The notes under the pieces are model-generated. The model saw only the letters and a list, made by a program, of their open reading frames with translations, did not search any database and had not been told where the DNA came from. 62,727 bases of DNA from Chloroflexota bacterium. Its GTDB lineage: Bacteria; Chloroflexota; Dehalococcoidia; SM23-28-2; RBG-16-64-32. Of this stretch, positions 1 through 62,727 are shown one piece after another (position 1 is the stretch's first letter; every line of letters begins with the position of its first letter). The stretch is taken from the NCBI GenBank assembly GCA_029262695.1, contig JAJCYV010000011.1:1-62727 (forward strand). Direction: 5' to 3'. The position numbers and the translations under genes were made by a program.

Positions 1-2
1 GC

Positions 3-110
3 GGCTGGCGGGGCGAGCGTAGCGCATATCTGCTGCTGCTCGGCTTCGCGGCGACGGCGTTCACCTACTACGGGAACTACTTCCTCGGCGGGCTGCACAG
101 CTATGGCTAG
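3..110 (+). CDS. ccsA: C-terminal end of CcsA/ResC-type cytochrome c assembly protein (partial)
   Basis: Only the last 35 codons are inside the window. They read GWRGERSAYLLLLGFAATAF and then a segment ending GGLHSYG and TAG. The motif GWRG, a hydrophobic helix and a terminal GLHSY are typical of the C-terminus of CcsA/CcsB/ResC haem-handling proteins of cytochrome c maturation System II, which deliver haem to CXXCH apocytochromes outside the membrane. The stop overlaps the start of the next gene by 8 nt (ATG inside GCTATGGCTAG), so the two are probably translationally coupled. The neighbour is a ResA-like thioredoxin, which fits: CcsA and ResA work in the same pathway. Identification rests on a short fragment plus context. 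Confidence 0.75.
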   Translation, partial: GWRGERSAYLLLLGFAATAFTYYGNYFLGGLHSYG

Positions 111-792
111 CCACGATCTGAGCTCGATGCAACAGCCGGGCCCGCCCGAGCCTGATGCGGTCGAGCCGGAAGAGGAACGGTTTGAGGAATATTTCCGCAC
201 GCCGTTCCGCCGCCCCAGCGCCGGGAGCATCCGGAACGTCGTTGGGACGCTGGTGGTTGCTGTGCTAATCATCGGTGTGGTCTGGTTCATCGAAGGCTCG
301 GGGTCGGCGACAAGCCAGGCAATATCCCTTTCAGCGAGTGCGTCTGGTCCCGCACCGCGTCTTGACCAGCCCGCGCCCCCGTTTGACATGAAGACGCTCG
401 ACGGGCAGATCGTGAGCCTCAGCGACTACAAGGGGCAGCCGGTGTGGATCGCCTTCGGGGCTAGCTGGTGCCCGCCCTGCCGGGCGGAGAATCCTGACAT
501 CGAAGAGATGTTCCAGAAGTACAAGAACGAGGGGCTTGTGATTCTGGCGCCGGCGATCGGTGAGGACTCCGGTACCGTGAGGTCCTATGTGGAGCGGACG
601 GGACTGACGTTCACGGTGGGCGTCGACGAGACGACGCAACTCGCGGCGAACTACCGCATCGTCGGCATCCCCACGCATTTCTTCATCGACCGAGATGGAG
701 TGCTGCGCGTCTGGCGGATCGGGAGTATGAGCCCAAAGACGATGGAGAAGAACATCGGGAAGGTTCTTTCCGTATCGGCCGAGGACCCATAG
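103..792 (+). CDS. resA: ResA/TlpA-like membrane-anchored thioredoxin for cytochrome c maturation
   Basis: A 229-residue protein with a cytoplasmic, acidic N-terminus, one transmembrane segment at about residues 45-63 and an extracytoplasmic thioredoxin fold of the AhpC-TSA/redoxin type. The active site is W122-C-P-P-C126, and the cis-proline region follows near GIPTHFFID. Proteins of this type reduce the CXXCH disulfide of apocytochrome c so that haem can be ligated. It overlaps the CcsA end by 8 nt and lies 15 nt before a decaheme cytochrome, so it likely serves the 35 haem sites encoded downstream. The WCPPC dipeptide differs from ResA's usual CEPC, so a general TlpA-type reductase is possible. 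Confidence 0.85.
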   Translation: MASHDLSSMQQPGPPEPDAVEPEEERFEEYFRTPFRRPSAGSIRNVVGTLVVAVLIIGVVWFIEGSGSATSQAISLSASASGPAPRLDQPAPPFDMKTLDGQIVSLSDYKGQPVWIAFGASWCPPCRAENPDIEEMFQKYKNEGLVILAPAIGEDSGTVRSYVERTGLTFTVGVDETTQLAANYRIVGIPTHFFIDRDGVLRVWRIGSMSPKTMEKNIGKVLSVSAEDP

Positions 793-807
793 ATCCGCCA
801 GTGCGAT

Positions 808-2340
808 ATGACGCCTCAAGAGCCCGGCCCCAACCAACCGGAAGAGACAGCCAGGCTGAGGGAGCGGGGGTTCAGTCGAATACTGGGGCCGGTCCTGCGG
901 AGAGCCAGTCAGCCGCTGACGCTCGGCATACTCATGGCCGTGGTCACCATCGTGGTGGTCTTTGGGGGCGTGAAGACGCTGGCGTGGATGGAGAGCCCGG
1001 ATTTCTGCGCGCGCTGCCACACCATGGCGCCGGAAGTGAGCGAGCACGCGTTCTCGGCGCACTCGAAGGTGGAGTGTTCGGAGTGTCACATAGGGCGCGG
1101 ATTCAGAGGATTTGCGATCGCCAAGATCGGTGGCCTTCGGCAGGCGACAAAGCTGCTCCTGGGTACGTACGCCAACCCGATCCCACCGGCGGCTGACGTC
1201 ATGCCATCGGCAAACGACATCTGTCTGAAGTGCCACGATCCCGCCGGGCAAGTAGCCGACGCCCTGATCACGCAGACCCATTACCTTGAAGACGAAGGGA
1301 ACACGGAGCAGCGTGTGGCGCTTGTTCTGCGGCAATCCGGCGACGGTGACACCGCCGCCGGCATCCACTGGCACGTCCTTTCGAAGGTGGAATATATCCC
1401 GCGCGATGAGCACGCGTCCGTGATCGACCTGATACAGGTGGAGCGATCGGACGGGACGCAAGATGAGTACATCGCCGAATCCCTGGTGGAGATATCGGAG
1501 CAGGCGGGGCAGACGGCTACTGAGTTGCGGGCGAACGGCGAGCCCCGGCTGATGACGTGCTATGACTGTCACAACCGCGTTGGCCATGCCGAGCCTGTGG
1601 CGGGCAAGGCGGTTGACCAGGCGATGATGGTGCACGCCATCGACCCCTCAATCCCGTGGGTGAAGAAGAACGCCATGGAGATAGTCGCCGATGGGCTCGT
1701 ATCGGAGGATGATCTGCTGGGCGAACTGCGGGAACTCACAGCCGACTATCACCGTGACTACGCCTACCTGTTCGTCGGTGAATCGCCGTCCCTGGGAAGG
1801 TCGCTGGGCTCCATCAGCAGCCTGGGCGTCCAGTTCATCGAGGCCCGTCTTGCGGAACAGGGGGATGTGTATCCAGATTACCTGGGGCACACGGACTCTT
1901 CAGGTTGCTTCCGGTGTCATGACGGTGGGCACTACAAACTTGACGAGGGCCGGCTGTCCGACGAGCCCATCCCGTCCGCCTGCTCGACGTGCCACACCTT
2001 CCCGACTACGGGCGAAAGTGCGCCGGGCGTGATGCTGGGCCCTCCGCCACTAACACATTCCAACCGGCTGTGGGTGTTCGATCACAAGACTGACGCCCTG
2101 GAGGGGGGAGAGCGGGCGAACTGCGGCGAGTGCCACAGTCAGACGTATTGCCAGAACTGCCACGAAAGCGGCGCGGAACTTGTCAATCACGACAACATGT
2201 TCTTTGACCACGGAGCCGTGATCAGGGAGACAACCACGGAGTCGTGCACATACTGCCATCAAAAACCATCCTGTGAGCGTTGTCACTCGGACGAAGAATT
2301 GAAAGATTACCCATCCCAGAGCAGCGGAGGCGGACCATGA
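808..2340 (+). CDS. NapC/NirT-like membrane-anchored decaheme cytochrome c
   Basis: The 510-residue product has an N-terminal membrane anchor (about 36-56) followed at once by CARCH at 67-71, then CSECH and CLKCH in NapC/NirT-like spacing with the characteristic SPDFCARCHTMAPE context. Further sites are CYDCH, CFRCH, CSTCH, CGECH, CQNCH, CTYCH and CERCH: ten CXXCH motifs. NapC/NirT/NrfH proteins take electrons from quinol and pass them to periplasmic partners; here that module appears extended by a seven-haem C-terminal domain with a 300-residue spacer containing few haems (about 145-365). The gene follows resA by 15 nt and overlaps the next gene by ATGA. The terminal partner is not evident. 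Haem count is read directly; quinol oxidation is inferred from the N-terminal similarity. Confidence 0.88.
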   Translation: MTPQEPGPNQPEETARLRERGFSRILGPVLRRASQPLTLGILMAVVTIVVVFGGVKTLAWMESPDFCARCHTMAPEVSEHAFSAHSKVECSECHIGRGFRGFAIAKIGGLRQATKLLLGTYANPIPPAADVMPSANDICLKCHDPAGQVADALITQTHYLEDEGNTEQRVALVLRQSGDGDTAAGIHWHVLSKVEYIPRDEHASVIDLIQVERSDGTQDEYIAESLVEISEQAGQTATELRANGEPRLMTCYDCHNRVGHAEPVAGKAVDQAMMVHAIDPSIPWVKKNAMEIVADGLVSEDDLLGELRELTADYHRDYAYLFVGESPSLGRSLGSISSLGVQFIEARLAEQGDVYPDYLGHTDSSGCFRCHDGGHYKLDEGRLSDEPIPSACSTCHTFPTTGESAPGVMLGPPPLTHSNRLWVFDHKTDALEGGERANCGECHSQTYCQNCHESGAELVNHDNMFFDHGAVIRETTTESCTYCHQKPSCERCHSDEELKDYPSQSSGGGP

Positions 2341-2615
2341 GCAAGATACCCTGTGTGAACTGCGGCGAGATGGTTGACACGTACGCCGGTGCCTGCGAAA
2401 TCTGCGGCGCGGCGGTTGAAGACGTCGGGGCAGCACCCACCAGTGCCGCGGCCGGGCTTCATCCTGTGGCGCCGGCAGTGTTCGTGGTGGCGGCACTGGT
2501 GGTTGGGGCTGCAGGAACGGTGCTGTCCAGCCTTGCTCTGGGGATCCCGCTAGGACTGGTGGGGGGCGGCATCGGTGTGTGGGCGCTGGAGCGCGGGCGC
2601 AGGCTGACAAGCTGA
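2337..2615 (+). CDS. small zinc-ribbon membrane protein in the cytochrome operon
   Basis: I chose the ATG at 2337, which overlaps the stop of the decaheme gene as ATGA; an upstream in-frame start would overlap that gene much further. The 92-residue product begins with two CxxC pairs (CVNC at 6-9 and CEIC at 19-22, a small zinc ribbon), followed by two hydrophobic helices at about 41-60 and 62-78 and a basic tail. Such zinc-ribbon membrane miniproteins occur widely and have no assigned function. The coupling suggests a role in assembly or stability of the decaheme cytochrome, but that is inference. Convergent with the histidine kinase gene 143 bp away; no clear terminator lies between. Confidence 0.65.
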   Translation: MSKIPCVNCGEMVDTYAGACEICGAAVEDVGAAPTSAAAGLHPVAPAVFVVAALVVGAAGTVLSSLALGIPLGLVGGGIGVWALERGRRLTS

Positions 2616-2758
2616 TCGGACGTCCGGCCCAAATGCGCAGGCGTGGAAGGCCTCCTTCTCTCCTCCCAACGCTCTTATGATCCCGCTGTAAGGTCCGGCC
2701 TGAACCTCATTCAAGCCGGCGGAATTCGCATCCAGGACACGCGCCGCGTGAGGACGAT

Positions 2759-3952
2759 TCAGGTGGCGGACCGCTGCGTCGATCCAGGCCATCGGGATTG
2801 GCTGCCGTTCTGGATCTGTGTTTCGGTCACACCTGACTCGCCGCAGGGCAGTTCTACCGTGATCGTTGTGCCCCGGCGCGGCATTGTACGAATGTCCAGT
2901 GCGCCGCCCACGAGACGAGCCCGCTCATCCATTCCCAGCAGCCCCAGCTTGCCCCTCTTGCCCAGGTCGCTCAACTCGCTCAGAGATCCCGTTAGCCTGA
3001 ACCCACGTCCATTGTCCGCCACGGTCATCGTGATCCGGCCGCGCTGACCGCGCAGAGAGACGACGGCATCGGTCGCGCCGGAGTGCCGACCGACGTTGCG
3101 CAGGGCCTCCTGGGCGATGCGGAACAGGAGCAACTCCGTCTCCGGCGAAAGTTCCGGCAGGGCTCCCACCACCTGCACACGAGACCCGATGCCATACTGG
3201 TCGAGGAGGCTATCGGCGAGCCACTCCAGGGCGGGGATGAGGCCGTGATCATCGAAGACGCGCGGCCGCAAGTGCTGGGTGAGACGGCGGAGGTCGTTGA
3301 GAGTCCTGACTGTTTCGGCACGCATGTCTTGCAACTCCGCCGACACCTCTGACGGAAGGCGGAAGTTCTCGTCGGCGACTAAGCGGTCCAGCCGCTGGCA
3401 GCTAAGAAGGAGGGCCTGCGCGGTGTCGTCGTGGAGTTCCATGGCGATGCGCTTGCGCTCGTCCTCCTGCGACGTCAGCACCTGGCGCACAAAGTAACGC
3501 AGGCCATCGCGCACTCTCTCCTGGGTCTCCGTCTTCCTGATCTGTTGGGTTACGGCGAGGACCAGGAGCCCGCCTGCCACCATGATTCCGGCCATCTCCG
3601 TCAATGCGTGATCCGTGTGGTCCGAACCCATCACCGCCCGTGGGAACAAGACCGCGAAGGCGACGGCCCCGGTGGCGACGCCACCCCGCCCGCCGAACAC
3701 AAATGTCGCATATACGACCGGCACCAGGAACAGGATCCGCTCTACGCTCTGTCTGACAGCAAGGCCGACCGGAGAATGATCAGCGACTGCCGAGAGCAGG
3801 GGAAGCCAGTCTCCATAGTGCAAGAGGATGGCCACCGAGAGCATGGCGATCGTGAGCGAAAGGGGGAGCGGGGATCCGTCCGCTCTTGGCCTGGCTAGCC
3901 CGAGGCGATGTTGCCAGCGGCGGACGTCAATTCGGGGTGCCGTGGTCTCCAT
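2759..3952 (-). CDS. NarX/DegS-family sensor histidine kinase
   Basis: A 397-residue kinase with an N-terminal membrane domain of about four helices (31-52, 72-87, 92-108, 118-136), followed by a dimerisation/phosphoacceptor helix of HisKA_3 type with the motif ERKRIAMELHDDTAQ; the phosphorylated residue is probably H174. The C-terminus is a HATPase_c domain with N-box, ADNGRGF (G1) and a GLLGM G2 box. No extracytoplasmic sensor domain is present, so the signal is probably sensed in the membrane. It lies 15 bp downstream of a NarL-type regulator on the same strand and forms a two-component system with it. The position inside the cytochrome island suggests it controls those genes. The ligand is unknown. 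Confidence 0.9.
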   Translation of the reverse strand: METTAPRIDVRRWQHRLGLARPRADGSPLPLSLTIAMLSVAILLHYGDWLPLLSAVADHSPVGLAVRQSVERILFLVPVVYATFVFGGRGGVATGAVAFAVLFPRAVMGSDHTDHALTEMAGIMVAGGLLVLAVTQQIRKTETQERVRDGLRYFVRQVLTSQEDERKRIAMELHDDTAQALLLSCQRLDRLVADENFRLPSEVSAELQDMRAETVRTLNDLRRLTQHLRPRVFDDHGLIPALEWLADSLLDQYGIGSRVQVVGALPELSPETELLLFRIAQEALRNVGRHSGATDAVVSLRGQRGRITMTVADNGRGFRLTGSLSELSDLGKRGKLGLLGMDERARLVGGALDIRTMPRRGTTITVELPCGESGVTETQIQNGSQSRWPGSTQRSAT

Positions 3953-3967
3953 TACGGGTCTTGAGTC

Positions 3968-4663
3968 CTAGACTGGCTCCTGAGCGTCAACGTCAGAGCC
4001 CTTCGGGGTCACGTCTTCCATCTGGATCCATCCCCTGCGCAGAGCCTGCAGCACGGCCTCGGTCCGGGAGCCGACGCCCGTCTTGTTGAAGATGTTGACC
4101 ATATGGGCCTTCACAGTGGGGAGACTGAGCCCCAGCTCGGTGGCGATCTCCTTGTTGCTTAGACCGCTGGCGGCAAGGCCCAGTACGGTTATCTCCCGTT
4201 TCGTGGGCCGTCCGCCGCTGGCAGACGATAGGGCGGGGCCGGGCGAGCGCGACGCCATGACCAGGAGCTTGGCGGTGACGGCCGGATGAAGCACGGCGTC
4301 CCCCGCGTGGATTGAGCGAATGGCCTGGATCACCTCCTGGCCGCACGAGTCCTTCAGGAGGTAGCCGGCGACGCCGGCCTCTAGCAGCCCGAGCACGTAA
4401 CGGTCATCGTCATAGGCGCTGAGGATGATCACTGAGGTGGTTGGGTTGGACACCTTGATCTGCTTGGTCGCTTCGATGCCATTGAGTTCCGGCATGACCA
4501 CATCCATCAGGACTACGTCTGGTTCGAGGGCCTGAACCATCGCCACGGCCTCCGTGCCGTTGGCCGCCTCGCCCACGACCTTCATGTCCGGTTCCTTCTC
4601 CAGAACCCTGCGCATGCCCTCGCGCAGCAGCCTGTGGTCATCCACCAGCGCGACGCTAATCAC
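3968..4663 (-). CDS. NarL/LuxR-family response regulator paired with the kinase
   Basis: 231 residues. The receiver domain has the acidic pair D8-D9, phosphoacceptor D54 in VVLMDVVMP and the conserved lysine in GYLLKDS, so it should be phosphorylatable. A LuxR-type helix-turn-helix (about 154-212) contains LSNKEIATELGLSLPTVKAH. It is the first gene of a two-gene transcription unit with the downstream histidine kinase. A perfect inverted repeat (4718-4731) lies about 55 bp upstream of its start and could be an autoregulatory operator, although that is untested. It points away from the small membrane gene at 5000. Confidence 0.92.
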   Translation of the reverse strand: MISVALVDDHRLLREGMRRVLEKEPDMKVVGEAANGTEAVAMVQALEPDVVLMDVVMPELNGIEATKQIKVSNPTTSVIILSAYDDDRYVLGLLEAGVAGYLLKDSCGQEVIQAIRSIHAGDAVLHPAVTAKLLVMASRSPGPALSSASGGRPTKREITVLGLAASGLSNKEIATELGLSLPTVKAHMVNIFNKTGVGSRTEAVLQALRRGWIQMEDVTPKGSDVDAQEPV

Positions 4664-4999
4664 TCTCCACGTCTCCTCTCCCGACCCCTCCCAAGAACAT
4701 TGTGAGAGGATTCACCAATTCTGTCCAGAATCTTTAGTACTAGGCCTATTGACACGTGCCCGTCCGGATGCCTCGGGGCGATGCATTCTGGTGGCCGATG
4801 CGCCGCAGTACTGGCGGTGCGACGTTGCGGGTGGAAGCGTCGAGAGGAGGTACCAAGGTGGCGACGACAAGAGACCCTAGTCGGACTACCGCGGCGCCTC
4901 GGCTCCATTGTTACACGCATTGTGGGGGCCCTAGGTTGGATGGTGGTGAGGGGCGCAAGAGTGACGTGGGCTCCAGCGCTGGAAACGGAGGCAAGGGAA
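4664..4999. other. divergent intergenic region (336 bp)
   Basis: No convincing gene is seen. It separates the response regulator (minus strand) from a small membrane protein gene (plus strand). It contains the perfect dyad at 4718-4731 and a TTGACA hexamer at about 4749-4754 on the plus strand, without a good -10 at standard spacing. A Shine-Dalgarno-like GGAGG occurs at 4987-4991 in front of the gene at 5000. Confidence 0.5.
4718..4731. promoter_or_regulatory. perfect inverted repeat, candidate operator
   Basis: ATTCTG-TC-CAGAAT is a perfect 6-2-6 dyad in the divergent promoter region. The centre is 61 bp upstream of the response regulator start. NarL-type regulators bind short inverted heptamer pairs, but this sequence is not a known NarL consensus; assignment to either regulator here is speculative. 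Confidence 0.4.
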
Positions 5000-5353
5000 A
5001 TGGACACGACGACTTACGTTCTGTTGGTTGATCTGCCCCTTCTCGTGTTGGGACTAGGTGTGATCTCCGCCATTGCCTGGAATCGGAACGGTGGCACCGC
5101 GGCCATTCTGGGCAGGGGCAGTTCTTTAGACGCGCGGCTCGCCGGGATGGCGACGTTGTTCGGACTATGGCTGTTGCTGACCTTGTCGTCGCTATGTCTC
5201 ACCTTCGCCGGTGGTCTCGTGGTCTTCTGCCTGCTTCTGTTCTGGTTGGGGCATGGCGCCGCCGCGGTGGGGGCCTTTCTGGTCGTGGCGGCCCTGGCGT
5301 GCATCCCGTTCATCTGGGGATGGGCGCTATTGAGACCTGTGGCGAGGCGATAG
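5000..5353 (+). CDS. small three-to-four-helix membrane protein
   Basis: I chose the ATG at 5000 because GGAGG lies about 9 nt upstream and the product then starts directly with a hydrophobic helix. The 117-residue protein has membrane segments at about 6-27, 48-68, 71-87 and 90-109 with short basic loops and no cofactor motif. I do not recognise the family. It precedes the second LuxR-type regulator by 39 bp in the same direction, so both probably share a transcript and may be functionally linked (for instance a membrane signal component). Hydrophobic, compositionally simple proteins can be misannotated; the strong ribosome binding site supports it being real. Confidence 0.55.
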   Translation: MDTTTYVLLVDLPLLVLGLGVISAIAWNRNGGTAAILGRGSSLDARLAGMATLFGLWLLLTLSSLCLTFAGGLVVFCLLLFWLGHGAAAVGAFLVVAALACIPFIWGWALLRPVARR

Positions 5354-5392
5354 ACGGAGCATTGCCCGGATGCGTGTGTCAGGAGCGATGGC

Positions 5393-6085
5393 ATGAGCGA
5401 GAACGGAAGATCGGGCGAGGGCGGAGTCGGGCTGCGCGTCATGCTCTGCCACGAGGTGCCCGTGATGCGCGGCGGCCTGCGGGCCATCATAAACGCCGAG
5501 CGCGACATGGAGGTGGTGGCAGAGGCGGATGGGCTTGTCGACGCCGTCCGCCTGATTGACGAAATCAGGCCGGACGTGATCGTTACCGACCTCCGCATGG
5601 ACAGCGGGGATGGGCTCGACGCGATGCGCGCCGTGAAGAACGAGGCTCCATGGCTGCGGATACTGGTGCTCGCTGTCCAGGGATCTGCGGAGTTCTTCCT
5701 CCTGGCGATGAGGGCCGGAGCCGACGGCTACCTGACACGGGACGCAGAGCCGGTGGAGGTGGTCAGCGCCATCCGCTGCCTGAGCAACGGCCACAACTAC
5801 GTCAACGCCTCCATCGTGACCATGCTGGTGAGCAACTACGTGTGCAAGACACGCGGGGGCGAGATGGAGGATCCATACGATATCCTGACCGACCGCGAGA
5901 AGGAGACCTTGTTTCTGGTGGCCGCGGGCAACACCAACCGCGAGATCGCTGAGATCTTGCGTCTGAGTGAGCGGACCATTCACAACGTGCGGGCCCGGCT
6001 GATGGAGAAGCTGGGCTTCCACGATCGTTTGGAGCTTCTCAAGTACGCCCTTCGGCGCGGCATCGTCAGCGCCGCGGACGTGTGA
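5393..6085 (+). CDS. atypical NarL/LuxR-family response regulator with degenerate receiver
   Basis: 230 residues: receiver (about 14-130) and LuxR helix-turn-helix (about 165-222, with TNREIAEILRLSERTIHN). The phosphoacceptor equivalent, D66 in VIVTDLRM, is present. The acidic pair after the first strand is replaced by H20-E21 (LCHEVPV where canonical regulators have DDH), the conserved Ser/Thr after strand 4 is alanine (LVLAVQGS), and the conserved lysine is arginine (GYLTRDA). Such changes usually mean weak or no phosphorylation and constitutive or ligand-driven activity. No kinase is adjacent; the nearest is the gene pair ending at 4663. It sits directly upstream of the pentaheme and cytochrome b-octaheme genes and may control them. 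Confidence 0.88.
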   Translation: MSENGRSGEGGVGLRVMLCHEVPVMRGGLRAIINAERDMEVVAEADGLVDAVRLIDEIRPDVIVTDLRMDSGDGLDAMRAVKNEAPWLRILVLAVQGSAEFFLLAMRAGADGYLTRDAEPVEVVSAIRCLSNGHNYVNASIVTMLVSNYVCKTRGGEMEDPYDILTDREKETLFLVAAGNTNREIAEILRLSERTIHNVRARLMEKLGFHDRLELLKYALRRGIVSAADV

Positions 6086-6124
6086 CATGACTCCCTGGAG
6101 GAGCAACGGAAGGAGTGAGAAGCA

Positions 6125-6394
6125 ATGCTGCTCGTGACAACAGCGATGCAGTTCATAGCCGGCTGCCTAACTCTCGGACTCGGGCTGTTCCTGATCGCCG
6201 GGGCTTTGCGGGACCTTAGTCGAGTCCGGCTCCTGCCGTCGGTCGGCACTCACACGGTGACGGCGAGGAAGAAGGTCGTATGGGCAGTCTTGAAGTCTGT
6301 CCCGTCGGTCAGCGCGCGCACGGTGACCGCATTGGGCGGCGCGCTTCTGCTGGCGGCGGGTGGCTATGCTGCCCACCTGGCCGTGCCCCTTTAG
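6125..6394 (+). CDS. small two-helix membrane protein
   Basis: 89 residues with a strong ribosome binding site (AAGGAGTGAGAAGC) just before the ATG. Two hydrophobic helices (about 6-28 and 65-86) flank a basic loop containing RKK. No cofactor-binding motif. It lies 39 bp after the regulator and 27 bp before the pentaheme cytochrome, all in one direction. I do not recognise a family; it may be an accessory subunit of the membrane cytochrome complex, which is inference from position only. Confidence 0.6.
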   Translation: MLLVTTAMQFIAGCLTLGLGLFLIAGALRDLSRVRLLPSVGTHTVTARKKVVWAVLKSVPSVSARTVTALGGALLLAAGGYAAHLAVPL

Positions 6395-6421
6395 TGTTGG
6401 ACACGGGAAGGCGGAGACGCT

Positions 6422-7159
6422 GTGAATCGAAGTCTGAGCTGGCGGATCTTCGCCGCCGTCGCGGCGGTGACCGCAGCGTGGTTCATCGGCCTCACATCGG
6501 CCGGCGCCGACCCTATGCCTCCCCCGGTCGATGCCCATCCGGAGAATGGCCTCTGCCTCGCGTGTCACGGTGGGAAGCTGACCGTCGAAGCCAGTACAGA
6601 TCAACAGCGGACGATAGAAGCCATAGAGCTGCACGCGTTCGACGCCTCCGCCCATGAGGGCATGGAGTGTGTGGAGTGCCATCCCGCGCAGTCTGCTCTG
6701 CCCCACGCCCAGCGGGAGGGACTGGGGCTGCTGACCGCCAGTGACGCGGTCGCCTGCCAGGAGTGCCACAGCGATGCCCATGAGGGGTACCTCGATAGCC
6801 CCCATGGAACGATGGCGAAGCTGGGCGATGACAGGGCGCCGACCTGCGGCGATTGCCACGGCGATGTCCACTACCTGCCACTCCTCCAGCAATGGACAGC
6901 GCACGACCGGGCGGAGGCCTGCGCGAACTGCCACTCAGGGGCGACCTCCAGCTTCCTGGATGCCGCACCACTCCACAAAGCTGTTTCGCCCGGCTTCCTA
7001 TCAACGGCCTACGTCGCCGGCATCTTCCTGATGATCCTAACGGCGACGACTCTGGCGTTCGGCATCATTCACGTTGAGCTGGAGATGCTACGCTGGCTCA
7101 TCCGCCGGCTCACCGGCATGCGTGGGACAGGGACTACAGGCGATGGCCACGCAGGTTAG
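6422..7159 (+). CDS. membrane-anchored pentaheme cytochrome c
   Basis: Starts at GTG (6422). The 245-residue product has an N-terminal signal peptide or anchor (about 9-28), five CXXCH sites (CLACH, CVECH, CQECH, CGDCH, CANCH) over residues 45-170, and a C-terminal membrane helix (about 199-217) with a basic cytoplasmic tail. The arrangement of a cytochrome domain held by a C-terminal anchor recalls membrane cytochromes that receive electrons from a neighbouring b-type cytochrome. The stop overlaps the start of the next gene by 17 nt, which encodes such a cytochrome b, so the two proteins probably form one complex. Redox partner and potential are unknown. Confidence 0.88.
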   Translation: MNRSLSWRIFAAVAAVTAAWFIGLTSAGADPMPPPVDAHPENGLCLACHGGKLTVEASTDQQRTIEAIELHAFDASAHEGMECVECHPAQSALPHAQREGLGLLTASDAVACQECHSDAHEGYLDSPHGTMAKLGDDRAPTCGDCHGDVHYLPLLQQWTAHDRAEACANCHSGATSSFLDAAPLHKAVSPGFLSTAYVAGIFLMILTATTLAFGIIHVELEMLRWLIRRLTGMRGTGTTGDGHAG

Positions 7160-8870
7160 CCGACAGCAGTTCGGAGTGCAGGCGGTGGAGCAGCGGTCGC
7201 TGTCTAAAGACGCCCAGGTGGTCCGCTTCGACGTGCATCAGCGCATCCAGCATTTCCTCATGATGAGCAGCTTCATCGTGCTCGCGCTGACCGGGTTGCC
7301 GCAGAGGTTCAGCGAACTCGGCGTTAGCCAGTGGTGGGTGGGAAGCCTGGGCGGCCTGGAGACCGTCCGGACGATCCATCGCCTGGCCGCGGTCGTCATG
7401 CTCACCGATTGCGCCTACCACATCGCCTACCTCTTCTATCGGATCGGCGTGCAACGACGCTTCGGCTGCTTCAGGATGGTGCCCACGTTCAAGGACCTGC
7501 GCGATGGCCTCCAGACGGTGCGGTACTTCCTGGGCCTGGCGCCGGAGAAGCCGAAGTTCGACCGCTTCAATTATCTGGAGAAGTTCGACTACTGGGCGGT
7601 CTTCTGGGGGATTGCTGTCATCGGCGGTTCGGGGCTGATGCTAATGTTCCCTGTTGCTGTCACCAGGGTCTTGCCCGGCCAGGCTGTAAGCGTCGCCCTC
7701 ATCCTCCATGCCGACGAAGCGATACTGGCTGTGGGATGGATCATCGTCATGCACATGTTCAATGTGCACCTGGCGCCGTGGGTCTTCCCCTTTAACCCGG
7801 CCATCTTCACCGGCAAGCTGAGCGCCAGGAGCTACGCTGAGGATCATCCCCTGGAGTGGGCTTCTCTGGAAGCGGCCGGAGGGGCGACGGAGGCGCCGCC
7901 GCAGAGCGCGCATCGCTGGCGGGCGGACGAGGGTGAGAGCGCCGCCTGGGCGGTGCGGGCTCGAAACCTTATGGCTATGGTCGGGAAGAGAACTCGCATG
8001 ACGAGGGCGCGGGCGCTCTTGTCGCTACTGGTGGTTGGCAGCCTTCTGCTGGTCGGTCCGCTGGGCTGGGCTGATGGCGGGATCAGTGGTCCTCCCTCCC
8101 CGGAGGCGACGCCCACGCCTACACCCTCACCCGCTGCTTCGTCGCAGGCTAGCGCGACGCCCACGCCGGCCGCCGAGCCCACCGGACCTGCCGCTCTGAC
8201 GCACCGCCTGGCCGTCGTGCAGGAGTTCCTCTGCGAGAGCTGCCACCGCCCCAATAGCGGATGGCTCTTGCCCGACGACGATGACCATGCGGTACAGCAG
8301 GAGCAATCCTGCGACAGCTGTCATGCGCCGGCGCCCGAGCCTTCGCCGGTCGCTGTTCATCACGTGCCCGGGGATACCGCCACACAAGAACTCTGCGCCC
8401 TGTGTCACAGAGATCCCGTGCAGCTGGCGCCGCGCCCGGTGGCGCCACAGATCTCCGCCGCCCAGGCTTGTTCTTCGTGCCATGAGGGCGACGAGCGCGC
8501 CGACCCTCCGGCCGACCACGCGGGGCGCTCCGTGACGACCTGCTCGCTCTGCCACGAGACGCAGTCGCTAGTCGCCCAGGCCGTGCCTCACAAGGTCGCA
8601 AGTTGGGAGGAGTGCAGCTTCTGCCACGGGGAGGATCGCCTGTCGCCGTTGAAGGGCGGCCATGAAGATCTCGCGGACGACGAGTGCCTGCGATGTCACG
8701 ACGCAGTTCGATCTCCGCCAAGTATGACGATGGCGACGCTAGATAATTCTCAGGCCAGGGGCGTGTGCACGTGGTCCAGCGGCGAAGACCTGCCGGGGCC
8801 GCCTTCCGCCGAAGACGCGGAACGCACCGACATGCTGTGCGCCCTCTGCCACGGCGCCTACGACGAGTAA
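7143..8870 (+). CDS. fusion of di-haem cytochrome b (FdnI/HydC-like) and octaheme cytochrome c
   Basis: I chose ATG 7143, which lies in the end of the previous gene. The 575-residue product has an N-terminal four-helix cytochrome b of the formate dehydrogenase gamma/hydrogenase b type (about 34-215) with candidate haem ligands H32, H37, H79, H93, H189, H204 and H209. A linker follows, then a hydrophobic segment at about 290-308 that looks like a signal peptide, a Pro/Thr-rich spacer (about 316-350) and eight CXXCH sites from C364 on. This combination resembles the concept of Geobacter CbcL, a quinol-oxidising b/c multihaem fusion. The internal ATG at 7998 is preceded by a purine-rich stretch, so separate internal initiation of the octaheme part is conceivable. 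Confidence 0.85.
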   Translation: MATQVSRQQFGVQAVEQRSLSKDAQVVRFDVHQRIQHFLMMSSFIVLALTGLPQRFSELGVSQWWVGSLGGLETVRTIHRLAAVVMLTDCAYHIAYLFYRIGVQRRFGCFRMVPTFKDLRDGLQTVRYFLGLAPEKPKFDRFNYLEKFDYWAVFWGIAVIGGSGLMLMFPVAVTRVLPGQAVSVALILHADEAILAVGWIIVMHMFNVHLAPWVFPFNPAIFTGKLSARSYAEDHPLEWASLEAAGGATEAPPQSAHRWRADEGESAAWAVRARNLMAMVGKRTRMTRARALLSLLVVGSLLLVGPLGWADGGISGPPSPEATPTPTPSPAASSQASATPTPAAEPTGPAALTHRLAVVQEFLCESCHRPNSGWLLPDDDDHAVQQEQSCDSCHAPAPEPSPVAVHHVPGDTATQELCALCHRDPVQLAPRPVAPQISAAQACSSCHEGDERADPPADHAGRSVTTCSLCHETQSLVAQAVPHKVASWEECSFCHGEDRLSPLKGGHEDLADDECLRCHDAVRSPPSMTMATLDNSQARGVCTWSSGEDLPGPPSAEDAERTDMLCALCHGAYDE

Positions 8871-8974
8871 GCTCTCTCGGCGCCGCTCTCGCTGATCGGC
8901 CAACGTGCTGTATCGGCTGTCATGCATCCGAAGCGTTCATCAAGCCGTGCGGGCGGGCAGACCCTGTCGACTAG
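8870..8974 (+). pseudogene. possible frameshifted haem-motif remnant after the octaheme gene
   Basis: Read in the frame shifted relative to the octaheme gene, the sequence just after its TAA encodes SSLGAALADRPTCCIGCHAS and continues to TAG at 8972-8974. The CCIGCH is a perfect haem c motif. A frameshift near 8870 would add a ninth haem to the fusion protein. It could be a decayed tail, a sequencing error or chance; one motif is weak evidence. Confidence 0.3.
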
Positions 8975-9329
8975 ACCTGTGCCGCGTACGACCCGGAGTC
9001 GCTCGGAGGGGCTCCTTCAATACCTGGCACCCTGGGCGAGCGAACAAGCTGCACCGACTTTCGTGCGTCAGCTCCTATACCTTCGAAGGGGACGGCGGGG
9101 CGCCTCATTGGTGGCATTGGCCGATACGGGAAACAGGTACGGACAAGGAATGCGACCCGCGGGCAAGAACAAGCGTGCGGATGCCCTGGGCATCTACCCA
9201 GGCGCCCCACCCTGGGGTATCTAACGATACGGGATAGGAGTGCACACAAGGTGGCCTACCGAAAATCCTCCGGCCGATACGTGATGAGTGACCCGTACAC
9301 ACCTTAGTCTGAGCAAGCAGGTTTACAGA
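8871..9329. other. long intergenic region (459 bp) before the hexaheme operon
   Basis: Apart from the haem-motif remnant at its start, no gene is supported. The region contains three mutually pairing G/C segments at 9185-9216 and three spaced copies of CGATACG at about 9122, 9224 and 9272. It probably holds the promoter and leader of the second cytochrome operon (9330-13780), but I see no convincing -35/-10 pair. Confidence 0.45.
9185..9216 (+). promoter_or_regulatory. two mutually exclusive hairpins (possible riboregulator)
   Basis: CCTGGG (9185-9190), CCCAGG (9197-9202) and CCTGGG (9211-9216) allow the middle segment to pair with either neighbour, with loops of 6 and 8 nt. In an RNA leader this is an attenuator-like switch. 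It lies about 115 nt upstream of the hexaheme gene. Six-base stems are short and may be chance in high-GC DNA. Confidence 0.3.
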
Positions 9330-9932
9330 ATGTCGATCTTGGTCAGAGCTATCCTCTCGGTGGCACTATTAGTCACGCTCGTCCTCGTGCTGCGCTCGAC
9401 GACGGCCAACGTTTCGGTCGGGATCATCGGACTCGTGCATGACGACAATCCGAATTTCTGGGCGTCACGCCAGGTCGTTGCGCAGACCTCCGAGATGTGC
9501 GTCGACTGCCATGAGGCGACGAACGTCTCCTGGGAGGCCGCCGCCCACATCAGGGTCAGCTGTGACACGTGCCACGGTGCAAGCGCCGATCACATCGTGC
9601 GGGCCCGCGCCAACCTCGACGCTCAGATGCCCCTCCCGGACCCGCGTGGCCTCTGCACGACCTGCCATGCCGAGATGCCTTCACGTCCGGACGATTTCCC
9701 ACAGGTTGACCCGCTGACGCACGGCGCGCCGGCCGAGGGCCTTATCTCATCGTGCGTATCCTGCCACAACGCTCATGACCCCGGATTTCCGGCGGATATA
9801 ACGCATACTCTCGAGGGGCGGGCGGATTGCCTGGAGTGCCACTCGGCCGATGAGTGGAAGCCCTTGCCCCCGAGCCATATCGACCGGCCCGTCGATACCT
9901 GTCTGACCTGCCACAACCCGGAGGATAACTAG
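9330..9932 (+). CDS. membrane-anchored hexaheme cytochrome c
   Basis: I chose ATG 9330, which puts the hydrophobic signal anchor (about 5-22) at the N-terminus; a GTG 42 nt upstream is an alternative. The 200-residue protein has six CXXCH sites: CVDCH, CDTCH, CTTCH, CVSCH, CLECH and CLTCH, packed as expected for a small NrfH/c3-like multihaem domain. It is the first gene of a compact run (hexaheme, ferredoxin, NrfD, hexaheme, NHL) with gaps of only a few bases. Small cytochromes in front of PsrB/PsrC-like pairs usually act as electron acceptor or donor of that membrane complex. Confidence 0.88.
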   Translation: MSILVRAILSVALLVTLVLVLRSTTANVSVGIIGLVHDDNPNFWASRQVVAQTSEMCVDCHEATNVSWEAAAHIRVSCDTCHGASADHIVRARANLDAQMPLPDPRGLCTTCHAEMPSRPDDFPQVDPLTHGAPAEGLISSCVSCHNAHDPGFPADITHTLEGRADCLECHSADEWKPLPPSHIDRPVDTCLTCHNPEDN

Positions 9933-9935
9933 CCC

Positions 9936-10733
9936 ATGGCGTTGTCGCGACGGAGATTCTTGAAGCTGGGCGCCAACGCCACCGTCGGTGGGCTCCTGAT
10001 CTACACCCTCCGAGGAGTGCTACCGTCGTCGTCGCCAGGCGCGGCGGATGCCGGGACAGACGACGCCGCCGAGGGGTACACGCCGGGGGACACGAGCTGG
10101 GTGTTCATCATAGACACGATGGCGTGTATTGGCTGCGGCCGTTGCGTCCGCGCCTGTAAGGAAGAGAACGACGTACCACTGGAACCTCACTGCAACCGGA
10201 CGTGGGTTGAGCGATACACGTTCACGACGGATGGCGAGGTATACGTAGACTCGCCGAACTCGGGATATGACGGCTTCGCTGACGCTGAGCTGCCGGAGGG
10301 GGCCAGGGGAAAGGAGATCACCAGGAGCTTCTTCGTGCCGAAGCCCTGCAACCAGTGCGACGCCTCGCCCTGCACCCAAGTTTGCCCTGTGGGCGCAACC
10401 TACAAGACGGACGACGGTATCGTGCTCGTTAACCAGGACAAGTGCATCGGCTGCAGGTACTGCGTACAGGCCTGTCCCTACGCGATGCGCTACATTCACC
10501 CCAGGAAGGGAGTGGCCGACAAGTGCACGTGGTGCTACCACCGCATCACGAAAGGGAAGCTTCCTGCTTGCGTGCAGATATGCCCCGTCGGCGCCAGAAA
10601 GTTCGGCGACCTGAACGATCCGGAGAGCGAAGTCAGCAAGATCCTGGCAGAGCGCAACGTGAGCGTCCTCAAGCCAGAAATGGGTACCAAACCGAAGGCG
10701 TTCTTTCTTGACCTTGATGGGGAAGTTGTCTAG
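9936..10733 (+). CDS. Tat-exported four-cluster ferredoxin subunit (PsrB/NrfC/HybA-like)
   Basis: 265 residues starting with a twin-arginine signal (SRRRFLK at 4-10 and a hydrophobic stretch to about 30), so the folded protein is exported. Sixteen cysteines form four [4Fe-4S] sites: C64/67/70/74, C138/141/146/150, C170/173/176/180 and C197/200/212/216 (the last in the CTWC...CVQICPVG arrangement). This is the electron-transfer subunit type of DMSO reductase-family and Nrf complexes, passing electrons between an NrfD-type membrane protein and a catalytic or cytochrome subunit. It is followed after 2 bp by the NrfD gene. No molybdopterin subunit is adjacent, so multihaem cytochromes are the probable partners. 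Confidence 0.93.
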   Translation: MALSRRRFLKLGANATVGGLLIYTLRGVLPSSSPGAADAGTDDAAEGYTPGDTSWVFIIDTMACIGCGRCVRACKEENDVPLEPHCNRTWVERYTFTTDGEVYVDSPNSGYDGFADAELPEGARGKEITRSFFVPKPCNQCDASPCTQVCPVGATYKTDDGIVLVNQDKCIGCRYCVQACPYAMRYIHPRKGVADKCTWCYHRITKGKLPACVQICPVGARKFGDLNDPESEVSKILAERNVSVLKPEMGTKPKAFFLDLDGEVV

Positions 10734-10735
10734 CG

Positions 10736-11962
10736 ATGGAAGGCTACGTGTTCCCCAACGAAATCGAGGTTCAATGGAGCCTTCTCATAGTCCTCTACCC
10801 GTTTATCACCGGGCTCGTTGCCGGGGCGTTCGTAGTTTCGTCTCTGTACCACGTATTCAACATCAAGGCCCTGAAGCCGGTCGCTTCTTTCTCACTCCTC
10901 ATGGCGCTCTCGTTCATGTTCGTGGCGCCCATGCCCTTGATGGCGCACCTGGGCCGGCCGGAGCGCGGCTTCCAGATCTTCCTCACGCCCAACTTCACGT
11001 CGGCGATGGCCGGGTTCGGCTACATCTGGCTCATGTACCTCATTCTCCTCCTGACCGAGACCTGGCTCGTCTTCCGGCGAGACATCGTCCGCTACTCTCA
11101 GACCACCAGCGGCATCAAGGGGCTCATCTACCAGGTTCTTAGCCTGGGGCGGACGGACCTGTCCGAATCAGCGCGCCGCGCAGATGAGAAAGCGATCAAA
11201 GTGCTCGCGGCCGTCGGCATTCCGGCCGCCGCTCTTTTGCATGGGTACGTGGGGTTCCTCTTCGGCGCGATCAAGGCGAACGCCTGGTGGTCGACGCCGC
11301 TCATGCCGATCATCTTCTTGCTTTCAGCCATCGTGTCAGGGATCGCCCTCCTGATCGTGATGTACATCATCACGATGAAGCTACTCAAGAGACCGATCGA
11401 TCACGACTGTGTCAACTCAATGGCGAGGTGGCTGCTCGTATTCCTGGCGTTCGATCTCACGATCGAAGGGCTTGAGGTGCTGAGCATGGCATACGAAGCC
11501 GAGCACAGCTGGGAGGTCGTCTCTGAGCTGATCACCGAGAGGATCCCGGTGACCTATTTCGGAATCCAGATAGTGCTCGGCTCGCTGATTCCGCTGGCGA
11601 TCCTGGGGACGCTGGCCGCGGGTCAGATCCGCAAAGAGGTCATCATTCCCACCGTGTTCGCCGCTGCTGTCCTCGTCATGATCGGCGTGTTCGCGATGCG
11701 CTGGAACGTGGTCATTGGCGGGCAGCTCATCTCGAAGAGCATGCGTGGGTTCACAAGCTATACGCCACCTCTTGGAGGACGGGAAGGAGTGCTGGCGGCC
11801 GCGCTGTTCCTGGCGCTCCCGTTCTACATCTTCTCCGCCATCACCAGCTTCATACCGCCATGGCAACGGCCAACGGAGGACTATGGCGACGGCGTGGAGA
11901 CTCCGACCGAGGCTGCCCCGGCGTGGGAGACTTCGCGGGGGCGCATAGGTGGCGATTTCTGA
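10736..11962 (+). CDS. NrfD/PsrC-family quinol-interacting membrane protein
   Basis: 408 residues with about nine to ten membrane helices, starting near residue 16. The early motifs VLYPFITGLVAGAFVVSSLY and PMPLMAHLGRPERGFQ are typical of the NrfD/PsrC/ActC family, which exchanges electrons with menaquinol and hands them to the four-cluster ferredoxin. The adjacent Tat ferredoxin (2 bp upstream) is its expected partner. In Geobacter a comparable pairing of NrfD, ferredoxin and multihaem cytochrome (Cbc4 type) is a menaquinol-linked inner-membrane module. The function here is inferred from that logic. A charged C-terminal tail of about 40 residues is cytoplasmic or extracytoplasmic, which cannot be decided from sequence. 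Confidence 0.9.
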   Translation: MEGYVFPNEIEVQWSLLIVLYPFITGLVAGAFVVSSLYHVFNIKALKPVASFSLLMALSFMFVAPMPLMAHLGRPERGFQIFLTPNFTSAMAGFGYIWLMYLILLLTETWLVFRRDIVRYSQTTSGIKGLIYQVLSLGRTDLSESARRADEKAIKVLAAVGIPAAALLHGYVGFLFGAIKANAWWSTPLMPIIFLLSAIVSGIALLIVMYIITMKLLKRPIDHDCVNSMARWLLVFLAFDLTIEGLEVLSMAYEAEHSWEVVSELITERIPVTYFGIQIVLGSLIPLAILGTLAAGQIRKEVIIPTVFAAAVLVMIGVFAMRWNVVIGGQLISKSMRGFTSYTPPLGGREGVLAAALFLALPFYIFSAITSFIPPWQRPTEDYGDGVETPTEAAPAWETSRGRIGGDF

Positions 11963-11984
11963 TGTTGCCAGGGGATGTCGAACG

Positions 11985-12695
11985 ATGAAGCGCACCATCG
12001 TTACCGTAGCGGTCGTCGCACTCCTCTTCCTTTCCACGCTCGGCGTGTCCGCCGTCCTCGGCGAGATGCGGACCGTTTCCAACACAAGCCACGACGTGGC
12101 AGCGCCCGACGTATCGCCCTGCGTCTACTGTCACCTCCCGCGCGACCCCGACGGTGATCTGCTCTGGGCGAACGACCCAAACAGCGGAGACGACTTCTCC
12201 GGGCTCGAACCTCTCTGCTTCAGCTGCCACGACGGCACCGTGACATCAACAGGGCGTTACGTGTTCGACGGCGCTCGCCCTGATCACGTGAGCATCCCCG
12301 GCCTTAGATACCAGGACTGTGATCGCTGCCACGACCCTCACGAAGAGGGCTACGGAAAGTTCGTCAAACTGCCCAACGGAGCGAACTTCTGCAGCAACTG
12401 TCACAGCCGTGCCGGTCCGGCCGACCACCCGGTCGACGTGGACATCCGGGCTTCCAACATCGAGCCCGTCGACGACCAATGGAATCCCGAGGATGGCGAC
12501 TACAGCGGTACGCGTCTCTGGAACGAAGACGGCACCGGCCCCGGCAACTACATGAAGTGCCTCACCTGCCACAGCCCTCACGCCGGCGAGGCCAATACCG
12601 AGCTCAACACGTTGGCGTTCGACTCCACTCACCAGGAGCTGTCGATCTGCCAGAACTGCCACTACGGGTGGCGGAGTGAGCAGGCCGGGGACTGA
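11985..12695 (+). CDS. exported hexaheme cytochrome c (doubled-CXXCH type)
   Basis: I chose ATG 11985, giving a clear signal peptide (about 5-23); an upstream alternative start would overlap the NrfD gene. The 236-residue protein has six CXXCH motifs: CVYCH, CFSCH, CDRCH, CSNCH, CLTCH and CQNCH, with NTSHDV and GLRYQDCDRCHDPHE contexts typical of doubled-CXXCH cytochromes often found with NHL-repeat proteins. It has no C-terminal anchor, so it is probably soluble outside the membrane or held by an uncleaved signal. Its stop overlaps the next start (TGATG). It may be the terminal carrier of the PsrB/PsrC-like complex. Confidence 0.88.
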   Translation: MKRTIVTVAVVALLFLSTLGVSAVLGEMRTVSNTSHDVAAPDVSPCVYCHLPRDPDGDLLWANDPNSGDDFSGLEPLCFSCHDGTVTSTGRYVFDGARPDHVSIPGLRYQDCDRCHDPHEEGYGKFVKLPNGANFCSNCHSRAGPADHPVDVDIRASNIEPVDDQWNPEDGDYSGTRLWNEDGTGPGNYMKCLTCHSPHAGEANTELNTLAFDSTHQELSICQNCHYGWRSEQAGD

Positions 12696-13780
12696 TGGAC
12701 GTACCACAGAACATCTACAACGTGCCGATGGCAAAAGAGAGCCGGCCGTGGCTTAAGGCGCTCCTGGTCGCATCTCTTCTTGCGACGGCCGCTGCCGTAG
12801 CCGGAATCCTGATGCTACCCGACGGAATCCATCATCAGGAGACGCTGCCGACCGTTAGAGGCGTATCGTCGCTGGTCTATCCCACGGCTCAGACCGAACT
12901 GTTGGAGCAGCCGGTCGGCGGTGACTGGCTTCTCCCCGCCGACGCGGTGGTCTCCGCCGGTCACACCTTCGTGCTCGACACCGCTAACAGCCGCATCCTC
13001 AAGCTTGACGCTGCGGGGGGCGTCGTCGCAACGTTCGACGGCACCTCTGACGAACGTCTTGCCCTCGATCAGCCGATGGACATTGCCACGGACGGGAAGC
13101 GCCTGTTTGTCGCCAACTCGTTGGCCGGAGAGGTCGTGATTCTGGACCTCATGGGCCGCGTTGAGACGACCTTGCCGGTCCCGGCTGGCCTCGGCGCCGC
13201 CGCGCCAAGGCCGATAGGCATCGCTCTCACCGATGACGGCGGCATCGTCCTCGCTGACGCCGACAACCACCGCATCGTCGCCCTCGGAGAATCCGGCGGA
13301 GTGCTCTGGGAGTTGGGCAACGGAGCGCGGGCGAGCGGCCTGGACGGCTTCAACGTGCCGGGCGCCCTTGCGACAGACAGCGCGGGCAACATCTACGTCG
13401 CGGACGTGTTGAACGGCCGCGTCGTGAAGTTATCACCAGAGGGCGCCTTCCTCGGCCAGTTCGGGGAACTTGGAGAAACCGCCGGCGCTCTGGCGCGGCC
13501 CAAGGGCGTTGCTGTCGACGCGCAGGGCCGGGTGTTCGTAAGTGACGGACTTCAAGCGGCGGTCCAGGTTTACTCGGCGGACGGATCGTACATCGGTGTC
13601 ATCGGCCGCAGCGACTCTCCGGAACCTGCGTCGGACTCAATCTTCAAGGCCCCGGCAGGGCTCTTCCTGGACGGAGATCGTCTCTTCGTCACGGACCGGA
13701 GGGTCGGCCTGGTGACGATGCAACTTCTAGAGCCGCCGGTCCAGGACACCAGCGACGGCGACGCTGGCCACGGCGGCTAG
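12695..13780 (+). CDS. NHL-repeat beta-propeller protein, membrane-anchored
   Basis: 361 residues. The ATG at 12695 overlaps the previous stop as TGATG; ATG 12728 is an equally plausible start. An N-terminal hydrophobic segment (about 20-41) anchors or exports the protein. The rest contains repeated units such as FVLDTANSRILKLD, GIVLADADNHRIVAL, IYVADVLNGRVVKLSPEG and VFVSDGLQAAVQVYSADG, the hallmark of six-bladed NHL propellers. NHL proteins are common in multihaem cytochrome clusters of iron reducers and Chloroflexota, where their job is unsettled (scaffold, or binding). It is the last gene of the island. Confidence 0.88.
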   Translation: MDVPQNIYNVPMAKESRPWLKALLVASLLATAAAVAGILMLPDGIHHQETLPTVRGVSSLVYPTAQTELLEQPVGGDWLLPADAVVSAGHTFVLDTANSRILKLDAAGGVVATFDGTSDERLALDQPMDIATDGKRLFVANSLAGEVVILDLMGRVETTLPVPAGLGAAAPRPIGIALTDDGGIVLADADNHRIVALGESGGVLWELGNGARASGLDGFNVPGALATDSAGNIYVADVLNGRVVKLSPEGAFLGQFGELGETAGALARPKGVAVDAQGRVFVSDGLQAAVQVYSADGSYIGVIGRSDSPEPASDSIFKAPAGLFLDGDRLFVTDRRVGLVTMQLLEPPVQDTSDGDAGHGG

Positions 13781-13783
13781 CGG

Positions 13784-13807
13784 GCCGGGTTCACGCTCTG
13801 ACCCGGC
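13784..13807 (+). terminator. hairpin after the cytochrome island (weak terminator)
   Basis: GCCGGGT (13784-13790) pairs with ACCCGGC (13801-13807) over a 10-nt loop immediately after the NHL gene stop. No T-run follows, so termination efficiency is doubtful. Confidence 0.35.
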
Positions 13808-13855
13808 GGTCCGATGCGGTCCGGCGTCCCATAGTCGCCTGCGCCGTCAATTCGA

Positions 13856-13885
13856 TTGACATCTTACCGGCAGTGATGCTATAAG
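13856..13885 (+). promoter_or_regulatory. sigma-70-type promoter
   Basis: TTGACA at 13856-13861 and TATAAG at 13880-13885, spacer 18 bp. Expected start of transcription near 13892, giving a leader of about 28 nt to the short reading frame at 13920. One of the best consensus promoters in the window. Confidence 0.65.
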
Positions 13886-13919
13886 TGCGGCGCGTTCGAA
13901 GATATCTGAGGGGTGAGGT

Positions 13920-14018
13920 ATGTTTCAGGTTCCACATCTTGCGGTGGCGCTTTCGGCCATCGGCTTTCCGACCCAACTACGGCGCCCCGGTCGATTGAAG
14001 ATGGAGAAGTGCCGGTGA
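13920..14018 (+). CDS. short upstream reading frame (32 codons) coupled to the dockerin-like gene
   Basis: ATG 13920 is preceded by a purine-rich GAGGGGTGAGG and follows the promoter at 13856-13885. It encodes 32 residues with no recognisable domain and ends in TGA at 14016-14018, overlapping the GTG at 14015 (GTGA). This arrangement fits a leader peptide that couples translation of the downstream exported protein. Alternatively, the downstream gene starts at GTG 13913 and this frame is not used. Confidence 0.35.
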   Translation: MFQVPHLAVALSAIGFPTQLRRPGRLKMEKCR

Positions 14019-15571
14019 CGGTCTCTTTTCCGGGCCGATGGGTCACATCTGCTGCCGTCGCTGCAGTCCTGACTGTCGTTCTGGCACTATCCGCCTCCGA
14101 CACCGCGTATGCCACATACGACCCGGAGCTCAGCGTGGCCGTCGCGGACACGACGGCTGAGGCAACGTCCGACATCACCGTCCAGTTCGACCTCCCGAAC
14201 GGCGATGCCAACTTCTCGGGCGCCGTCAGGTTCATGCCGGGCGACTGGGGCATCGTCGACGGCAGAGACATCCCCATCGGCGCCGAGGTCGCTTCGGTAT
14301 TCGCGGACGCGACGCTCGGGCTCCTTAACGGAGCCTGCAATCAATCCATCCCGGTAGAGTTCGCGATGAAGAACGCCAGCCTCGACAAGACCGATACCGT
14401 CCCGTTCGACGACCAGAACGGCAACTTGACGTTCGACTTCGCCGAGGACCGTAACTTCAACGGCCTCATCGACGGCATCGATCGCTGGCCCGACTTCCTC
14501 TCGCGAATCTTCGTCGCCCCCGCCGCCGAGCCGATTCGCCGGTCCGCCGGAAACACGGTCGTCGCCGGCGTCCCGGTTCTCCTCCAGTTCGTCACCTTTC
14601 CGCCGGGCACGGCCATCTTCGAGGACATCCCCAGCGATCCCGCGCTCGGCTATCCCACCGTCGTGCTTCTCTCGAACTGGGGAGACCCTCTCGCGAGCCC
14701 CGTGCCGATCGCGATCACTGACTTCTGCACGCCGCTGGGCGTCGACATGACGTTCTTCGGCCTCAGCAGGGACAACCCCGACACCTGGGGCGTTGACGAA
14801 GGTGGGATGCCGCTCTTCGTTAACCCACAGGACGGAACGTACTCGATCGCGGTCGCTTCCAGCGGCCGCCGCGATGCCGACGGCGACGGCTACGAGAACG
14901 CGCTCGACACTTGCCCTCTCGTGCCTAACGCCGGCAACCCGCGCGCAGCCGCCAGCGGTGACTCCGACTTCGACGGCCTCGATGCCGCCTGCGATCCCAA
15001 CGACAACCCGCTGACCCTCGGAACAGATACGGATCAGGACGACGACGGCTACCTGAACCGCCAGGACAATTGTCCCCTGATCCCGAACGGCGAATTCGGC
15101 GCCAATCAGTCCGACATTGACGTCGATCAGATCGGCGACGCCTGCGACCCGAACCCCACCAACGCCGACACCGAAGGCGCGCTTACCCTCGACCAATCAA
15201 GCGTCGAGGTCACCATCGGCACTGGCGCCGGGCCCGGCGGCCCGCCCGATTGCCCCGTTCCCGGTTGCTGGTCGCCTCCCGAGCCCGTCGCTGCGGACGC
15301 CAGGGGCAACGTTGACTGCGATGACGATATCGACGCCAACGACGTTCTGATGGAGCTGCAGCACGTTGGCGGGTTGCCCTCCTCGCAGGAACCGGGCTGT
15401 CCGGCCATCGGTTCGACGGGCAGCGCGCGTGCTGCTGGCGTTTCCACGGACGTCGTCGGCGATATCGATTGCGACGGAGACGTCGACGCAGTAGACCCGC
15501 TGATCATCCTTCGGTTCGTGGCCGGGTTCCCGGTGGACCTGCCACCAGGGTGTGACCCGCTGGGGAGCTAG
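14015..15571 (+). CDS. exported protein with thrombospondin type 3 and dockerin-like calcium-binding repeats
   Basis: About 518 residues from GTG 14015 (GTG 13913 would give 552). A signal peptide ends near the ALSASDTAYA segment. A beta-rich region of about 240 residues with no recognised family follows. Then come Asp-rich thrombospondin type 3 repeats (DADGDGYENALDTCPLVPN, DQDDDGYLNRQDNCPLIPN) and two dockerin-like calcium loops at the C-terminus (NVDCDDDIDANDVLMELQ and DIDCDGDVDAVDPLIILRFV). Such repeats bind calcium and act in cell-surface display or protein association. It stands alone under its own promoter. Its binding partner is unknown; no cohesin is visible here. Confidence 0.82.
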   Translation: MTVSFPGRWVTSAAVAAVLTVVLALSASDTAYATYDPELSVAVADTTAEATSDITVQFDLPNGDANFSGAVRFMPGDWGIVDGRDIPIGAEVASVFADATLGLLNGACNQSIPVEFAMKNASLDKTDTVPFDDQNGNLTFDFAEDRNFNGLIDGIDRWPDFLSRIFVAPAAEPIRRSAGNTVVAGVPVLLQFVTFPPGTAIFEDIPSDPALGYPTVVLLSNWGDPLASPVPIAITDFCTPLGVDMTFFGLSRDNPDTWGVDEGGMPLFVNPQDGTYSIAVASSGRRDADGDGYENALDTCPLVPNAGNPRAAASGDSDFDGLDAACDPNDNPLTLGTDTDQDDDGYLNRQDNCPLIPNGEFGANQSDIDVDQIGDACDPNPTNADTEGALTLDQSSVEVTIGTGAGPGGPPDCPVPGCWSPPEPVAADARGNVDCDDDIDANDVLMELQHVGGLPSSQEPGCPAIGSTGSARAAGVSTDVVGDIDCDGDVDAVDPLIILRFVAGFPVDLPPGCDPLGS

Positions 15572-15589
15572 AGCCTGGGGCTTTGAAGG

Positions 15590-16417
15590 CTAGGCAACGT
15601 CGCTGACGGCGTCGCGATAGCGCTGCGACAGCTGTTCCGTCAGCTGCCCGACGTCGCCGCTGGCGATCGGCGCGTTTTCGAGGCGTGTTAGCGGCATCAC
15701 GCCCATCACGCTGTTCGTGAGGAACGCCTCGTCGCAGGCGCGCAGGCCGTCCAGCGTCACCTCCGTTTCGGTGGCTCCGATTCCGGACGCGCGGGCGAGG
15801 TCGAGGACGGCGGCGCGGGTGACGCCGGGCAGCGCGCCGGAGTCGATCGTTGGCGTGAGCAGGCGGCCTTCGCTCACGACGAAGACGTTGGAGACCGTGG
15901 CCTCGGCGACGGAGCCGTGGGTGTTGAGCATGATCGCCTCGTCGAAGCCGGCCTCGCGGGCGCGTTCGCGGGCGAGGACGCCGTCGAGGAGGCCGGCGGC
16001 GCACTTGATGCGGCTGAGCGGCGAACTCTCGTTCCGGCGCACGGCCGCGATGGTGGCGTGCATGCCGCGTTCGTAGAGTTCGGGCGCGTAGCCGGTGAGC
16101 GGGCCCGCGGTGAGGATGACGTTCGGATTGGCGCCGGCGCTGACGGTGAGACGGAGTCGCGCATCCAGTGCTTCGTTGCGGGCGAGGACATCGGCGACGG
16201 CCGCCTCCAGGTCAGGCAACGTGAGCGGGATCGTGAGGCCGAGGGCCGGCGCGCCGGAGAACAGGCGCTCGAAGTGCTGGGTGAGGCGGAAAACGCGGCC
16301 AGAGTGCGAGCGGAACGTCTCGATCAGTGCGCGGCCATGTACTACTGCCGGGTCGAGCGCGGAGATCGTCGCGTCGCCGCGCCGGACGAGGCTACCGTTG
16401 ACGTACAGCCACTGCAT
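15590..16417 (-). CDS. pabC: aminodeoxychorismate lyase (class IV aminotransferase fold)
   Basis: 275 residues from the ATG at 16417, overlapping the upstream pabB gene by 26 nt. The start MQWLYVNGSLVRRGDATISA and the following HGRALIETFRSHSGRVFRL fit class IV PLP-dependent enzymes; the catalytic lysine should be in SRIKCAAGLLDGVLARERAR, and EATVSNVFVV is the phosphate-binding strand. The pairing with pabB points to 4-amino-4-deoxychorismate lyase, making p-aminobenzoate for folate. Branched-chain or D-amino acid aminotransferases share the fold, so the call depends on context. It converges on the dockerin-like gene 18 bp away. Confidence 0.85.
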   Translation of the reverse strand: MQWLYVNGSLVRRGDATISALDPAVVHGRALIETFRSHSGRVFRLTQHFERLFSGAPALGLTIPLTLPDLEAAVADVLARNEALDARLRLTVSAGANPNVILTAGPLTGYAPELYERGMHATIAAVRRNESSPLSRIKCAAGLLDGVLARERAREAGFDEAIMLNTHGSVAEATVSNVFVVSEGRLLTPTIDSGALPGVTRAAVLDLARASGIGATETEVTLDGLRACDEAFLTNSVMGVMPLTRLENAPIASGDVGQLTEQLSQRYRDAVSDVA

Positions 16418-17696
16418 CGGGGCGGTCTCCAGTCGGCCGGTCGCCCGTGAGCGCGCGGCCGATGGCGCTGGCCTTGTGCAGCGTCTCTTCGTACTCGAGC
16501 GCCGGCACGGAGTCGGCGACGATGCCGCCGCCGGCCTGGAAGTGGGCGACGCCATCCCTGGCGACGGCCGTGCGAATGGCGATGTTGAGGTCCAGCGAGC
16601 CGTCGAAGCCGAAGTAGCCGATGGCGCCGGTGTAGACGCCGCGCGCGGTCGGCTCCAGCTCGTCGATGATCTCCATCGCGCGGATTTTGGGCGCTCCCGT
16701 AATCGAGCCGCCCGGGAACGTCGCGAGCAGGAGGTCGACGGCGTCACGGTCTTCGCGCAGACGGGCCGTCACCTGCGACGTCAAGTGGAAGACGCCGGGG
16801 AACGTCTCCAGCGCCGCCAGCTCGGTCACGCGGACGGAGCCGATCTCGGCGACACGGCCGAGGTCGTTGCGCTCCAGGTCGACGATCATGACGTTCTCGG
16901 CGCGGTCCTTCTCGCTGGCGACGAGCTCGGCGGCCAGTGCGGCGTCTTCGGCCGGTGTGCGGCCGCGCGGTCGCGTTCCCTTGATGGGGTGCGTCTCGAT
17001 CTGGCGGCTGAGCGGGTCGAGTCTCAGGAAGCGCTCTGGTGAGGCGCTGAGAACGTCGGCTTCGGGTAGGCGCAGGAAGGCGGCGAAGGGCGCCGGGTTG
17101 TCCCGGCGCAGGCGCAGGTAGGCGTCGAAGGAGTCGCCGGACAGTGGGACGCTGAAGCGCTGGGAGAGGTTGACCTGGTAGACGTCGCCGGCGGTGATGT
17201 AGCCGAGCGCCCGCGCGACGGCGGCCTCGTAGCCCTCCCGCGTGAAGTTCGATGGTGGCGGGGCGGCCGTGTCATGGAGCGGGCTGTGCCGGGGCGCTGA
17301 ACCAGCCTCGACAGCCAGCGGGCGCGGGTCGAAGCGCTCGACGTTCTCGTAGAACGCCAGGTGGCACTCCGGCAGGCCGAGGTCATTGGCCGCGGTTTCA
17401 GGCAGGCGCTCGACGTGGCGCTTGAGGTCGTACGCCAGATAGCCGGCGGCGCCGCCGGGCCGGCCGCGGTGCTGGCGGAGCAGGTCGCGCAGGACGGCGA
17501 ACGGGCTCCCGGTGAAGCGGTCCGTGGAGCCGCGCGTCCACAGCTCAACCGTTTCCCCGTACGAGCGGAGCACAAGAAACGGCTCGGCGCCGCGGTACGA
17601 AGCCTCGTCCGGAGCGCGGCCCGTGAGGGCGGTGTCGAGCCAGAACGCGTAGGGCTCGGCGCAGGTCGTGCGGAGGTCGCGAAGGGTGTGTGTCAC
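16392..17696 (-). CDS. pabB: aminodeoxychorismate synthase component I
   Basis: 434 residues from GTG 17696. The chorismate-binding domain fills the C-terminal half: GDVYQVNLSQRF, SASPERFLRL, IETHPIKGTRPRG, NVMIVDLERNDLGR, TFPGGSITGAPKIRAMEII and the final GYFGFDGSLDLNIAIRT. PIKGT (rather than the PIAGT of anthranilate synthase) favours PabB. The enzyme converts chorismate and ammonia to aminodeoxychorismate. The next gene on the strand is pabC, overlapping by 26 nt. No pabA glutaminase is adjacent; it may be shared with trpG elsewhere. A TACAAT box lies 6 nt before the start codon, suggesting a leaderless message. Confidence 0.93.
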   Translation of the reverse strand: MTHTLRDLRTTCAEPYAFWLDTALTGRAPDEASYRGAEPFLVLRSYGETVELWTRGSTDRFTGSPFAVLRDLLRQHRGRPGGAAGYLAYDLKRHVERLPETAANDLGLPECHLAFYENVERFDPRPLAVEAGSAPRHSPLHDTAAPPPSNFTREGYEAAVARALGYITAGDVYQVNLSQRFSVPLSGDSFDAYLRLRRDNPAPFAAFLRLPEADVLSASPERFLRLDPLSRQIETHPIKGTRPRGRTPAEDAALAAELVASEKDRAENVMIVDLERNDLGRVAEIGSVRVTELAALETFPGVFHLTSQVTARLREDRDAVDLLLATFPGGSITGAPKIRAMEIIDELEPTARGVYTGAIGYFGFDGSLDLNIAIRTAVARDGVAHFQAGGGIVADSVPALEYEETLHKASAIGRALTGDRPTGDRPDAVAVRQR

Positions 17697-17702
17697 CCTC
17701 TA

Positions 17703-17708
17703 ATTGTA
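17703..17708 (-). promoter_or_regulatory. -10 box of pabB, leaderless type
   Basis: TACAAT on the minus strand ends 6 nt before the GTG start at 17696, so transcription should begin at or next to the start codon. Confidence 0.5.
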
Positions 17709-17713
17709 CGCGG

Positions 17714-17719
17714 TAAGAT
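17714..17719 (+). promoter_or_regulatory. -10 box upstream of the selenoprotein gene
   Basis: TAAGAT ends 7 nt before an ATG at 17727 that opens a 16-codon frame (to TGA 17775-17777) overlapping the selenoprotein start at 17770. The arrangement suggests a very short leader peptide or simply a 50-nt leader containing AGGAGG at 17756-17761. Confidence 0.4.
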
Positions 17720-17769
17720 GTGCCCGATGATGGTGAGGAGCGCACGCGCACCGGCAGGAGGCACAGGCG

Positions 17770-18405
17770 ATGGCTGACGGCACGACCGGGACGAACGAAG
17801 CCTGGGTCGATCTCTCCCACGTGGGCGATCTCTACTCAGCGATGCGCGGGGCCGATGTACGCCATCCTTATGACTTCGGCTTCATGCCGGCGATGGCCCG
17901 CCTGATCGCGGCGCACGGCCGCATCGGGCCGGCGTTCAGCGCGCTGTTCTCGCAGATCATGTTCTCGCCGGACGGCAAGCTGACCCGTCACGAGCGCGAG
18001 ATGGTGGCAGCGGTTGCGGCGTCCGCCCAGGACTGCTTCTACTGAACGCAATCTCACGCAGAGTTTCTGCGTGTCGAGGGCGGACCGCGAGAGCTGGCGG
18101 AGGCGATCAAAGACAAGCGCTGGCGTGAGCTGGAGCTGACGGAGCGCGAGAGGGCGCTCTGCACGGTCGCGGAGAAGATGAGCGCCACGCCGACGCGCAT
18201 GGCGCCGGAGGACTGGGGACCGCTGCGCGGCCTCGGTTTCAGCGATCAGGACTGCCTTGAGGTGGGGCACATCGTTGGCATCTTCAACTACCTGACGCGG
18301 ATGGCGGACGGCTTCGGCCTGCAGCTCGATCCAGAAGTAGGTCACGCTTCGGAGTCCGGCGAAGCGCTGAGTCGCCCGCCCGACGGGCCCGTCGGGGACG
18401 CTTGA
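17770..18405 (+). CDS. carboxymuconolactone decarboxylase/AhpD-like selenoprotein (in-frame UGA as Sec92)
   Basis: ATG 17770 has an ideal AGGAGG 8 nt upstream. The frame runs 91 codons to TGA at 18043-18045 and stays open for another 119 codons to TGA at 18403-18405. The TGA falls in CFY-U-TQSH: the family's redox motif is CxxCxxxH, so UGA replaces the second cysteine exactly (C89, U92, H96). The residues before (HEREMVAAVAASAQ) and after (AEFLRVEGG, DWGPLRGLGFSDQDCLEVG) are typical of peroxidase-related CMD-family proteins. A hairpin fitting a bacterial SECIS follows. With selB in this window, read-through as selenocysteine is the best explanation. Likely function: peroxide or thiol redox enzyme; substrate unknown. 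A sequencing error (TGC/TGT to TGA) is the main alternative. Confidence 0.88.
18043..18073 (+). promoter_or_regulatory. Sec UGA codon and bacterial SECIS-like hairpin
   Basis: UGA at 18043-18045 is followed by the stem CACGCAG (18055-18061) pairing perfectly with CUGCGUG (18067-18073) across the loop AGUUU (18062-18066). The apical loop begins 16 nt after the UGA and has G in its second position. Bacterial SECIS elements sit inside the coding region directly after the UGA with a G in the first two loop positions, recognised by the SelB C-terminal domain. The hairpin is read directly; SelB binding is inferred. Confidence 0.8.
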
Positions 18406-18408
18406 GCG

Positions 18409-19107
18409 TCAGGCGCCGGCCAGCGCTGCGACGACGCGGTCCGGATAGTCGGAGCAGACGCCGTCGACACCCTGCTCAATGAGCCTGGCGATCTGTTCGG
18501 GCTCGTTCGCGGTCCAGGAGTAGAGGGCGAGACCGCTGCGCCGGCAGTCCTCGGTGATGCGCTCGTCGATGCCGAGGAAGAAGACGCTGACGCCCTGCGC
18601 GCCGATGCTCAGCGCGCGCTCGCGCATGACCGGCCAGTTACCGACGCCTTCCGGAGCGACGAGCAGCGCGCAAGGGATGTGCGGATCGGCGGCGCGCATG
18701 CCTTCGAGTGCGTTCGGCAGGAACGACCAGGCCATGACGTCGCCGCCGGCGTCTGCCTCGGTGACAACGTGCGCGATGTGCTCTTCGATGCCGGGCTGCT
18801 TGACCTCCATCACGAGGAGCACCCTTCCCTTTGTGATGGCCAGCACTTCGGCCAGCGTCGCCACCGGCTCGCCACCGGCCTCGAGACCGCGTAGCTGATC
18901 CAGAGTGAGGTCCGCGACGGCGCCCTTGCCGTTCGTGGTGCGGTCGACGGTGAAGTCGTGCATGAGGACGGGGACGCCGTCGGCGCTCGCCTGGACGTCG
19001 ATCTCGATCCCCTCGGCGCCCAGTTCGATCGCCGTGCGGATGCCCTGCAGCGAATTCTCGGGGGCGTGGCCGCCGCAGGCTCTGTGCGAGATCACGAGCG
19101 GATGCAT
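18409..19107 (-). CDS. ugpQ: glycerophosphodiester phosphodiesterase
   Basis: 232 residues of the GDPD TIM-barrel family. The start HPLVISHRACGGHAPENS carries the catalytic HR and the metal-binding GHAPEN; GIEIDVQASADGVPVLMHDF contains the E-x-D metal ligands and the second catalytic His. The enzyme hydrolyses glycerophosphodiesters to glycerol 3-phosphate and an alcohol. It is short but complete, without signal peptide, thus cytosolic. It converges on the selenoprotein gene with only 3 bp between stops and no terminator. TATACT lies 6 nt before the ATG, suggesting a leaderless message. Confidence 0.93.
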   Translation of the reverse strand: MHPLVISHRACGGHAPENSLQGIRTAIELGAEGIEIDVQASADGVPVLMHDFTVDRTTNGKGAVADLTLDQLRGLEAGGEPVATLAEVLAITKGRVLLVMEVKQPGIEEHIAHVVTEADAGGDVMAWSFLPNALEGMRAADPHIPCALLVAPEGVGNWPVMRERALSIGAQGVSVFFLGIDERITEDCRRSGLALYSWTANEPEQIARLIEQGVDGVCSDYPDRVVAALAGA

Positions 19108-19113
19108 GCCCGC

Positions 19114-19119
19114 AGTATA
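19114..19119 (-). promoter_or_regulatory. -10 box of the glycerophosphodiesterase gene, leaderless type
   Basis: TATACT on the minus strand, 6 nt before the ATG at 19107. Confidence 0.5.
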
Positions 19120-19150
19120 GGCGACGGCGATTGGCGGGCGGAAGGCGGCG

Positions 19151-19789
19151 CTAGGCGGCTTCGGGCGCGCCCAACGGGTCCGTAGGAAAGGCGCGCATCA
19201 TGTCGAGGCGCTTGGCCTCGACTTCCGTCGCCAGGTCACGCGCGACCAGGGACAGTTCGAAGCGGTGCGGTGACGTGGGCATCTTCCCCGGCTCCGTGTC
19301 GGCGATGCGCGAGTAGACGCTCTGCGCCATGAAGCGGATTGCGACGCGCCAGTCGAGAGCGGGGTCGGACTTGGCGTCCACGCCGTGGTCGCGGCAGTAG
19401 ATGGCGCAGGCGCGCTCGATCTCCGATTCCAGGCGCTGGGCGAGCACGTGATGAGTGGTCGCGGCGACTGCCGGGTCTTCCTGCGGGAAAACGAAGGACA
19501 GGGCGTGCTTGATGGCGCCGACGACCGAGTAGTCCGGTGCGCGCGAGTCCATCTGGACGTTGAGGCGCCTCTGCTGCGCCAGGAAGAGCGACAGGACGTA
19601 CACCTCGTGCGAGTTGATCGGCAGTCCGCGCGGCAACACCCGGATGACGGATTCGGCCCAGGAACGCACCTGCTTGTCGAGCTCTTCGCCCTGTCGCTGC
19701 ACGTGCCGGAGCTGGCGCTCGTTCTCGGGTACGTAGAGCCCGTCCAGGTGGTCCAGGCTGGTCGCATCGTCGGAAGTGTAGTTTGCCAT
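19151..19789 (-). CDS. hypothetical protein, soluble, helical
   Basis: 212 residues, ATG at 19789 preceded by AGAGGAGC at good spacing, so translation from this start is likely. The product is predicted soluble and mostly helical, rich in charged residues, with two cysteines near the middle (ERACAIYCRDHG). No signal peptide, membrane helix or known motif. The first 60 residues (ENERQLRHVQRQGEELDKQ) could form a coiled coil. Neighbours give no hint: a glycerophosphodiesterase in the same direction and a divergent glycosidase. I do not recognise the family. Confidence 0.7.
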   Translation of the reverse strand: MANYTSDDATSLDHLDGLYVPENERQLRHVQRQGEELDKQVRSWAESVIRVLPRGLPINSHEVYVLSLFLAQQRRLNVQMDSRAPDYSVVGAIKHALSFVFPQEDPAVAATTHHVLAQRLESEIERACAIYCRDHGVDAKSDPALDWRVAIRFMAQSVYSRIADTEPGKMPTSPHRFELSLVARDLATEVEAKRLDMMRAFPTDPLGAPEAA

Positions 19790-19963
19790 TATTTGCTCCT
19801 CTGTTAGGTATGAGGAGCGGCCCTCAGGAGCCGTTACCCGATCATCAAGGAAGGCCGGTTAACGTTTCGTAGATGCGCGGAGGCTTATCGGTAAAGTGGC
19901 TGTGCGATAGAATTGGCGACCAGCCGACGCGGGCGCCCGCGACAGTTCAAGGAGCGATTCGAG

Positions 19964-21253
19964 ATGGCCGACGATCTGCGATTTCCCGACGGTTTCTTCT
20001 GGGGGACGGCGACGTCCTCGCACCAGGTAGAGGGAAACAACAAGAACAACCAGTGGTGGGCCTGGGAGCAGGCCGGCGGGAACATCAAGGACGGCACAGT
20101 GTCCGGCGTGGCCTGCGACCACTACAACCGCTTTGCCGAGGACTTCCGGATGAGCCGCGAGTGGGGCCACAACGCTCACCGCTTCTCGATCGAGTGGAGC
20201 CGCATCGAGCCGGAGGAGGGGCACTGGGACGAGAAGGAAGTCGAGCACTACCGACGGGTGCTGGAATCGCTGCACGAAAGCGGCCTCGTCCCGTTCGTGA
20301 CCCTGCACCACTTCACGAACCCGGTCTGGTTCGAGGAGATGGGCGGCTGGACGAACGAACGGGCGCCGGAGCTGCTGGGCCGCTTCGCGGGGTACATGGC
20401 GGAGCAGCTTGGCGACGCCGTGCCTTACTGGCTCACGATCAACGAGCCGCCGGTCTTGCCGGCCGCCTCCTACATCGCCGGCGTGCACCCGCCCGCCAAG
20501 CGCGATTTCGGGCTGGCGATGCAGGCCGCGCGCCACATCCTGATGTCGCTCGGCACGATGCACAACGCGATCCGTGAGAAGGCGCCGCACGACCCGAAGA
20601 TCGGCCCCGTGATCAACATGACGTACGCCGTGCCGGCCAGCGACTCTGAGGAGGACAAGGCGGCGGCGAGGCTGATGGACCAGTACTGGAACGCCTACTG
20701 GCTGGACGGCATTCGCGATGGCGTAATCGGGGCGCCGGCCGGCGACGGCGAGGAGGTGCCGGGGCTGAAGGGCGCCTGGGACATCGTCGGCCTCAACTTC
20801 TACTCACGCTCGGTGCTCGCCGCGGGCCGTGGCGTGATGGGCCTGCGGCAGGTGGCGCCGTCTCCAGACGCCGAGACGAGCACGATGGGTTGGGAGGTCT
20901 ATCCGGAGGGGTTCTACCAGAGCATGATGCGTCTCAAGGGCTATGACGTGCCTGTGTACATCACGGAGAACGGCATCGGCACTGACGACGACGAGCAGCG
21001 CATCAGCTACCTGGTCCGTCACTTCAACCAGGTGCACCGGGCGATCACCGATGGCGTCGACGTCCGCAGCTACCTGCACTGGTGCCAGCAGGACAACTTC
21101 GAGTGGGCGGAGGGCTTCCGCCAGAAGTTCGGCCTCTTCGCCACGGAGGAGGGCACGCTGAACCGTATACCGAAGGGGAGCGCGCACTTCTTCAAGGACG
21201 TCGCGGAGAACAACCGCGTGCCGGGCGAGCTGGTCGAGAAGTACGTGAGGTAG
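19964..21253 (+). CDS. glycoside hydrolase family 1 beta-glycosidase
   Basis: 429 residues from ATG 19964 with AAGGAG about 10 nt upstream. The GH1 fold is plain: FPDGFFWGTATSSHQVEG at the N-terminus, acid/base E161 in LTINEPPV and nucleophile E335 in VYITENGIG. SIEWSRIEP is another family signature. The enzyme retains configuration and hydrolyses beta-glucosides, galactosides or related compounds; substrate cannot be decided. No signal peptide, so cytosolic. GH1 proteins average about 450 residues. It is followed 29 bp later by a PEBP-family lipoprotein in the same direction with no obvious functional link. Confidence 0.95.
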   Translation: MADDLRFPDGFFWGTATSSHQVEGNNKNNQWWAWEQAGGNIKDGTVSGVACDHYNRFAEDFRMSREWGHNAHRFSIEWSRIEPEEGHWDEKEVEHYRRVLESLHESGLVPFVTLHHFTNPVWFEEMGGWTNERAPELLGRFAGYMAEQLGDAVPYWLTINEPPVLPAASYIAGVHPPAKRDFGLAMQAARHILMSLGTMHNAIREKAPHDPKIGPVINMTYAVPASDSEEDKAAARLMDQYWNAYWLDGIRDGVIGAPAGDGEEVPGLKGAWDIVGLNFYSRSVLAAGRGVMGLRQVAPSPDAETSTMGWEVYPEGFYQSMMRLKGYDVPVYITENGIGTDDDEQRISYLVRHFNQVHRAITDGVDVRSYLHWCQQDNFEWAEGFRQKFGLFATEEGTLNRIPKGSAHFFKDVAENNRVPGELVEKYVR

Positions 21254-21281
21254 TGGACAGTGGCTTGTGGACAGTGGACAG
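21252..21281 (+). repeat. short direct repeat GTGGACAGTGG
   Basis: Two copies of GTGGACAGTGG separated by CTT, with a third partial copy, fill the 29-bp gap between the GH1 stop and the lipoprotein start. Comparable GACAGGAGACA repeats occur inside the tlyA gene (55586-55612). Such short tandem repeats are probably slippage-prone or mobile-repeat remnants. Confidence 0.5.
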
Positions 21282-21282
21282 G

Positions 21283-21837
21283 ATGAGACGTTGGCTGGTG
21301 GTTGCCGTGGCTGTTCTTGCCGTCGCCCTCGTGGCGTGCGGCGGCGACGATGACGACGGTGCTACGCAGGGGCCGGTGGGGACGGGCCCGCCCATGTTTA
21401 TCAGCGGTGCGTTCTCGTCCGGGGCTGCGATCCCGATCGAATTCACCTGCGACGACGATAACGTCTCGCCCCCGCTCAACTGGTGGCGGCTGCCGCCGGG
21501 CACACAGTCGCTGGCGCTGACGATGGACGACCCGGACGCGGGTGGCTACGCGCACTGGGTGATGTACAACATACCGCCGGACTCCATGGGGCTGGCTGCG
21601 GACATCTTCCCGGACGAGGTGCTGGCTGACGGCTCGCTCCAGGGGCTGAACAGCCGCGGCGAGATCGGCTACACAGGGCCGTGCCCGCCCGGCGGCGAGC
21701 ATCAGTACGTCTTCCGCCTCTACGTCCTGAACGCCGAGGCTGATCTCGAGGCTGGTGCGACGCTGGCCGAAGTGGAGGCGGCGATCGCGGACCACGTGCT
21801 GGCGCTGAGCGAGCTTGTCGGCACGTACAGCCGCTGA
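21283..21837 (+). CDS. YbhB/YbcL-family (PEBP-like) lipoprotein
   Basis: 184 residues from ATG 21283. A lipoprotein signal with lipobox LVAC (cysteine near residue 19) is followed by an Asp-rich linker and a phosphatidylethanolamine-binding-protein fold: SSGAAIPIEFTCDDDNVSPP, LALTMDDPDAGGYAHWVMYN and GYTGPCPPGGEHQYVFRLY, all signature stretches of the YbhB/YbcL group. Role unknown; the fold binds small anionic ligands. A perfect terminator hairpin follows. Its 3' end was copied by a tandem duplication, leaving a remnant at 23837-23893. Confidence 0.9.
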   Translation: MRRWLVVAVAVLAVALVACGGDDDDGATQGPVGTGPPMFISGAFSSGAAIPIEFTCDDDNVSPPLNWWRLPPGTQSLALTMDDPDAGGYAHWVMYNIPPDSMGLAADIFPDEVLADGSLQGLNSRGEIGYTGPCPPGGEHQYVFRLYVLNAEADLEAGATLAEVEAAIADHVLALSELVGTYSR

Positions 21838-21849
21838 GCCGGGCACGCG

Positions 21850-21880
21850 AAAGCGCCGCCGTGCAGCACGGCGGCGCTTT
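21850..21880. terminator. bidirectional terminator hairpin
   Basis: AAAGCGCCGCCGTG (21850-21863) pairs with CACGGCGGCGCTTT (21867-21880), a perfect 14-bp stem with a 3-nt loop, between the convergent PEBP and vWA genes. A-rich and T-rich ends serve both strands. Confidence 0.85.
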
Positions 21881-21899
21881 GATTTGGCTCTTTGGTCTA

Positions 21900-23663
21900 C
21901 TACTGGATGAGGCGCGAGCCTGTCGTCAGCTGTGTGCCGATGGAGTAGAAGATCGGCTCCAGGTCAGCCGACTTCGGTTCGTTGAAGGCGTGACTGGGGT
22001 CGGTGGCCAGTGATGCGAGGAACACCGCCGCGTCCATTTCGAAGTAGGGGCTGCTGGGATCGTCGCGGTCGCACTGGTTCGTGGCGCCCCAGGCGATCGT
22101 GAAGATCTCGATGCCCAGCGCCTTGGCGATGTCAGCGTTGTAGGCAGCCCAGTCGCATGGGCCCTTGTGCTCGTAGGCACCACCGCCGCCGCCGCCACCG
22201 GGCTCCGAGTAGAAGACCTCTGCCGCAACGTAGTCGAGTTCGAACTTGTTTTCGCTGTCGTCCGCGACGTTCGTGACGCGCACGCGGAAGTTGGCGTCGG
22301 ACAGTTCGTCGCGAGTCCAGCTGCGGCCCCAGGTGTCGGTGGCACCGCCGACGAAGTAGGTGGTCCAGTCGTCGTCGACGTCAAAGCTGTATTCGCCGGT
22401 CCAGGTGCTGCCGCCGTCCCAGGAGAGCTCGACGCACATCATCCGCACGTCGGCTTCGTCTTCTTTCTCCCGGGCGTCGAGGCGTATCTTGATGCCTTCG
22501 ATCGTCTCGCCCGATGGGATATCGCCCTGGACGTCGAAGTCCCAGAAATCGTGGCGGTCCTTGGTGCTGCCGTTGCAGCTGACCGAGTTGCTGGTTCCAC
22601 TCTCCTCGTCCTTGGCCTTGCCATCTCCGTCCGAGCAGGCCTTCCAGCCGTCGTCCTCGAAGCCGTCGTTGTCTCCGCTGAGGCTGGTGACCGCGGCGTT
22701 GCTGTCGCAGCCGTGCTGTCCGGTCGAATTGTTGGCCGTGCTACCTGTATCCGGTGCTACGTTGGCGGCACCGTCCGTGACGAGGACGATCCCCCAGGTC
22801 ACTTCCGGGCGGCCGTTGGCAACAAGCTCGGCCGTCGCTGCCTCGATCGGGTTACCCAGGTTGGTGTGCGCGCCCGATGGCCCGCCTCGTTCGACACAAT
22901 TGATCGCGTCGACAGGCGGGCTGAAGTAGTTGAGGACGCCAGGTGATGTCTGGAAGGTGTCGGTCAGCGGGGCGGGCAGCCAGACCTGCGGGTTGTCCCA
23001 GTCCTGGAGGGTCGCGCAATAGTCATCTGGTGTGACCGGGGGTGTCATGGCAGCTGATACTTGCTGGTACTCGTGATTGAAGTTCCCGAACATTGAGAGG
23101 ATGGCGGCCTTGGCCTCGGCGAGGTCAGTGCTCGACATGGATCCACTGTGGTCCAGGACGGTCACGATATCCGCCGGCCCGTTGCCGACGGCGCCGCAGG
23201 CGCCACGACAAGCCCCGGCCGTTGCGTCAACGTCGCAGCCGGTTACCCAGCAGCTGTCGCCGGCGCCGAAGAGGTTGAAGATGCCGCCGAGGAATGCCGG
23301 CGCCGTGCTCGTTGGCGTGACGAAGATGGTGTCGTAGATGCCGGCAGCCTCGTCGCAGACACCCTGCGGACTCGTGCAGGCGAAGCTAATGTCGACGGTG
23401 TTGGGGTCGACGCCATTTGCTGCGACGTAGTCGAGCGCGACCTGCTGAGCGAGGTTGGCGTCGTCGGGCAACTCCTGGGCGCCGGCAAGAGCAGCGGCGT
23501 CGGCCGCTGCCTGGACGGTCTGGCGCTCGTGGATGAAGAAGCCGACGTCCACGACGATCATCACGAGAAGAAGTAGCATCCCCATCATGAGCGCGGCGAG
23601 GACTAGAATCTGGCCCCGCTCCTTGTCGATGACGTCTCTCTGGCCGCGAGTGTTCACTGACAT
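21900..23663 (-). CDS. TadG-like protein with interrupted von Willebrand factor A domain (copy 1)
   Basis: 587 residues. The N-terminus has a TadE/TadG-type membrane segment (about 18-43) with ERGQILVLAALMMG and the following HERQTVQAAADAAALAGAQ signature of pilus-assembly-associated proteins. A vWA domain begins near 165 with the MIDAS motif DHSGS (171-175). The domain is interrupted after GIVLVTDGAAN by about 190 residues containing an Asp-rich, probably beta-sandwich module, then resumes with ALGIEIFTIAWG. A glycine tract precedes that point. Role: extracellular adhesion or Flp/Tad pilus-associated protein; no other tad gene is in view. It is the first of two tandem paralogues about 95% identical. 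Confidence 0.88.
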   Translation of the reverse strand: MSVNTRGQRDVIDKERGQILVLAALMMGMLLLLVMIVVDVGFFIHERQTVQAAADAAALAGAQELPDDANLAQQVALDYVAANGVDPNTVDISFACTSPQGVCDEAAGIYDTIFVTPTSTAPAFLGGIFNLFGAGDSCWVTGCDVDATAGACRGACGAVGNGPADIVTVLDHSGSMSSTDLAEAKAAILSMFGNFNHEYQQVSAAMTPPVTPDDYCATLQDWDNPQVWLPAPLTDTFQTSPGVLNYFSPPVDAINCVERGGPSGAHTNLGNPIEAATAELVANGRPEVTWGIVLVTDGAANVAPDTGSTANNSTGQHGCDSNAAVTSLSGDNDGFEDDGWKACSDGDGKAKDEESGTSNSVSCNGSTKDRHDFWDFDVQGDIPSGETIEGIKIRLDAREKEDEADVRMMCVELSWDGGSTWTGEYSFDVDDDWTTYFVGGATDTWGRSWTRDELSDANFRVRVTNVADDSENKFELDYVAAEVFYSEPGGGGGGGAYEHKGPCDWAAYNADIAKALGIEIFTIAWGATNQCDRDDPSSPYFEMDAAVFLASLATDPSHAFNEPKSADLEPIFYSIGTQLTTGSRLIQ

Positions 23664-23805
23664 AAATGCGCCCTAACAGCTACCAGTAGACAGAAGTAGC
23701 CTGCGGAGTGCTCCTAAACAATAAGATGCGTGAAGAAGCGAGTGGTTTCCGGTGATGACCCACTGGGGGTTATCGTTTGGTTAAGGTGGGGAGTAGACTG
23801 AGCGG

Positions 23806-23844
23806 CTATAGTTCGCCCTCGAGGCCGGCCGCTTCGGCGATCGC
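23806..23844 (-). pseudogene. remnant of the HD-GYP 3' end
   Basis: On the minus strand this stretch encodes AIAEAAGLEGEL followed by TAG, the same C-terminus as the intact HD-GYP protein (25848-27377). It is the left arm of the duplication junction. Flanking sequence at 23700-23805 is a diverged match of the 25748-25843 region. Confidence 0.8.
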
Positions 23845-23893
23845 GGACCACGTGCTGGCGATGAGCGAACTCGTCGGCACGTACAGCCGCTAG
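23837..23893 (+). pseudogene. remnant of the PEBP lipoprotein 3' end
   Basis: Encodes AIADHVLAMSELVGTYSR and TAG, matching the last 18 codons of the PEBP gene (21781-21837) with few changes. It is the right arm of the duplication junction and has no start of its own. Confidence 0.85.
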
Positions 23894-23904
23894 CCGGGCA
23901 CGCG

Positions 23905-23935
23905 AAAGCGCCGCCGTGCTGGACGGCGGCGCTTT
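23905..23935. terminator. duplicated terminator hairpin
   Basis: AAAGCGCCGCCGT (23905-23917) pairs with ACGGCGGCGCTTT (23923-23935), loop of 5 nt. It is the duplicated counterpart of 21850-21880 and terminates the second vWA gene's convergent side. Confidence 0.8.
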
Positions 23936-23954
23936 GATTTGGCTTTCTGATCTG

Positions 23955-25718
23955 TTACTGGATGAGGCGCGAGCCAGTCGTCAGCTGTGTGCCGATGGAG
24001 TAGAAGATCGGCTCGAGGTCAGCCGACTTCGGTTCGTTGAAGGCGTGACTGGGGTCGGTGGCCAGTGATGCGAGGAACACCGCCGCGTCCATTTCGAAGT
24101 AGGGGCTGCTGGGATCGTCGCGGTCGCACTGGTTCGTGGCCCCCCAGGCGATCGTGAAGATCTCGATGCCCAGCGCCTTGGCGATGTCAGCGTTGTAGGC
24201 AGCCCAATCGCACGGGCCCAAGTGTTCGTAAGCGCCGCCTCCGCCGCCTCCGCCGGGCTCCGAGTAGAAGACCTCTGCCGCAACGTAGTCGAGTTCGAAC
24301 TTATTCTCGCTGTCGTCCGCGACGTTCGTGACGCGCACACGGAAGTTGGCGTCGGACAGTTCGTCGCGAGTCCAACTGCGGCCCCAGGTGTCAGTGGCAC
24401 CGCCGACGAAGTAGGTCTCCTCGTCGTCGTCGACGTCGAAGGTGTATTCGCTGGTCCAGGTGCTGCCGCCGTCCCAGGAGAGCTCGACGCACATCATCCG
24501 CAGGTCGGCCTCGTCCTCTTTCTCCCGGGCGTCGAGGCGTATCTTGATGCCTTCGATCGTCTCGCCCGTGGGGATATCGCTCTGGACGCCGAAGTCCCAG
24601 AAATCGTGGCGGTCCTTGGTGCTGCTGTTGCAGCTCACGGAGTTGCTGGTGCCACTCTCTTCGTCCTTGGCCTTGCCGTCGCCGTCCGTGCAGGCCTTCC
24701 AGGGGTCCTTCTGGAAGCCGTCGTTGTCACCGCTGAGGCTGGTGACCGGAGCGTTGCTGCCGCAGCCGTGCTGTCCGGTCGAATTGTCGGCCGTGCTACC
24801 TGTATCCGGTGCTACGTTGGCGGCACCGTCCGTGACGAGGACGATCCCCCACGTCACTTCCGGGCGGCCGTTGGCAACAAGCTCGGCCGTCGCTGCCTCG
24901 ATCGGGCTACCCAGGTTGGTGTGCGCGCCCGATGGCCCGCCGCGTTCGACACAGTCGATCGCGTCGACAGGCGGGCTGAAGTAGTTGAGGACGCCTGGCG
25001 ATGTCTGGAAGGTGTCGGTCAGCGGAGCGGGCAGCCAGACCTGCGGGTTGTCCCAGTCCTGGAGGGTCGCGCAGTAGTCACCTGGTGTGACCGGCGGCGT
25101 CATGGCAGCTGATACCTGCTGGTACTCGTGATTGAAGTTCCCGAACATGGAGAGGATGGCGGCTTTGGCCTCGGCGAGGTCCGTGCTCGACATGGACCCA
25201 CTGTGGTCGAGGACGGTCACGATATCGGCTGGCCCGTTGCCGACGGCGCCGCAGGCGCCACGACAAGCTCCGGCCGTTGCGTCAACGTCACAGCCGGTTA
25301 CCCAGCAGCTGTCGCCAGCGCCGAAGAGGTTAAAGATGCCGCCGAGAAATGCCGGCGCTTTGCTTGTCGGCGTGACGAAGATCGTGTCGTAGATGCCGGC
25401 AACCTCGTCGCAGACACCTTGCGGACTCGTGCAGGCGAAAGTGATGTCGACGGTGTTGGGGTCGACGCCATTTGCTGCGACGTAGTCGAGCGCGACCTGC
25501 TGGGCGAGGTTAGCGTCGTCCGGCAGCTCCTGGGCGCCGGCAAGAGCAGCGGCGTCGGCCGCTGCCTGCACGGTCTGGCGCTCGTGGATGAAGAAGCCGA
25601 CGTCGACGACGGCCATCACGAGAAGAAGGAATAGCCCCATCATGAGGGCGGCGAGGACGAGAATCTGTCCCCGCTCCTTGTCGATGACGTCTCTCTGGCT
25701 GCGAGTGCTTACTGACAT
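23955..25718 (-). CDS. TadG-like protein with interrupted von Willebrand factor A domain (copy 2)
   Basis: 587 residues, same architecture as copy 1: TadE/TadG membrane segment, MIDAS DHSGS at 171-175, inserted Asp-rich module and resumed vWA strand. By eye about 30 residues differ. Differences cluster in the membrane helix (MGLFLLLVMAVVDVG), in the loop around residue 335 (FQKDPW against FEDDGW) and in the inserted module (EET against WTT); the last 115 residues are almost identical. This is the likely parental position, since the HD-GYP gene lies immediately upstream. It has its own upstream region with a palindrome (25735-25748) that copy 1 lacks. Confidence 0.88.
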   Translation of the reverse strand: MSVSTRSQRDVIDKERGQILVLAALMMGLFLLLVMAVVDVGFFIHERQTVQAAADAAALAGAQELPDDANLAQQVALDYVAANGVDPNTVDITFACTSPQGVCDEVAGIYDTIFVTPTSKAPAFLGGIFNLFGAGDSCWVTGCDVDATAGACRGACGAVGNGPADIVTVLDHSGSMSSTDLAEAKAAILSMFGNFNHEYQQVSAAMTPPVTPGDYCATLQDWDNPQVWLPAPLTDTFQTSPGVLNYFSPPVDAIDCVERGGPSGAHTNLGSPIEAATAELVANGRPEVTWGIVLVTDGAANVAPDTGSTADNSTGQHGCGSNAPVTSLSGDNDGFQKDPWKACTDGDGKAKDEESGTSNSVSCNSSTKDRHDFWDFGVQSDIPTGETIEGIKIRLDAREKEDEADLRMMCVELSWDGGSTWTSEYTFDVDDDEETYFVGGATDTWGRSWTRDELSDANFRVRVTNVADDSENKFELDYVAAEVFYSEPGGGGGGGAYEHLGPCDWAAYNADIAKALGIEIFTIAWGATNQCDRDDPSSPYFEMDAAVFLASLATDPSHAFNEPKSADLEPIFYSIGTQLTTGSRLIQ

Positions 25719-25734
25719 AAATCCGCTCCTACAC

Positions 25735-25748
25735 CTGTCAATTGACAG
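25735..25748. promoter_or_regulatory. perfect palindrome upstream of vWA copy 2
   Basis: CTGTCAATTGACAG is a perfect 14-bp palindrome ending 16 nt before the ATG at 25718. The aligned stretch upstream of copy 1 (about 23680-23693) has lost the symmetry. It may be an operator, giving the two paralogues different regulation. Confidence 0.45.
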
Positions 25749-25847
25749 AATGCTTGTAAAGATTAGGATGCCGTGAAGGAGCGTCTGTTTCCCGGTGAGG
25801 ACCCGCTTGAGGGTTACTGTTTGGTGAACGTCGGTGGAAGCCAGTCG

Positions 25848-27377
25848 CTACAGCTCGCCGTCGAGGCCGGCCGCTTCGGCGATCGCCTGCTTCAGCGACT
25901 CGCTCAGCTCGGCGTGCTCTCCGGGGGCCTCTCTGACGCTGGCGAGGTGGCCATGGTGTACCGTGCCGACGAAGCGTTTCTGATAGACGCTGAGGAAGGC
26001 CCGGACGGCGGTTGGGTCGAACTGTGTGCCGCTGTTGCGGAGGACTTCTGCCAGCGCCTGCTCCGCGGGCATGGCGCAGCGGTAGGTGCGGTCCGAGGTC
26101 ATGGCGTCGAAGGCGTCGGCGATCGTGAAGATGCGCGCGCCCAGCGGGATCTCCTCGCCGGCGAGGCCGCGCGGGTAACCCCCGCCGTCGTAGCGCTCGT
26201 GGTGGCAGAGGACGATCTCGCGTGCGGTCTTCAGGAAGTCGATCTTGAGGAGGATCTCGTAGCCGGCGGCGGCGTGGCCGCGCATCGCCTGCCACTCATC
26301 ATCGGTGAGGGCGCCGGGCTTGCGCAGGATGGCGTCCGGCACGGCGATCTTGCCAACGTCGTGGAGCAGCGCGCCCCAGGAGATGTTGCGCCATTCGTCC
26401 GTGTCCTTCTCCATCCCTATCTCGGCGGCGATCGCCAGCGTTAGGTCGGCGACTCGCTCCGAGTGGCCACCGGTCTCGCTGTCGCGCGCGTCGAGGGCGG
26501 CTGAGAGGGAGCGCAGCGTGCCGTCGTAAGCGTTGCGCAGGCTGTCCATAGCGTCGGTCACCTGGCCGTGCGCTTTCTGTAGCTGGCCGTGAGCGTGGCG
26601 GAGGTCGAGCACGTTCTTGGTGGTGCGGTCCAGGTACTGCTTGATCGACAGGCGCATCATCAGCGGCGGCGCGATGAACACGGCGATGCCCCAGAGGCCC
26701 ATCGCCTGGTGGGCAGCGATCACGGCGGTGCCGATTGCGGCGAGGATGACGTAGTGCGGCAGCAGCCAGGGGAAGTGCTCGGCCCAGACCTTCGGCAGCG
26801 AGGAGCGGCTGCTGAGGCCGATGGCGGCCGAAACGAGCAGTGTGTTGACGGCGAAGTTGACGCAGCCGGCGATCGTTGCGGGAAGGAGTATCTGTGGCCA
26901 TTCCAACGCTCCGCCGGTGGCGTAGGTCTGGGGCATCACGGCGGCCGCGGCGGCCGCGGCCAGCATCAGCGCTCCGAAATTGAATGCGGTCTTGCGGAGC
27001 GGTCTCCCGTAGGCCGAGGCGATGATGGCCAGCGGCACGACGATGGCGAGGCCGGGCATTCCGGCGCCTACGACAGTGGCGAAGATCGGTACGATCGCCA
27101 GTGAGACGCGGCTGTCGCCGTAGAGGCTCATGTCGGCGCGTTCGGCGAGGACGGCCAGCGCGGCCATCGCGGCGACGAGTTCCCAGTTCACGCCGTCGGC
27201 GGCGAGCACGCCACCGTAGGCGACGAGCGCCGCCCCGGCGGCGAACGTCAGCAGGACGAGGACGTTGAGGAAGAACGCGCTCGCGCCGCCGGGCGATTCC
27301 GGCGACGCAGAGGCCTCGTCGGGGCGACTGACGCCGGGCACGAAGCCGCGCTCTACAGTTATTCCGAATACTTGCAT
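25848..27377 (-). CDS. membrane-bound HD-GYP cyclic-di-GMP phosphodiesterase
   Basis: 509 residues. The N-terminal half holds about seven to eight membrane helices (28-230, MASE-like sensor), then a short coiled linker (HGQLQKAHGQVTDAMDSL) and an HD-GYP domain (about 285-480): HSERVADLT, LLHDVGKIAVPD, the GYP-equivalent HHERYDGGGYPRGLAGEEIPLGARI (positions about 385-410) and FDAMTSDRTYR. All metal-binding His and Asp residues are present, so it should hydrolyse cyclic-di-GMP. It lies upstream of the vWA genes on the same strand, which fits c-di-GMP control of a surface structure; that is inference. Confidence 0.92.
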   Translation of the reverse strand: MQVFGITVERGFVPGVSRPDEASASPESPGGASAFFLNVLVLLTFAAGAALVAYGGVLAADGVNWELVAAMAALAVLAERADMSLYGDSRVSLAIVPIFATVVGAGMPGLAIVVPLAIIASAYGRPLRKTAFNFGALMLAAAAAAAVMPQTYATGGALEWPQILLPATIAGCVNFAVNTLLVSAAIGLSSRSSLPKVWAEHFPWLLPHYVILAAIGTAVIAAHQAMGLWGIAVFIAPPLMMRLSIKQYLDRTTKNVLDLRHAHGQLQKAHGQVTDAMDSLRNAYDGTLRSLSAALDARDSETGGHSERVADLTLAIAAEIGMEKDTDEWRNISWGALLHDVGKIAVPDAILRKPGALTDDEWQAMRGHAAAGYEILLKIDFLKTAREIVLCHHERYDGGGYPRGLAGEEIPLGARIFTIADAFDAMTSDRTYRCAMPAEQALAEVLRNSGTQFDPTAVRAFLSVYQKRFVGTVHHGHLASVREAPGEHAELSESLKQAIAEAAGLDGEL

Positions 27378-27754
27378 AGTGATATATGGGATTCGAGGCG
27401 AACTCGCCCGTCACCTCATACGACGAAGCACATACGGGAACCGTTGCCGAGCGGAAGAGGTTGCGCGGCAATCTCGCCCATAGGCTGGACTACTCTTCGG
27501 GCGCGTTTAACCGAAAATTCACCGTCGCGTGGGATCCGCCCGGCGTTCCTGACGGGTGGCGGCGGACGCTACAGCGAGGCGGATGAAAACAGCCGAGGAC
27601 GACCCGAGCGATCACGATCCCGTCGTGAAGCCGCTGCGTCTGACTAAGGCATGAGGGCCGCCAGGAGAGATCGCACCGGCGGAGACCGGCGGCGTGTTAG
27701 CTTTCCGGGCGAAAGGAGCCACCCGGCGGCGATCTTCCTTCGGCTGCCCGGAGC
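27378..27754. other. intergenic region (377 bp) without supported gene
   Basis: Lies between the starts/ends of two minus-strand genes (HD-GYP upstream side and the glycosyltransferase stop). Reading frames through it lack ribosome binding sites and look non-coding. I looked for tRNA T-loops and for tRNA-Sec and found none. It probably holds the HD-GYP promoter. Nothing else is recognised. Confidence 0.5.
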
Positions 27755-28975
27755 TCAGGAGCGGGCGCGCACTCTCTTCTTCTCGTCCGGATCCTCCAGC
27801 AACCCGGCCAGCGCGCCGACCAGGACGGCGTTGGCGCCCACCACAATAAGCATCTGGGCTACCGCGGCAATGCTGATGTTGAGATTGCCCGGGTCGGCGA
27901 GCAGCAGCAGCAGGTCCAGCCCAAGGCCAAGGATGACCATGATTGCGCCGCCGGCGATGAACACCTCGAAGCCCAGGTAGCGGTTGTAGAAGCGCACGAT
28001 GGCGTCCTCGTTGGTGATACCGCGGCTGCTGGTGTACAGGCGGGAGGTGAGCCCAAGGAGCAGGGCGTTGATGCCGACGATCACGAAGATGCTGCCGGCG
28101 AACACGGGCTGCCAGGTCCAGTCGCCGATCTCGATCGTGTCATCGCCGAGCGCGGCGGCTTGAATGGCGATGCCGAGGAGTGTCAGGACCGCGCCCGGTA
28201 CGGTGAACATATAGTTGGGGCTGGCCAGGAGCAGGAAACGCAGGTGCCGCCAGCCGTCGCGGAAGGTGTTCAGCTTGGCCTCTCCCAGGCGTTCGGCGTA
28301 TGGCACCGGTACATCGGCGACTTTCAAGCCCCGGCGGGCGGCCTTGAGGATCATCTCCGAGGCGAGTTCCATTCCGTCGGTCTGAAGGTCAAGGCGTTGC
28401 AGGGCATCGCGCGTAAAGGCCCGTAAGCCGCACTGGCTGTCTCCCACCTTGAGCCCGGTAAACAGCCGCAGAAGGGACGAGATGAGCGGCGTGCCGATGT
28501 AGCGATGGCTCCAGGTCATGGCGCCGGGCGCGATCCCGCCTGCGAAGCGGTTGCCGACGGCCATGTCGGTGCCGTCCTCCAGCGGTTTGATGAGCGCGTC
28601 CAACTCGTCGAACGCGTAGGTATCGTCAGCGTCACCCATAACCAGCCATTCGCCCCGGGCCTCTACGAAGCCGCGCCGCAGCGCCGAGCCGTAGCCTGGC
28701 ACAGGTTCGAACAGCACGCGTGCGCCCGCGGCAGCGGCCAGTTCAGGCGAGCCGTCGGTGCAGCCATTATCAACGACGATCACCTCGCCCGCCCGGCCGG
28801 AGCGCTCAAGCCAGCTCAGCGCTTTACGGACGCAGGTCTGTACCGTTTCCTTCTCGTTGAGGCAGGGCATGACTATCGAGATGAAGGGCGTGTCTCTCGA
28901 CGTCGTCGATCCTTGGCCAGTTGTCTGAGTTGCCACGGCTGAACGAATCGTAGTTGGGCAGCATTGTGCGCGCAA
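27755..28975 (-). CDS. family 2 glycosyltransferase with C-terminal membrane helices
   Basis: Up to 406 residues; the start is uncertain (TTG 28975 as given, or GTG 28936). The GT-A domain (about 30-255) has SIVMPCLNEKETV, VVDNGCTDGSPE, the DxD metal site GDADDTYAF and QCGLRAFTRDALQ, as in dolichyl-phosphate mannose/glucose transferases (DPM1/GtrB-like). Four membrane helices (about 250-395) follow, typical of polyprenyl-phosphate glycosyltransferases. It probably loads a sugar on a lipid carrier for surface glycan building, fitting the GtrA flippase 2.3 kb away. Soluble homologues lack the helices. Confidence 0.85.
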   Translation of the reverse strand: MRAQCCPTTIRSAVATQTTGQGSTTSRDTPFISIVMPCLNEKETVQTCVRKALSWLERSGRAGEVIVVDNGCTDGSPELAAAAGARVLFEPVPGYGSALRRGFVEARGEWLVMGDADDTYAFDELDALIKPLEDGTDMAVGNRFAGGIAPGAMTWSHRYIGTPLISSLLRLFTGLKVGDSQCGLRAFTRDALQRLDLQTDGMELASEMILKAARRGLKVADVPVPYAERLGEAKLNTFRDGWRHLRFLLLASPNYMFTVPGAVLTLLGIAIQAAALGDDTIEIGDWTWQPVFAGSIFVIVGINALLLGLTSRLYTSSRGITNEDAIVRFYNRYLGFEVFIAGGAIMVILGLGLDLLLLLADPGNLNISIAAVAQMLIVVGANAVLVGALAGLLEDPDEKKRVRARS

Positions 28976-29069
28976 CCTTCAGGCCTTGACTGAGCCGGTG
29001 CCCTGGCATAGGGTTCGGTCAATCTCGACGGCCACGACGTGATGCCCAGACGCGGCCTGAGCTAAATCT

Positions 29070-29618
29070 GTGAAATCTCTCGACTACTACCTCCGCAACG
29101 CACGTTTCGCCAAAGCTCGGGCATTCATCCGGCCTGCCGACGTGGTGCTCGACATCGGCTGCGATGACGGCTCGCAATTCGAGTCGCTCAGGGGCGTGAT
29201 CAAGTACGGGGTCGGTGTAGACCCAACACTGACGGGCCAGAGAGACAGCGACCTGTACAGCCTGTACCCTGGAGCCTTTCCGGAAGCTGTCCCAGAGGGC
29301 ACCACGTTCGACGTGATCACAATGCTCGCAGTTCTCGAGCACATCTCACCGGCTGAGCAGGCGCGGCTTGGTCAGCTCTTCCACGATCTTCTGAACCCCG
29401 GCGGGCGCGTCGTCCTGACCGTGCCGTCGCCTCGAGTCGACGATATCCTGCACGTCCTGGTGAAGCTGCGTCTCATCGACGCTATGAAGTTGCACGAGCA
29501 CTACGGCTTCAAGGTGGAGGAGACTGAGAGGCTGTTCTGCGCGCCGCTTTTTCGAACCCGTGTCAAGCGCAAGTTCCAGCTTGGTCTGAACAACCTCTTC
29601 GTATTCGATCGCGTTTGA
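29070..29618 (+). CDS. class I SAM-dependent methyltransferase
   Basis: 182 residues from GTG 29070. The SAM-binding motif I is VVLDIGCDDGSQFE (about 25-38) with GVGVDPT (strand 2), FDVITMLAVLEHI and the LLNPGGRVVLTVPSP strand-4/5 region, as in small-molecule or sugar methyltransferases. It is divergent from the glycosyltransferase and convergent with the GT-C-like gene, so it likely methylates a glycan precursor or related metabolite, but the substrate is open. The acidic residue in GCDDGS replaces the usual glycine of GxGxG, a tolerated variant. Confidence 0.82.
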   Translation: MKSLDYYLRNARFAKARAFIRPADVVLDIGCDDGSQFESLRGVIKYGVGVDPTLTGQRDSDLYSLYPGAFPEAVPEGTTFDVITMLAVLEHISPAEQARLGQLFHDLLNPGGRVVLTVPSPRVDDILHVLVKLRLIDAMKLHEHYGFKVEETERLFCAPLFRTRVKRKFQLGLNNLFVFDRV

Positions 29619-29671
29619 ACGCAACCGTCGCGGCGGTCTGACGAACTATGAAGCGTTGACCGGTGAGCCGG

Positions 29672-31231
29672 TTAGAAAGTCACCCAACTCCAGCCGTTCG
29701 TCTGGTTTGGCTCGAACTGGTATATCCAGAGCATGGCCATCAGGTTGACGGCAACTCCCACAGCGATCAGCCCGACGTGATACCACTTCAGTTCATCGCC
29801 GATCGTCTTCGCAACGAGGAGCCACAGGAACGGCGTGAAGTCCAGACCGTAACGGTAGCCGTGCTGTGCCCAGCCGGTGGCGGCGAACGTGAACAAGAAG
29901 AGCGCCGTCGGGATGATCGCGGCCCAGCAGGCCAGTACCAGCCGGTCTCGCTGAAGAGAGGCCCAGATCACGGCCAGCGCCGTGAGCGCCCAGAAGGGCA
30001 GCAGGTGTATGCCGAGCGGAATGTCGGTCGTTGCCCAACCGGCGTCCCAGACCCTGACGATCCCGCGCGAGAGGATTATCCCGGCCGCGATCGCCAGAGC
30101 GGCTGCGGCCGGGACCCAGATTCTGCGGTCCACTTTGATGTTGGGGAAGTACGCTAGCAGGAGTGCGGGAGTCGTGATCCACATCGCCATTCCGAACAAC
30201 GACGGTAAGACGTACGGTCCGCTCTTCTGAAATATTGGAGTCTGCTCCAGCATGACCGGCGGATGCCTCTCGATGTAGCTGAGATCGAAGAGGCCGTGCT
30301 GGTACACGAGACCCTCAAGGTTCGTCTGGCGAGTCTGCTCCGTGTATCCGTAGCCAGTCTCCAGAGGGTCATCGAAGCGCATGTAGTTCGCCACCATGTT
30401 TGTCATAAGGAAGGGAGCGATCCCGGCCGCGAAGCTCCAGGCCGGTGCCAGGTCAATGCGTTGCCAGAGGGTGCGGCCGGGGGCTGGAGGGCGTAGCCAG
30501 AACGGCGAGAACATGACTACGAAGAAGAGGCCGGTGACGATCGCCGTCGGGCGGCATAAGAACGACGCGCCCAGGCAGGCGCCGGCGAGCAGCGGGTTCG
30601 GTCTGGCCACAGCGAAGTAGATGCCTCCGAACAGGAAGAAGGTCGCCGTCGTGTGCGCGAAGAACCAGACGCCGCCGTTGGCCGCTACCCACCAGAAGAT
30701 CGTGCCGAAGACCATGAGCACAGTCAGCAGGAGCTGGTTCAGGAGCTTCGTGCTCATGTGGCGCGAGACGAGGAACACCAGAGGCGCCGTCAGCGCTCCG
30801 ATCACCACAGAGACCAACGCCTGGTTGAGCTGGTTCCCCCAGACCAGCACGCCGGGGATCACCATTAGCGCCGGGCCGATCGAATGCTGCATGTACGTCT
30901 TGCAGTCCTCCGAGAAGCGAGGCTCCGCTACAAGCTCGGCCTGCGGGTCGCCGGGCGGGAAGCAGAACCCGTCGCCGTCGTAGAGGACGCGCTCCATGAT
31001 GCCGAAGTTCCTGGTGTGCTGCGGGTCCATGTCCAGGTGGCCGTGCACGATATTGTTCGCCTGGCTGACCTGGAACGAGAATGCCGTTTCCCTGGGGCCC
31101 AGGGACCAGAGCAGTCCGAACGTGAGGACCGCCAGGGCGATGCACCAGCCGATGACGGTGACTTGGCCGGACTCCACCAGGTACGGGACGTTGATGCCGG
31201 AGTCCGGGAAGCCCGCGGAGTCCTCGCCCAT
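29672..31231 (-). CDS. polytopic membrane protein, GT-C/ArnT-like glycosyltransferase candidate
   Basis: 519 residues with about eleven to twelve membrane helices. An extracytoplasmic loop after the first helix (about 50-115) contains an acidic stretch (HGHLDMDPQH, DGDGFCFPPGDPQ), a position where GT-C enzymes place catalytic aspartates. Further helices and the GWAQHGYRYGLDFTPFLW motif resemble PMT/GT39-like proteins of Chloroflexota and archaea. Its ATG overlaps the stop of the upstream gtrA gene by one base (31231), so the two are coupled. It probably transfers a sugar from a lipid carrier outside the cell. Family assignment is by architecture, not by a decisive motif. Confidence 0.7.
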   Translation of the reverse strand: MGEDSAGFPDSGINVPYLVESGQVTVIGWCIALAVLTFGLLWSLGPRETAFSFQVSQANNIVHGHLDMDPQHTRNFGIMERVLYDGDGFCFPPGDPQAELVAEPRFSEDCKTYMQHSIGPALMVIPGVLVWGNQLNQALVSVVIGALTAPLVFLVSRHMSTKLLNQLLLTVLMVFGTIFWWVAANGGVWFFAHTTATFFLFGGIYFAVARPNPLLAGACLGASFLCRPTAIVTGLFFVVMFSPFWLRPPAPGRTLWQRIDLAPAWSFAAGIAPFLMTNMVANYMRFDDPLETGYGYTEQTRQTNLEGLVYQHGLFDLSYIERHPPVMLEQTPIFQKSGPYVLPSLFGMAMWITTPALLLAYFPNIKVDRRIWVPAAAALAIAAGIILSRGIVRVWDAGWATTDIPLGIHLLPFWALTALAVIWASLQRDRLVLACWAAIIPTALFLFTFAATGWAQHGYRYGLDFTPFLWLLVAKTIGDELKWYHVGLIAVGVAVNLMAMLWIYQFEPNQTNGWSWVTF

Positions 31232-31806
31232 CAGGCTGCGTTCGCTTCAGAGCGGGCGAGGGGCCAGATGAGGTAAGCGCTAAACGCCCAGTTGACGAGG
31301 AAGCCGAAGACGGTGCCGATGCTCAGCGATATGTAGGGGCTGATCCCGAAGACGGGCGTCAGGACGTTGACCGTGGTGACGACGATGATCGGGCTGACGA
31401 TGCAAGTGGCGTTGAACTGCAGGAAGCGCGCAAGGCCCCAACCGCGGCGCGGCCGGTCGCGGAAAGTCCAGTTCTCCAGCGCGTAGAACTTGAAGACGAT
31501 CGCGACCTCGACGGCCAGCGCCGAGGCCAGCAGAAGGCGGATGTCCGGGTGGGTGAAGAGGCCGAAATCGAAGTCGCGGTTGTGGGCCGGAAGGAGCGGG
31601 AGGACGTCGTAGAGGAGCAGGAGCGCGGCCTGGTTGATGAAGAAGGCGATGCCGCCGACGAGAAGGAACCGGAGGAACTCGGGCGAGACGTGGAGGCGCG
31701 CGGCGATACGGTCCATGTGGGAGGACAAAGCGGGGTCAGCGGAGGCCGTAGTCTCCATAGTGCGTTGGGCCGATCGCTCAGCTTGCACTCCAGAATAGGC
31801 CCGCAT
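31231..31806 (-). CDS. GtrA-family membrane protein
   Basis: 191 residues from ATG 31806; an internal ATG at 31758 (175 residues) is equally possible, and neither has a strong ribosome binding site. Four membrane helices follow a polar N-terminus: FLRFLLVGGIAFFINQAALL is the family signature, with a second helix pair after a charged loop (ALENWTFRDRPRRGW). GtrA proteins are thought to flip undecaprenyl-phosphate-linked sugars across the membrane. It overlaps the GT-C-like gene downstream by one base, and the GT2 protein at 27755 is the expected third partner. Confidence 0.88.
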   Translation of the reverse strand: MRAYSGVQAERSAQRTMETTASADPALSSHMDRIAARLHVSPEFLRFLLVGGIAFFINQAALLLLYDVLPLLPAHNRDFDFGLFTHPDIRLLLASALAVEVAIVFKFYALENWTFRDRPRRGWGLARFLQFNATCIVSPIIVVTTVNVLTPVFGISPYISLSIGTVFGFLVNWAFSAYLIWPLARSEANAA

Positions 31807-31886
31807 CTCAGGCGGCGCAAGGAAGTATTATCAGGCCGGATACGTACTGATGGCCCGAGAAGTTTCACGTCGAGCAGGTACGCCCG

Positions 31887-32711
31887 GTGCTTGAGCTGGC
31901 CGGGCTGGTGCTGCTTGGCCTCGTAATCGGCACGTACGGTACCATCATCGGCGCGGGCGGCGGCTTCGTGCTCGTGCCGGCGCTGCTCATGCTCTACCCG
32001 GACTCCGAACCGGAGGAGGTGACCGCCGTCTCGCTTGGTGTTGTCTTCTTGAGCGCGCTGTCCGGATCAGCGGGTTATGGGCGTCAGCGCTGGATCGACT
32101 ACAAGACGGGGCTTCTTTTCGCCGTGGCCTCCGCGCCGGGCGTCGTGGCTGGTGCGCTGCTTGTGCAGTTCGTGCCGGAGAGGCTGTTCACGGGCCTGTT
32201 CGGCGTCATGCTGCTGGGGGTTGCGGTTGTGTCCCTGTGGGGCCGTCCGCTGGCGATCCGCGAGCCGTTGCGCGGGAGAGGCATCATCCGGCGCATCGTT
32301 AGCGACGCCGAGGGCCGGCAGTACGTCTACGCTTACCGGATCTGGCAGGGTCTGACGCTGAGCCTGGGGATCGGTGTCATCTCCAGCCTGTTCGGGATCG
32401 GCGGCGGTGTCATCCACGTGCCGGCGATGATCATGCTCCTGCACATCCCCGTGCAGTTCGCGGTGGCGACGTCGCTCTTCGTGCTGGCGTTCATGTCGGG
32501 TGGGGCGTCCGTCATACACCTGACGACGGGCACGTTGGGCGGCGACGAGGCGGCGAAGATCGCCGCGCTGGCCGTGGGAGCGGTTCCGGGCGCGCAGTTG
32601 GGCGCGCGCTTGGCGCAGCGGATCAAGGGCCGCTCCGTGCTGATCCTGCTGGCGTCAGCGATCGTTGTGCTCGGATTTCGGCTGCTGCTGAAAGCGGTCG
32701 CGGACGTCTGA
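31887..32711 (+). CDS. TauE/SafE-family sulfite/anion exporter
   Basis: 274 residues from GTG 31887, with about eight membrane helices in two repeats: IGTYGTIIGAGGGFVLVPAL and its second half GVISSLFGIGGGVIHVPAMI are the twin GxGGG motifs of the TauE/SafE family. Members export sulfite, sulfoacetate or other small anions. The substrate is not set by the neighbours: MarC on the opposite strand converges 1 bp away. It is divergent from gtrA, with a TATTAT at about 31828 in the gap. Confidence 0.9.
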   Translation: MLELAGLVLLGLVIGTYGTIIGAGGGFVLVPALLMLYPDSEPEEVTAVSLGVVFLSALSGSAGYGRQRWIDYKTGLLFAVASAPGVVAGALLVQFVPERLFTGLFGVMLLGVAVVSLWGRPLAIREPLRGRGIIRRIVSDAEGRQYVYAYRIWQGLTLSLGIGVISSLFGIGGGVIHVPAMIMLLHIPVQFAVATSLFVLAFMSGGASVIHLTTGTLGGDEAAKIAALAVGAVPGAQLGARLAQRIKGRSVLILLASAIVVLGFRLLLKAVADV

Positions 32712-32712
32712 G

Positions 32713-33297
32713 TCAGACGCTGCGCACGCCGTCGACCGCTAGCTCGACCGCGACGGCGACGATCAGGGCGCCGGAGAGCCGCCCGAGGACGCCGATCGCC
32801 AGCCCGCCTAGCGCGCGCCGCAGGAAGACGCCGGCGCACAGCAGCGCGCCCGCGGCGAGGATCGCGATCGCGACAGCGGCCGCGGCGTCGGCCTCGCCGT
32901 AGCGGCCGCTGTAGGCGACGACGGCACCGAGCGCGGCCGGGCTGGCAAGGCCGGGGACCGCCAGCGGCAGGAGCCAGGGCCGGCCGGTCGCCACTTCGCT
33001 GAGGCCGAGAGAACGTCCGGACCAGAGCAAGCGAACGGCGAGCGGCGCCATGATGACGGCGGCGCCGGCCTGGAAGTTCTCGCCCGAGACGTCAAGGAGC
33101 CCGAGGAACGGATCGGTCAGCACGACTGCGGTGAGGAGGACCGCCAGTGCAGCGCCGGCCGCCGCGAAGGCCGTCAGGCCGGTCCGGGCGGCATCCCCTT
33201 CGTGGTCGTCAGGCGAGGCGGCGAGGAAAGCGGGGACCAGCCCGAACGGTGCCAGAGTCGCGAAAATGCCAACAGCGGCGCGCAGTATTTCGGTCAT
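32713..33297 (-). CDS. MarC-family integral membrane protein
   Basis: 194 residues from ATG 33297, six membrane helices. The start TEILRAAVGIFATLAPFGLV with PFGLVPAFL, the middle QAGAAVIMAPLAVRLLW and the PLAVPGLASPAALGAVV stretch (replacing the usual PLAIPLLAGPG) match MarC/UPF0056 proteins, whose transport role is unresolved; the old link to multiple antibiotic resistance is not supported for the family. Its start overlaps the stop of the toroid-fold gene (33294-34502) by ATGA, so the two are cotranslated. Confidence 0.85.
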   Translation of the reverse strand: MTEILRAAVGIFATLAPFGLVPAFLAASPDDHEGDAARTGLTAFAAAGAALAVLLTAVVLTDPFLGLLDVSGENFQAGAAVIMAPLAVRLLWSGRSLGLSEVATGRPWLLPLAVPGLASPAALGAVVAYSGRYGEADAAAAVAIAILAAGALLCAGVFLRRALGGLAIGVLGRLSGALIVAVAVELAVDGVRSV

Positions 33298-34502
33298 TCG
33301 AGTGTCTCCTCTGGTTCGCGCATCTTGTGTTCGGCGAGGGCGTCGAGCGCGTAGGTGATACCGGAGAAGGCGTGCTGCTGGTCGTCCATGCGGGTCTCGC
33401 CGTCGTGGAACCAGGCGCCCTCGACGAGGCCGGGCGAAGCGTAATCTGCCGCCTCTTCGGCGTCGGTCTGGCGGTCGGTGAGAATGCCGGCGATGCAGTG
33501 CAACCGCTCCTCCGTCTTGTCTTTGATGTCGGCCAGCCGCTCGTCCTGGGCGGCGACGCGCCAGAGGCCGGCCAGGCCCTCGGCCCACGTCCCGACTCCG
33601 GATCCACGGGCATCTTCGCCGCGCAGGAGGCTGCCGTACCAGCTGCCCTCGCGCTGACTTGCCGTGCGGACGAGAAGGCCGAATCGCCCGGCCAGGTCGC
33701 GCGCGTAGTCGATCTGCTGATCCGTGAGGCCCCACTCGACCATTTCGGCGAGGCCGTAGGCGGCCCACTGGTCGGCCAGCGGCGGAAAGTCGACATCTTC
33801 CACGTCGTCGCGCATCGTCGTGATGAAGCTGAGGGCGTCGCGGGCGTGGGAGTCCCATCCTTCGCCGGGGAACGCCTCGTGCAGGAGCGCCAGCGCCCAC
33901 AGCGCTTCGCCGGGGTAGAAGCGAGACGTGCCCGCCGTATCGGGGGCATCGACGTCGATCTGCCAGGCGACGTGGAAGCCGCCGTCGTCGCGCTGCAGCG
34001 CCGTCAGGTAGCGGCCGACTTCGCGCATCAGGCCGTCGTACTGCGTATCGGCCGTCGCCAGCCGGCGTTCGGCCAGCGAGACGACCATCAGGGCGGAAGC
34101 GCCCAACGGCGGGCGGTTCGCCCGGAAGCTGGCGCTCAGCGCGGCCCAATCGTCGTGGCGGACGAGGTTCGCCTCCATCCAGGCAAGGCCGTCATCGGCC
34201 GCGGCAAGCGTCTCGCGGTCGCCGAGGCGGCCGGCGGCCTGGTAGAGCGACATCGTCACGCCGGCGTGGCGCACCTCGTTGTAGGCGGCGGGCGCCGAGT
34301 CGCTTTCGTTGTAGTAAAGGTAGACGTAGGAGCCGTCGGCGTTCTGGTTGCGGGTCATCCAGGCCGCCGCGGCTTCGGCGGCTTCGGCGATGCGCTCCTC
34401 GCTCTCGATGCCGCACGACTCGGGCGGGATGACGGCGACGCGGACGAAGGCGAGGAAGACGATCCACAGTGCAAACGAAAGAAGCGTCCCGCGCGCGATC
34501 AT
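33294..34502 (-). CDS. membrane-anchored alpha/alpha-toroid protein (prenyltransferase/squalene-cyclase-like fold)
   Basis: 402 residues. An N-terminal signal anchor (about 5-24) and then repeated helix pairs with short Gly/Asp turns: WMTRNQNADGSYVYLY, ALQRDDGGFHVAW and similar NADG/DDGG turns that resemble QW-like repeats of (alpha/alpha)6 toroids found in terpene cyclases, glycan lyases and complement-like proteins. It has no DxDD cyclase motif, so an enzymatic terpene role is unlikely; polysaccharide binding or degradation outside the cell is possible. Coupled to marC by ATGA. I cannot name the family with certainty. Confidence 0.7.
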   Translation of the reverse strand: MIARGTLLSFALWIVFLAFVRVAVIPPESCGIESEERIAEAAEAAAAWMTRNQNADGSYVYLYYNESDSAPAAYNEVRHAGVTMSLYQAAGRLGDRETLAAADDGLAWMEANLVRHDDWAALSASFRANRPPLGASALMVVSLAERRLATADTQYDGLMREVGRYLTALQRDDGGFHVAWQIDVDAPDTAGTSRFYPGEALWALALLHEAFPGEGWDSHARDALSFITTMRDDVEDVDFPPLADQWAAYGLAEMVEWGLTDQQIDYARDLAGRFGLLVRTASQREGSWYGSLLRGEDARGSGVGTWAEGLAGLWRVAAQDERLADIKDKTEERLHCIAGILTDRQTDAEEAADYASPGLVEGAWFHDGETRMDDQQHAFSGITYALDALAEHKMREPEETLE

Positions 34503-34569
34503 CGGCTACATGATGGCGGGCGGGACTGGTGGCGGCAAGGCTGCGCTAGAATATTGCCGGGAGCCAACC

Positions 34570-35085
34570 GTGACCGTACACTCTATCGTCTACCTGCCCG
34601 AGCCCGTGCTGCGCCAGAAGGCGAAGCGCGTGCCCGGCGCGCCTCAGCGAGACGCCAAACTGCAGCAGCTCATCGATGACATGATCGAGAGCATGTACGC
34701 GGCCCGTGGTGTTGGCCTGGCGGCGCCGCAGATCGGCGTCTCCCTGCGGGTTATCGTCATCGGTATCCCGGAGGAGGAGCCGTTCGCGCTGATCAACCCG
34801 GAGATCGTGAAGGTCGCCGGTGAGCGGCAGGTGGACGAAGGTTGCCTCTCCGTGCCCGGCTATCACGCCGAACTCGTGCGGCACCGCCTCGTCGTGGCGA
34901 AGGGGCTGAGCCGCGAGGGGAAAGAGGTGCGGATCAAGGCGCGGGACACGTTGCTGGCGCAGGCGCTGGAGCACGAGATCGATCACATCAAGGGCACGCT
35001 CTACATCGACCACCTCGACAGCCTGGACGAGCTACAGAAGGTGGAGCCGGGCGAGAGCATCAGCCGCGAGGCTACGCCCCGCTAG
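34570..35085 (+). CDS. def: peptide deformylase
   Basis: 171 residues from GTG 34570. All three family motifs are present: GVGLAAPQIG, EGCLSVPG and QALEHEIDHIKG, with the catalytic glutamate and the Cys/His/His iron or zinc ligands. It removes the formyl group from nascent N-terminal methionine. GGGAGC lies about 7 nt upstream of the start and TAGAAT at 34547-34552 could be the -10 box. The tRNA nucleotidyltransferase gene follows 12 bp downstream and probably shares the message. Confidence 0.97.
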   Translation: MTVHSIVYLPEPVLRQKAKRVPGAPQRDAKLQQLIDDMIESMYAARGVGLAAPQIGVSLRVIVIGIPEEEPFALINPEIVKVAGERQVDEGCLSVPGYHAELVRHRLVVAKGLSREGKEVRIKARDTLLAQALEHEIDHIKGTLYIDHLDSLDELQKVEPGESISREATPR

Positions 35086-35097
35086 CCCGGAGCCGGC

Positions 35098-36585
35098 ATG
35101 CGGCGTATCACGGTCGCCCCTGAACGGCGCCGGCTGCTCGAGCGGCTAACGGCGTTCTTCGACGCACGCGGCGCGTCTGCCCACGCAACGGGTGGTTTCC
35201 TTCGGGACGCGCTCCTCGGACTGACCGCGCGCGACCTCGACGTTGCCGTCGAGGGCGACTCGCTTGTCCTCGGCCGGGCGCTGGCGGACGAACTGGCGGG
35301 CGCCTTCGTCGTGCTCGACGAAGGCCGTGGTCACGTTCGCATCGTGCTGCCGGACGGCGACGTCACGATCGACCTGACGCCGCTGTCGGAGTCGATCGAG
35401 GACGACCTGCGTCGCCGCGACTACACGATCGATGCACTCGGCACGCCACTGGCGGAGGCGGCAGCCGGCGCCGTCGAGGTGATCGACCCGACGGGCGGCC
35501 TCGCTGACCTTGAGGCGCGTCTCGTACGGGCGACGAGCGAAGAGGCGCTGAAGGCGGACCCGCTGCGCCCGCTGCGGGGCGCCCGCATCGCCGCGCAGCT
35601 GGGATTCGAGATCGAGACGCCGACGCGGGAGATGATCTCCCGGCAGGCGGCGCGGGTGGCGGAGGCGGCGCCGGAACGGCAGCGCGAGGAGTTGATGCGG
35701 ATGTTGGCGGCGCCTCAAGCGGGCCCGGGCGTGCGGTTGCTCGACGGGCTGGGGCTACTCTCGGCCCTGCTGCCGGAGATGGACGTGACGCGCGGCGTGG
35801 AGCAACCGAAGGAACACCACTTTGACGTCTTTGGCCACTCCATCGCCGCAGTGGACGCGCTCGACGCGTTGCTCGCGGACGAGCCGCTTGAAGGTGAGCG
35901 AAACGGACGCCTGTGGCGAGAGCTGTGGGGAGCGCTGGAGTGGTGGGACGGCGGCCGCGATTACTTTGGCGAGCCGGTGGTTGCGGGAACGCCGCGCCGG
36001 GCTCTGGTCAAGCTGTGCGGGCTGCTGCACGACATCGGTAAGCCGGCGACGAAGACGTTCGAGGAGTCCGGCCGGATGCGCTTCTTCGGTCACAGCGATA
36101 CGGGCGCCGAGATCGCGGGTCGGCTGATGCGCAGACTGCGCTTCTCAAGCCGCGAACGGGAGATCGTCGTGCGGATGATCGAGGCGCACCTGCGGCCGGT
36201 GCAGATGGCGCAGGACCGCGCGCCGACGAAGCGCGCCGTCTACCGCTACTTCCGCGCGACGGGCGAAGCGGGCATCGATACGCTGTTTCTCTCGCTCGCG
36301 GACCATCTGGGCACTGTGGGGCCAAACGTCCGCCGGGAAGGTTTCCGGGCGCACGTGGCGGTGGTGAGCCACATCCTGCACCTGCGTTTCGTGGATGAAG
36401 GCGTGACCTCGCCGCCGAAGCTCGTGAGCGGCGACGATCTGATGCGCGACCTGGGCCTGGAGCCGGGCGCCCTCCTCGGTGAGCTGCTCGAGGCGATACG
36501 GGAGGCGCAGGCGGCGGGCGACGTCGGCACGGCGGAAGAAGCGCTGGCCCTGGCGCGAGAGCGGCTGGCGGAGCGAGAACGGTGA
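35098..36585 (+). CDS. cca: tRNA nucleotidyltransferase/poly(A) polymerase-family protein with HD domain
   Basis: 495 residues. The N-terminal nucleotidyltransferase head has TGGFLRDALLGLTARDLDVA with the G-G and D-x-D metal site, RRDYTIDALG and an RNA/ribose-binding helix (ALKADPLRPLRGARIAAQLG). A C-terminal HD domain (about 235-420) has FGHSIAAVDALD and LLHDIGKPAT. The protein probably adds or repairs CCA ends of tRNA; separate A- and CC-adding enzymes or a poly(A) polymerase have the same architecture, so activity cannot be fixed. It follows def by 12 bp. Confidence 0.9.
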   Translation: MRRITVAPERRRLLERLTAFFDARGASAHATGGFLRDALLGLTARDLDVAVEGDSLVLGRALADELAGAFVVLDEGRGHVRIVLPDGDVTIDLTPLSESIEDDLRRRDYTIDALGTPLAEAAAGAVEVIDPTGGLADLEARLVRATSEEALKADPLRPLRGARIAAQLGFEIETPTREMISRQAARVAEAAPERQREELMRMLAAPQAGPGVRLLDGLGLLSALLPEMDVTRGVEQPKEHHFDVFGHSIAAVDALDALLADEPLEGERNGRLWRELWGALEWWDGGRDYFGEPVVAGTPRRALVKLCGLLHDIGKPATKTFEESGRMRFFGHSDTGAEIAGRLMRRLRFSSREREIVVRMIEAHLRPVQMAQDRAPTKRAVYRYFRATGEAGIDTLFLSLADHLGTVGPNVRREGFRAHVAVVSHILHLRFVDEGVTSPPKLVSGDDLMRDLGLEPGALLGELLEAIREAQAAGDVGTAEEALALARERLAERER

Positions 36586-36629
36586 CCGCTGGATGGAACC
36601 AGCAGCCGCCGGCGCCCGTCTAGCGAGTG

Positions 36630-37043
36630 ATGGCCTGGTCTCTCCCGCTTCTATCGTTCGTGACGGTGCTTGCCGTCCTCGCGGCGGCCTGCGGTGACGG
36701 TGGTGCACTCGATCGCTCGGCCACTCCCACGCAGACTGCCTCTGCGGCGGCGGGCGATCTTCCGCGGGAGAGCGACTGGCGAGATTGCGCACTGCACGGC
36801 GGCGGACCGTGGCCCGGGATCTCTGTGGAGGGTCGATGTGCGTCTGAGAGCGTGGCCGAAGGTGACGGACAGCGCGTCACCGAAGTGCAGGAGTGGCGGT
36901 GCGAAGACTTCTCTGGCATCAGCCCGGGATGGGAGCCGTGCAGTGGAGAGTTTGGACGCTACACCGTCGTGGCCATCGTCCGAGCGGGAGACTACGAGGT
37001 GGTGAGCACCACGGGAGAGCTCCCGCCCGCGGTAGTTCAATGA
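36630..37043 (+). CDS. hypothetical lipoprotein
   Basis: 137 residues from ATG 36630 (GTG 36627 also possible). A lipoprotein signal with lipobox LAAAC (cysteine near residue 21) and then a Thr/Ala-rich linker (SATPTQTASAAAG). The mature part is small, with four further cysteines (CALHG, GRCASE, WRCEDF, EPCSGE) likely forming two disulfides outside the cell. No known family. It lies between the CCA enzyme gene and yajC on the same strand. Confidence 0.65.
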   Translation: MAWSLPLLSFVTVLAVLAAACGDGGALDRSATPTQTASAAAGDLPRESDWRDCALHGGGPWPGISVEGRCASESVAEGDGQRVTEVQEWRCEDFSGISPGWEPCSGEFGRYTVVAIVRAGDYEVVSTTGELPPAVVQ

Positions 37044-37073
37044 GCGGGCGCTGCGCCTAACCGGCGAATCCGC

Positions 37074-37079
37074 TACGCT
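37074..37079 (+). promoter_or_regulatory. -10 box of yajC, leaderless type
   Basis: TACGCT, 8 nt before the ATG at 37088. Confidence 0.4.
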
Positions 37080-37087
37080 ATTTAGCC

Positions 37088-37444
37088 ATGGAATCGCTGT
37101 GGGTGATCGCGCTGGTATATCCGTTCGTTATCGCCGTGCTTTTCTACTTCGCGTTCCTGCGGCCGGTGCAACAGGAGCGGAAGAAGCGGAGGCAGCAACT
37201 CCAGAGTCTGCGCGTCGGCGACGAGGTACTGACACAATCGGGCTTCATCGCTGTTGTAAAGGATGTGCGCATCCCGGAGGAGCCGGGGCCTACCGAGGTC
37301 ATACTGGACCTCGGTGGCATTGAGGTGCGCGCGGTGGCGTCGGCCATCGTCGAGCGGCTGAACGCGGCCGAGCCGGCTGAGGACGAGGCCGCCAACAAGA
37401 GGAAAACACGCGACGGATCCGTCGGACTGGAAGCTAGAGGATAA
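37088..37444 (+). CDS. yajC: Sec translocon accessory protein YajC
   Basis: 118 residues: one membrane helix (about 7-26) ending in FLRPVQQERKKRR, then the conserved small domain LRVGDEVLTQSGFIAVVKDV and a charged tail. YajC associates with SecDF and SecYEG in protein export. It lies 2 bp before the fused secDF gene, the standard arrangement. Confidence 0.93.
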   Translation: MESLWVIALVYPFVIAVLFYFAFLRPVQQERKKRRQQLQSLRVGDEVLTQSGFIAVVKDVRIPEEPGPTEVILDLGGIEVRAVASAIVERLNAAEPAEDEAANKRKTRDGSVGLEARG

Positions 37445-37446
37445 GC

Positions 37447-39966
37447 ATGCGCAATCGCACAACCCTGCCATTCCTGATCGCGGTCACTATCCTCACGGTT
37501 GTGTCGATAATGATCGTCTGGCCCGGCTACCCGCAGAAGTACCTGCCGGACTGGATTGACTATCCCGAGGGCCCTCTGACAGAGGCCGAACCGTTCGATA
37601 CTTTCCTCGGCTGGATCGTCAAGACCGACCGCGAGGCGATGCGCCTGGGCCTCGATCTGGAGGGCGGCACCTACGTCCTGACGGAGGCGGACGTTTCGGC
37701 GCTGCCGGTGGGAACTGACGTTGACAGTGCGATGGACGGCGCCAAGAGCGTTATCGAGGACAGAATCAACCGCTTCGGCGTTTCCGAGACGGAGGTAACG
37801 CGCGAGGGGAAGAACCGGTTGGCAATCCAGTTGCCGGGCGTCACGCCCGACGAGGCGGAGGATCTGATCGGCCGCACGGCGTTGCTGCGTTTCATGGAAG
37901 CCGAGGAAGACGAGGTCGGCGAGATCATCTGCCAGACCGCCGAGGGTGAGCGTTTCTCCGCCGTGTACCCCGGCCAGGTGATCTCTGGAGTATGCACCAC
38001 CGCGGAGCTTAGCGGCGACGTCGTATGGAAGCCGGCGACCGGTGTTCAAAACGAGGATGTAAGGGCGCTTACGGGCCGTCAGGTCCAGGCCGGCAGCGCG
38101 CGGGCGGATCTCGCTTTCGACACGGGTCTACCCGAGGTTGTTATCGAGTTCACCGGCGAGGGCGCGGTGCTCTTCGAGCAGATCACGACGCGCCTGTCGT
38201 CCCCGCCGCGGCCGCTGGGCATCTTCCTGGACGACGATCTTATCAGCTCGCCGCAGGTCAACTTTGCGATCCAATCGACCGAGACACGGATCACCGGCGT
38301 CGGCGAGCTTGACGACGCCAAGGACCTGGCGACCTTGCTCAATTCCGGTGCGCTCCCGGTGACTCTGCGCACGATCCAGACGACGGAAGTCGACGCGACG
38401 CTGGGCGACAAGACGCTGGTGCGCGGCGTGCAGGCGGGCGTCATCGGAGTCCTCCTCGTGATGCTGTTCATGATGATCTACTACCGGCTGCCGGGACTGC
38501 TGGCGGCGGGAGCGCTCCTCACGTACATCTCCGTCGTGATGATGGTCTTCAAACTCGGGCCCATCATCGGGCCGGTGACGATCACGCTCTCCGGAATCGC
38601 CGGTTTCGTCTTATCGGTGGGAATGGCGGTGGATGCTAACATCCTTGTGTTTGAGCGGGTGAAGGAGGAGTTACGCGGTGGCCGCAGCCTCCCCGTCGCC
38701 ATCGAACACGGCTTTGACCGCGCCTGGTCGTCGATCCGCGACAGCAACGTCTCGACACTGATCACCTGCGGCATCTTGATCTGGTTTGGTGAGCAGTTCA
38801 ATGCCGATGTCGTGCGCGGATTCGCGATCACGCTCGGCATCGGCGTCGTCATCAGCATGTTCTCCGCCATTACTGTGACGCGGACGCTGCTGCGGAGCCT
38901 CGTTGGCTTCGGCCTGGAGCGGCGCCTGTGGCTCTTCGCCGGCGACCTGCAGGCCCCGGAGCGTCCGGACCGCGGGGGGCGGCCGTTCATGTTCGACTTC
39001 GTGAGCCGCCGCGGGCTCTTCTTCGCAATGTCGGCGGTCATCCTGATCCCCGGCGTGATCTCGATTCTCATACCACCCTCTCTCAAGCCGGGCATCGAAT
39101 TCACCAGCGGTGCGACGATGACGATCGACTTCGTCGACGACGCGCTGGGCCAGGGCGACGTGCAGGACGCGCTAACCGACGCTGGTCACGACGAAGCGCG
39201 CGTCCAGCGGACCTCCGATAACAACTTCATCGTTCGTATGGACGAACTGGAGACGCCGCCATCGCCGCCGATCGGGCCGACGCCCGCGTCGGAGCGTGAC
39301 CAGCTGGAGGCCAGCCTGGAGGCGAGCCTGGGCGCCTTCGCGGTCCTCAACTTCAACCAGGTCTCGGAGATCGTCTCAAACGAGATCGTCGTCGACGCGG
39401 CGATCGCCGTTGCTTTCGCGGCCCTGGCGATACTGGCCTATATTTCGTGGACGTTCCGGAACGTGCCGAAATCGTATCGTTACGGCATCGCGGCGCTGGT
39501 CGCCGCAGGCCACGACGTGTTATTCGTCGTCGGCGCGTTCTCGATCTTTGGCAAGCTGTTTGGGACGGAAGTCGACGCCATGTTCATAACGGGCGTGCTC
39601 ACCGTGCTTGGCTTCAGCGTGCACGATACGATCGTCACTTTCGACCGTATCCGTGAGAACGTCGCGGTCAACCCGGGCGTGGACTACGAGGAGATCGTCA
39701 ACGCCAGCCTCACCGAAACGTTAGCGCGCTCGCTGAACACGTCGATCACGGTCGTCTTCGCGATCCTCGCGTTGCTCTTGCTCGGCGCCGGTCAGGTGGA
39801 TGTGCTGCTGCTCGCGCTGCTGCTGGGCATCGTGGCGGGGACGTACAGCTCGATCTTCATCGCCAGCCAGATCCTCGTTTCCTGGGAAAACGGCGACTTC
39901 GGGCGTGCCTTGCGCCGCCTGACGCCGTGGCGCGAATCCGAAGAGCCGGCGACCGCCAGCGCCTAG
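37447..39966 (+). CDS. secDF: fused protein translocase subunit SecDF
   Basis: 839 residues, twelve predicted membrane helices. The SecD half has the N-terminal helix, LGLDLEGGTYVLTEADV, a large periplasmic-type domain and D519-like conserved GMAVDANILVFERVKEELRGG in helix 4. The SecF half (from about 515) has KPGIEFTSGATMTIDF and GFSVHDTIVTFDRIREN. The protein uses the proton or sodium gradient to pull translocating proteins. Fused SecDF is common in Gram-positives and Chloroflexota, while others have separate genes. The stop abuts the selB stop on the other strand with no gap. Confidence 0.96.
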   Translation: MRNRTTLPFLIAVTILTVVSIMIVWPGYPQKYLPDWIDYPEGPLTEAEPFDTFLGWIVKTDREAMRLGLDLEGGTYVLTEADVSALPVGTDVDSAMDGAKSVIEDRINRFGVSETEVTREGKNRLAIQLPGVTPDEAEDLIGRTALLRFMEAEEDEVGEIICQTAEGERFSAVYPGQVISGVCTTAELSGDVVWKPATGVQNEDVRALTGRQVQAGSARADLAFDTGLPEVVIEFTGEGAVLFEQITTRLSSPPRPLGIFLDDDLISSPQVNFAIQSTETRITGVGELDDAKDLATLLNSGALPVTLRTIQTTEVDATLGDKTLVRGVQAGVIGVLLVMLFMMIYYRLPGLLAAGALLTYISVVMMVFKLGPIIGPVTITLSGIAGFVLSVGMAVDANILVFERVKEELRGGRSLPVAIEHGFDRAWSSIRDSNVSTLITCGILIWFGEQFNADVVRGFAITLGIGVVISMFSAITVTRTLLRSLVGFGLERRLWLFAGDLQAPERPDRGGRPFMFDFVSRRGLFFAMSAVILIPGVISILIPPSLKPGIEFTSGATMTIDFVDDALGQGDVQDALTDAGHDEARVQRTSDNNFIVRMDELETPPSPPIGPTPASERDQLEASLEASLGAFAVLNFNQVSEIVSNEIVVDAAIAVAFAALAILAYISWTFRNVPKSYRYGIAALVAAGHDVLFVVGAFSIFGKLFGTEVDAMFITGVLTVLGFSVHDTIVTFDRIRENVAVNPGVDYEEIVNASLTETLARSLNTSITVVFAILALLLLGAGQVDVLLLALLLGIVAGTYSSIFIASQILVSWENGDFGRALRRLTPWRESEEPATASA

Positions 39967-41811
39967 TCAGCGCAGAACGCGCACGTCGCCCACTCGCCGG
40001 GTGATGTGCTTCGCGTCCAGGTGCTCCAGCAGCGCCTGCGCGTACTTGCGCGACGTGCCGAACATGTCCCGCGCCTGAGCCAGGGTGATCGTTTCCTGCT
40101 CTTTCAGGTGCGCCTGGACGCGTTCCGCGAGCTCACCATAGGCTTCGGCGGCGAAGATGACGCTGCCTGCCCGAACGACCTCACCCGCTCCTTCGAGGTA
40201 GGCGAGCACGTCGCCATCGGGCGCCCGGTCGGTCGGCGGCGAGAACGGTGTCTCGCGCAGCGCCTCGAGGAAGGCGGCCGCGGTTGCCTCCTGCGGCGGC
40301 GTCAACGCCGGTGAGTGCGAGGCGAGGCCGACGGCACTGCCGCGTTCGGCGACGAGCACGTCGCGTACCAGCCGCGCCATAAGCGCGTCGAACGTCTTCG
40401 GTTCGAGTTGCAGGCGGCCGCGCAGCTCCTCGCGGGGCATCCCCGGTCGCAGCGGCGTGGCGGCGTGGTAGGCCGTCAGCGCGCCGCGGACGGCCTCGAT
40501 CGCGGCATCGAACCCGGTGCGCGTGTAGAGTGCCGAGTTGTTCGCGAGCGCATCCTCGCTGAGGGCGACGACATCCCCGGCCTCAAGGAGCTGTCCGAGC
40601 GTCGCCCGCGTTTCGTCGTCGCCGGCGACTGAGCCTGCCGTGGCCGGCTCGGCGAGGGCGATCGCGGAGAGCAGTCGCTCTTCGGGTGAGCCGCGAGCCA
40701 GCGTCTCCAGACGAGCGATGGCGCCGGCGTCGAAGCGGCGGTGCCGGGGCGCGTCCGTGTCGACGATGAGGCCGCCGCCCAGCGTGTCGTTCGGGTCGCG
40801 GACGACGAAGTGGTCGCCCTTGAGTGCGCACACTGGCGCGGCCAGGCGGACCTGCGCCCAGGCCTCTTCGCCGGGCGGGATTTCGGTGGCGTCGAGGAGC
40901 AGCAGACGGCCCTCGACTTCGGCGGCGCCGCTGTGGAAGGTGACGGTCAGGTTGTGCCGCACAGGCCGCGTAAGGTAGGGAACGGCACGCAGACGAACGT
41001 CGGCCGATTTCGTCGTCTGGAGCGCGCCAGGGCGCGCCAGGACCATGCCGCGGTGCAGGTCGGCCGGGGCGACGCCGGAGAGGTTGACGGCGGTGCGGCG
41101 TCCGGGCGGCGCGACATCTACCTGCTGCCCGTGCGTCTGCAGGCCACGGACGCGGGCGCGCCGGCCAGCGGGCAGCGCCTCGACCTCGTCGCCAACGCGG
41201 AGCGAGCCGTCCACGAGCGTGCCGGTGACGACAGTACCGAAGCCGGCCATCGTGAACGCGCGGTCGATCGGCAGGCGGGGCCGGCCGGCGTCGCGCTTGC
41301 GTTCCGTCTTCACGAGTTCAGCCTCTACTGCAGCAAGGATGTCGTCGAGGCCGGTCCGGGCGACCGCGGAACAGGGGACGATCGGCGCGCCCTCCAGCGT
41401 CGTGCCGCGAAGCGCCTCTGCGGCGTCGTCGCGGGCGAGTTCTAGCCCGTCGCGATCGACGAGGTCGCACTTGGTGAGCGCGACGACGCCGTGGGCGATG
41501 CCGAGCAGGTCGATGATCGCCAGGTGCTCGCGCGTCTGCGGCATGACGCCTTCGTCGGCGGCGATCACCAGGAGAGCGAGGTCGATTCCGCCGACGCCGG
41601 CGAGCATGTTCTTGATGAAGCGCTCGTGGCCGGGCACGTCGACGATGCTGACTTCGTCGCCGCCCGGCAAACGCAGCCAGGCGAAGCCGAGGTCGATCGT
41701 CAGGCCGCGGTCCTTCTCCTCCTGCCAGCGGTCGGGGTCGATGCCGGTGAGGGCGTGGACGAGCGCGGACTTGCCGTGGTCGACGTGTCCCGCGGTGCCG
41801 ATGACGTACAT
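39967..41811 (-). CDS. selB: selenocysteine-specific elongation factor SelB
   Basis: 614 residues, the length of E. coli SelB. The GTPase domain has GHVDHGKSALV (P loop), DRGLTIDLGFAW, DVPGHERFIKNM, TKCD and PCSAV. Domains II-III of the EF-Tu type follow, then four C-terminal winged-helix repeats (about 370-614), ending in a helix-turn-helix with the DMFGTSRKYAQALLEHLD signature, which binds the SECIS hairpin of selenoprotein mRNA. It delivers Sec-tRNA to UGA. No selA, selC or selD is adjacent. It fits the UGA-containing AhpD-like gene at 17770-18405. A TAGAAT box lies 9 nt before the ATG. Confidence 0.95.
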   Translation of the reverse strand: MYVIGTAGHVDHGKSALVHALTGIDPDRWQEEKDRGLTIDLGFAWLRLPGGDEVSIVDVPGHERFIKNMLAGVGGIDLALLVIAADEGVMPQTREHLAIIDLLGIAHGVVALTKCDLVDRDGLELARDDAAEALRGTTLEGAPIVPCSAVARTGLDDILAAVEAELVKTERKRDAGRPRLPIDRAFTMAGFGTVVTGTLVDGSLRVGDEVEALPAGRRARVRGLQTHGQQVDVAPPGRRTAVNLSGVAPADLHRGMVLARPGALQTTKSADVRLRAVPYLTRPVRHNLTVTFHSGAAEVEGRLLLLDATEIPPGEEAWAQVRLAAPVCALKGDHFVVRDPNDTLGGGLIVDTDAPRHRRFDAGAIARLETLARGSPEERLLSAIALAEPATAGSVAGDDETRATLGQLLEAGDVVALSEDALANNSALYTRTGFDAAIEAVRGALTAYHAATPLRPGMPREELRGRLQLEPKTFDALMARLVRDVLVAERGSAVGLASHSPALTPPQEATAAAFLEALRETPFSPPTDRAPDGDVLAYLEGAGEVVRAGSVIFAAEAYGELAERVQAHLKEQETITLAQARDMFGTSRKYAQALLEHLDAKHITRRVGDVRVLR

Positions 41812-41820
41812 TGTCGTTCG

Positions 41821-41826
41821 ATTCTA
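41821..41826 (-). promoter_or_regulatory. -10 box of selB, leaderless type
   Basis: TAGAAT on the minus strand, 9 nt before the ATG at 41811; a divergent TAACAT/GATAAC at 41846-41853 serves the deacetylase gene. Confidence 0.5.
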
Positions 41827-41859
41827 TACCGGCGAATTCCGCTCTGATAACATCGCGCC

Positions 41860-42900
41860 GTGCGCTCCGTCGGATATGTCTACGACCAGATCTACCTGGA
41901 GCACGACGTGGCAGGCCATCCGGAATCGGCCAGCCGGTTGCAGGCGATCATGTCGCACCTGGAGTCGTCCGGCGTGCTCGGCCGGCTGGAGGAGCTGCCG
42001 CCTCGCGACGCGACAGCGGACGACCTGGCGCTTGTCCACAGCCCGGCACTCGTCGCGCAGGTGAAGGCGGCTTCCGGCGCCGGCAGCCGGTGGCTTGATC
42101 CGGACACCTACGTTGTGCCGCGCTCCTACGATGCCGCTCTCCGCTCTGCGGGCGGCGTCCTGGCCGCTGTCGACGCCGTCCTTGACGGTGACGTTAGCCG
42201 CGCGTTCGGTCTCGTACGGCCACCCGGGCACCACGCGACGCCGGACCGGGCGATGGGCTTCTGCCTCTTCAATAACGTGGCGATCGCCGCCGCCCACCTG
42301 CTGGAGCGCCGCGGACTGGAGCGCGTGGCGATCATCGACTTCGACGTGCACCACGGCAACGGAACGCAGGACGCCTTCTACAGCGACGGCCGCGTCCTTT
42401 ACTTCTCCACGCACCAGCACCCGTTCTATCCCGGCACGGGCGACTGGCCCCAGACCGGCGACGGGCCGGGCCATGGCGCCATCATCAATGTGCCGTTCCC
42501 GGCCGGCTGCGGCGATGAGGCGCTGATGGCTGCTTACCGTGAGGTCTGTGCGCCGGCGGTGAGGCGCTTTCGGCCGCAGTTCATCCTCGTGTCGGCGGGC
42601 TTCGACGCGCACTTCGCTGACCCGCTGGCGCAGCTACGCGTCAGCACGGCGGGCTACTACGAGACCGCGACGTCCCTGCGCGAACTGGCGGACGAGCTCT
42701 GCGAAGGCCGGGTCGTCTTCGCGCTGGAGGGCGGATACGACCACACGGCGCTGGGCTGGTCGGTGCAGGCGTGCTTTGACGCGCTGGCGGGCAGAGACTT
42801 CGCGCCCGACCCGCTGGGACGCGGGCCGTCCGCCCGAGCTCCCGACGTGAGCGCACTGCTGGCGCGGATCCGGGAGGCGCACGGGCTGGACCAGGGGTGA
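41860..42900 (+). CDS. histone-deacetylase-family amidohydrolase
   Basis: 346 residues from GTG 41860. The class II-like HDAC/AcuC/APAH fold shows RPPGHHATPDRAMGFCLFNN (tandem His of the charge relay), IIDFDVHHGNGTQDAF (zinc-binding Asp and His), and FDAHFADPLAQL with the third zinc ligand; ALEGGYD ends the motif set. It hydrolyses acetyl-lysine, acetylpolyamines or related amides using zinc. Substrate is open. It is divergent from selB with a 48-bp gap. Bacterial HDACs of this kind are often 340-370 residues. Confidence 0.92.
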   Translation: MRSVGYVYDQIYLEHDVAGHPESASRLQAIMSHLESSGVLGRLEELPPRDATADDLALVHSPALVAQVKAASGAGSRWLDPDTYVVPRSYDAALRSAGGVLAAVDAVLDGDVSRAFGLVRPPGHHATPDRAMGFCLFNNVAIAAAHLLERRGLERVAIIDFDVHHGNGTQDAFYSDGRVLYFSTHQHPFYPGTGDWPQTGDGPGHGAIINVPFPAGCGDEALMAAYREVCAPAVRRFRPQFILVSAGFDAHFADPLAQLRVSTAGYYETATSLRELADELCEGRVVFALEGGYDHTALGWSVQACFDALAGRDFAPDPLGRGPSARAPDVSALLARIREAHGLDQG

Positions 42901-42982
42901 TCCGTGCCGCGAGCGAGATGATTTGATTTTTGGGGCAGGCCTGAAGGCGCTGCGGCTACGATCTTGCGAGGGTGGGTTACGA

Positions 42983-44182
42983 CTATTCCGGCAGCAGCCG
43001 CACGAAGACCTCGTTCGCCAGGTAGCGGCCCCGGTCCGTGAGGCGCAGCCGCCCGTCTTCGCGCTCCAGGAGGCCCAGCGCCAGCGTCTCTGCCAGGACT
43101 TCCGCATAGACGTCCTCGAAGCGGCGGCCAAAGCGCCCTTCGAACGCGCCGAGGTCGAGGCCGGCGTTGAGGCGCAGGGCGAGGATCGCCGTGTCGGCCA
43201 TTTGCAGCGCGGCCGGCTGCGGGTCGACGAACGTGACCTGACGCATCGCCGCGAGCACGGCGTCCGGGGCGGCTTCCGGCGTTGGTGGCGCCTCCGCCGT
43301 CTCTGCCACTAGGCGCACGTACTGCTTCGGCGAGTAGACGTCCGCGAAGCGGTGGCCGCCCCAGTGCGAGTGCGCACCGGGGCCGAGCGCGAGCCACTCT
43401 TCGTTCCGCCAGTAGACCAGGTTGTGGCGGCACTCCTCGCTCGGACGCGACCAGTTCGAGATTTCGTAATGCTGGTAGCCTGCTTTGGACAGGCGCCGGC
43501 CCGCCCACTCGTACATCTCGGCCTGCAGGTCGCCGTCCGGCGGCGGCACCGTGCCGTGCTCGACGTCGTAGGCGAGCCTGGTGCCGTCCTCGACGGTGAG
43601 GGCGTAGGCTGAGATGTGCTCCGGGGCCAACTCGAGCGCGCGCTCGACGTTCTCCTGCCAGGAGGCCATAGGCTGGCCGGGTAGGCCATAGATCAGGTCG
43701 AGGTTGACGCGGCGGAAGCCGGCGTCGCGCGCCCAGCGGTAGCACTGGACTGCCTCGGCGGCGCTGTGGATGCGGTCCAGCGCGACGAGTTCCTTGTCGT
43801 GCAGCGACTGAAAGCCGATGCTGAGCCGGTTGACGCCGGCGGCGCCGATGCCCGCGAAGTAGTCTCGGTCGGCCGTGCCGGGGTTCGCTTCGAGGGTGAT
43901 CTCGGGGTCATCGGCGAGCGTGTAATGCTCGCGCAGCGTTGCCATGATGCGCTCGATGTGGGGGAGCGGCAGGAGGCTGGGGGTGCCGCCGCCAAAGAAT
44001 ACGGTCGCCACCGGCCTTCCCTGGACGATGGGCGCCCAGAGCGCCAACTCCGTGCACAGAGCGTCGACGAACTCCGGTACGAGGTCGTCCAGCTTCGCGT
44101 AGGAGTTGAAATCGCAGTAGGAGCACTTGAGGGAGCAGAAGGGGACGTGGAGGTAGAGCGACAGCGCCGCTTCATTGGCCAT
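42983..44182 (-). CDS. hemW: HemW-like radical SAM protein (haem chaperone)
   Basis: 399 residues. The radical SAM cluster motif is C16-S-L-K-C20-S-Y-C23-D-F after LYLHVPF. GGGTPSLL, ITLEANPGT, GVNRLSIGFQS and NLDLIYGLPGQ are HemW/HemN signatures, and the C-terminal wing ends with the usual LTDRGRYLANEV. HemW binds haem and delivers it to respiratory enzymes; it is not the oxidase HemN, which needs a CxxxCxxCxC extension. HemW would suit the haem-rich electron chain of this genome. A TACCAT box sits 9 nt before the ATG (leaderless type). Confidence 0.92.
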   Translation of the reverse strand: MANEAALSLYLHVPFCSLKCSYCDFNSYAKLDDLVPEFVDALCTELALWAPIVQGRPVATVFFGGGTPSLLPLPHIERIMATLREHYTLADDPEITLEANPGTADRDYFAGIGAAGVNRLSIGFQSLHDKELVALDRIHSAAEAVQCYRWARDAGFRRVNLDLIYGLPGQPMASWQENVERALELAPEHISAYALTVEDGTRLAYDVEHGTVPPPDGDLQAEMYEWAGRRLSKAGYQHYEISNWSRPSEECRHNLVYWRNEEWLALGPGAHSHWGGHRFADVYSPKQYVRLVAETAEAPPTPEAAPDAVLAAMRQVTFVDPQPAALQMADTAILALRLNAGLDLGAFEGRFGRRFEDVYAEVLAETLALGLLEREDGRLRLTDRGRYLANEVFVRLLPE

Positions 44183-44191
44183 CTTGAAGCG

Positions 44192-44197
44192 ATGGTA
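44192..44197 (-). promoter_or_regulatory. -10 box of hemW, leaderless type
   Basis: TACCAT on the minus strand, 9 nt before the ATG at 44182. Confidence 0.5.
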
Positions 44198-44248
44198 CCA
44201 CCGGCCCGACGGTGAAGGTTGGGTAGACAGAAATGCGGTGTGCGGTGA

Positions 44249-44264
44249 AGGTGACGTGTCACCT
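44249..44264. promoter_or_regulatory. perfect dyad between hemW and the RDD gene
   Basis: AGGTGAC-GT-GTCACCT is a perfect 7-2-7 inverted repeat in the 143-bp divergent region, 67 bp from hemW and 62 bp from the RDD gene. An operator for either gene is likely; the regulator is unknown. Confidence 0.4.
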
Positions 44265-44325
44265 GTAACCGGTCGGGTAGTGGGGCGTCTAGACAGTGAA
44301 ACCGTTATGAAGAGACGGGGAAATT

Positions 44326-44931
44326 ATGAGCACACTCTGCTACAACTGTGGGTGCATTCTGGGCACGCTGGACCAGTTTTGCGCTGATTGCAACGATAGC
44401 CTCGAAGAGAAGGCGAAGGCGGCGATGGCGTTCGCCACGCGTGTCATCGCCAAGCCCTGCCCGGAGTGTCATACGGGAGCGGCGCCCGCGGCCGAGCAGT
44501 GCGGCGAATGCGGCTACGACTTTGTAAACTCCGAACCCCGGCCCCTAGTCTACGCGCGGTGGCCTACCAGGCTCGCCGCGGCGCTGATCGACCTCGCTCT
44601 CGTCGGCCTTCCCGTAGCGGCGATGCTGGTTGTTGTTGATAGACCGGCGGTAGTCATCTGGTTCGCGGCCATGTTCCCGCTGCTCTATTGCCTCGGCTTC
44701 TGGACGCTGGACGGCGCCACGCCGGGCAAGTCGGCCTTCGGTCTGCGCGTCGTGAGTTCGACAGGCGAGCCAGTGCCCCCGCTCCAGGGATTCATCCGCT
44801 ACACCGGGTATCTGGTCTCGGCGGCGGCGTTCTTTGTCGGGTATCTGATGGCGCTCAGCAACCCTGAGCGGCGCGGGTTCCACGACCTCTGGGCTGGCAC
44901 CGTCGTCGTCAAGTCCAAGCTCCGCCAGTAA
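44326..44931 (+). CDS. double zinc-ribbon RDD-family membrane protein
   Basis: 201 residues. Two zinc ribbons open the protein: CYNC/CADC (5-23) and CPEC/CGEC (about 45-66), eight cysteines as four pairs. The RDD domain follows (about 75-195) with ARWPTRLAAALIDLALVGL, GATPGKSAFGLRVV and the arginine-aspartate pattern, spanning three to four helices. RDD proteins have poorly defined functions, including Na+/H+ exchange in one case. A GGGG purine stretch precedes the ATG. It lies upstream of aspS by 44 bp, but a separate promoter lies in that gap. Confidence 0.85.
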   Translation: MSTLCYNCGCILGTLDQFCADCNDSLEEKAKAAMAFATRVIAKPCPECHTGAAPAAEQCGECGYDFVNSEPRPLVYARWPTRLAAALIDLALVGLPVAAMLVVVDRPAVVIWFAAMFPLLYCLGFWTLDGATPGKSAFGLRVVSSTGEPVPPLQGFIRYTGYLVSAAAFFVGYLMALSNPERRGFHDLWAGTVVVKSKLRQ

Positions 44932-44937
44932 CGCTCC

Positions 44938-44966
44938 CTGAACGTAGCTCCTGGCTTCGGTATAGT
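44938..44966 (+). promoter_or_regulatory. aspS promoter, leaderless type
   Basis: CTGAAC (44938-44943) and TATAGT (44961-44966) with a 17-bp spacer; the -10 box ends 9 nt before the ATG at 44976, so the message has almost no leader. Confidence 0.6.
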
Positions 44967-44975
44967 GGTCTCGCT

Positions 44976-46799
44976 ATGCTCAAGAGCCACTCCTGCGGCG
45001 TGCTGCGCGAGTCCGACGAGGGCGAGACCGTCTCGCTGGCCGGCTGGGTCCACCGCAGGCGCGACCACGGCGGCCTCATTTTCATCGACCTCCGCGACTC
45101 GACCGGCCTGGTGCAGGTCGTCTTCAACCCGCAGGAGGCCGGCGGCTCCTTCGGCGAGGCGGAGCAGCTGCGCGGCGAGTATGTCCTGCAAGTCGAGGGC
45201 GCCGTGACGAAGCGCAAAGAGGGCACCAAGAACCCGAACCTGCCGACTGGCGAGATCGAGGTCCACGCGAAGAGGCTTCAGATACTGAACGCCTCACGCA
45301 CGCCGCCCTTCTACATCTCCGAGGAGCAGGACGTCGAGGAGCTGCTGCGCCTCAAGTACCGCTACCTGGACCTGCGCCGCGATGGCATGCACAGCAACAT
45401 CGTGATGCGCCACCGCGTTGTGCAGTTCATCCGCAGCTTCCTCAGCGAGCGCGACTTCGTCGAGGTGGAGACGCCGATCATCACGGCGCCGACGCCGGAA
45501 GGCTCCCGCGACTACGTCGTGCCCAGCCGCGTCCAGCCGGGGAAGTTCTACGCCTTGCCACAGTCGCCGCAACAGTTCAAGCAGCTGCTTATGGTGGCTG
45601 GCTTCGAGCGCTACTTCCAGATCGCCCACTGCCTGCGCGACGAAGACCTGCGCGCCGACCGCCAGCCGGAGCACACGCAGCTCGACCTGGAGATGAGCTT
45701 CGTCTCGGACGAAGAGGACATCCTGGGGCTGATGGAGACGCTGTACATCTCCCTCGCCGAAGAGATGATGCCGCAGTTCCGCATCCAGCAGAAGCCGTTC
45801 CCGCGAATCACCTACGCCGAGTCGCTGGCGCGCTTTGGTTCGGACAAGCCGGATATGCGCTACGGCCTGGAGCTGGTGACGTTCAACGAAGCGCTCGCCG
45901 ACAGCGAATTCAAGGTCTTCCGGAGCGTCATCGACGACGGCGGCGTCGTGCGCGGGCTGAACGTCCCCGGCGGCGCCGAGATGAGCCGCAAGCAGGTCGA
46001 TTCCCTGACAACGTTTGTGCAGCAGTACGGCGCCAGGGGCCTCGTCTCGATGCAACTTACCGGTGAGGGTGACCTCGATTCGCTGACGGTGGACGACGTT
46101 AAGTCGCCCGTCGCGAAGTTCTTCACGCCGGGACAGTTCGCGGCTCTCGCGCGGCTGGCTGGTGCGAAGCGGGGAGACATGCTGCTGATGGTGGCGGACA
46201 AAGAGCCGGCTGCCAACAAGGCGCTCGACCCGCTTCGGCGCGAGCTGGCTTCGCGCCTGGAGCTGGCGGATCCGGACGTCCTCTCGTTCGTCTTCGTCAC
46301 CGACTACCCGCTGCTGGAGTGGAGCGAGACGGATGAGCGCTGGACGTCCGCGCACCACCCGTTCACCTCGCCGAACCTGGAAGACCTGCCGCTAATGGAG
46401 TCAGACCCAGGCGCCGTGCGCTCACACGCCTACGACTGCGTCTGCAACGGCTGGGAGCTGTTCAGCGGCTCGATCCGCATCCACCAGAGGGATGTGCAGG
46501 AGGCCGTGTTCCAGCGACTCGGAATCGAGCCGGAGGAGGCGCAGCGCCGATTCGGGCACATGCTGGAAGCGTTCGAGTTCGGTGCGCCACCTCACGCCGG
46601 CATCGGCGCCGGCATCGACCGGTTGCTGGCCGTCCTCTTGCGCGAGTCCGACATCCGTGAGGTCATCGCCTTTCCGAAGACGAAATCGGCGTCCGATCCG
46701 ATGACGGGCGCGCCGACGCCGATAACGCGGGAGCAGCTGGAAGAGCTGCACATCGCGCTCACCGCAATCGACGAAGACGCGACCGAGGACAACGGCTGA
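44976..46799 (+). CDS. aspS: aspartyl-tRNA synthetase
   Basis: 607 residues, class II synthetase of the bacterial type with the anticodon-binding OB fold (1-110), catalytic motif 2 (CLRDEDLRADRQPEHTQLD), the bacterial GAD insertion (about 285-420) and motif 3 (GIGAGIDRLLAVLL). YALPQSPQQFKQLL is part of the family signature. It charges tRNA-Asp (possibly also tRNA-Asn if the indirect amidation route is used). Transcribed from its own leaderless-type promoter. Confidence 0.97.
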   Translation: MLKSHSCGVLRESDEGETVSLAGWVHRRRDHGGLIFIDLRDSTGLVQVVFNPQEAGGSFGEAEQLRGEYVLQVEGAVTKRKEGTKNPNLPTGEIEVHAKRLQILNASRTPPFYISEEQDVEELLRLKYRYLDLRRDGMHSNIVMRHRVVQFIRSFLSERDFVEVETPIITAPTPEGSRDYVVPSRVQPGKFYALPQSPQQFKQLLMVAGFERYFQIAHCLRDEDLRADRQPEHTQLDLEMSFVSDEEDILGLMETLYISLAEEMMPQFRIQQKPFPRITYAESLARFGSDKPDMRYGLELVTFNEALADSEFKVFRSVIDDGGVVRGLNVPGGAEMSRKQVDSLTTFVQQYGARGLVSMQLTGEGDLDSLTVDDVKSPVAKFFTPGQFAALARLAGAKRGDMLLMVADKEPAANKALDPLRRELASRLELADPDVLSFVFVTDYPLLEWSETDERWTSAHHPFTSPNLEDLPLMESDPGAVRSHAYDCVCNGWELFSGSIRIHQRDVQEAVFQRLGIEPEEAQRRFGHMLEAFEFGAPPHAGIGAGIDRLLAVLLRESDIREVIAFPKTKSASDPMTGAPTPITREQLEELHIALTAIDEDATEDNG

Positions 46800-46803
46800 G
46801 CGC

Positions 46804-46833
46804 TTGCCGTGCCGAATGGGGCGCTGATATCAT
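46804..46833 (+). promoter_or_regulatory. promoter of the peptide ABC importer operon
   Basis: TTGCCG (46804-46809) and TATCAT (46828-46833), spacer 18 bp. About 57 nt lie between the -10 box and the ATG at 46891, which has GGAG just before it. Confidence 0.45.
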
Positions 46834-46890
46834 GCGGCAAACCGTGAACGCGCATCCTGCCGTACACCTGACACACCCTCGGAGATTCTG

Positions 46891-48546
46891 ATGGAAAGCC
46901 GCCGCCTCGTCCTCACGCTCACCGGCATCGCCGTAGCGCTGATCGTCGTGCTCGGCGGCCTGACCGTGATCCTCGTCGCGGGCGGGGGCGGCGACGATGG
47001 TGATGGAGACGGTGCCGGCGACGGCGACGGCCTGGGCGAGCGCATCGAGGGAGAGCTGCGGCTTTTCGGGCCCGACCCGCTCACGCTCGACCCGGCCTGC
47101 GCCTCCGACGCCGCCTCGGCGGAGTACATCGTGGAGATCTTCTCCGGCCTCGTCTCGTTCGACCTTGACCTGAACGTGATCCCCGACATCGCCGAGGACT
47201 GGGAGGTCAGCGACGGTGGCACGGTCTACACGTTCAACCTGCGCAGCAACGTCCTCTTCCACGACAACTCCCGGCCCGTGGCGGCGGACGACTTCAAGTA
47301 CTCGCTGGAGCGCGCGCTGAACCCTGACACGCAGTCGACCGTCGGCGAGGTGTACCTGGACGACATCGTCGGCGCGCTGGAGTTCGCCGACGGTGAGGCC
47401 GAGGAAGTGAGCGGCATCCGCGTGATCAATCCGCAGACGCTGGAGCTGACGATCACCGAGCCGAGCGCCGTCTTCATCGAGAAGCTGACGTATCCCACCG
47501 CCTACGTCGTTGACGAGCGCGAGGTCGGGGATTCGACGTGCTTCGAGAGCAACTGGACGCTGACGCCGAACGGCACGGGGCCGTTCAAGATGGAGGAGTG
47601 GAGCCTGGGCCGCAAGATCGTGCTGGAGGCGAACCCGCGCTTTCACCTGGAGCCGGCGCCGTCCCTGGAGCGAGTGACGTACATCATCTCCGGCGGCAAC
47701 TCGTTCGTGATGTATGAGAACGATGAGGTCGACATAACCGGAATCGGCATTAACAACATCGAGTCCGTCCGCGACCCGAATAGCGACCTCAACGCCGACC
47801 TCAAGGAAGGCCCGACGCTTGACGTGTTCTACATCGGCTTCAACGCTCGGGAGGCGCCGTTCGACGACGCGAACCTGCGGAACGCCCTCTCACTGGCGAT
47901 CGACCGCGAGTTTTTGGCGGGGGAGTTCCTGTTGGATCTGGTGCAGCCGGCGAATGGGATCCTGCCGCCGGGCATGGACGGTTACAACGAGGCGCTCGCT
48001 GAAATCCCGTACGACCCGGACACCGCGCGCGACCTCCTCGAGGAAGCGGGCGGCCCGGGCATTCTCGACGGCGCGACGATCCTGACTTCGGGACAGGGGG
48101 CGACGCCGTCGGACATCCTGCAGGCGGTGATAGCGATGTGGGAGCAGGAGCTGAGCGTCACGGTGACGATCGAACAGGAGGACTTCGGCCTCTTCCTGCG
48201 CGACATCGACGACGGCAACTTCGAGATGTTCTCCCTCGGCTGGATCGCTGACTACCCGGACCCGCAGAACTTCCTTGACATCAAGCTGCACTCCGAGAGC
48301 GCGAACAACGAGGCGGGCTACTCGAATGCGGCCGTCGACGCGCTCCTCGACCGGGCGGACCGCGAGGTAGACGAGGCGGCGCGGCTGGAGCTTTACCAGC
48401 AGGCGGAGGAGCTGATCGTCGAAGACATGCCGTGGGCGCCGCTGTACCACGGCAAGGCGAGCTACCTGGTGAAGCCGTACGTTGAGGGCTTCGTCGTGCC
48501 GCCTTTCGTGATCCCGAACCTGCGCTACGTGACTATCAACCGCTAA
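46891..48546 (+). CDS. membrane-anchored ABC transporter substrate-binding protein (peptide/nickel family, SBP_bac_5)
   Basis: 551 residues. An uncleaved signal anchor (about 6-30) and an Asp/Gly-rich linker precede the binding domain, which opens with GPDPLTLDPACASDAASAEY, then FNLRSNVLFHDNSRPVAADDFKYS and ends in AEELIVEDMPWAPLYHG, all typical of DppA/OppA/NikA. It lacks a lipobox cysteine, so it is held by its N-terminal helix. It is the first gene of an operon with two permeases; probable substrates are di- or oligopeptides, undetermined. Strong TAAGAT/ATG spacing after its stop suggests an additional promoter for the permease. Confidence 0.92.
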   Translation: MESRRLVLTLTGIAVALIVVLGGLTVILVAGGGGDDGDGDGAGDGDGLGERIEGELRLFGPDPLTLDPACASDAASAEYIVEIFSGLVSFDLDLNVIPDIAEDWEVSDGGTVYTFNLRSNVLFHDNSRPVAADDFKYSLERALNPDTQSTVGEVYLDDIVGALEFADGEAEEVSGIRVINPQTLELTITEPSAVFIEKLTYPTAYVVDEREVGDSTCFESNWTLTPNGTGPFKMEEWSLGRKIVLEANPRFHLEPAPSLERVTYIISGGNSFVMYENDEVDITGIGINNIESVRDPNSDLNADLKEGPTLDVFYIGFNAREAPFDDANLRNALSLAIDREFLAGEFLLDLVQPANGILPPGMDGYNEALAEIPYDPDTARDLLEEAGGPGILDGATILTSGQGATPSDILQAVIAMWEQELSVTVTIEQEDFGLFLRDIDDGNFEMFSLGWIADYPDPQNFLDIKLHSESANNEAGYSNAAVDALLDRADREVDEAARLELYQQAEELIVEDMPWAPLYHGKASYLVKPYVEGFVVPPFVIPNLRYVTINR

Positions 48547-48549
48547 GAT
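48544..48549 (+). promoter_or_regulatory. -10 box of the permease gene, leaderless type
   Basis: TAAGAT overlaps the stop codon of the binding-protein gene and ends 9 nt before the ATG at 48559. Confidence 0.4.
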
Positions 48550-48558
48550 AACGGCGTT

Positions 48559-49539
48559 ATGCCCGCGGGCCTCGCCACTTACATCATCCGGCGGCTCCTG
48601 CTGCTGCCGGTCATCCTGCTCATCGTCTCCTTCGCAACGTTCGCCCTCGGCCGCTTTGCGCCGGTCGACTACGTTGAGATTCAGGCTGGCCCGCGTGCCT
48701 CGGACGAGACGATTGAGCGCATTCGTGAGGAGCGCGGGCTGAACGATCCAGTGCCGGTGCAGTACGTGCGCTATATGGGCAACGTCCTCACCGGCGATCT
48801 CGGAGTGAGCACTCGTTACCAGGGCTTTCCCGTCGCGGATGTGATCTTCCCGCGGATGTGGATCTCTCTGCAGTACAACGCCGTCGTGCTGGTGCTCACG
48901 TTCGCGATCGGGCTGCCGGTCGGCACGTGGGCGGCGCTGCGCCGCGGCACCTGGCAGGACCCGTTATCGATCGGCGTCTTCCTCCTCTTCGCATCGGTGC
49001 CGGTGCTGATCTCGGTACCGCTGCTGCAGTGGCTGTTCGCGGTCAAACTGGGGGTGCTGCCTTCGGGCGGTTGGTCGGAGGCGGAGTACCTGGGCGTCGA
49101 GCTGGGTATCTTCTCCAAACATGCCGTCTTACCCATCGTGGCGCTCACCTTACCGGGAGTCGCCGGCATCGCGCGCTACATGCGCGGGCAGGTGCTGGAG
49201 GTGATGGACCAGGACTTCGTGCGAACGGCGAACGCCAAAGGACTGAAAGCGGGCGTCGTCGTCACGCGGCACGTGGCGCGGAACGCCCTGCTGCCGATCG
49301 TTACGATACTGGGCTTCGAGCTGGCGGCGCTGATTGGCGGCTCGATCTTCATCGAGACGCTGCTCGGGATCCCGGGCATCGGGCTCCTGGCCTTCGAATC
49401 TATCGGGTCGCGTGACTACGACACGTTTATGGCGATCGTTCTCGTAGGCTCGACGATTTTCGTGCTGACGATGCTGCTGATCGATATCGCCTACGGTTTC
49501 ATCGACCCGCGGATCAGGGTGGAAGGCTCGATCTCGTGA
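48559..49539 (+). CDS. dppB: ABC transporter permease DppB/OppB-like
   Basis: 326 residues with six membrane helices. The family signature is the TYIIRRLLLLPVILLIVSF start, the GDLGVSTRYQ loop and the EAA motif RTANAKGLKAGVVVTRHVARNALLP. It overlaps dppC by 4 nt (GTGA). It forms half of the transmembrane channel for oligopeptide or dipeptide uptake. The ATPases DppD and DppF are absent from this operon. Confidence 0.94.
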   Translation: MPAGLATYIIRRLLLLPVILLIVSFATFALGRFAPVDYVEIQAGPRASDETIERIREERGLNDPVPVQYVRYMGNVLTGDLGVSTRYQGFPVADVIFPRMWISLQYNAVVLVLTFAIGLPVGTWAALRRGTWQDPLSIGVFLLFASVPVLISVPLLQWLFAVKLGVLPSGGWSEAEYLGVELGIFSKHAVLPIVALTLPGVAGIARYMRGQVLEVMDQDFVRTANAKGLKAGVVVTRHVARNALLPIVTILGFELAALIGGSIFIETLLGIPGIGLLAFESIGSRDYDTFMAIVLVGSTIFVLTMLLIDIAYGFIDPRIRVEGSIS

Positions 49540-50501
49540 GCTACGACGGCGCCTCACCCGTTGCGATCGAGGCTGCGCCGCAGCAGAGCCAGCGCTATCG
49601 AGTGTTGCGCAGGCTCATGCGGCGGCCGGTCGCCGTCGTGGCGATCATGATCATCGTCGTCATTTACAGCGCGGGGTTGCTCGCACCCTGGGTGGCGCCG
49701 CACGGCTTCAACGAGGCCGACTTCCAAAACCGCTTCGCCGAACCCTCGCTCGAGCACCCGCTCGGCACCGACAGACTCGGCCGCGACCTCCTCTCGCGCT
49801 CGATCTGGTCCGCGCAGACGACAGTGATCGTCACCGTAGCGGCGGTGCTTACCGGCGGTCTCTTCCTGGGGGTGACCGCAGGCCTCGCCGCTGGGTACGC
49901 GGGCGGGCGGACCGATTCGATCATCATGCGGGCGGCTGATACGTTCGCCTCGGTGCCGACGATCTTGCTTCTGCTGATCATCACGGCGACGCTGCTGCCG
50001 CGAATTCAGAACGGAGCGCGCGACCTGGAAGACTTAACGGGGTTCGACTGGATCGTGAGCTCGGGTGCGCCGAGCTACTTCCTCGTCTTCGGTGCGCTGG
50101 CGATCTTCGGCTGGACGGGCATCGCGCGCGTTGTTCGCTCTCAAGTGCTGGCGCTGCGACAGGAGCCGTACGTGATCGCCGCGCGGGCCGCCGGCGCCGG
50201 CACGCCGCGCATCCTCTTCCTGCACCTGCTGCCGAACCTGACGAACCTGCTGCTGGTCTCGTTCACGCTCTCGTTCGGTGCGCTGGCGACGGCCGAAGTG
50301 GGCCTGACGTTCCTGGGCATCGGCGTGCAGCCGCCGCATCCCAGCTTCGGGTTGATGGTATCCGACGGTGCCATCCTCAGTAACGTCCGCGAGCACACGA
50401 CGCTGATCCTTGTTCCAGCCGGGTTCATCGTGGCACTAGTGATGTCGTTCAACCTGCTCGGCGACCAGCTGACCGATGTGCTCTCGCCGCGCCGCCGCTA
50501 G
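49536..50501 (+). CDS. dppC: ABC transporter permease DppC/OppC-like
   Basis: 321 residues from GTG 49536. It has the N-terminal OppC_N helix (about 27-50), HPLGTDRLGRDLLSRSIW signature and the EAA motif (REPYVIAARAAGAGTPRILFLHLLP) between helices; six membrane helices in total. Coupled to dppB (GTGA). The next gene is a GNAT acetyltransferase in the same direction, with its own -10 box (50504-50509), not an ABC ATPase. Confidence 0.94.
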   Translation: MSYDGASPVAIEAAPQQSQRYRVLRRLMRRPVAVVAIMIIVVIYSAGLLAPWVAPHGFNEADFQNRFAEPSLEHPLGTDRLGRDLLSRSIWSAQTTVIVTVAAVLTGGLFLGVTAGLAAGYAGGRTDSIIMRAADTFASVPTILLLLIITATLLPRIQNGARDLEDLTGFDWIVSSGAPSYFLVFGALAIFGWTGIARVVRSQVLALRQEPYVIAARAAGAGTPRILFLHLLPNLTNLLLVSFTLSFGALATAEVGLTFLGIGVQPPHPSFGLMVSDGAILSNVREHTTLILVPAGFIVALVMSFNLLGDQLTDVLSPRRR

Positions 50502-50503
50502 CG

Positions 50504-50509
50504 TATAAT
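50504..50509 (+). promoter_or_regulatory. -10 box of the first GNAT gene, leaderless type
   Basis: TATAAT ends 10 nt before the ATG at 50520; no good -35 match upstream. Confidence 0.5.
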
Positions 50510-50519
50510 CCGGCCCGGC

Positions 50520-50990
50520 ATGGACGGACGGTTCGAGGCGGCGGAAGCCGCGTTCATCGAGGAGCAGTGGCGCAGGCTGTGGGGCGTGCCGGTCGTCTCC
50601 CTGGGCCGCCAGTATGAGCCAGCCGGCGTCGAGGGGCTGGTCTACCGGGAGGATGGCGGAGCGCCGCAGGGACTCGTCACCTGGCACGTGGACGGCGACC
50701 GCGCCGAGATCGTGACGATCGACGCGTTCGAGCAGGGGCGGCACGTCGGCGGCCGGCTGCTGAACGGAGCCGAGGAGGAGCTGCGCCGGCAGGGCGTGAA
50801 GCGGGCGACGATCATGACGACGAACGACAACCTGCGCGCGATCGCGTTCTACGTCCGGCACGGCTACCGGCTCGTCGCCGTCCACCTTGATGCGATGGAG
50901 AGTGTGCGGCAGCTCAAGCCGGAAGTGCCGAAGACCGGCCAGGACGGCCTGCCGCTACAGGACGTCATCGAGCTGGCGAAGGACCTTTAG
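50520..50990 (+). CDS. GNAT-family N-acetyltransferase
   Basis: 156 residues. Motif A is in AEIVTIDAFEQGRHVGGRLL, with the QGRHVGG acetyl-CoA pyrophosphate loop; motif B is in TNDNLRAIAFYVRHGYRLV. It transfers acetyl from acetyl-CoA to an unknown amine. A 2-bp gap separates it from the next GNAT gene, so they share a message. Substrate cannot be predicted. Confidence 0.9.
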   Translation: MDGRFEAAEAAFIEEQWRRLWGVPVVSLGRQYEPAGVEGLVYREDGGAPQGLVTWHVDGDRAEIVTIDAFEQGRHVGGRLLNGAEEELRRQGVKRATIMTTNDNLRAIAFYVRHGYRLVAVHLDAMESVRQLKPEVPKTGQDGLPLQDVIELAKDL

Positions 50991-50992
50991 CC

Positions 50993-51544
50993 GTGGCCGG
51001 CGGTCCGCGGATCACGTTTGAGCGGCTTACGAAGGCTGATCTTCCACTGCTGCACCGCTGGCTCAACATCCCGAAGGTCGCGTTATGGTACGGCGTGGGG
51101 GACGACAACCACGGGTACCCGACGATGGACGAAGTGATCGCGGAGTACGAGGAGAAGCTCGTGCCCGATCCGAAGAACCATGCTTTCACCGTGCACCTCG
51201 ACGGCCGGCCGGTCGGCTACATCCAGTGCTACCGCCTGGGCGACTATCCCGACTATGCGAAGGAGCTGGACGAGGACCCGGACGCCTGGGCGATCGACAT
51301 CTTCATCGGCGAGGACGACGTCCGCGAGCGCGGTGTCGGGTCGCGTGCCATCGAGCGACTGGCGGAGGATCAGATCTTCTCGCGTCCGGCAGTCACGATG
51401 TGCTTCATCTCCCCGGATCCCGGCAACAAGCGCGCTATACGAGCGTACGAGAAGGCGGGCTTCCGCTACGTGAAGACGGTGTGGATAGAGTCGGAGAAGG
51501 CGTATGAGTACGTAATGCGCCGCGGCCGCGATAGGGACGGCTGA
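50993..51544 (+). CDS. GNAT acetyltransferase of the AAC(6')-like type
   Basis: 183 residues from GTG 50993. The order of motifs, WLNIPKVALWYG, GYIQCYRLGDYP, WAIDIFIGEDDVRERGVGSR and the SPDPGNKRAIRAYEKAGF acetyl-CoA-binding and hydrophobic core stretch, is that of aminoglycoside 6'-N-acetyltransferase-like proteins (Acetyltransf_8). Chromosomal relatives often act on other amines, so resistance is not established. It is cotranscribed with the preceding GNAT. Confidence 0.88.
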   Translation: MAGGPRITFERLTKADLPLLHRWLNIPKVALWYGVGDDNHGYPTMDEVIAEYEEKLVPDPKNHAFTVHLDGRPVGYIQCYRLGDYPDYAKELDEDPDAWAIDIFIGEDDVRERGVGSRAIERLAEDQIFSRPAVTMCFISPDPGNKRAIRAYEKAGFRYVKTVWIESEKAYEYVMRRGRDRDG

Positions 51545-51616
51545 GGTCTCCCGCGCTGTCCACAGGGTGCGGAATCAGGCGTGTCATGCCGCCTCGTTCG
51601 TACCTGACCCCCATGC

Positions 51617-51622
51617 TACAAT
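51617..51622 (+). promoter_or_regulatory. -10 box of tig, leaderless type
   Basis: TACAAT ends 7 nt before the GTG at 51630; the -35 region is not well conserved. Confidence 0.5.
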
Positions 51623-51629
51623 CGAATGC

Positions 51630-53054
51630 GTGAAGGTCTCCACGCAGCGCCTGCCAGAGTGTCAGGTTCTGCTCGAAATCGAAGTCGATGGCAAGCAGAT
51701 GGAGCGCTCTATGGACCGGGCGTACCGAAAGCTAGTCCAGCGCATCGATGTTCCGGGCTTCCGTAAGGGGAAGACGCCCCGCGCCATGCTGGAGCGCCAC
51801 ATCGGCCGCGAAAGGCTCCTCCAGGAGGCGATCGACCTCGTTGTGCCGGAGGCCTACAACCAGGCCCTGGAAGAGAACGAAATCGACGCCATCGACCAGC
51901 CGCAGATCGAAATGACGGGCTCCGAGCCGCTGTCTTTCAAGGCGACGGTGCCGGTGCGCCCGACGATCGAACTCGGCGACTACAAGGCTCTGCGCGTTCC
52001 TCGCGAAGCGGCCGAGGTTGACGAGAAGGACGTCGAACAGTCGGTCGACGAGCTGCGACGCCGCTACGCGGTGCACGAGCCGGTCGATCGCGCAGTTGCC
52101 GTCGGCGACATCATCCGCGCTTCGGTGCGCATGGTCGTTGATGAGCGCGAAGTCTACAAGGACGATGACGTGGAACTGCACCTGCGGGAAGGCCAGACGA
52201 TCATGCTTCCGGGCTTCGCCGAGGCGATCACCGGGGCGAAGAAGGGCGAACCGCTGGAAGTCGGCATCGCGATGCCTGAGGAAGAGGGTGGACAGTTGGC
52301 CGGCAAGACCGTGAACGCCAGCGTCACCGTCAAGGAGATCAAGGAAGAAAAGCTGCCGGTGCTGGACGACGAGTTCGCCCAGAGCGCCGGCGAAGGCTTC
52401 GCCACGCTGCTCGAACTGCGCGATCGCCTGCGGAGCGACATCAAGGAGCGCGTCGAAGCGCAGGCGGAAGAGGCCTACCGCGAGAAAGTGATCGGTTCGC
52501 TGGCTGATGCCGCCGGAACGATCGAGTTTCCGCCGATCATGATCGACCGCGAAGTCGAACGGCTGATCCGTGAGCAGGCGCGCAACAGCGGCGTCGAGGT
52601 CAAGCGCTACCTGGAGCTGGTCAAGCAGACGCCGGCGCAGATCCGGGAAGAGGTCGGCCCGGCGGCGTCCGAGCGAGTGCGTCGCTCCCTCGCCCTTGCC
52701 GAGCTGGCCGACGCCGAGGGCATCGAAATCGGTGACGAGCAGGTCGACGCCGAGATCGAAAACATCATCCAGCAGGCCACCGGCGGAAACGATGAGCAGG
52801 CCGAGCGCTACCGCCGCCTCTTCGATTCGGAGGAGGCGCGCGCCTCGCTGGGCAACTCCCTGCTTACGCGCCGCACGCTCGACCGGCTGGTGGAGATAGC
52901 GAGCGATGGGGCCGGCCAGAAGGCGGAAAGCCGCGCGAAGCCGAAGGCAGGGGCGAGCGCAAAGAAGACAACAACAACAAGGGCCAAAGCTGCGTCTACT
53001 ACCAAGAAGAGCACTAAAGCGAAGAAGACTGAAACCGAAGAGGAGGACTCGTGA
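51630..53054 (+). CDS. tig: trigger factor with Lys/Thr-rich C-terminal tail
   Basis: 474 residues from GTG 51630. The ribosome-binding signature [15 protein letters not shown] (about 42-56) is complete, followed by the PPIase-like domain (about 155-245) and the helical chaperone cradle. The C-terminus ends in a 45-residue Lys/Thr/Ala-rich low-complexity tail (about 430-474, [20 protein letters not shown] then an acidic end), not part of the usual 430-residue protein. It binds nascent chains at the ribosome exit and acts as chaperone and prolyl isomerase. Overlap with clpP (GTGA) gives the usual tig-clpP-clpX operon. Confidence 0.94.
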
Positions 53055-53698
53055 GCCGCGACATTCAGAACATCATCCCTTACGTCGTCGAGCAGGGCGC
53101 GCGTGGCGAGCGTGCCTACGACATATTCTCGCTCCTCCTCAAGGAGCGCATCGTCTTCCTGGGCACGCCGATCGACGACCAGATTGCGAACGTGATCATC
53201 GCGCAGCTCCTGTACCTCGACCGCGAGGACCCGGACAAGGATGTCAACATGTACATCCACTCTCCCGGTGGCGTCGTTAGTGCCGGGCTGGCAATCTACG
53301 ACACGATGCAGCTGATGAAGAGCGACGTGGCGACGATCTGCGTCGGGAGCTGCGCCAGCATGGGCACCGTCCTCCTCTGCGCGGGAGCGCCGGGCAAGCG
53401 CTACGCCCTGCCCAACAGCACGATCCACATTCACCAGGCGATCATCCGGGGTATGGGCGGCCAGGCGACGGACGTCGAGATCCACGCCAAAGAGGTGCTA
53501 CGCCAGAACCAGCTGATCCGTGAAGTGCTGGCCAAGCACACGGGCCAGGACATCGAGTCGATTATCCGTGACACCGACCGCGACTTCTTCATGGACGCCG
53601 ACGCTGCGAAGGAGTATGGCCTGATCGACGAAGTCCTGCACTCGACTGCGCCCGCGAAGGAAAAGGCCGGGGCGAACAGCGACGGAGCGAAGGCCTAG
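53051..53698 (+). CDS. clpP: ATP-dependent Clp protease proteolytic subunit
   Basis: 215 residues from GTG 53051 overlapping tig (GTGA). The catalytic serine is S103 in ASMG and the histidine is H128 in STIHIHQ; the third residue lies near [22 protein letters not shown] is the oxyanion-forming strand. It is the serine peptidase that forms the ClpXP double ring. clpX follows 4 bp later. Slight extension at the C-terminus ([13 protein letters not shown]) is low complexity. Confidence 0.97.
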
Positions 53699-53702
53699 GG
53701 CG

Positions 53703-55022
<1,320 letters not shown>

Positions 55023-55067
55023 CGGCGCCCCGATCCCCAGGTCCCATGCTCCTCCCCGTTTGCGTGC

Positions 55068-55073
55068 TATCCT
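55068..55073 (+). promoter_or_regulatory. -10 box of tlyA, leaderless type
   Basis: TATCCT ends 9 nt before the ATG at 55083. Confidence 0.4.
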
Positions 55074-55082
55074 TTCACCACA

Positions 55083-55913
55083 ATGGCGAAACGCAGGCTC
55101 GATACGCTCCTCGTCGACCGTGGGCTTGCTGAGAGCCCCGAGAAGGCGCAGGCGCTCGTGATGGCGGGTGTTGTGCGCGTGAACGAGGGCCCGGCCCCGA
55201 AACCCGGTGTCATGGTCTCTGACGACGTCTCACTGGACGTCGCTGAGGGCCGGCGGTTCGTCAGCCGCGGCGGCGAGAAGCTCGACCACGCGATCGAGGT
55301 GTTCGGCATCGACGTGAGCGGCCTTCTGGCGGCCGACGTCGGTTCGTCGACCGGTGGCTTCACGGACTGTCTCCTGAAACGCGGAGCGTCGCGCGTCTAC
55401 GCGATCGACGTCGGCCGCGGCCAGCTCGACTACAAACTGCGGCAAGACCCGCGCGTCGTCGTCATGGAGGGCGTCAACGCGCGCGATTTTTCGCTGGCGG
55501 AGCGCGTCGACTTCGCGGTGGTGGACGTTTCGTTCATCTCGCTGCGGCTGGTGCTGCCCGCGGTGGCGCGAGCGCTGAGACGGGAGACAGGAGACACGCG
55601 ACAGGAGACAGGGAATGCGACGCCCTCGCCCGGCGTGTCCCGGGTCGGGGCGCCCCCTGGCGTGCTCCGGTCGGGGCGCGGTACGATCGTTGCGCTGTTC
55701 AAGCCGCAGTTCGAGGCGGCGAAGGAAGAGGTGCCGCGCGGCGGCGTAATCAAGGCGCCGCTGATGCACGCGACGCTCATCGGCCGCTTCGTCCGCTGGT
55801 GCACCGAGGGCGGCTTCCGGGTGGCCTCGATGACCGCTTCGCCGTTACTCGGCGCCGAAGGCAACCGGGAGTTTCTCTTCTGGCTGCGGCCGGGGAGAGG
55901 CGGTGCCGAGTGA
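55083..55913 (+). CDS. tlyA: TlyA-family rRNA 2'-O-methyltransferase with repeat-derived insert
   Basis: 276 residues. The S4 RNA-binding domain opens it (RRLDTLLVDRGLAESPEKAQ), then the FtsJ-type methyltransferase domain with LLAADVGSSTGGFTDCLLKRG (SAM site) and FAVVDVSFISLRLVLPA; ALFKPQFEAAKEEV ends it. TlyA methylates 16S and 23S rRNA riboses, affecting capreomycin susceptibility. Between LRRE and GTIVALF an insert of about 33 residues (RETGDTRQETGNATPSPG and more) is made from direct repeats (see 55583-55680). It overlaps nadK (GTGA). Confidence 0.9.
   Translation: MAKRRLDTLLVDRGLAESPEKAQALVMAGVVRVNEGPAPKPGVMVSDDVSLDVAEGRRFVSRGGEKLDHAIEVFGIDVSGLLAADVGSSTGGFTDCLLKRGASRVYAIDVGRGQLDYKLRQDPRVVVMEGVNARDFSLAERVDFAVVDVSFISLRLVLPAVARALRRETGDTRQETGNATPSPGVSRVGAPPGVLRSGRGTIVALFKPQFEAAKEEVPRGGVIKAPLMHATLIGRFVRWCTEGGFRVASMTASPLLGAEGNREFLFWLRPGRGGAE
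55583..55680 (+). repeat. direct repeats inserted in the tlyA coding region
   Basis: GACAGGAGACA occurs at about 55586 and again near 55601, and a longer GTCGGGGCGC unit occurs twice (near 55644 and 55671). The segment adds about 33 in-frame residues without breaking the gene. It resembles the GTGGACAGTGG repeats at 21252-21281. Confidence 0.6.
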
Positions 55914-56794
55914 AGAAGATCGGGATATTCGTGCACTCGCAATCGAAGGCGGCGGCAAAGCTCGCCGAGGACGTGCGCGAATACGCCGCTTCGCAGGGGA
56001 CGGAAGACGTCTGGGTCTCGTCGGACTGGGAGGCCAGCGACTTACAGATACAAATCCCGGGAACGGAGCTGCTGATCTGCCTGGGCGGTGATGGGACCGT
56101 CCTGCACGCGGCGCGCTCCGTGATCCCATACGAAGTCCCGATCCTCGGCGTAAACATGGGCCGGCTGGGCTTCCTGGCGGAAGTGCGGCCCGCTGACCTG
56201 ATGGACTACCTGCCGCGCCTTCTCGGTGGTGACTACCGCGTCGAGTTGCGTTCGATGCTCCAGGCGAAAGTGCCGGCCTGGGGCGTGACGTACCACGCGC
56301 TCAACGACGTCGTCGTCGGCCGCAAGACGGTGAGCCGGCCGGTCTACGTGGAGGTGGCGGTGAACGGCTCGCGCCTGGCGATTCACCGCTGCGATGCCGT
56401 GATCGTCGCGACGGCTACGGGCAGCACAGCCTACTCGCTCTCCGCCGGCGGCCCGATACTGCACCCGGAGTCTGCCGACCTGATCATCACTCCGGTCTCG
56501 ACGCACATGGCGGTGGCGCGGCCGATCGTGATGCCGCCGGACACGACGATCGATCTCACCGTGAGCGCCGACAAGGACGCGATCGTCAGCGTCGACGGCC
56601 AGATCGACCATGACCTCGACTCCGGGCAGACCGTGACGGTCTGCCGGAGCGCCCACAGCGCGCGCTTCGTCCGCTTCTCCGAGCCGAAGGACTACTACGC
56701 GCTCCTGTCCGAGCGGCTCGATTGGCTGCGCGTCCTGCGGACTGTGGACAACCCCGACCTCTTCGACCTCGACGTCGCGGCGATGCCGCAGTGA
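55910..56794 (+). CDS. nadK: NAD kinase
   Basis: 294 residues from GTG 55910 (GTGA overlap with tlyA). GGDGTVLHAAR carries the family's GGDGT, followed by NMGRLGFLAEV, a beta-sandwich with NDVVVGRK and ATGSTAYSLSAGGPILHP. It phosphorylates NAD to NADP using ATP or polyphosphate. It overlaps the next gene (GTGA) as part of a tlyA-nadK-nudix operon. Confidence 0.96.
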   Translation: MKKIGIFVHSQSKAAAKLAEDVREYAASQGTEDVWVSSDWEASDLQIQIPGTELLICLGGDGTVLHAARSVIPYEVPILGVNMGRLGFLAEVRPADLMDYLPRLLGGDYRVELRSMLQAKVPAWGVTYHALNDVVVGRKTVSRPVYVEVAVNGSRLAIHRCDAVIVATATGSTAYSLSAGGPILHPESADLIITPVSTHMAVARPIVMPPDTTIDLTVSADKDAIVSVDGQIDHDLDSGQTVTVCRSAHSARFVRFSEPKDYYALLSERLDWLRVLRTVDNPDLFDLDVAAMPQ

Positions 56795-57339
56795 GCGAAG
56801 ACCGCGAACCCGCCGCCGAGCGCGTAATCGAGAGCGTGCGGCGGTTTGAAGGCCGCATCTGCGCCCTACGGGTCGACACCGTGGAGCTGGAGGGCGGCGG
56901 GACGGCGACACGCGAGATTGTGGAGCACGATCCGGTGGTGGCGATGGTGCCGATGGAAGCGGACGGCACAGTCGTGCTCATCCGGCAGTTCCGGCTGGCC
57001 ACCGGCGAGGTGATGCTGGAGATACCGGCGGGAATCGTCGAGCCCGGCGAAGACGCCGAGGCCGCGGCGCAGCGCGAGCTGCGGGAGGAGACGGGACTGC
57101 GGGCCGAGAAGCTGACGCCGCTGGGTGAGTTCTTCGCCTCGCCCGGGTTCCTCACCGAGCTGATGACGGTCTTCCTGGCCGAAGGGCTCGAAGAGGCGCC
57201 GCTGGACGCTGACGAGGACGAAGACATCGTCGTGCAGCGGATGACGCTGGAGGAGGCCGTGCGGCTGGCGGAGGGCGGCGAGATCAGAGACGCGAAGAGC
57301 GTTGCCGGAGTATTGCTGGCGGCAAGACGGCTGCTCTAG
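56791..57339 (+). CDS. Nudix hydrolase, ADP-ribose pyrophosphatase-like
   Basis: 182 residues from GTG 56791 (overlapping nadK as GTGA). The Nudix box is G-E-D-A-E-A-A-A-Q-R-E-L-R-E-E-T-G-L, complete with the RE-x-x-EE core, and the preceding AMVPMEADGTVVLIRQFR and IPAGIVEPGED are typical of ADP-ribose pyrophosphatase (NudF type). The NAD kinase neighbour fits nucleotide or NAD turnover. Substrate specificity is not proven. Confidence 0.93.
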   Translation: MSEDREPAAERVIESVRRFEGRICALRVDTVELEGGGTATREIVEHDPVVAMVPMEADGTVVLIRQFRLATGEVMLEIPAGIVEPGEDAEAAAQRELREETGLRAEKLTPLGEFFASPGFLTELMTVFLAEGLEEAPLDADEDEDIVVQRMTLEEAVRLAEGGEIRDAKSVAGVLLAARRLL

Positions 57340-57362
57340 TGCCATGCGTGTAATAGGTCACG

Positions 57363-57391
57363 TTGAAGCTTATAGGGAGCGTTGATAGAAT
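57363..57391 (+). promoter_or_regulatory. promoter of the sdh operon
   Basis: TTGAAG (57363-57368), spacer 17 bp, TAGAAT (57386-57391). Transcription should start near 57398, just before the 9-codon frame at 57401-57430. Confidence 0.65.
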
Positions 57392-57400
57392 GGCGCAGGC

Positions 57401-57430
57401 ATGAGAGGCAGATTCGATAGGTCGGAGTGA
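57401..57430 (+). CDS. nine-codon upstream reading frame before sdhC
   Basis: ATG 57401 opens MRGRFDRSE and ends at TGA 57428-57430, 4 nt before the sdhC ATG. The sdhC ribosome binding site (GGAG, 57424-57427) is inside it, so translation of the leader could affect sdhC initiation. It may also be a chance frame. Confidence 0.3.
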   Translation: MRGRFDRSE

Positions 57431-57434
57431 CTGA

Positions 57435-58241
57435 ATGGCGCAAGCGGACAGGACGGTCAGCCCCCCTCACAAGCTCGGATTCCTGCGCACTCTGCGTACC
57501 GACGCCTGGTGGTTCGAGCCGGCGCTCATCGCCACATTTCTCACGGCTTTCTTCGGTTATCTGACCGTCAGCGCCTTTCTGGACGGCTGGGCCTACGAGA
57601 TCGGGCCGTACCTGACACCCGTGTTCGAGCCCAAGCTGGCCGGCTCCTATGACGCGTGGTACTTCTCGCCGGCTCTGTTCATCCTCTGGGTGCCCGTAGG
57701 CTTCCGCGCGACGTGCTACTACTACCGCCGGGCATACTACCGCTCGTACCTGATGAGCCCGCCGGCCTGCGCCGTCGGCGACGCCGCACCGAAGTACGGC
57801 GGCGAGTCTGGCTTCCCGCTCGTGATGCAGAACCTGCACCGCTTCTTCATGTACGGCGCGCTGGTTTTCGTTGTGCTGCTCTGGATCGGGGCGGTCCGCG
57901 CCTTCTACAACACGGAGGGCATCATCGAGGGCGAGGTGGCGGAGACCGGCTGGGGCGTTGGCTTCGGCTCCATCGTGCTCGTGATCAACGCCACTTTGCT
58001 GATGATGTACTCGTTTAGCTGTCACTCTTTCCGGCACCTCGTCGGCGGCGGACTCAGTTGCTTTAGCTGCAGCCGCGTCAACCGGGTGAGAAAGGGCGTC
58101 TGGGACCGCGTGTCCGCCTGGAACGAGTCTCACCGCACCTGGGCCTGGGCGAGCCTGATCTGGATCGTCTTCACGGACGTCTACATCCGCCTCGTCGCCA
58201 ACGGCCACATCACGGATCCGAACACCTGGAGCGGGTTCTAG
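57435..58241 (+). CDS. sdhC: succinate dehydrogenase membrane anchor subunit (cytochrome b type)
   Basis: 268 residues with five membrane helices (about 29-53, 73-92, 130-150, 171-195, 233-252). LHRFFMYGALVFVVLLW and the SCHSFRHLVGG region carry histidines that could bind haem b. The family matches the one-gene membrane anchor of Chloroflexota and some actinobacteria rather than the SdhC+SdhD pair. It holds SdhA/SdhB on the membrane and passes electrons to quinone. It abuts sdhA without a gap. SCFSCSRVNRVRKG is an unusual Cys-rich loop. Confidence 0.85.
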   Translation: MAQADRTVSPPHKLGFLRTLRTDAWWFEPALIATFLTAFFGYLTVSAFLDGWAYEIGPYLTPVFEPKLAGSYDAWYFSPALFILWVPVGFRATCYYYRRAYYRSYLMSPPACAVGDAAPKYGGESGFPLVMQNLHRFFMYGALVFVVLLWIGAVRAFYNTEGIIEGEVAETGWGVGFGSIVLVINATLLMMYSFSCHSFRHLVGGGLSCFSCSRVNRVRKGVWDRVSAWNESHRTWAWASLIWIVFTDVYIRLVANGHITDPNTWSGF

Positions 58242-60041
58242 GTGGCTGAGATCCAGACGCACGAATACGACGTTATCGTCGTCGGCGCTGGAGGCGCTGG
58301 TCTGCGCGCCGCGATCGAGGCCTCGGCTATGGGTGCGCGCACGGCGCTCGTCTGCAAGTCGCTGCTGGGTAAGGCGCACACGGTGATGGCGGAGGGCGGC
58401 ATCGCGGCGGCGATGGGGAACGTCTACTCCGAGGACAACTGGCAGGTCCACTTCCGCGACACGATGCGCGGCGGCAAGATGCTCGGTAACTGGCGCATGG
58501 CTCAGATCCACGCGCAAGAATCTCCGGACCGCGTTCACGAGCTTGAGGCCTGGGGTGCGCTGTTCGATCGCACGCAGGACGGGCGCATCCAGCAGCGGGC
58601 GTTCGGCGGCCACCGCTACGACCGCCTGGCCCACGTTGGTGACCGCACCGGCCTGGAGATGATCCGCACGTTGCAGCAGCACGCCGTGCACAAGGGCATC
58701 GACGTCTACATGGAGTGCACGATATCGCGCCTGCTCAAGGACGGCGACCGCATCTCCGGCGCCGTCGGCTACTGGCGCGAGAGCGGCGAGTACGTCGCCT
58801 TCAAGGCGAAGGCGGTCGTCCTGGCCACCGGCGGCACCGGCAAGGCGTTCCGGATCAACTCCAACTCATGGGAGTACACGGGCGATGGGCACTCGCTCGC
58901 CTATTGGGCGGGCGCTGAGCTGATCGACATGGAGTTCATCCAGTTCCACCCGACGGGCATGGTCTGGCCGCCCAGCGTGCGCGGGATCCTCGTCACGGAG
59001 GGCGTGCGGGGCGAAGGCGGGATCCTCACGAACTCCGACGGTAAGCGCTTCATGTTCGAGTACATCAGCGACTACTTCCGGGCGGAGACGGCCGAGACCG
59101 AGGAAGAGGCGGATCGCTGGTACGGCGACAAGCTCAACAACCGCCGCACACCGGACCTGCTGCCGCGAGACGAGGTGGCGCGCGCCATCGTCGCCGAGGT
59201 GAAGGCGGGACGCGGCAGTCCGCACGGCGGTGTCTTCCTCGACATCGCATCGCGGCATCCGGCGGACTACATCAAGCGCGCGCTGCCCAGCATGTACCAC
59301 CAGTTCAAGCAGCTCGCCGATATCGACATAACGGCTGCGCCGATGGAAGTCGGCCCGACGATGCACTACACGATGGGCGGCGTCCGCGTTGAGCCCGACA
59401 CAGGCGCGGCGACGGTGCCCGGCATCTTCGCCGCGGGCGAGTGCGCCGGCGGCATGCACGGCGCGAACCGCCTCGGCGGCAACTCGCTCTCGGACCTGGT
59501 CGTGTTCGGCCGCCGAGCGGGCATCGGCGCTGCTGAGTACGCGCTCGGACTCGGTTCACAGCCGGTGCTGGCCGAGGCCGACGTGAACGCTGTGACGTCC
59601 GAGCTGGAAGCCTGCTTCGGGAACGACGGCGGCGAGAACCCGTACGCCATCCAGTCGGACCTGCAGGACGCGATGCACATGCTCGTCGGCATCATCCGCA
59701 CGGGCGCAGAGATCGAGGAGGCGCTCGGCAAGATCGCCGAACTGAAGGCGCGCGCAATGAAGGCCGGCGCCACCGGGGGCAAGGCGTACAACCCGAGCTG
59801 GCACCTGGCGATGGACCTGCGCTCCCTGCTGACGGTCGCTGAGGCGAGTGCGCGGGCCGCCGGAGAGCGGACTGAGAGCCGCGGTGGCCACACGCGCAAC
59901 GATTACCAGGAGACCGACCCCGAGTGGGGCAAGTGGAACCTCTCGCTGAGCCAGGCCGCGGACGGTTCGATGAAGCTGGAGAAGACACCGTTGGCGGAGA
60001 TGCCGGCGGAGTTGGCGACGCTGTTCGAGGAGGCGAAGTAG
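58242..60041 (+). CDS. sdhA: succinate dehydrogenase/fumarate reductase flavoprotein subunit
   Basis: 599 residues from GTG 58242. FAD-binding GAGGAGLRAAIEASAMG, the covalent FAD histidine in KAHTVMAEGGIAAAMGN, active-site HPTGM and the final FAAGECAGGMHGANRLGGNS are all present. It oxidises succinate to fumarate (or the reverse). No gap to either neighbour, so sdhC-sdhA-sdhB form one operon. Direction of the reaction cannot be read from the sequence. Confidence 0.96.
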   Translation: MAEIQTHEYDVIVVGAGGAGLRAAIEASAMGARTALVCKSLLGKAHTVMAEGGIAAAMGNVYSEDNWQVHFRDTMRGGKMLGNWRMAQIHAQESPDRVHELEAWGALFDRTQDGRIQQRAFGGHRYDRLAHVGDRTGLEMIRTLQQHAVHKGIDVYMECTISRLLKDGDRISGAVGYWRESGEYVAFKAKAVVLATGGTGKAFRINSNSWEYTGDGHSLAYWAGAELIDMEFIQFHPTGMVWPPSVRGILVTEGVRGEGGILTNSDGKRFMFEYISDYFRAETAETEEEADRWYGDKLNNRRTPDLLPRDEVARAIVAEVKAGRGSPHGGVFLDIASRHPADYIKRALPSMYHQFKQLADIDITAAPMEVGPTMHYTMGGVRVEPDTGAATVPGIFAAGECAGGMHGANRLGGNSLSDLVVFGRRAGIGAAEYALGLGSQPVLAEADVNAVTSELEACFGNDGGENPYAIQSDLQDAMHMLVGIIRTGAEIEEALGKIAELKARAMKAGATGGKAYNPSWHLAMDLRSLLTVAEASARAAGERTESRGGHTRNDYQETDPEWGKWNLSLSQAADGSMKLEKTPLAEMPAELATLFEEAK

Positions 60042-60791
60042 ATGGCCCAAGTGACGTTGCAGGTCTTCCGCGGCGACGCCAACGGCGGCGAGTTCGTCGA
60101 CTACACCGTAGAAGTGGACGAAGGGCAGGTCGTGCTCGACGTTGTACACACAGTGCAGGCGACGCAGGCCGCCGACCTGGCCGTGCGCTGGAACTGCAAG
60201 GCTGGCAAGTGCGGCTCCTGCAGCGCCGAGGTCAACGGCAAGCCGCTGCTGATGTGCATGACGCGCATGAGCACATTGGATGTGAGCCAGCCGATCAGCA
60301 TAGCGCCGATCAAGACGTTTCCGTTGATAAGGGACCTGGTGACCGACGTCTCGTTCAACTATGAGGCGGCGAGCCAGATCCCGGCGTTCGCGCCGTGCGC
60401 GCCCAACGCCGACGACGGAACCTATCGCATGATGCAGCAGGACGTCGAACGCGGGCAGGAGTTCCGCAAATGTATCGAGTGCTTCCTCTGCCAGAACGTC
60501 TGTCACGTCATCCGCGACCACCCGGAGAACAAGCCGAACTTCCTGGGCCCGCGCCAGTTCGTGCACCTGGCGGAGCTGGAGATGCACCCGCTGGACACGG
60601 CCGACCGGACGGAGTTCATCCGCAAGACCGGCGGCATCGCCTACTGCAACATCACGAAGTGCTGCACCGAGGTCTGCCCGGAGAGCATCCACATCACGGA
60701 CAACGCGATTATTCCGCTCAAGGAGCGCATCGCGGACAAGTACTACGATCCGTTCCGCTGGATCTTCAGTAAGCTGACTGGCCGCGACTAG
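60042..60791 (+). CDS. sdhB: succinate dehydrogenase iron-sulfur subunit
   Basis: 249 residues. The plant-type [2Fe-2S] site is CKAGKCGSC with a later CMTRM; the [4Fe-4S] and [3Fe-4S] sites are in KCIECFLCQNVCHV and YCNITKCCTEVCPESI. It carries electrons from SdhA to the membrane subunit and quinone. The next gene is on the opposite strand. Confidence 0.95.
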   Translation: MAQVTLQVFRGDANGGEFVDYTVEVDEGQVVLDVVHTVQATQAADLAVRWNCKAGKCGSCSAEVNGKPLLMCMTRMSTLDVSQPISIAPIKTFPLIRDLVTDVSFNYEAASQIPAFAPCAPNADDGTYRMMQQDVERGQEFRKCIECFLCQNVCHVIRDHPENKPNFLGPRQFVHLAELEMHPLDTADRTEFIRKTGGIAYCNITKCCTEVCPESIHITDNAIIPLKERIADKYYDPFRWIFSKLTGRD

Positions 60792-60850
60792 CGCCGGGCG
60801 CCCTGCCGCTACGCCACTATCACGCCGCTCTGAGAGGTTCTCTTCTGCAG

Positions 60851-61777
60851 CTAATCGGCGGCCGGCGCCGCTTCGGCCTCTGCCGCGGTGACCGGTGTTG
60901 CCTCGTCGGCGCGTTCTTCTGCGGCGAGTACTTCCTTGAGCGCGCGCAGAGCGACCTCCACCTGGGCGTCGTCCGGTGGCTTCGTGGTGATCGACTGCAG
61001 CGCCAGGTTCGGCCACATTAGCACCTTCGTTATCGGGTTCGACTCGAACGCGCCGCCGAGGCGGATCACCTCGTATGCGATCGAGGCGATCGCCGGTATG
61101 AGGACGATGCGGGACACGACGCGCAGCCAGAGGTCGGGACTGCCGACGGCAGCGAAGACGAAGATGCTGACGACGACGACGGTGAGCAGGAAGCTCGTCC
61201 CGCAGCGGACGTGTGCGGTCGCGTGCTTCTGCACGTGCTCGGGCTCCAGCGGGTCGCCGGCTTCGAGGGCGTGGATCGTCTTGTGCTCGGCACCGTGGTA
61301 CTCGTAGACGCGGCGTATGTCCGGCATGAAGCCGATCCCGGCTATGTAACCGACGATGACGCCGAGCCGGATCAGCCCCTCGATGATGATGACGAGCAGG
61401 TCGCTGCCGATCAGGCCGTGAAGCAGGTCCGCGAGGAGCAGCGGCCCAGCGAAGAAGATGCCGCCGACGATGAGGAGTGAGACGACGACCATTCCCCACA
61501 TGGGCGCGCCGGGATCGTTGTCCTCTTCACCGAGCTGGACGTTGGACGACCACATCAGCGCCCGCATACCCAGCGCCAGCGTCTCCCAGAGGACGATGAC
61601 GCCGCGGATGAAGGGGATCTGCCGCAGGACGCCAGAGTAGAGGCTGCCGAGCGTCTCCTGGCGCGTGGCGATGTCGCCGTCGGGACGGCGGCAGGCGGCG
61701 GCCATCGTCTTCGGCCCGCGGATCATGACGCCTTCGATGATCGCCTGGCCGCCGTAGTACACGCGTTTATTCGCCAT
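60851..61777 (-). CDS. DUF1385-family membrane protein (YqhQ-like)
   Basis: 308 residues. The invariant start YYGGQAIIEGVMIRGPKTMA is the DUF1385 signature, with YHGAEHKTIHALEAG and HPRCGTSFL-like (HVRCGTSFLLTVVVVS) motifs in the middle. About four to five membrane helices. Role unknown; homologues often lie near prfA or rpmE in Firmicutes and Chloroflexota, as here next to rpmE. A charged Ala/Glu-rich C-terminus follows. It may start from a TACCCT box about 10 nt upstream. Confidence 0.92.
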   Translation of the reverse strand: MANKRVYYGGQAIIEGVMIRGPKTMAAACRRPDGDIATRQETLGSLYSGVLRQIPFIRGVIVLWETLALGMRALMWSSNVQLGEEDNDPGAPMWGMVVVSLLIVGGIFFAGPLLLADLLHGLIGSDLLVIIIEGLIRLGVIVGYIAGIGFMPDIRRVYEYHGAEHKTIHALEAGDPLEPEHVQKHATAHVRCGTSFLLTVVVVSIFVFAAVGSPDLWLRVVSRIVLIPAIASIAYEVIRLGGAFESNPITKVLMWPNLALQSITTKPPDDAQVEVALRALKEVLAAEERADEATPVTAAEAEAAPAAD

Positions 61778-61798
61778 CGTTGTAGCTAGGGTAGCAAA

Positions 61799-61821
61799 GA
61801 GGCCCCGGGGTTCGGGGCCTC
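61799..61821 (-). terminator. terminator of the ribosomal protein operon
   Basis: GAGGCCCCG (61799-61807) pairs with CGGGGCCTC (61813-61821), loop of 5 nt, followed on the minus strand by TTTGCTACC. It separates rpmE from the DUF1385 gene. Confidence 0.7.
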
Positions 61822-61842
61822 GCAGTAATTCCTGACGGATGC

Positions 61843-62043
61843 CTACTTCATGCCGTAGCGGCGTCTGAACCGCTCAACGCGGCCGGCCGTGTCGACGATG
61901 CGGTGCTCACCGGTGAAGAACGGGTGGCAGTTGCTGCATACCTCGACCTTGACCTCAGGCTGCGTGGCACGTGTTTCCCAGCGGTTGCCGCAGGCGCAGG
62001 AGAATACTGCCTCCACGTACTCGGGATGAATATCGGTCTTCAT
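61843..62043 (-). CDS. rpmE: 50S ribosomal protein L31 (zinc type)
   Basis: 66 residues. MKTDIHPEYVEAVFSCACG and EVCSNCHPFFTGEHR provide the four zinc-binding cysteines of type A L31. It lies 13 bp after rpmA on the minus strand. The presence of the zinc-binding form suggests zinc-replete growth or lack of the paralogue. Confidence 0.96.
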   Translation of the reverse strand: MKTDIHPEYVEAVFSCACGNRWETRATQPEVKVEVCSNCHPFFTGEHRIVDTAGRVERFRRRYGMK

Positions 62044-62056
62044 GTTACCTGGTTCC

Positions 62057-62326
62057 TTACTCCGCGCCCTCGCTGATGAGGACGCTGACCTTCTTGCGGC
62101 CGTCCTTGGCGTACGGCGAGAACTTCACGTGGCCGTCCTTGAGGGCGAAGATCGTGTGGTCGCGGCCCATGCCGACGTTGACGCCGGGATGGATGCGCGT
62201 GCCGCGCTGGCGGACGATGATCGTTCCGGGCCGCACGATCTCACCGTCGAAGCGCTTCACGCCCAGCCGTTGCCCCCGCGAGTCTCTGCCGTTCTTGGCG
62301 CTTCCTCCGCTCTTTTTGTGTGCCAT
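62057..62326 (-). CDS. rpmA: 50S ribosomal protein L27
   Basis: 89 residues with [20 protein letters not shown] at the start and [23 protein letters not shown] in the middle. L27 helps peptidyl transfer and is processed or not depending on the N-terminus. It is 2 bp after the truncated gene that probably encodes L21. Confidence 0.97.
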
Positions 62327-62328
62327 GT

Positions 62329-62727
62329 CTACTCAGTCTCCTCCGGCTGGTCCTTCGCATCGGGCGCCGGCTGTGGGGATTCCTCGGCCTTTGGCTCCTC
62401 GGCCTCCGCCCTGGGTGCCTCGGTCTCCGCCCTTGGCTCTTCGGTCTCCGCCTTGGGTGCGGCCTTGCGCGGTCGCGGCGTGGCCGACTTCTTGGCTGTG
62501 GTCGCCTTCTTCGCGGCGGGCTTCTTCGCCGTGGTCGTCTTCTTCGCAGCAGGCTTCTTCGCGGTCGTCCGGCGGGCGCGCTTTGGCTTCGTGTCCGTCT
62601 CGGCGGGCGCGTCAACAGCGGGCACCTCAGCCGCGGGTGCCTCGGCCTCAGCCGTCGCTTCCGGCGCCGCGGCCTCGGTCACCGGTGTCTCCTCAGCGAC
62701 GGGCTCGGCCTTCGGCTTGCGGCGGCG
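62329..62727 (-). CDS. rplU: probable C-terminal Lys/Ala-rich extension of ribosomal protein L21 (partial)
   Basis: The reading frame is open to the window edge. The 132 visible residues are low-complexity: basic repeats [20 protein letters not shown] framed by acidic Glu/Ala stretches ([18 protein letters not shown]). No L21 fold is visible because the conserved part lies beyond the edge; assignment relies on the conserved rplU-rpmA order. A tail of this length is not seen in ordinary L21 (about 100 residues). It is similar in style to the tail of trigger factor here. Confidence 0.6.

Follow-up and report, generated by a model that had tools for sequence, protein, structure and literature searches.

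The window analyzed here, which is the entire contig C11 of 62,727 nt with no sequence beyond its ends, comes from an uncultured bacterium that most probably belongs to the phylum Chloroflexota. It contains a tight five-gene operon (9330-13780) that combines a Cbc4-like set with a predicted-secreted hexahaem cytochrome of the OmcE family and an NHL propeller. We give an even chance to the reading that this operon carries electrons from menaquinol to the hexahaem cytochrome and on to an extracellular acceptor. New here is the finding that the second hexahaem of the operon (11985), as judged by profile comparison, has the OmcE filament and 9yuq as its best matches among solved structures. No published account of the cluster was found in the open literature searched; the OmcE structure paper and a 2023 Cell paper on prokaryote cytochrome nanowires were outside its scope and may already describe the pairing with the propeller.

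Modular organization of the cytochrome island

CXXCH motifs number 10, 5, 8, 6 and 6 in five ORFs on the plus strand (808-12695). Our recount of 35 agrees with the first-pass annotation of this DNA; the total for the 62.7 kb, with all frames on both strands counted, is 41. That annotation also correctly recognized a Tat four-cluster ferredoxin (Fer4_11 type, with a twin-arginine start and 17 Cys), an NrfD protein, and surrounding regulators and an assembly protein (histidine kinase, response regulators, TlpA). As it had stated, no catalytic reductase is evident: the scanned island proteins have no match to a molybdopterin or NrfA family.

Its treatment of the island as one unit is not upheld. 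The modules are separable in relatives: one of these, G196, has modules 1 and 2 on different contigs and lacks a close counterpart of the 10736 NrfD protein (best 28%). The island is therefore three separable modules, going by relatives, and not one complex. Module 1 consists of TlpA and a 10-haem NapC/NirT protein. Module 2 comprises regulators, a pentahaem cytochrome and a cytochrome b, the last two together equivalent to a split CbcL. Module 3 is the operon at 9330-13780. The features are as follows.

103..792, plus strand: TlpA/ResA-type thioredoxin of cytochrome c maturation (PF00578, 3.1e-25)
808..2340, plus strand: 10-haem NapC/NirT-type membrane cytochrome, module 1 (PF03264, 4.4e-13)
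2759..3952, minus strand: sensor histidine kinase, module 2 regulator (PF07730, PF02518)
3968..4663, minus strand: response regulator (88% in G196, 67% in G222)
5393..6085, plus strand: second response regulator (NCBIfam regulators; 80% in G196, 54% in G222)
6125..6394, plus strand: 89-aa ORF with a low ORF-caller score, possibly a small membrane protein
6422..7159, plus strand: pentahaem cytochrome c with C-terminal TM, the c half of a split CbcL (five CXXCH; TM 4-22 and 187-205)
7143..7970 (end approximate), plus strand: FdnI/HydC-type cytochrome b, the b half of a split CbcL (sub-threshold match to TIGR01583, 5.5e-9)
7998..8870, plus strand: multihaem cytochrome c, predicted secreted, with 8 of 12 CXXCH left (in frame with the b gene solely through an extra base)
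8871..9091, plus strand: remnant of the 12-haem gene's 3' end, now decayed (detected by tblastn, G196 protein as query)
9330..9932, plus strand: membrane-anchored hexahaem cytochrome c, CbcS-like, module 3 (six CXXCH)
9936..10733, plus strand: Tat four-cluster ferredoxin, CbcT-like (PF13247, 2.2e-26)
10736..11962, plus strand: NrfD-type integral membrane protein, CbcU-like (PF03916, 7.8e-42)
11985..12695, plus strand: hexahaem cytochrome, OmcE filament family by profile matches to 7tfs and 9yuq and by His pattern, predicted secreted
12695..13780, plus strand: NHL-repeat propeller with N-terminal TM/signal (PF01436, 9.9e-21; NHL structures matched)

Predicted quinol-oxidation modules upstream of the operon

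The first-pass annotation had proposed quinol entry points of the NapC/NirT, NrfD/ferredoxin and CbcL-like types. All three types do lie beside multihaem cytochromes with no terminal reductase; the CbcL-like entry was assigned to the wrong genes. In module 1, the TlpA gene has an 80% counterpart in G196 that sits after DsbD_TM (CcdA type), ResB and Cytochrom_C_asm (CcsA type) genes, and the 10-haem cytochrome has a 77% identical copy there. This cytochrome has one TM, ten CX2CH motifs and no CX3CH, for which last reason we rejected an ImcH identity. ImcH has an atypical CX3CH next to its membrane part and usually three TM; a single TM does not by itself exclude ImcH, given that an Anaerolinea homologue with one TM is listed in PMC6295460. 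The same genome does encode an ImcH-type protein, on contig C36 (L063), with 3 TM, one CX3CH and six CX2CH.

In module 2, the histidine kinase is conserved at 78% in G196 and 52% in G222, and its place relative to the c-b genes is unchanged. Small TM ORFs like the one at 6125 also occur upstream of c-b genes in loci L048, L053 and L055. Of the 20 b proteins read in relatives, 17 have a homologue of the pentahaem protein encoded directly 5' of their gene and two more (L053, L055) are fusions with it, the remaining one lying at a contig end. In G100 and G272, the pentahaem and b proteins form one polypeptide in c-then-b order. Four His residues of the b protein (81, 95, 191 and 206) are conserved in all 21 sequences. 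On these grounds, the pentahaem at 6422 and the b protein at 7143 are the equivalent of CbcL: a multihaem c half precedes an FdnI/HydC-like b half with conserved His, encoded here by separate genes and not as one polypeptide.

The CbcL-like protein had previously been described as a cytochrome b fused to an octahaem cytochrome c. Neither half of this description survives comparison with relatives. G196, with 77% DNA identity over 2235 aligned bases, and G222 each encode b and c in two ORFs that differ in frame, and compared with these two genomes the window contains an extra single base near 7980-7985 (by alignment, G222 having other length differences there). On these two grounds we rejected the fusion as a feature. 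The b gene lacks its own stop in the window because of this base, which may be real or an assembly error. The c part after Met 7998 begins with a hydrophobic, export-signal-like stretch. Its G196 counterpart has 12 CXXCH. The window ORF keeps eight motifs up to a stop at 8870 and has lost one internal motif; of the three expected beyond that stop, up to about 9091, one persists in another frame and two have disappeared. We therefore consider the “octahaem” a decayed 12-haem gene and not a distinct cytochrome. The decay of a multihaem gene neighboring the operon counts against our main reading.

The operon of NrfD set, hexahaem cytochrome and propeller

The five genes of module 3 are closely packed: the first three gaps measure 3, 2 and 22 bases, and the last two genes overlap by 1 base. 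The first three encode a c-type cytochrome, a ferredoxin and an NrfD-type protein in one operon, as expected of a Cbc4 system. This set was present in all seven loci compared (window, G010, G011, G024, G038, G222, L117), a count that leaves out G047, a 46% match with internal stops. Each of the six relatives read, G024 included, has a homologue of the 9330 cytochrome, with 4-8 haems, encoded 5' of its ferredoxin and NrfD genes. Identities as Nrf, Ttr or Dsr were rejected, as all NCBIfam equivalog cut-offs were missed and the genome has no match to PF02335, the NrfA family. The ferredoxin scores 190 of the 416 bits required for TtrB, 180 of 200 for DsrO and 163 of 378 for NrfC; the NrfD protein falls under the cut-offs for NrfD, DsrP and TtrC. 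The 9330 hexahaem was also rejected as a filament protein: the single sequence has no PDB match at 0.01, and its profile matches other cytochromes first.

The modules could instead pass electrons to a terminal enzyme whose genes lie outside this contig, either a molybdopterin reductase or a cytochrome oxidase; we judge this improbable. Candidates exist, with 12 PF00384 match rows corresponding to about ten molybdopterin-family genes on C22, C39 and C41, and COX1 on C10. These genes represent other possible acceptors and, as such, also count against our main reading. The ferredoxin's best NCBIfam matches (TtrB, DsrO at 20 bits under the cut-off, NrfC) also favor this alternative. In addition, a 2-haem ethylbenzene-dehydrogenase-type protein (PF09459, 3e-44) adjoins the NrfD set in G038, as does an 8-haem protein in G024 with a PF02335 match just under the cut-off (23.3/24.1 bits). 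Against this, the genome is without PF02335, no NCBIfam family cut-off is reached, and in four relatives the neighbors scanned next to the NrfD set, ten genes in all, gave no above-cut-off match to a molybdopterin or NrfA family.

The fourth gene distinguishes this operon. A 10-sequence profile of the 11985 hexahaem, searched against PDB chains, placed 7tfs (3.5e-11) and 9yuq (3.8e-9) as the top two matches, and an 80-sequence profile returned the same pair (9e-10 and 4.3e-11). In control profiles of two other island cytochromes, OmcE ranked eighth (3.1e-4) in one and was absent up to E 0.1 in the other. PDB 7TFS is OmcE, according to the portion of PMC12954529 consulted, and the 9yuq entry contains 16 chains. 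On the strength of these matches, we assign the 11985 hexahaem to the OmcE filament family. It departs from OmcE in haem number, with six CXXCH in 80/80 aligned members in place of four; four-haem relatives occur in Bacillota, Frackibacter and a Zixiibacteriota MAG. Only two haem pairs, the first and a later one, are spanned by the OmcE alignment, and the line-up with DHPV has a negative score. An AlphaFold model was poor (mean pLDDT 57).

H36, H101, H119 and H148 are conserved in 80/80 and H199 in 78/80; the N-terminal His is kept by all 80 aligned members. Past the last CXXCH, no alignment column of the 80 sequences has His in 8 or more members, and so the first two haem pairs precede a conserved His and the last pair does not. 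Position 53 is His in OmcE and in the four-haem relatives shown, versus Arg in the window and in 50/80 members and His in 16/80, which leaves five conserved distal His for six haems. In the sections of PMC9473688 and PMC12307469 that address it, one haem of OmcE is ligated by a His of the neighboring subunit; the pattern fits such ligation. 

Electron export might also proceed with the 11985 hexahaem as a soluble or surface-held monomeric carrier, which passes electrons to another cytochrome or acceptor and forms no filaments. We regard this as a possible but less likely explanation. The six haems (versus four), the Arg at position 53 and the weaker profile matches to 6r2q (an Mtr complex entry), OmcS and nitrite reductases all favor it. 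Filament formation is better reconciled with top matches to the OmcE filament and the 16-chain 9yuq, the conserved N-terminal His together with the lack of a His-rich column past the last haem pair, and the tandem copies in G100 and G284.

Linkage of the OmcE-family gene to the NrfD set is sparse. It follows hexahaem, ferredoxin and NrfD genes in 2/7 loci only, the window and L117, and not in G010, G011, G024, G038 or G222. In L117, from WY5.bin143, the order of the four genes is as in the window, after which the contig ends; another contig of this MAG (L123) opens with the end of such a hexahaem gene followed by an NHL gene. The family is itself rare, being detected in 8/294 class genomes at 1e-6 and in 0/3 same-genus genomes. 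Haem number, Arg 53, the limited OmcE alignment, the poor AlphaFold model, this linkage and this rarity all weigh against the main reading. Across Chloroflexota, quinol-oxidizing genes (NrfD, c-b pair or ImcH type) were found in the stretch read for 9/14 loci of the hexahaem family: they are present in the window, L112-L118 and L124 and absent from L119, L120, L121, L092 and L103, with L123 counted together with L117.

With all 70 loci counted by their best-scoring gene, a propeller was encoded at most two genes away on the same strand for 10/12 six/seven-haem genes, for 7/11 four-haem genes (of which L117 and L124 are six-haem members cut by a contig end; in L123 another gene was picked), and for 23/47 genes with other counts, many of them very long multihaem proteins whose similarity is weak and possibly composition-driven. 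The control value was 3/49 for other genes of at least three haems in class loci, drawn from different genomes than the 70 loci. OmcS of Geobacter adjoins an NHL protein, GSU2505. That protein is listed as hypothetical in one paper.

Proposed electron route and relation to known systems

The main reading starts from the observed homology, gene order, and haem and His conservation, and from the lack of NrfA and Omp85 matches in the genome. Control searches for Omp85 gave matches in 7/14 genomes, and the host cell apparently has no outer membrane. From this we infer the following route. The NrfD protein (10736) would oxidize menaquinol. By way of the four-cluster ferredoxin (9936), the electrons would reach first the anchored hexahaem (9330) and then the 11985 hexahaem, which is probably secreted. 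The latter would plausibly polymerize, its N-terminal His ligating a haem of the adjacent subunit as one His does in OmcE, and the NHL propeller would act as an assembly or anchoring factor. The split CbcL (6422-7970) and the NapC/NirT protein (808-2340) are predicted to serve as alternative points of quinol oxidation, controlled by the adjacent two-component genes.

Electrons could also flow inward: the secreted cytochrome would accept them from Fe(II), from a mineral or from a partner, and menaquinone would be reduced by the NrfD and c-b modules. COX1 would be a possible sink, and CbcL-type proteins occur in Fe(II) oxidizers as well as Fe(III) reducers in the PMC6295460 material drawn on here. 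We nonetheless hold this direction to be very improbable, since the genome also has its ImcH-type gene on C36, a family linked in the same material only to quinol oxidation.

A broader proposal is more tentative, and we rate it somewhat below an even chance: that this is a self-contained wire operon of outer-membrane-less bacteria, in which quinol oxidase, filament cytochrome and an assembling or anchoring propeller are made together. OmcE-family subunits of six haems would have a third haem pair, and the N-terminal His would provide their head-to-tail ligation. The pairing of OmcE-family and NHL genes would recur in Chloroflexota, Bacillota, Actinobacteria-labelled MAGs and Zixiibacteriota, where it would be coupled to quinol oxidases of the NrfD, CbcL or ImcH type. 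The secretion and anchoring of cytochrome filaments in Geobacter are still called speculative in the part of PMC12307469 used. Because the operon joins an OmcE-family subunit to both a quinol oxidase and a propeller, it offers one candidate for the charging complex and one for the assembly factor, in cells with no apparent need of an outer-membrane conduit. If this is true, some uncultured Chloroflexota would gain a way to reduce metals or to exchange electrons with partners. The six-haem subunit is a concrete target for structural work.

Several known systems share parts of this organization. As described in the excerpted text of PMC11434368, Cbc4 (CbcSTU) of Geobacter and SirCD of Shewanella each consist of a c-type cytochrome, an iron-sulphur protein and an NrfD/PsrC-type membrane protein. 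The window has all three parts, likened on that published description, and its operon differs in adding an OmcE-family cytochrome and an NHL propeller in a host with no Omp85 match. The NrfC-like and NrfD-like genes and their multihaem partner recall NrfABCD nitrite reductase, whereas the window genome has no NrfA and misses the NCBIfam cut-offs. CbcL/MtrH/MtoC of Geobacter and others share a multihaem c part, a TM link and an FdnI/HydC-like b part with module 2; the window version is split in two genes, has 5 haems in contrast to 9 and is followed by a further multihaem gene. Like ImcH and the NapC/NirT quinol oxidases, the 808-2340 protein has a NapC/NirT start and many haems, whereas its motifs and single TM set it apart from ImcH. 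Finally, the OmcE filament (7TFS) is homologous to the 11985 hexahaem by profile, and the first haem pair, one later pair and an N-terminal HD motif align. The window protein differs in its six haems and in the Arg at one distal position, and an NHL propeller partner is seen for its family, the neighbor comparison covering the window family's side alone.

Haem content, host genome and the 10-haem gene

A recount confirmed that the five plus-strand cytochrome ORFs of the island (808-13780) contain 10, 5, 8, 6 and 6 CXXCH motifs, 35 in total; a six-frame count over the whole window gives 41. The relevant features are:

808-2340, plus strand: 10-haem cytochrome gene
2759-6085: regulators
6422-7159, plus strand: pentahaem cytochrome c gene
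7143-7970, plus strand: cytochrome b gene
7998-8870, plus strand: multihaem cytochrome c gene
9330-13780, plus strand: five-gene run with ferredoxin and NrfD genes
11985-12695, plus strand: OmcE-family hexahaem gene
12695-13780, plus strand: NHL propeller gene

Contig C11, which the window spans in full, belongs to a draft genome of 2.53 Mb in 44 contigs. No Omp85 match was found in this genome; the same search returned a match in 7 of 14 known genomes used as controls. Because the genome is 90% complete, the absence is only suggestive, and it agrees with the general view of these Chloroflexota as single-membrane cells. With one membrane and no Omp85, the predicted secreted cytochrome would lie outside the cell without a porin conduit.

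The 10-haem gene is accompanied in the same-family relative G196 by TlpA plus CcdA-, ResB- and CcsA-type genes. It differs from ImcH in lacking CX3CH. An ImcH-type gene (509 aa, 3 TM, one CX3CH, six CX2CH) occurs in the window's own genome away from the island (contig C36, locus L063, 9000-10529). Elsewhere in the window, a large ORF directly after the island (13913-15571) matches the thrombospondin type 3 repeat (PF02412), and two adjacent 587-aa ORFs with nearly identical starts (21900-25718, minus strand) are apparently a tandem duplication.

A split CbcL and the gene that follows it

The combined b and c query matched 53 of 294 class genomes at 0.001, including 22 besides its own at 1e-40 or better. 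In relatives, 20 b proteins were read. For 17 of them a multihaem c gene homologous to 6422-7159 lies immediately before the b gene, two (G100, G272) are single polypeptides with such a c part ahead of the b part, and one sits at a contig end. Four histidines of the b part are kept in 21/21 sequences, and it matches the formate dehydrogenase gamma family below cut-off. CbcL is described as having an N-terminal half with nine CX2CH and a C-terminal, FdnI/HydC-like b half (PMC6295460). As gene order, fusions and b-part affinity match this description, 6422-7970 is, by sequence, a split CbcL. Kinase or regulator genes occur within six genes of the b gene in 17 of the 20 loci, and the regulators at 2759-6085 also accompany the split CbcL in G196 and G222.

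The first-pass annotation was right that a CbcL equivalent is present, though it is made of separate genes and not of a b gene joined to an octahaem c. In G196 and G222 cytochrome b and the following c gene each have an ORF of their own; aligned with both, the window carries one additional base near 7980-7985 that brings the two genes into a single frame, and the c part begins with its own export-signal-like stretch. Nor is this gene an octahaem type: its G196 counterpart has 12 haem motifs, of which the window ORF, ending at 8870, retains eight. One was lost inside the ORF; past the stop, one survives in another frame and two are gone. Since several substitutions are involved, decay seems likelier than one isolated error.

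The cytochrome-ferredoxin-NrfD operon

The five genes of 9330-13780 encode, in order, an anchored hexahaem cytochrome, a ferredoxin, an NrfD protein, a second hexahaem and an NHL propeller. Neighbouring genes are separated by 3, 2 and 22 bases, and the last two overlap by 1 base. The first three correspond in composition to Cbc4 (CbcSTU) of Geobacter as described in PMC11434368, and recur as a set in the six relatives read (G010, G011, G024, G038, G222 and L117, the WY5.bin143 locus). Only the window and L117 have the second hexahaem after these three genes; the other five loci lack it there. The NrfD open frame of G222 also contains an NHL match, and the set of G024 is followed by a 15-haem gene.

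No island protein scanned reached the cut-offs of the NCBIfam Nrf, Ttr or Dsr families (DsrO fell 20 bits short), and PF02335 had no match anywhere in the host genome, whose molybdopterin-family and COX1 genes are on other contigs. Ten genes flanking the set, from G010, G011, G024 and G038, gave no above-cut-off match to a molybdopterin or NrfA family. These neighbours include an SPFH protein in three genomes, Rieske and cytochrome b genes in G010, a 2-haem ethylbenzene-dehydrogenase-type protein in G038 and, in G024, an 8-haem protein matching PF02335 just under cut-off. The SPFH/Band_7 gene precedes the set in G010 and G011 and lies near it in G038 (L098, L099, L100). Host contig C22 holds the bulk of the genome's molybdopterin-family match rows and a second, distant ferredoxin/NrfD pair (L062).

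The OmcE-family hexahaem and its propeller partner

Against all PDB chains, a ten-relative profile of the second hexahaem gave OmcE (7tfs, 3.5e-11; the OmcE filament in PMC12954529) and 9yuq (3.8e-9) as its top two matches; an 80-sequence profile gave 9yuq at 4.3e-11 and OmcE at 9e-10. The 9yuq entry is a ‘putative multiheme cytochrome c’ with 16 chains. OmcS matched more weakly (0.0029 and 2.4e-5, respectively). Control profiles of two other island cytochrome families had different best matches: one ranked OmcE eighth (3.1e-4), and the other did not list it up to 0.1. A search for the family yielded 157 proteins. It is uncommon in the class, occurring in 8 of 294 genomes at 1e-6 and in none of the three same-genus genomes. 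The four-haem relatives found in Bacillota and Frackibacter loci are short and carry corresponding motifs (GHP, CH-x-x-H, CHDG, HPI/HPV, CHNPH or CHDPH).

All 80 aligned members have six CXXCH. Outside these, H36, H101, H119 and H148 are invariant and H199 is kept in 78, and past the final CXXCH every column has His in fewer than eight sequences. One conserved His precedes the first haem pair and one follows each of the first two pairs, with none after the last. From this arrangement the chain reads as three haem pairs, and a head-to-tail polymer with cross-interface ligation would require just such a pattern; H36 would then ligate a neighbouring subunit's haem. In OmcE, a His of the adjacent subunit is reported to serve as ligand to one haem (PMC9473688, PMC12307469). 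Position 53 is Arg in 50/80 sequences and His in 16/80; the Arg argues against a wire in which all six haems are His-His ligated. That the protein is secreted and forms filaments, which way the electrons flow and what accepts them are predictions.

Propeller pairing was counted in a named-genome scan with the ten-sequence profile, taking the best gene of each of 70 loci and NHL genes within two genes on the same strand. An NHL gene was near in 40: 10/12 with six or seven haems, 7/11 with four (including L117 and L124, six-haem members ending at a contig end) and 23/47 with other counts. For comparison, NHL genes were near 3 of 49 other genes with at least three haems, counted in class loci. 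NHL genes are shown in multihaem clusters of Desulfovibrio ferrophilus in PMC9769857. Nine of 14 Chloroflexota loci carrying the family include a set of quinol-oxidising genes within the part that was read.

Table. Quinol-oxidising sets at Chloroflexota loci of the OmcE family
NrfD type: window, L112, L113, L114, L115, L117
c-b type: L116, L118
ImcH type: L124
None in the stretch read: L119, L120, L121, L092, L103

Other arrangements were also observed. L092 (G100 C2) and L093 (G284 C449) have three tandem OmcE-family genes and then an NHL gene, near two-component genes. In L046 (G196 C59, 1394-4191), two proteins of 437 and 445 aa, each with six CXXCH and the second with a Dockerin_1 domain, precede a ferredoxin/NrfD/NHL/OmcE-family/NHL run. 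Across L145-L180 of the named-genome scan, a 26-haem gene (about 650 aa) recurs paired with a 15- or 16-haem gene (about 400 aa); the MAGs are Nitrospirae, Desulfobacterota and Deferribacteres, and NHL and 5-haem genes sometimes accompany the pair.

Homology and gene neighbourhoods are solid. The island is a set of known quinol-oxidising modules beside a six-haem OmcE-family member with a propeller partner.
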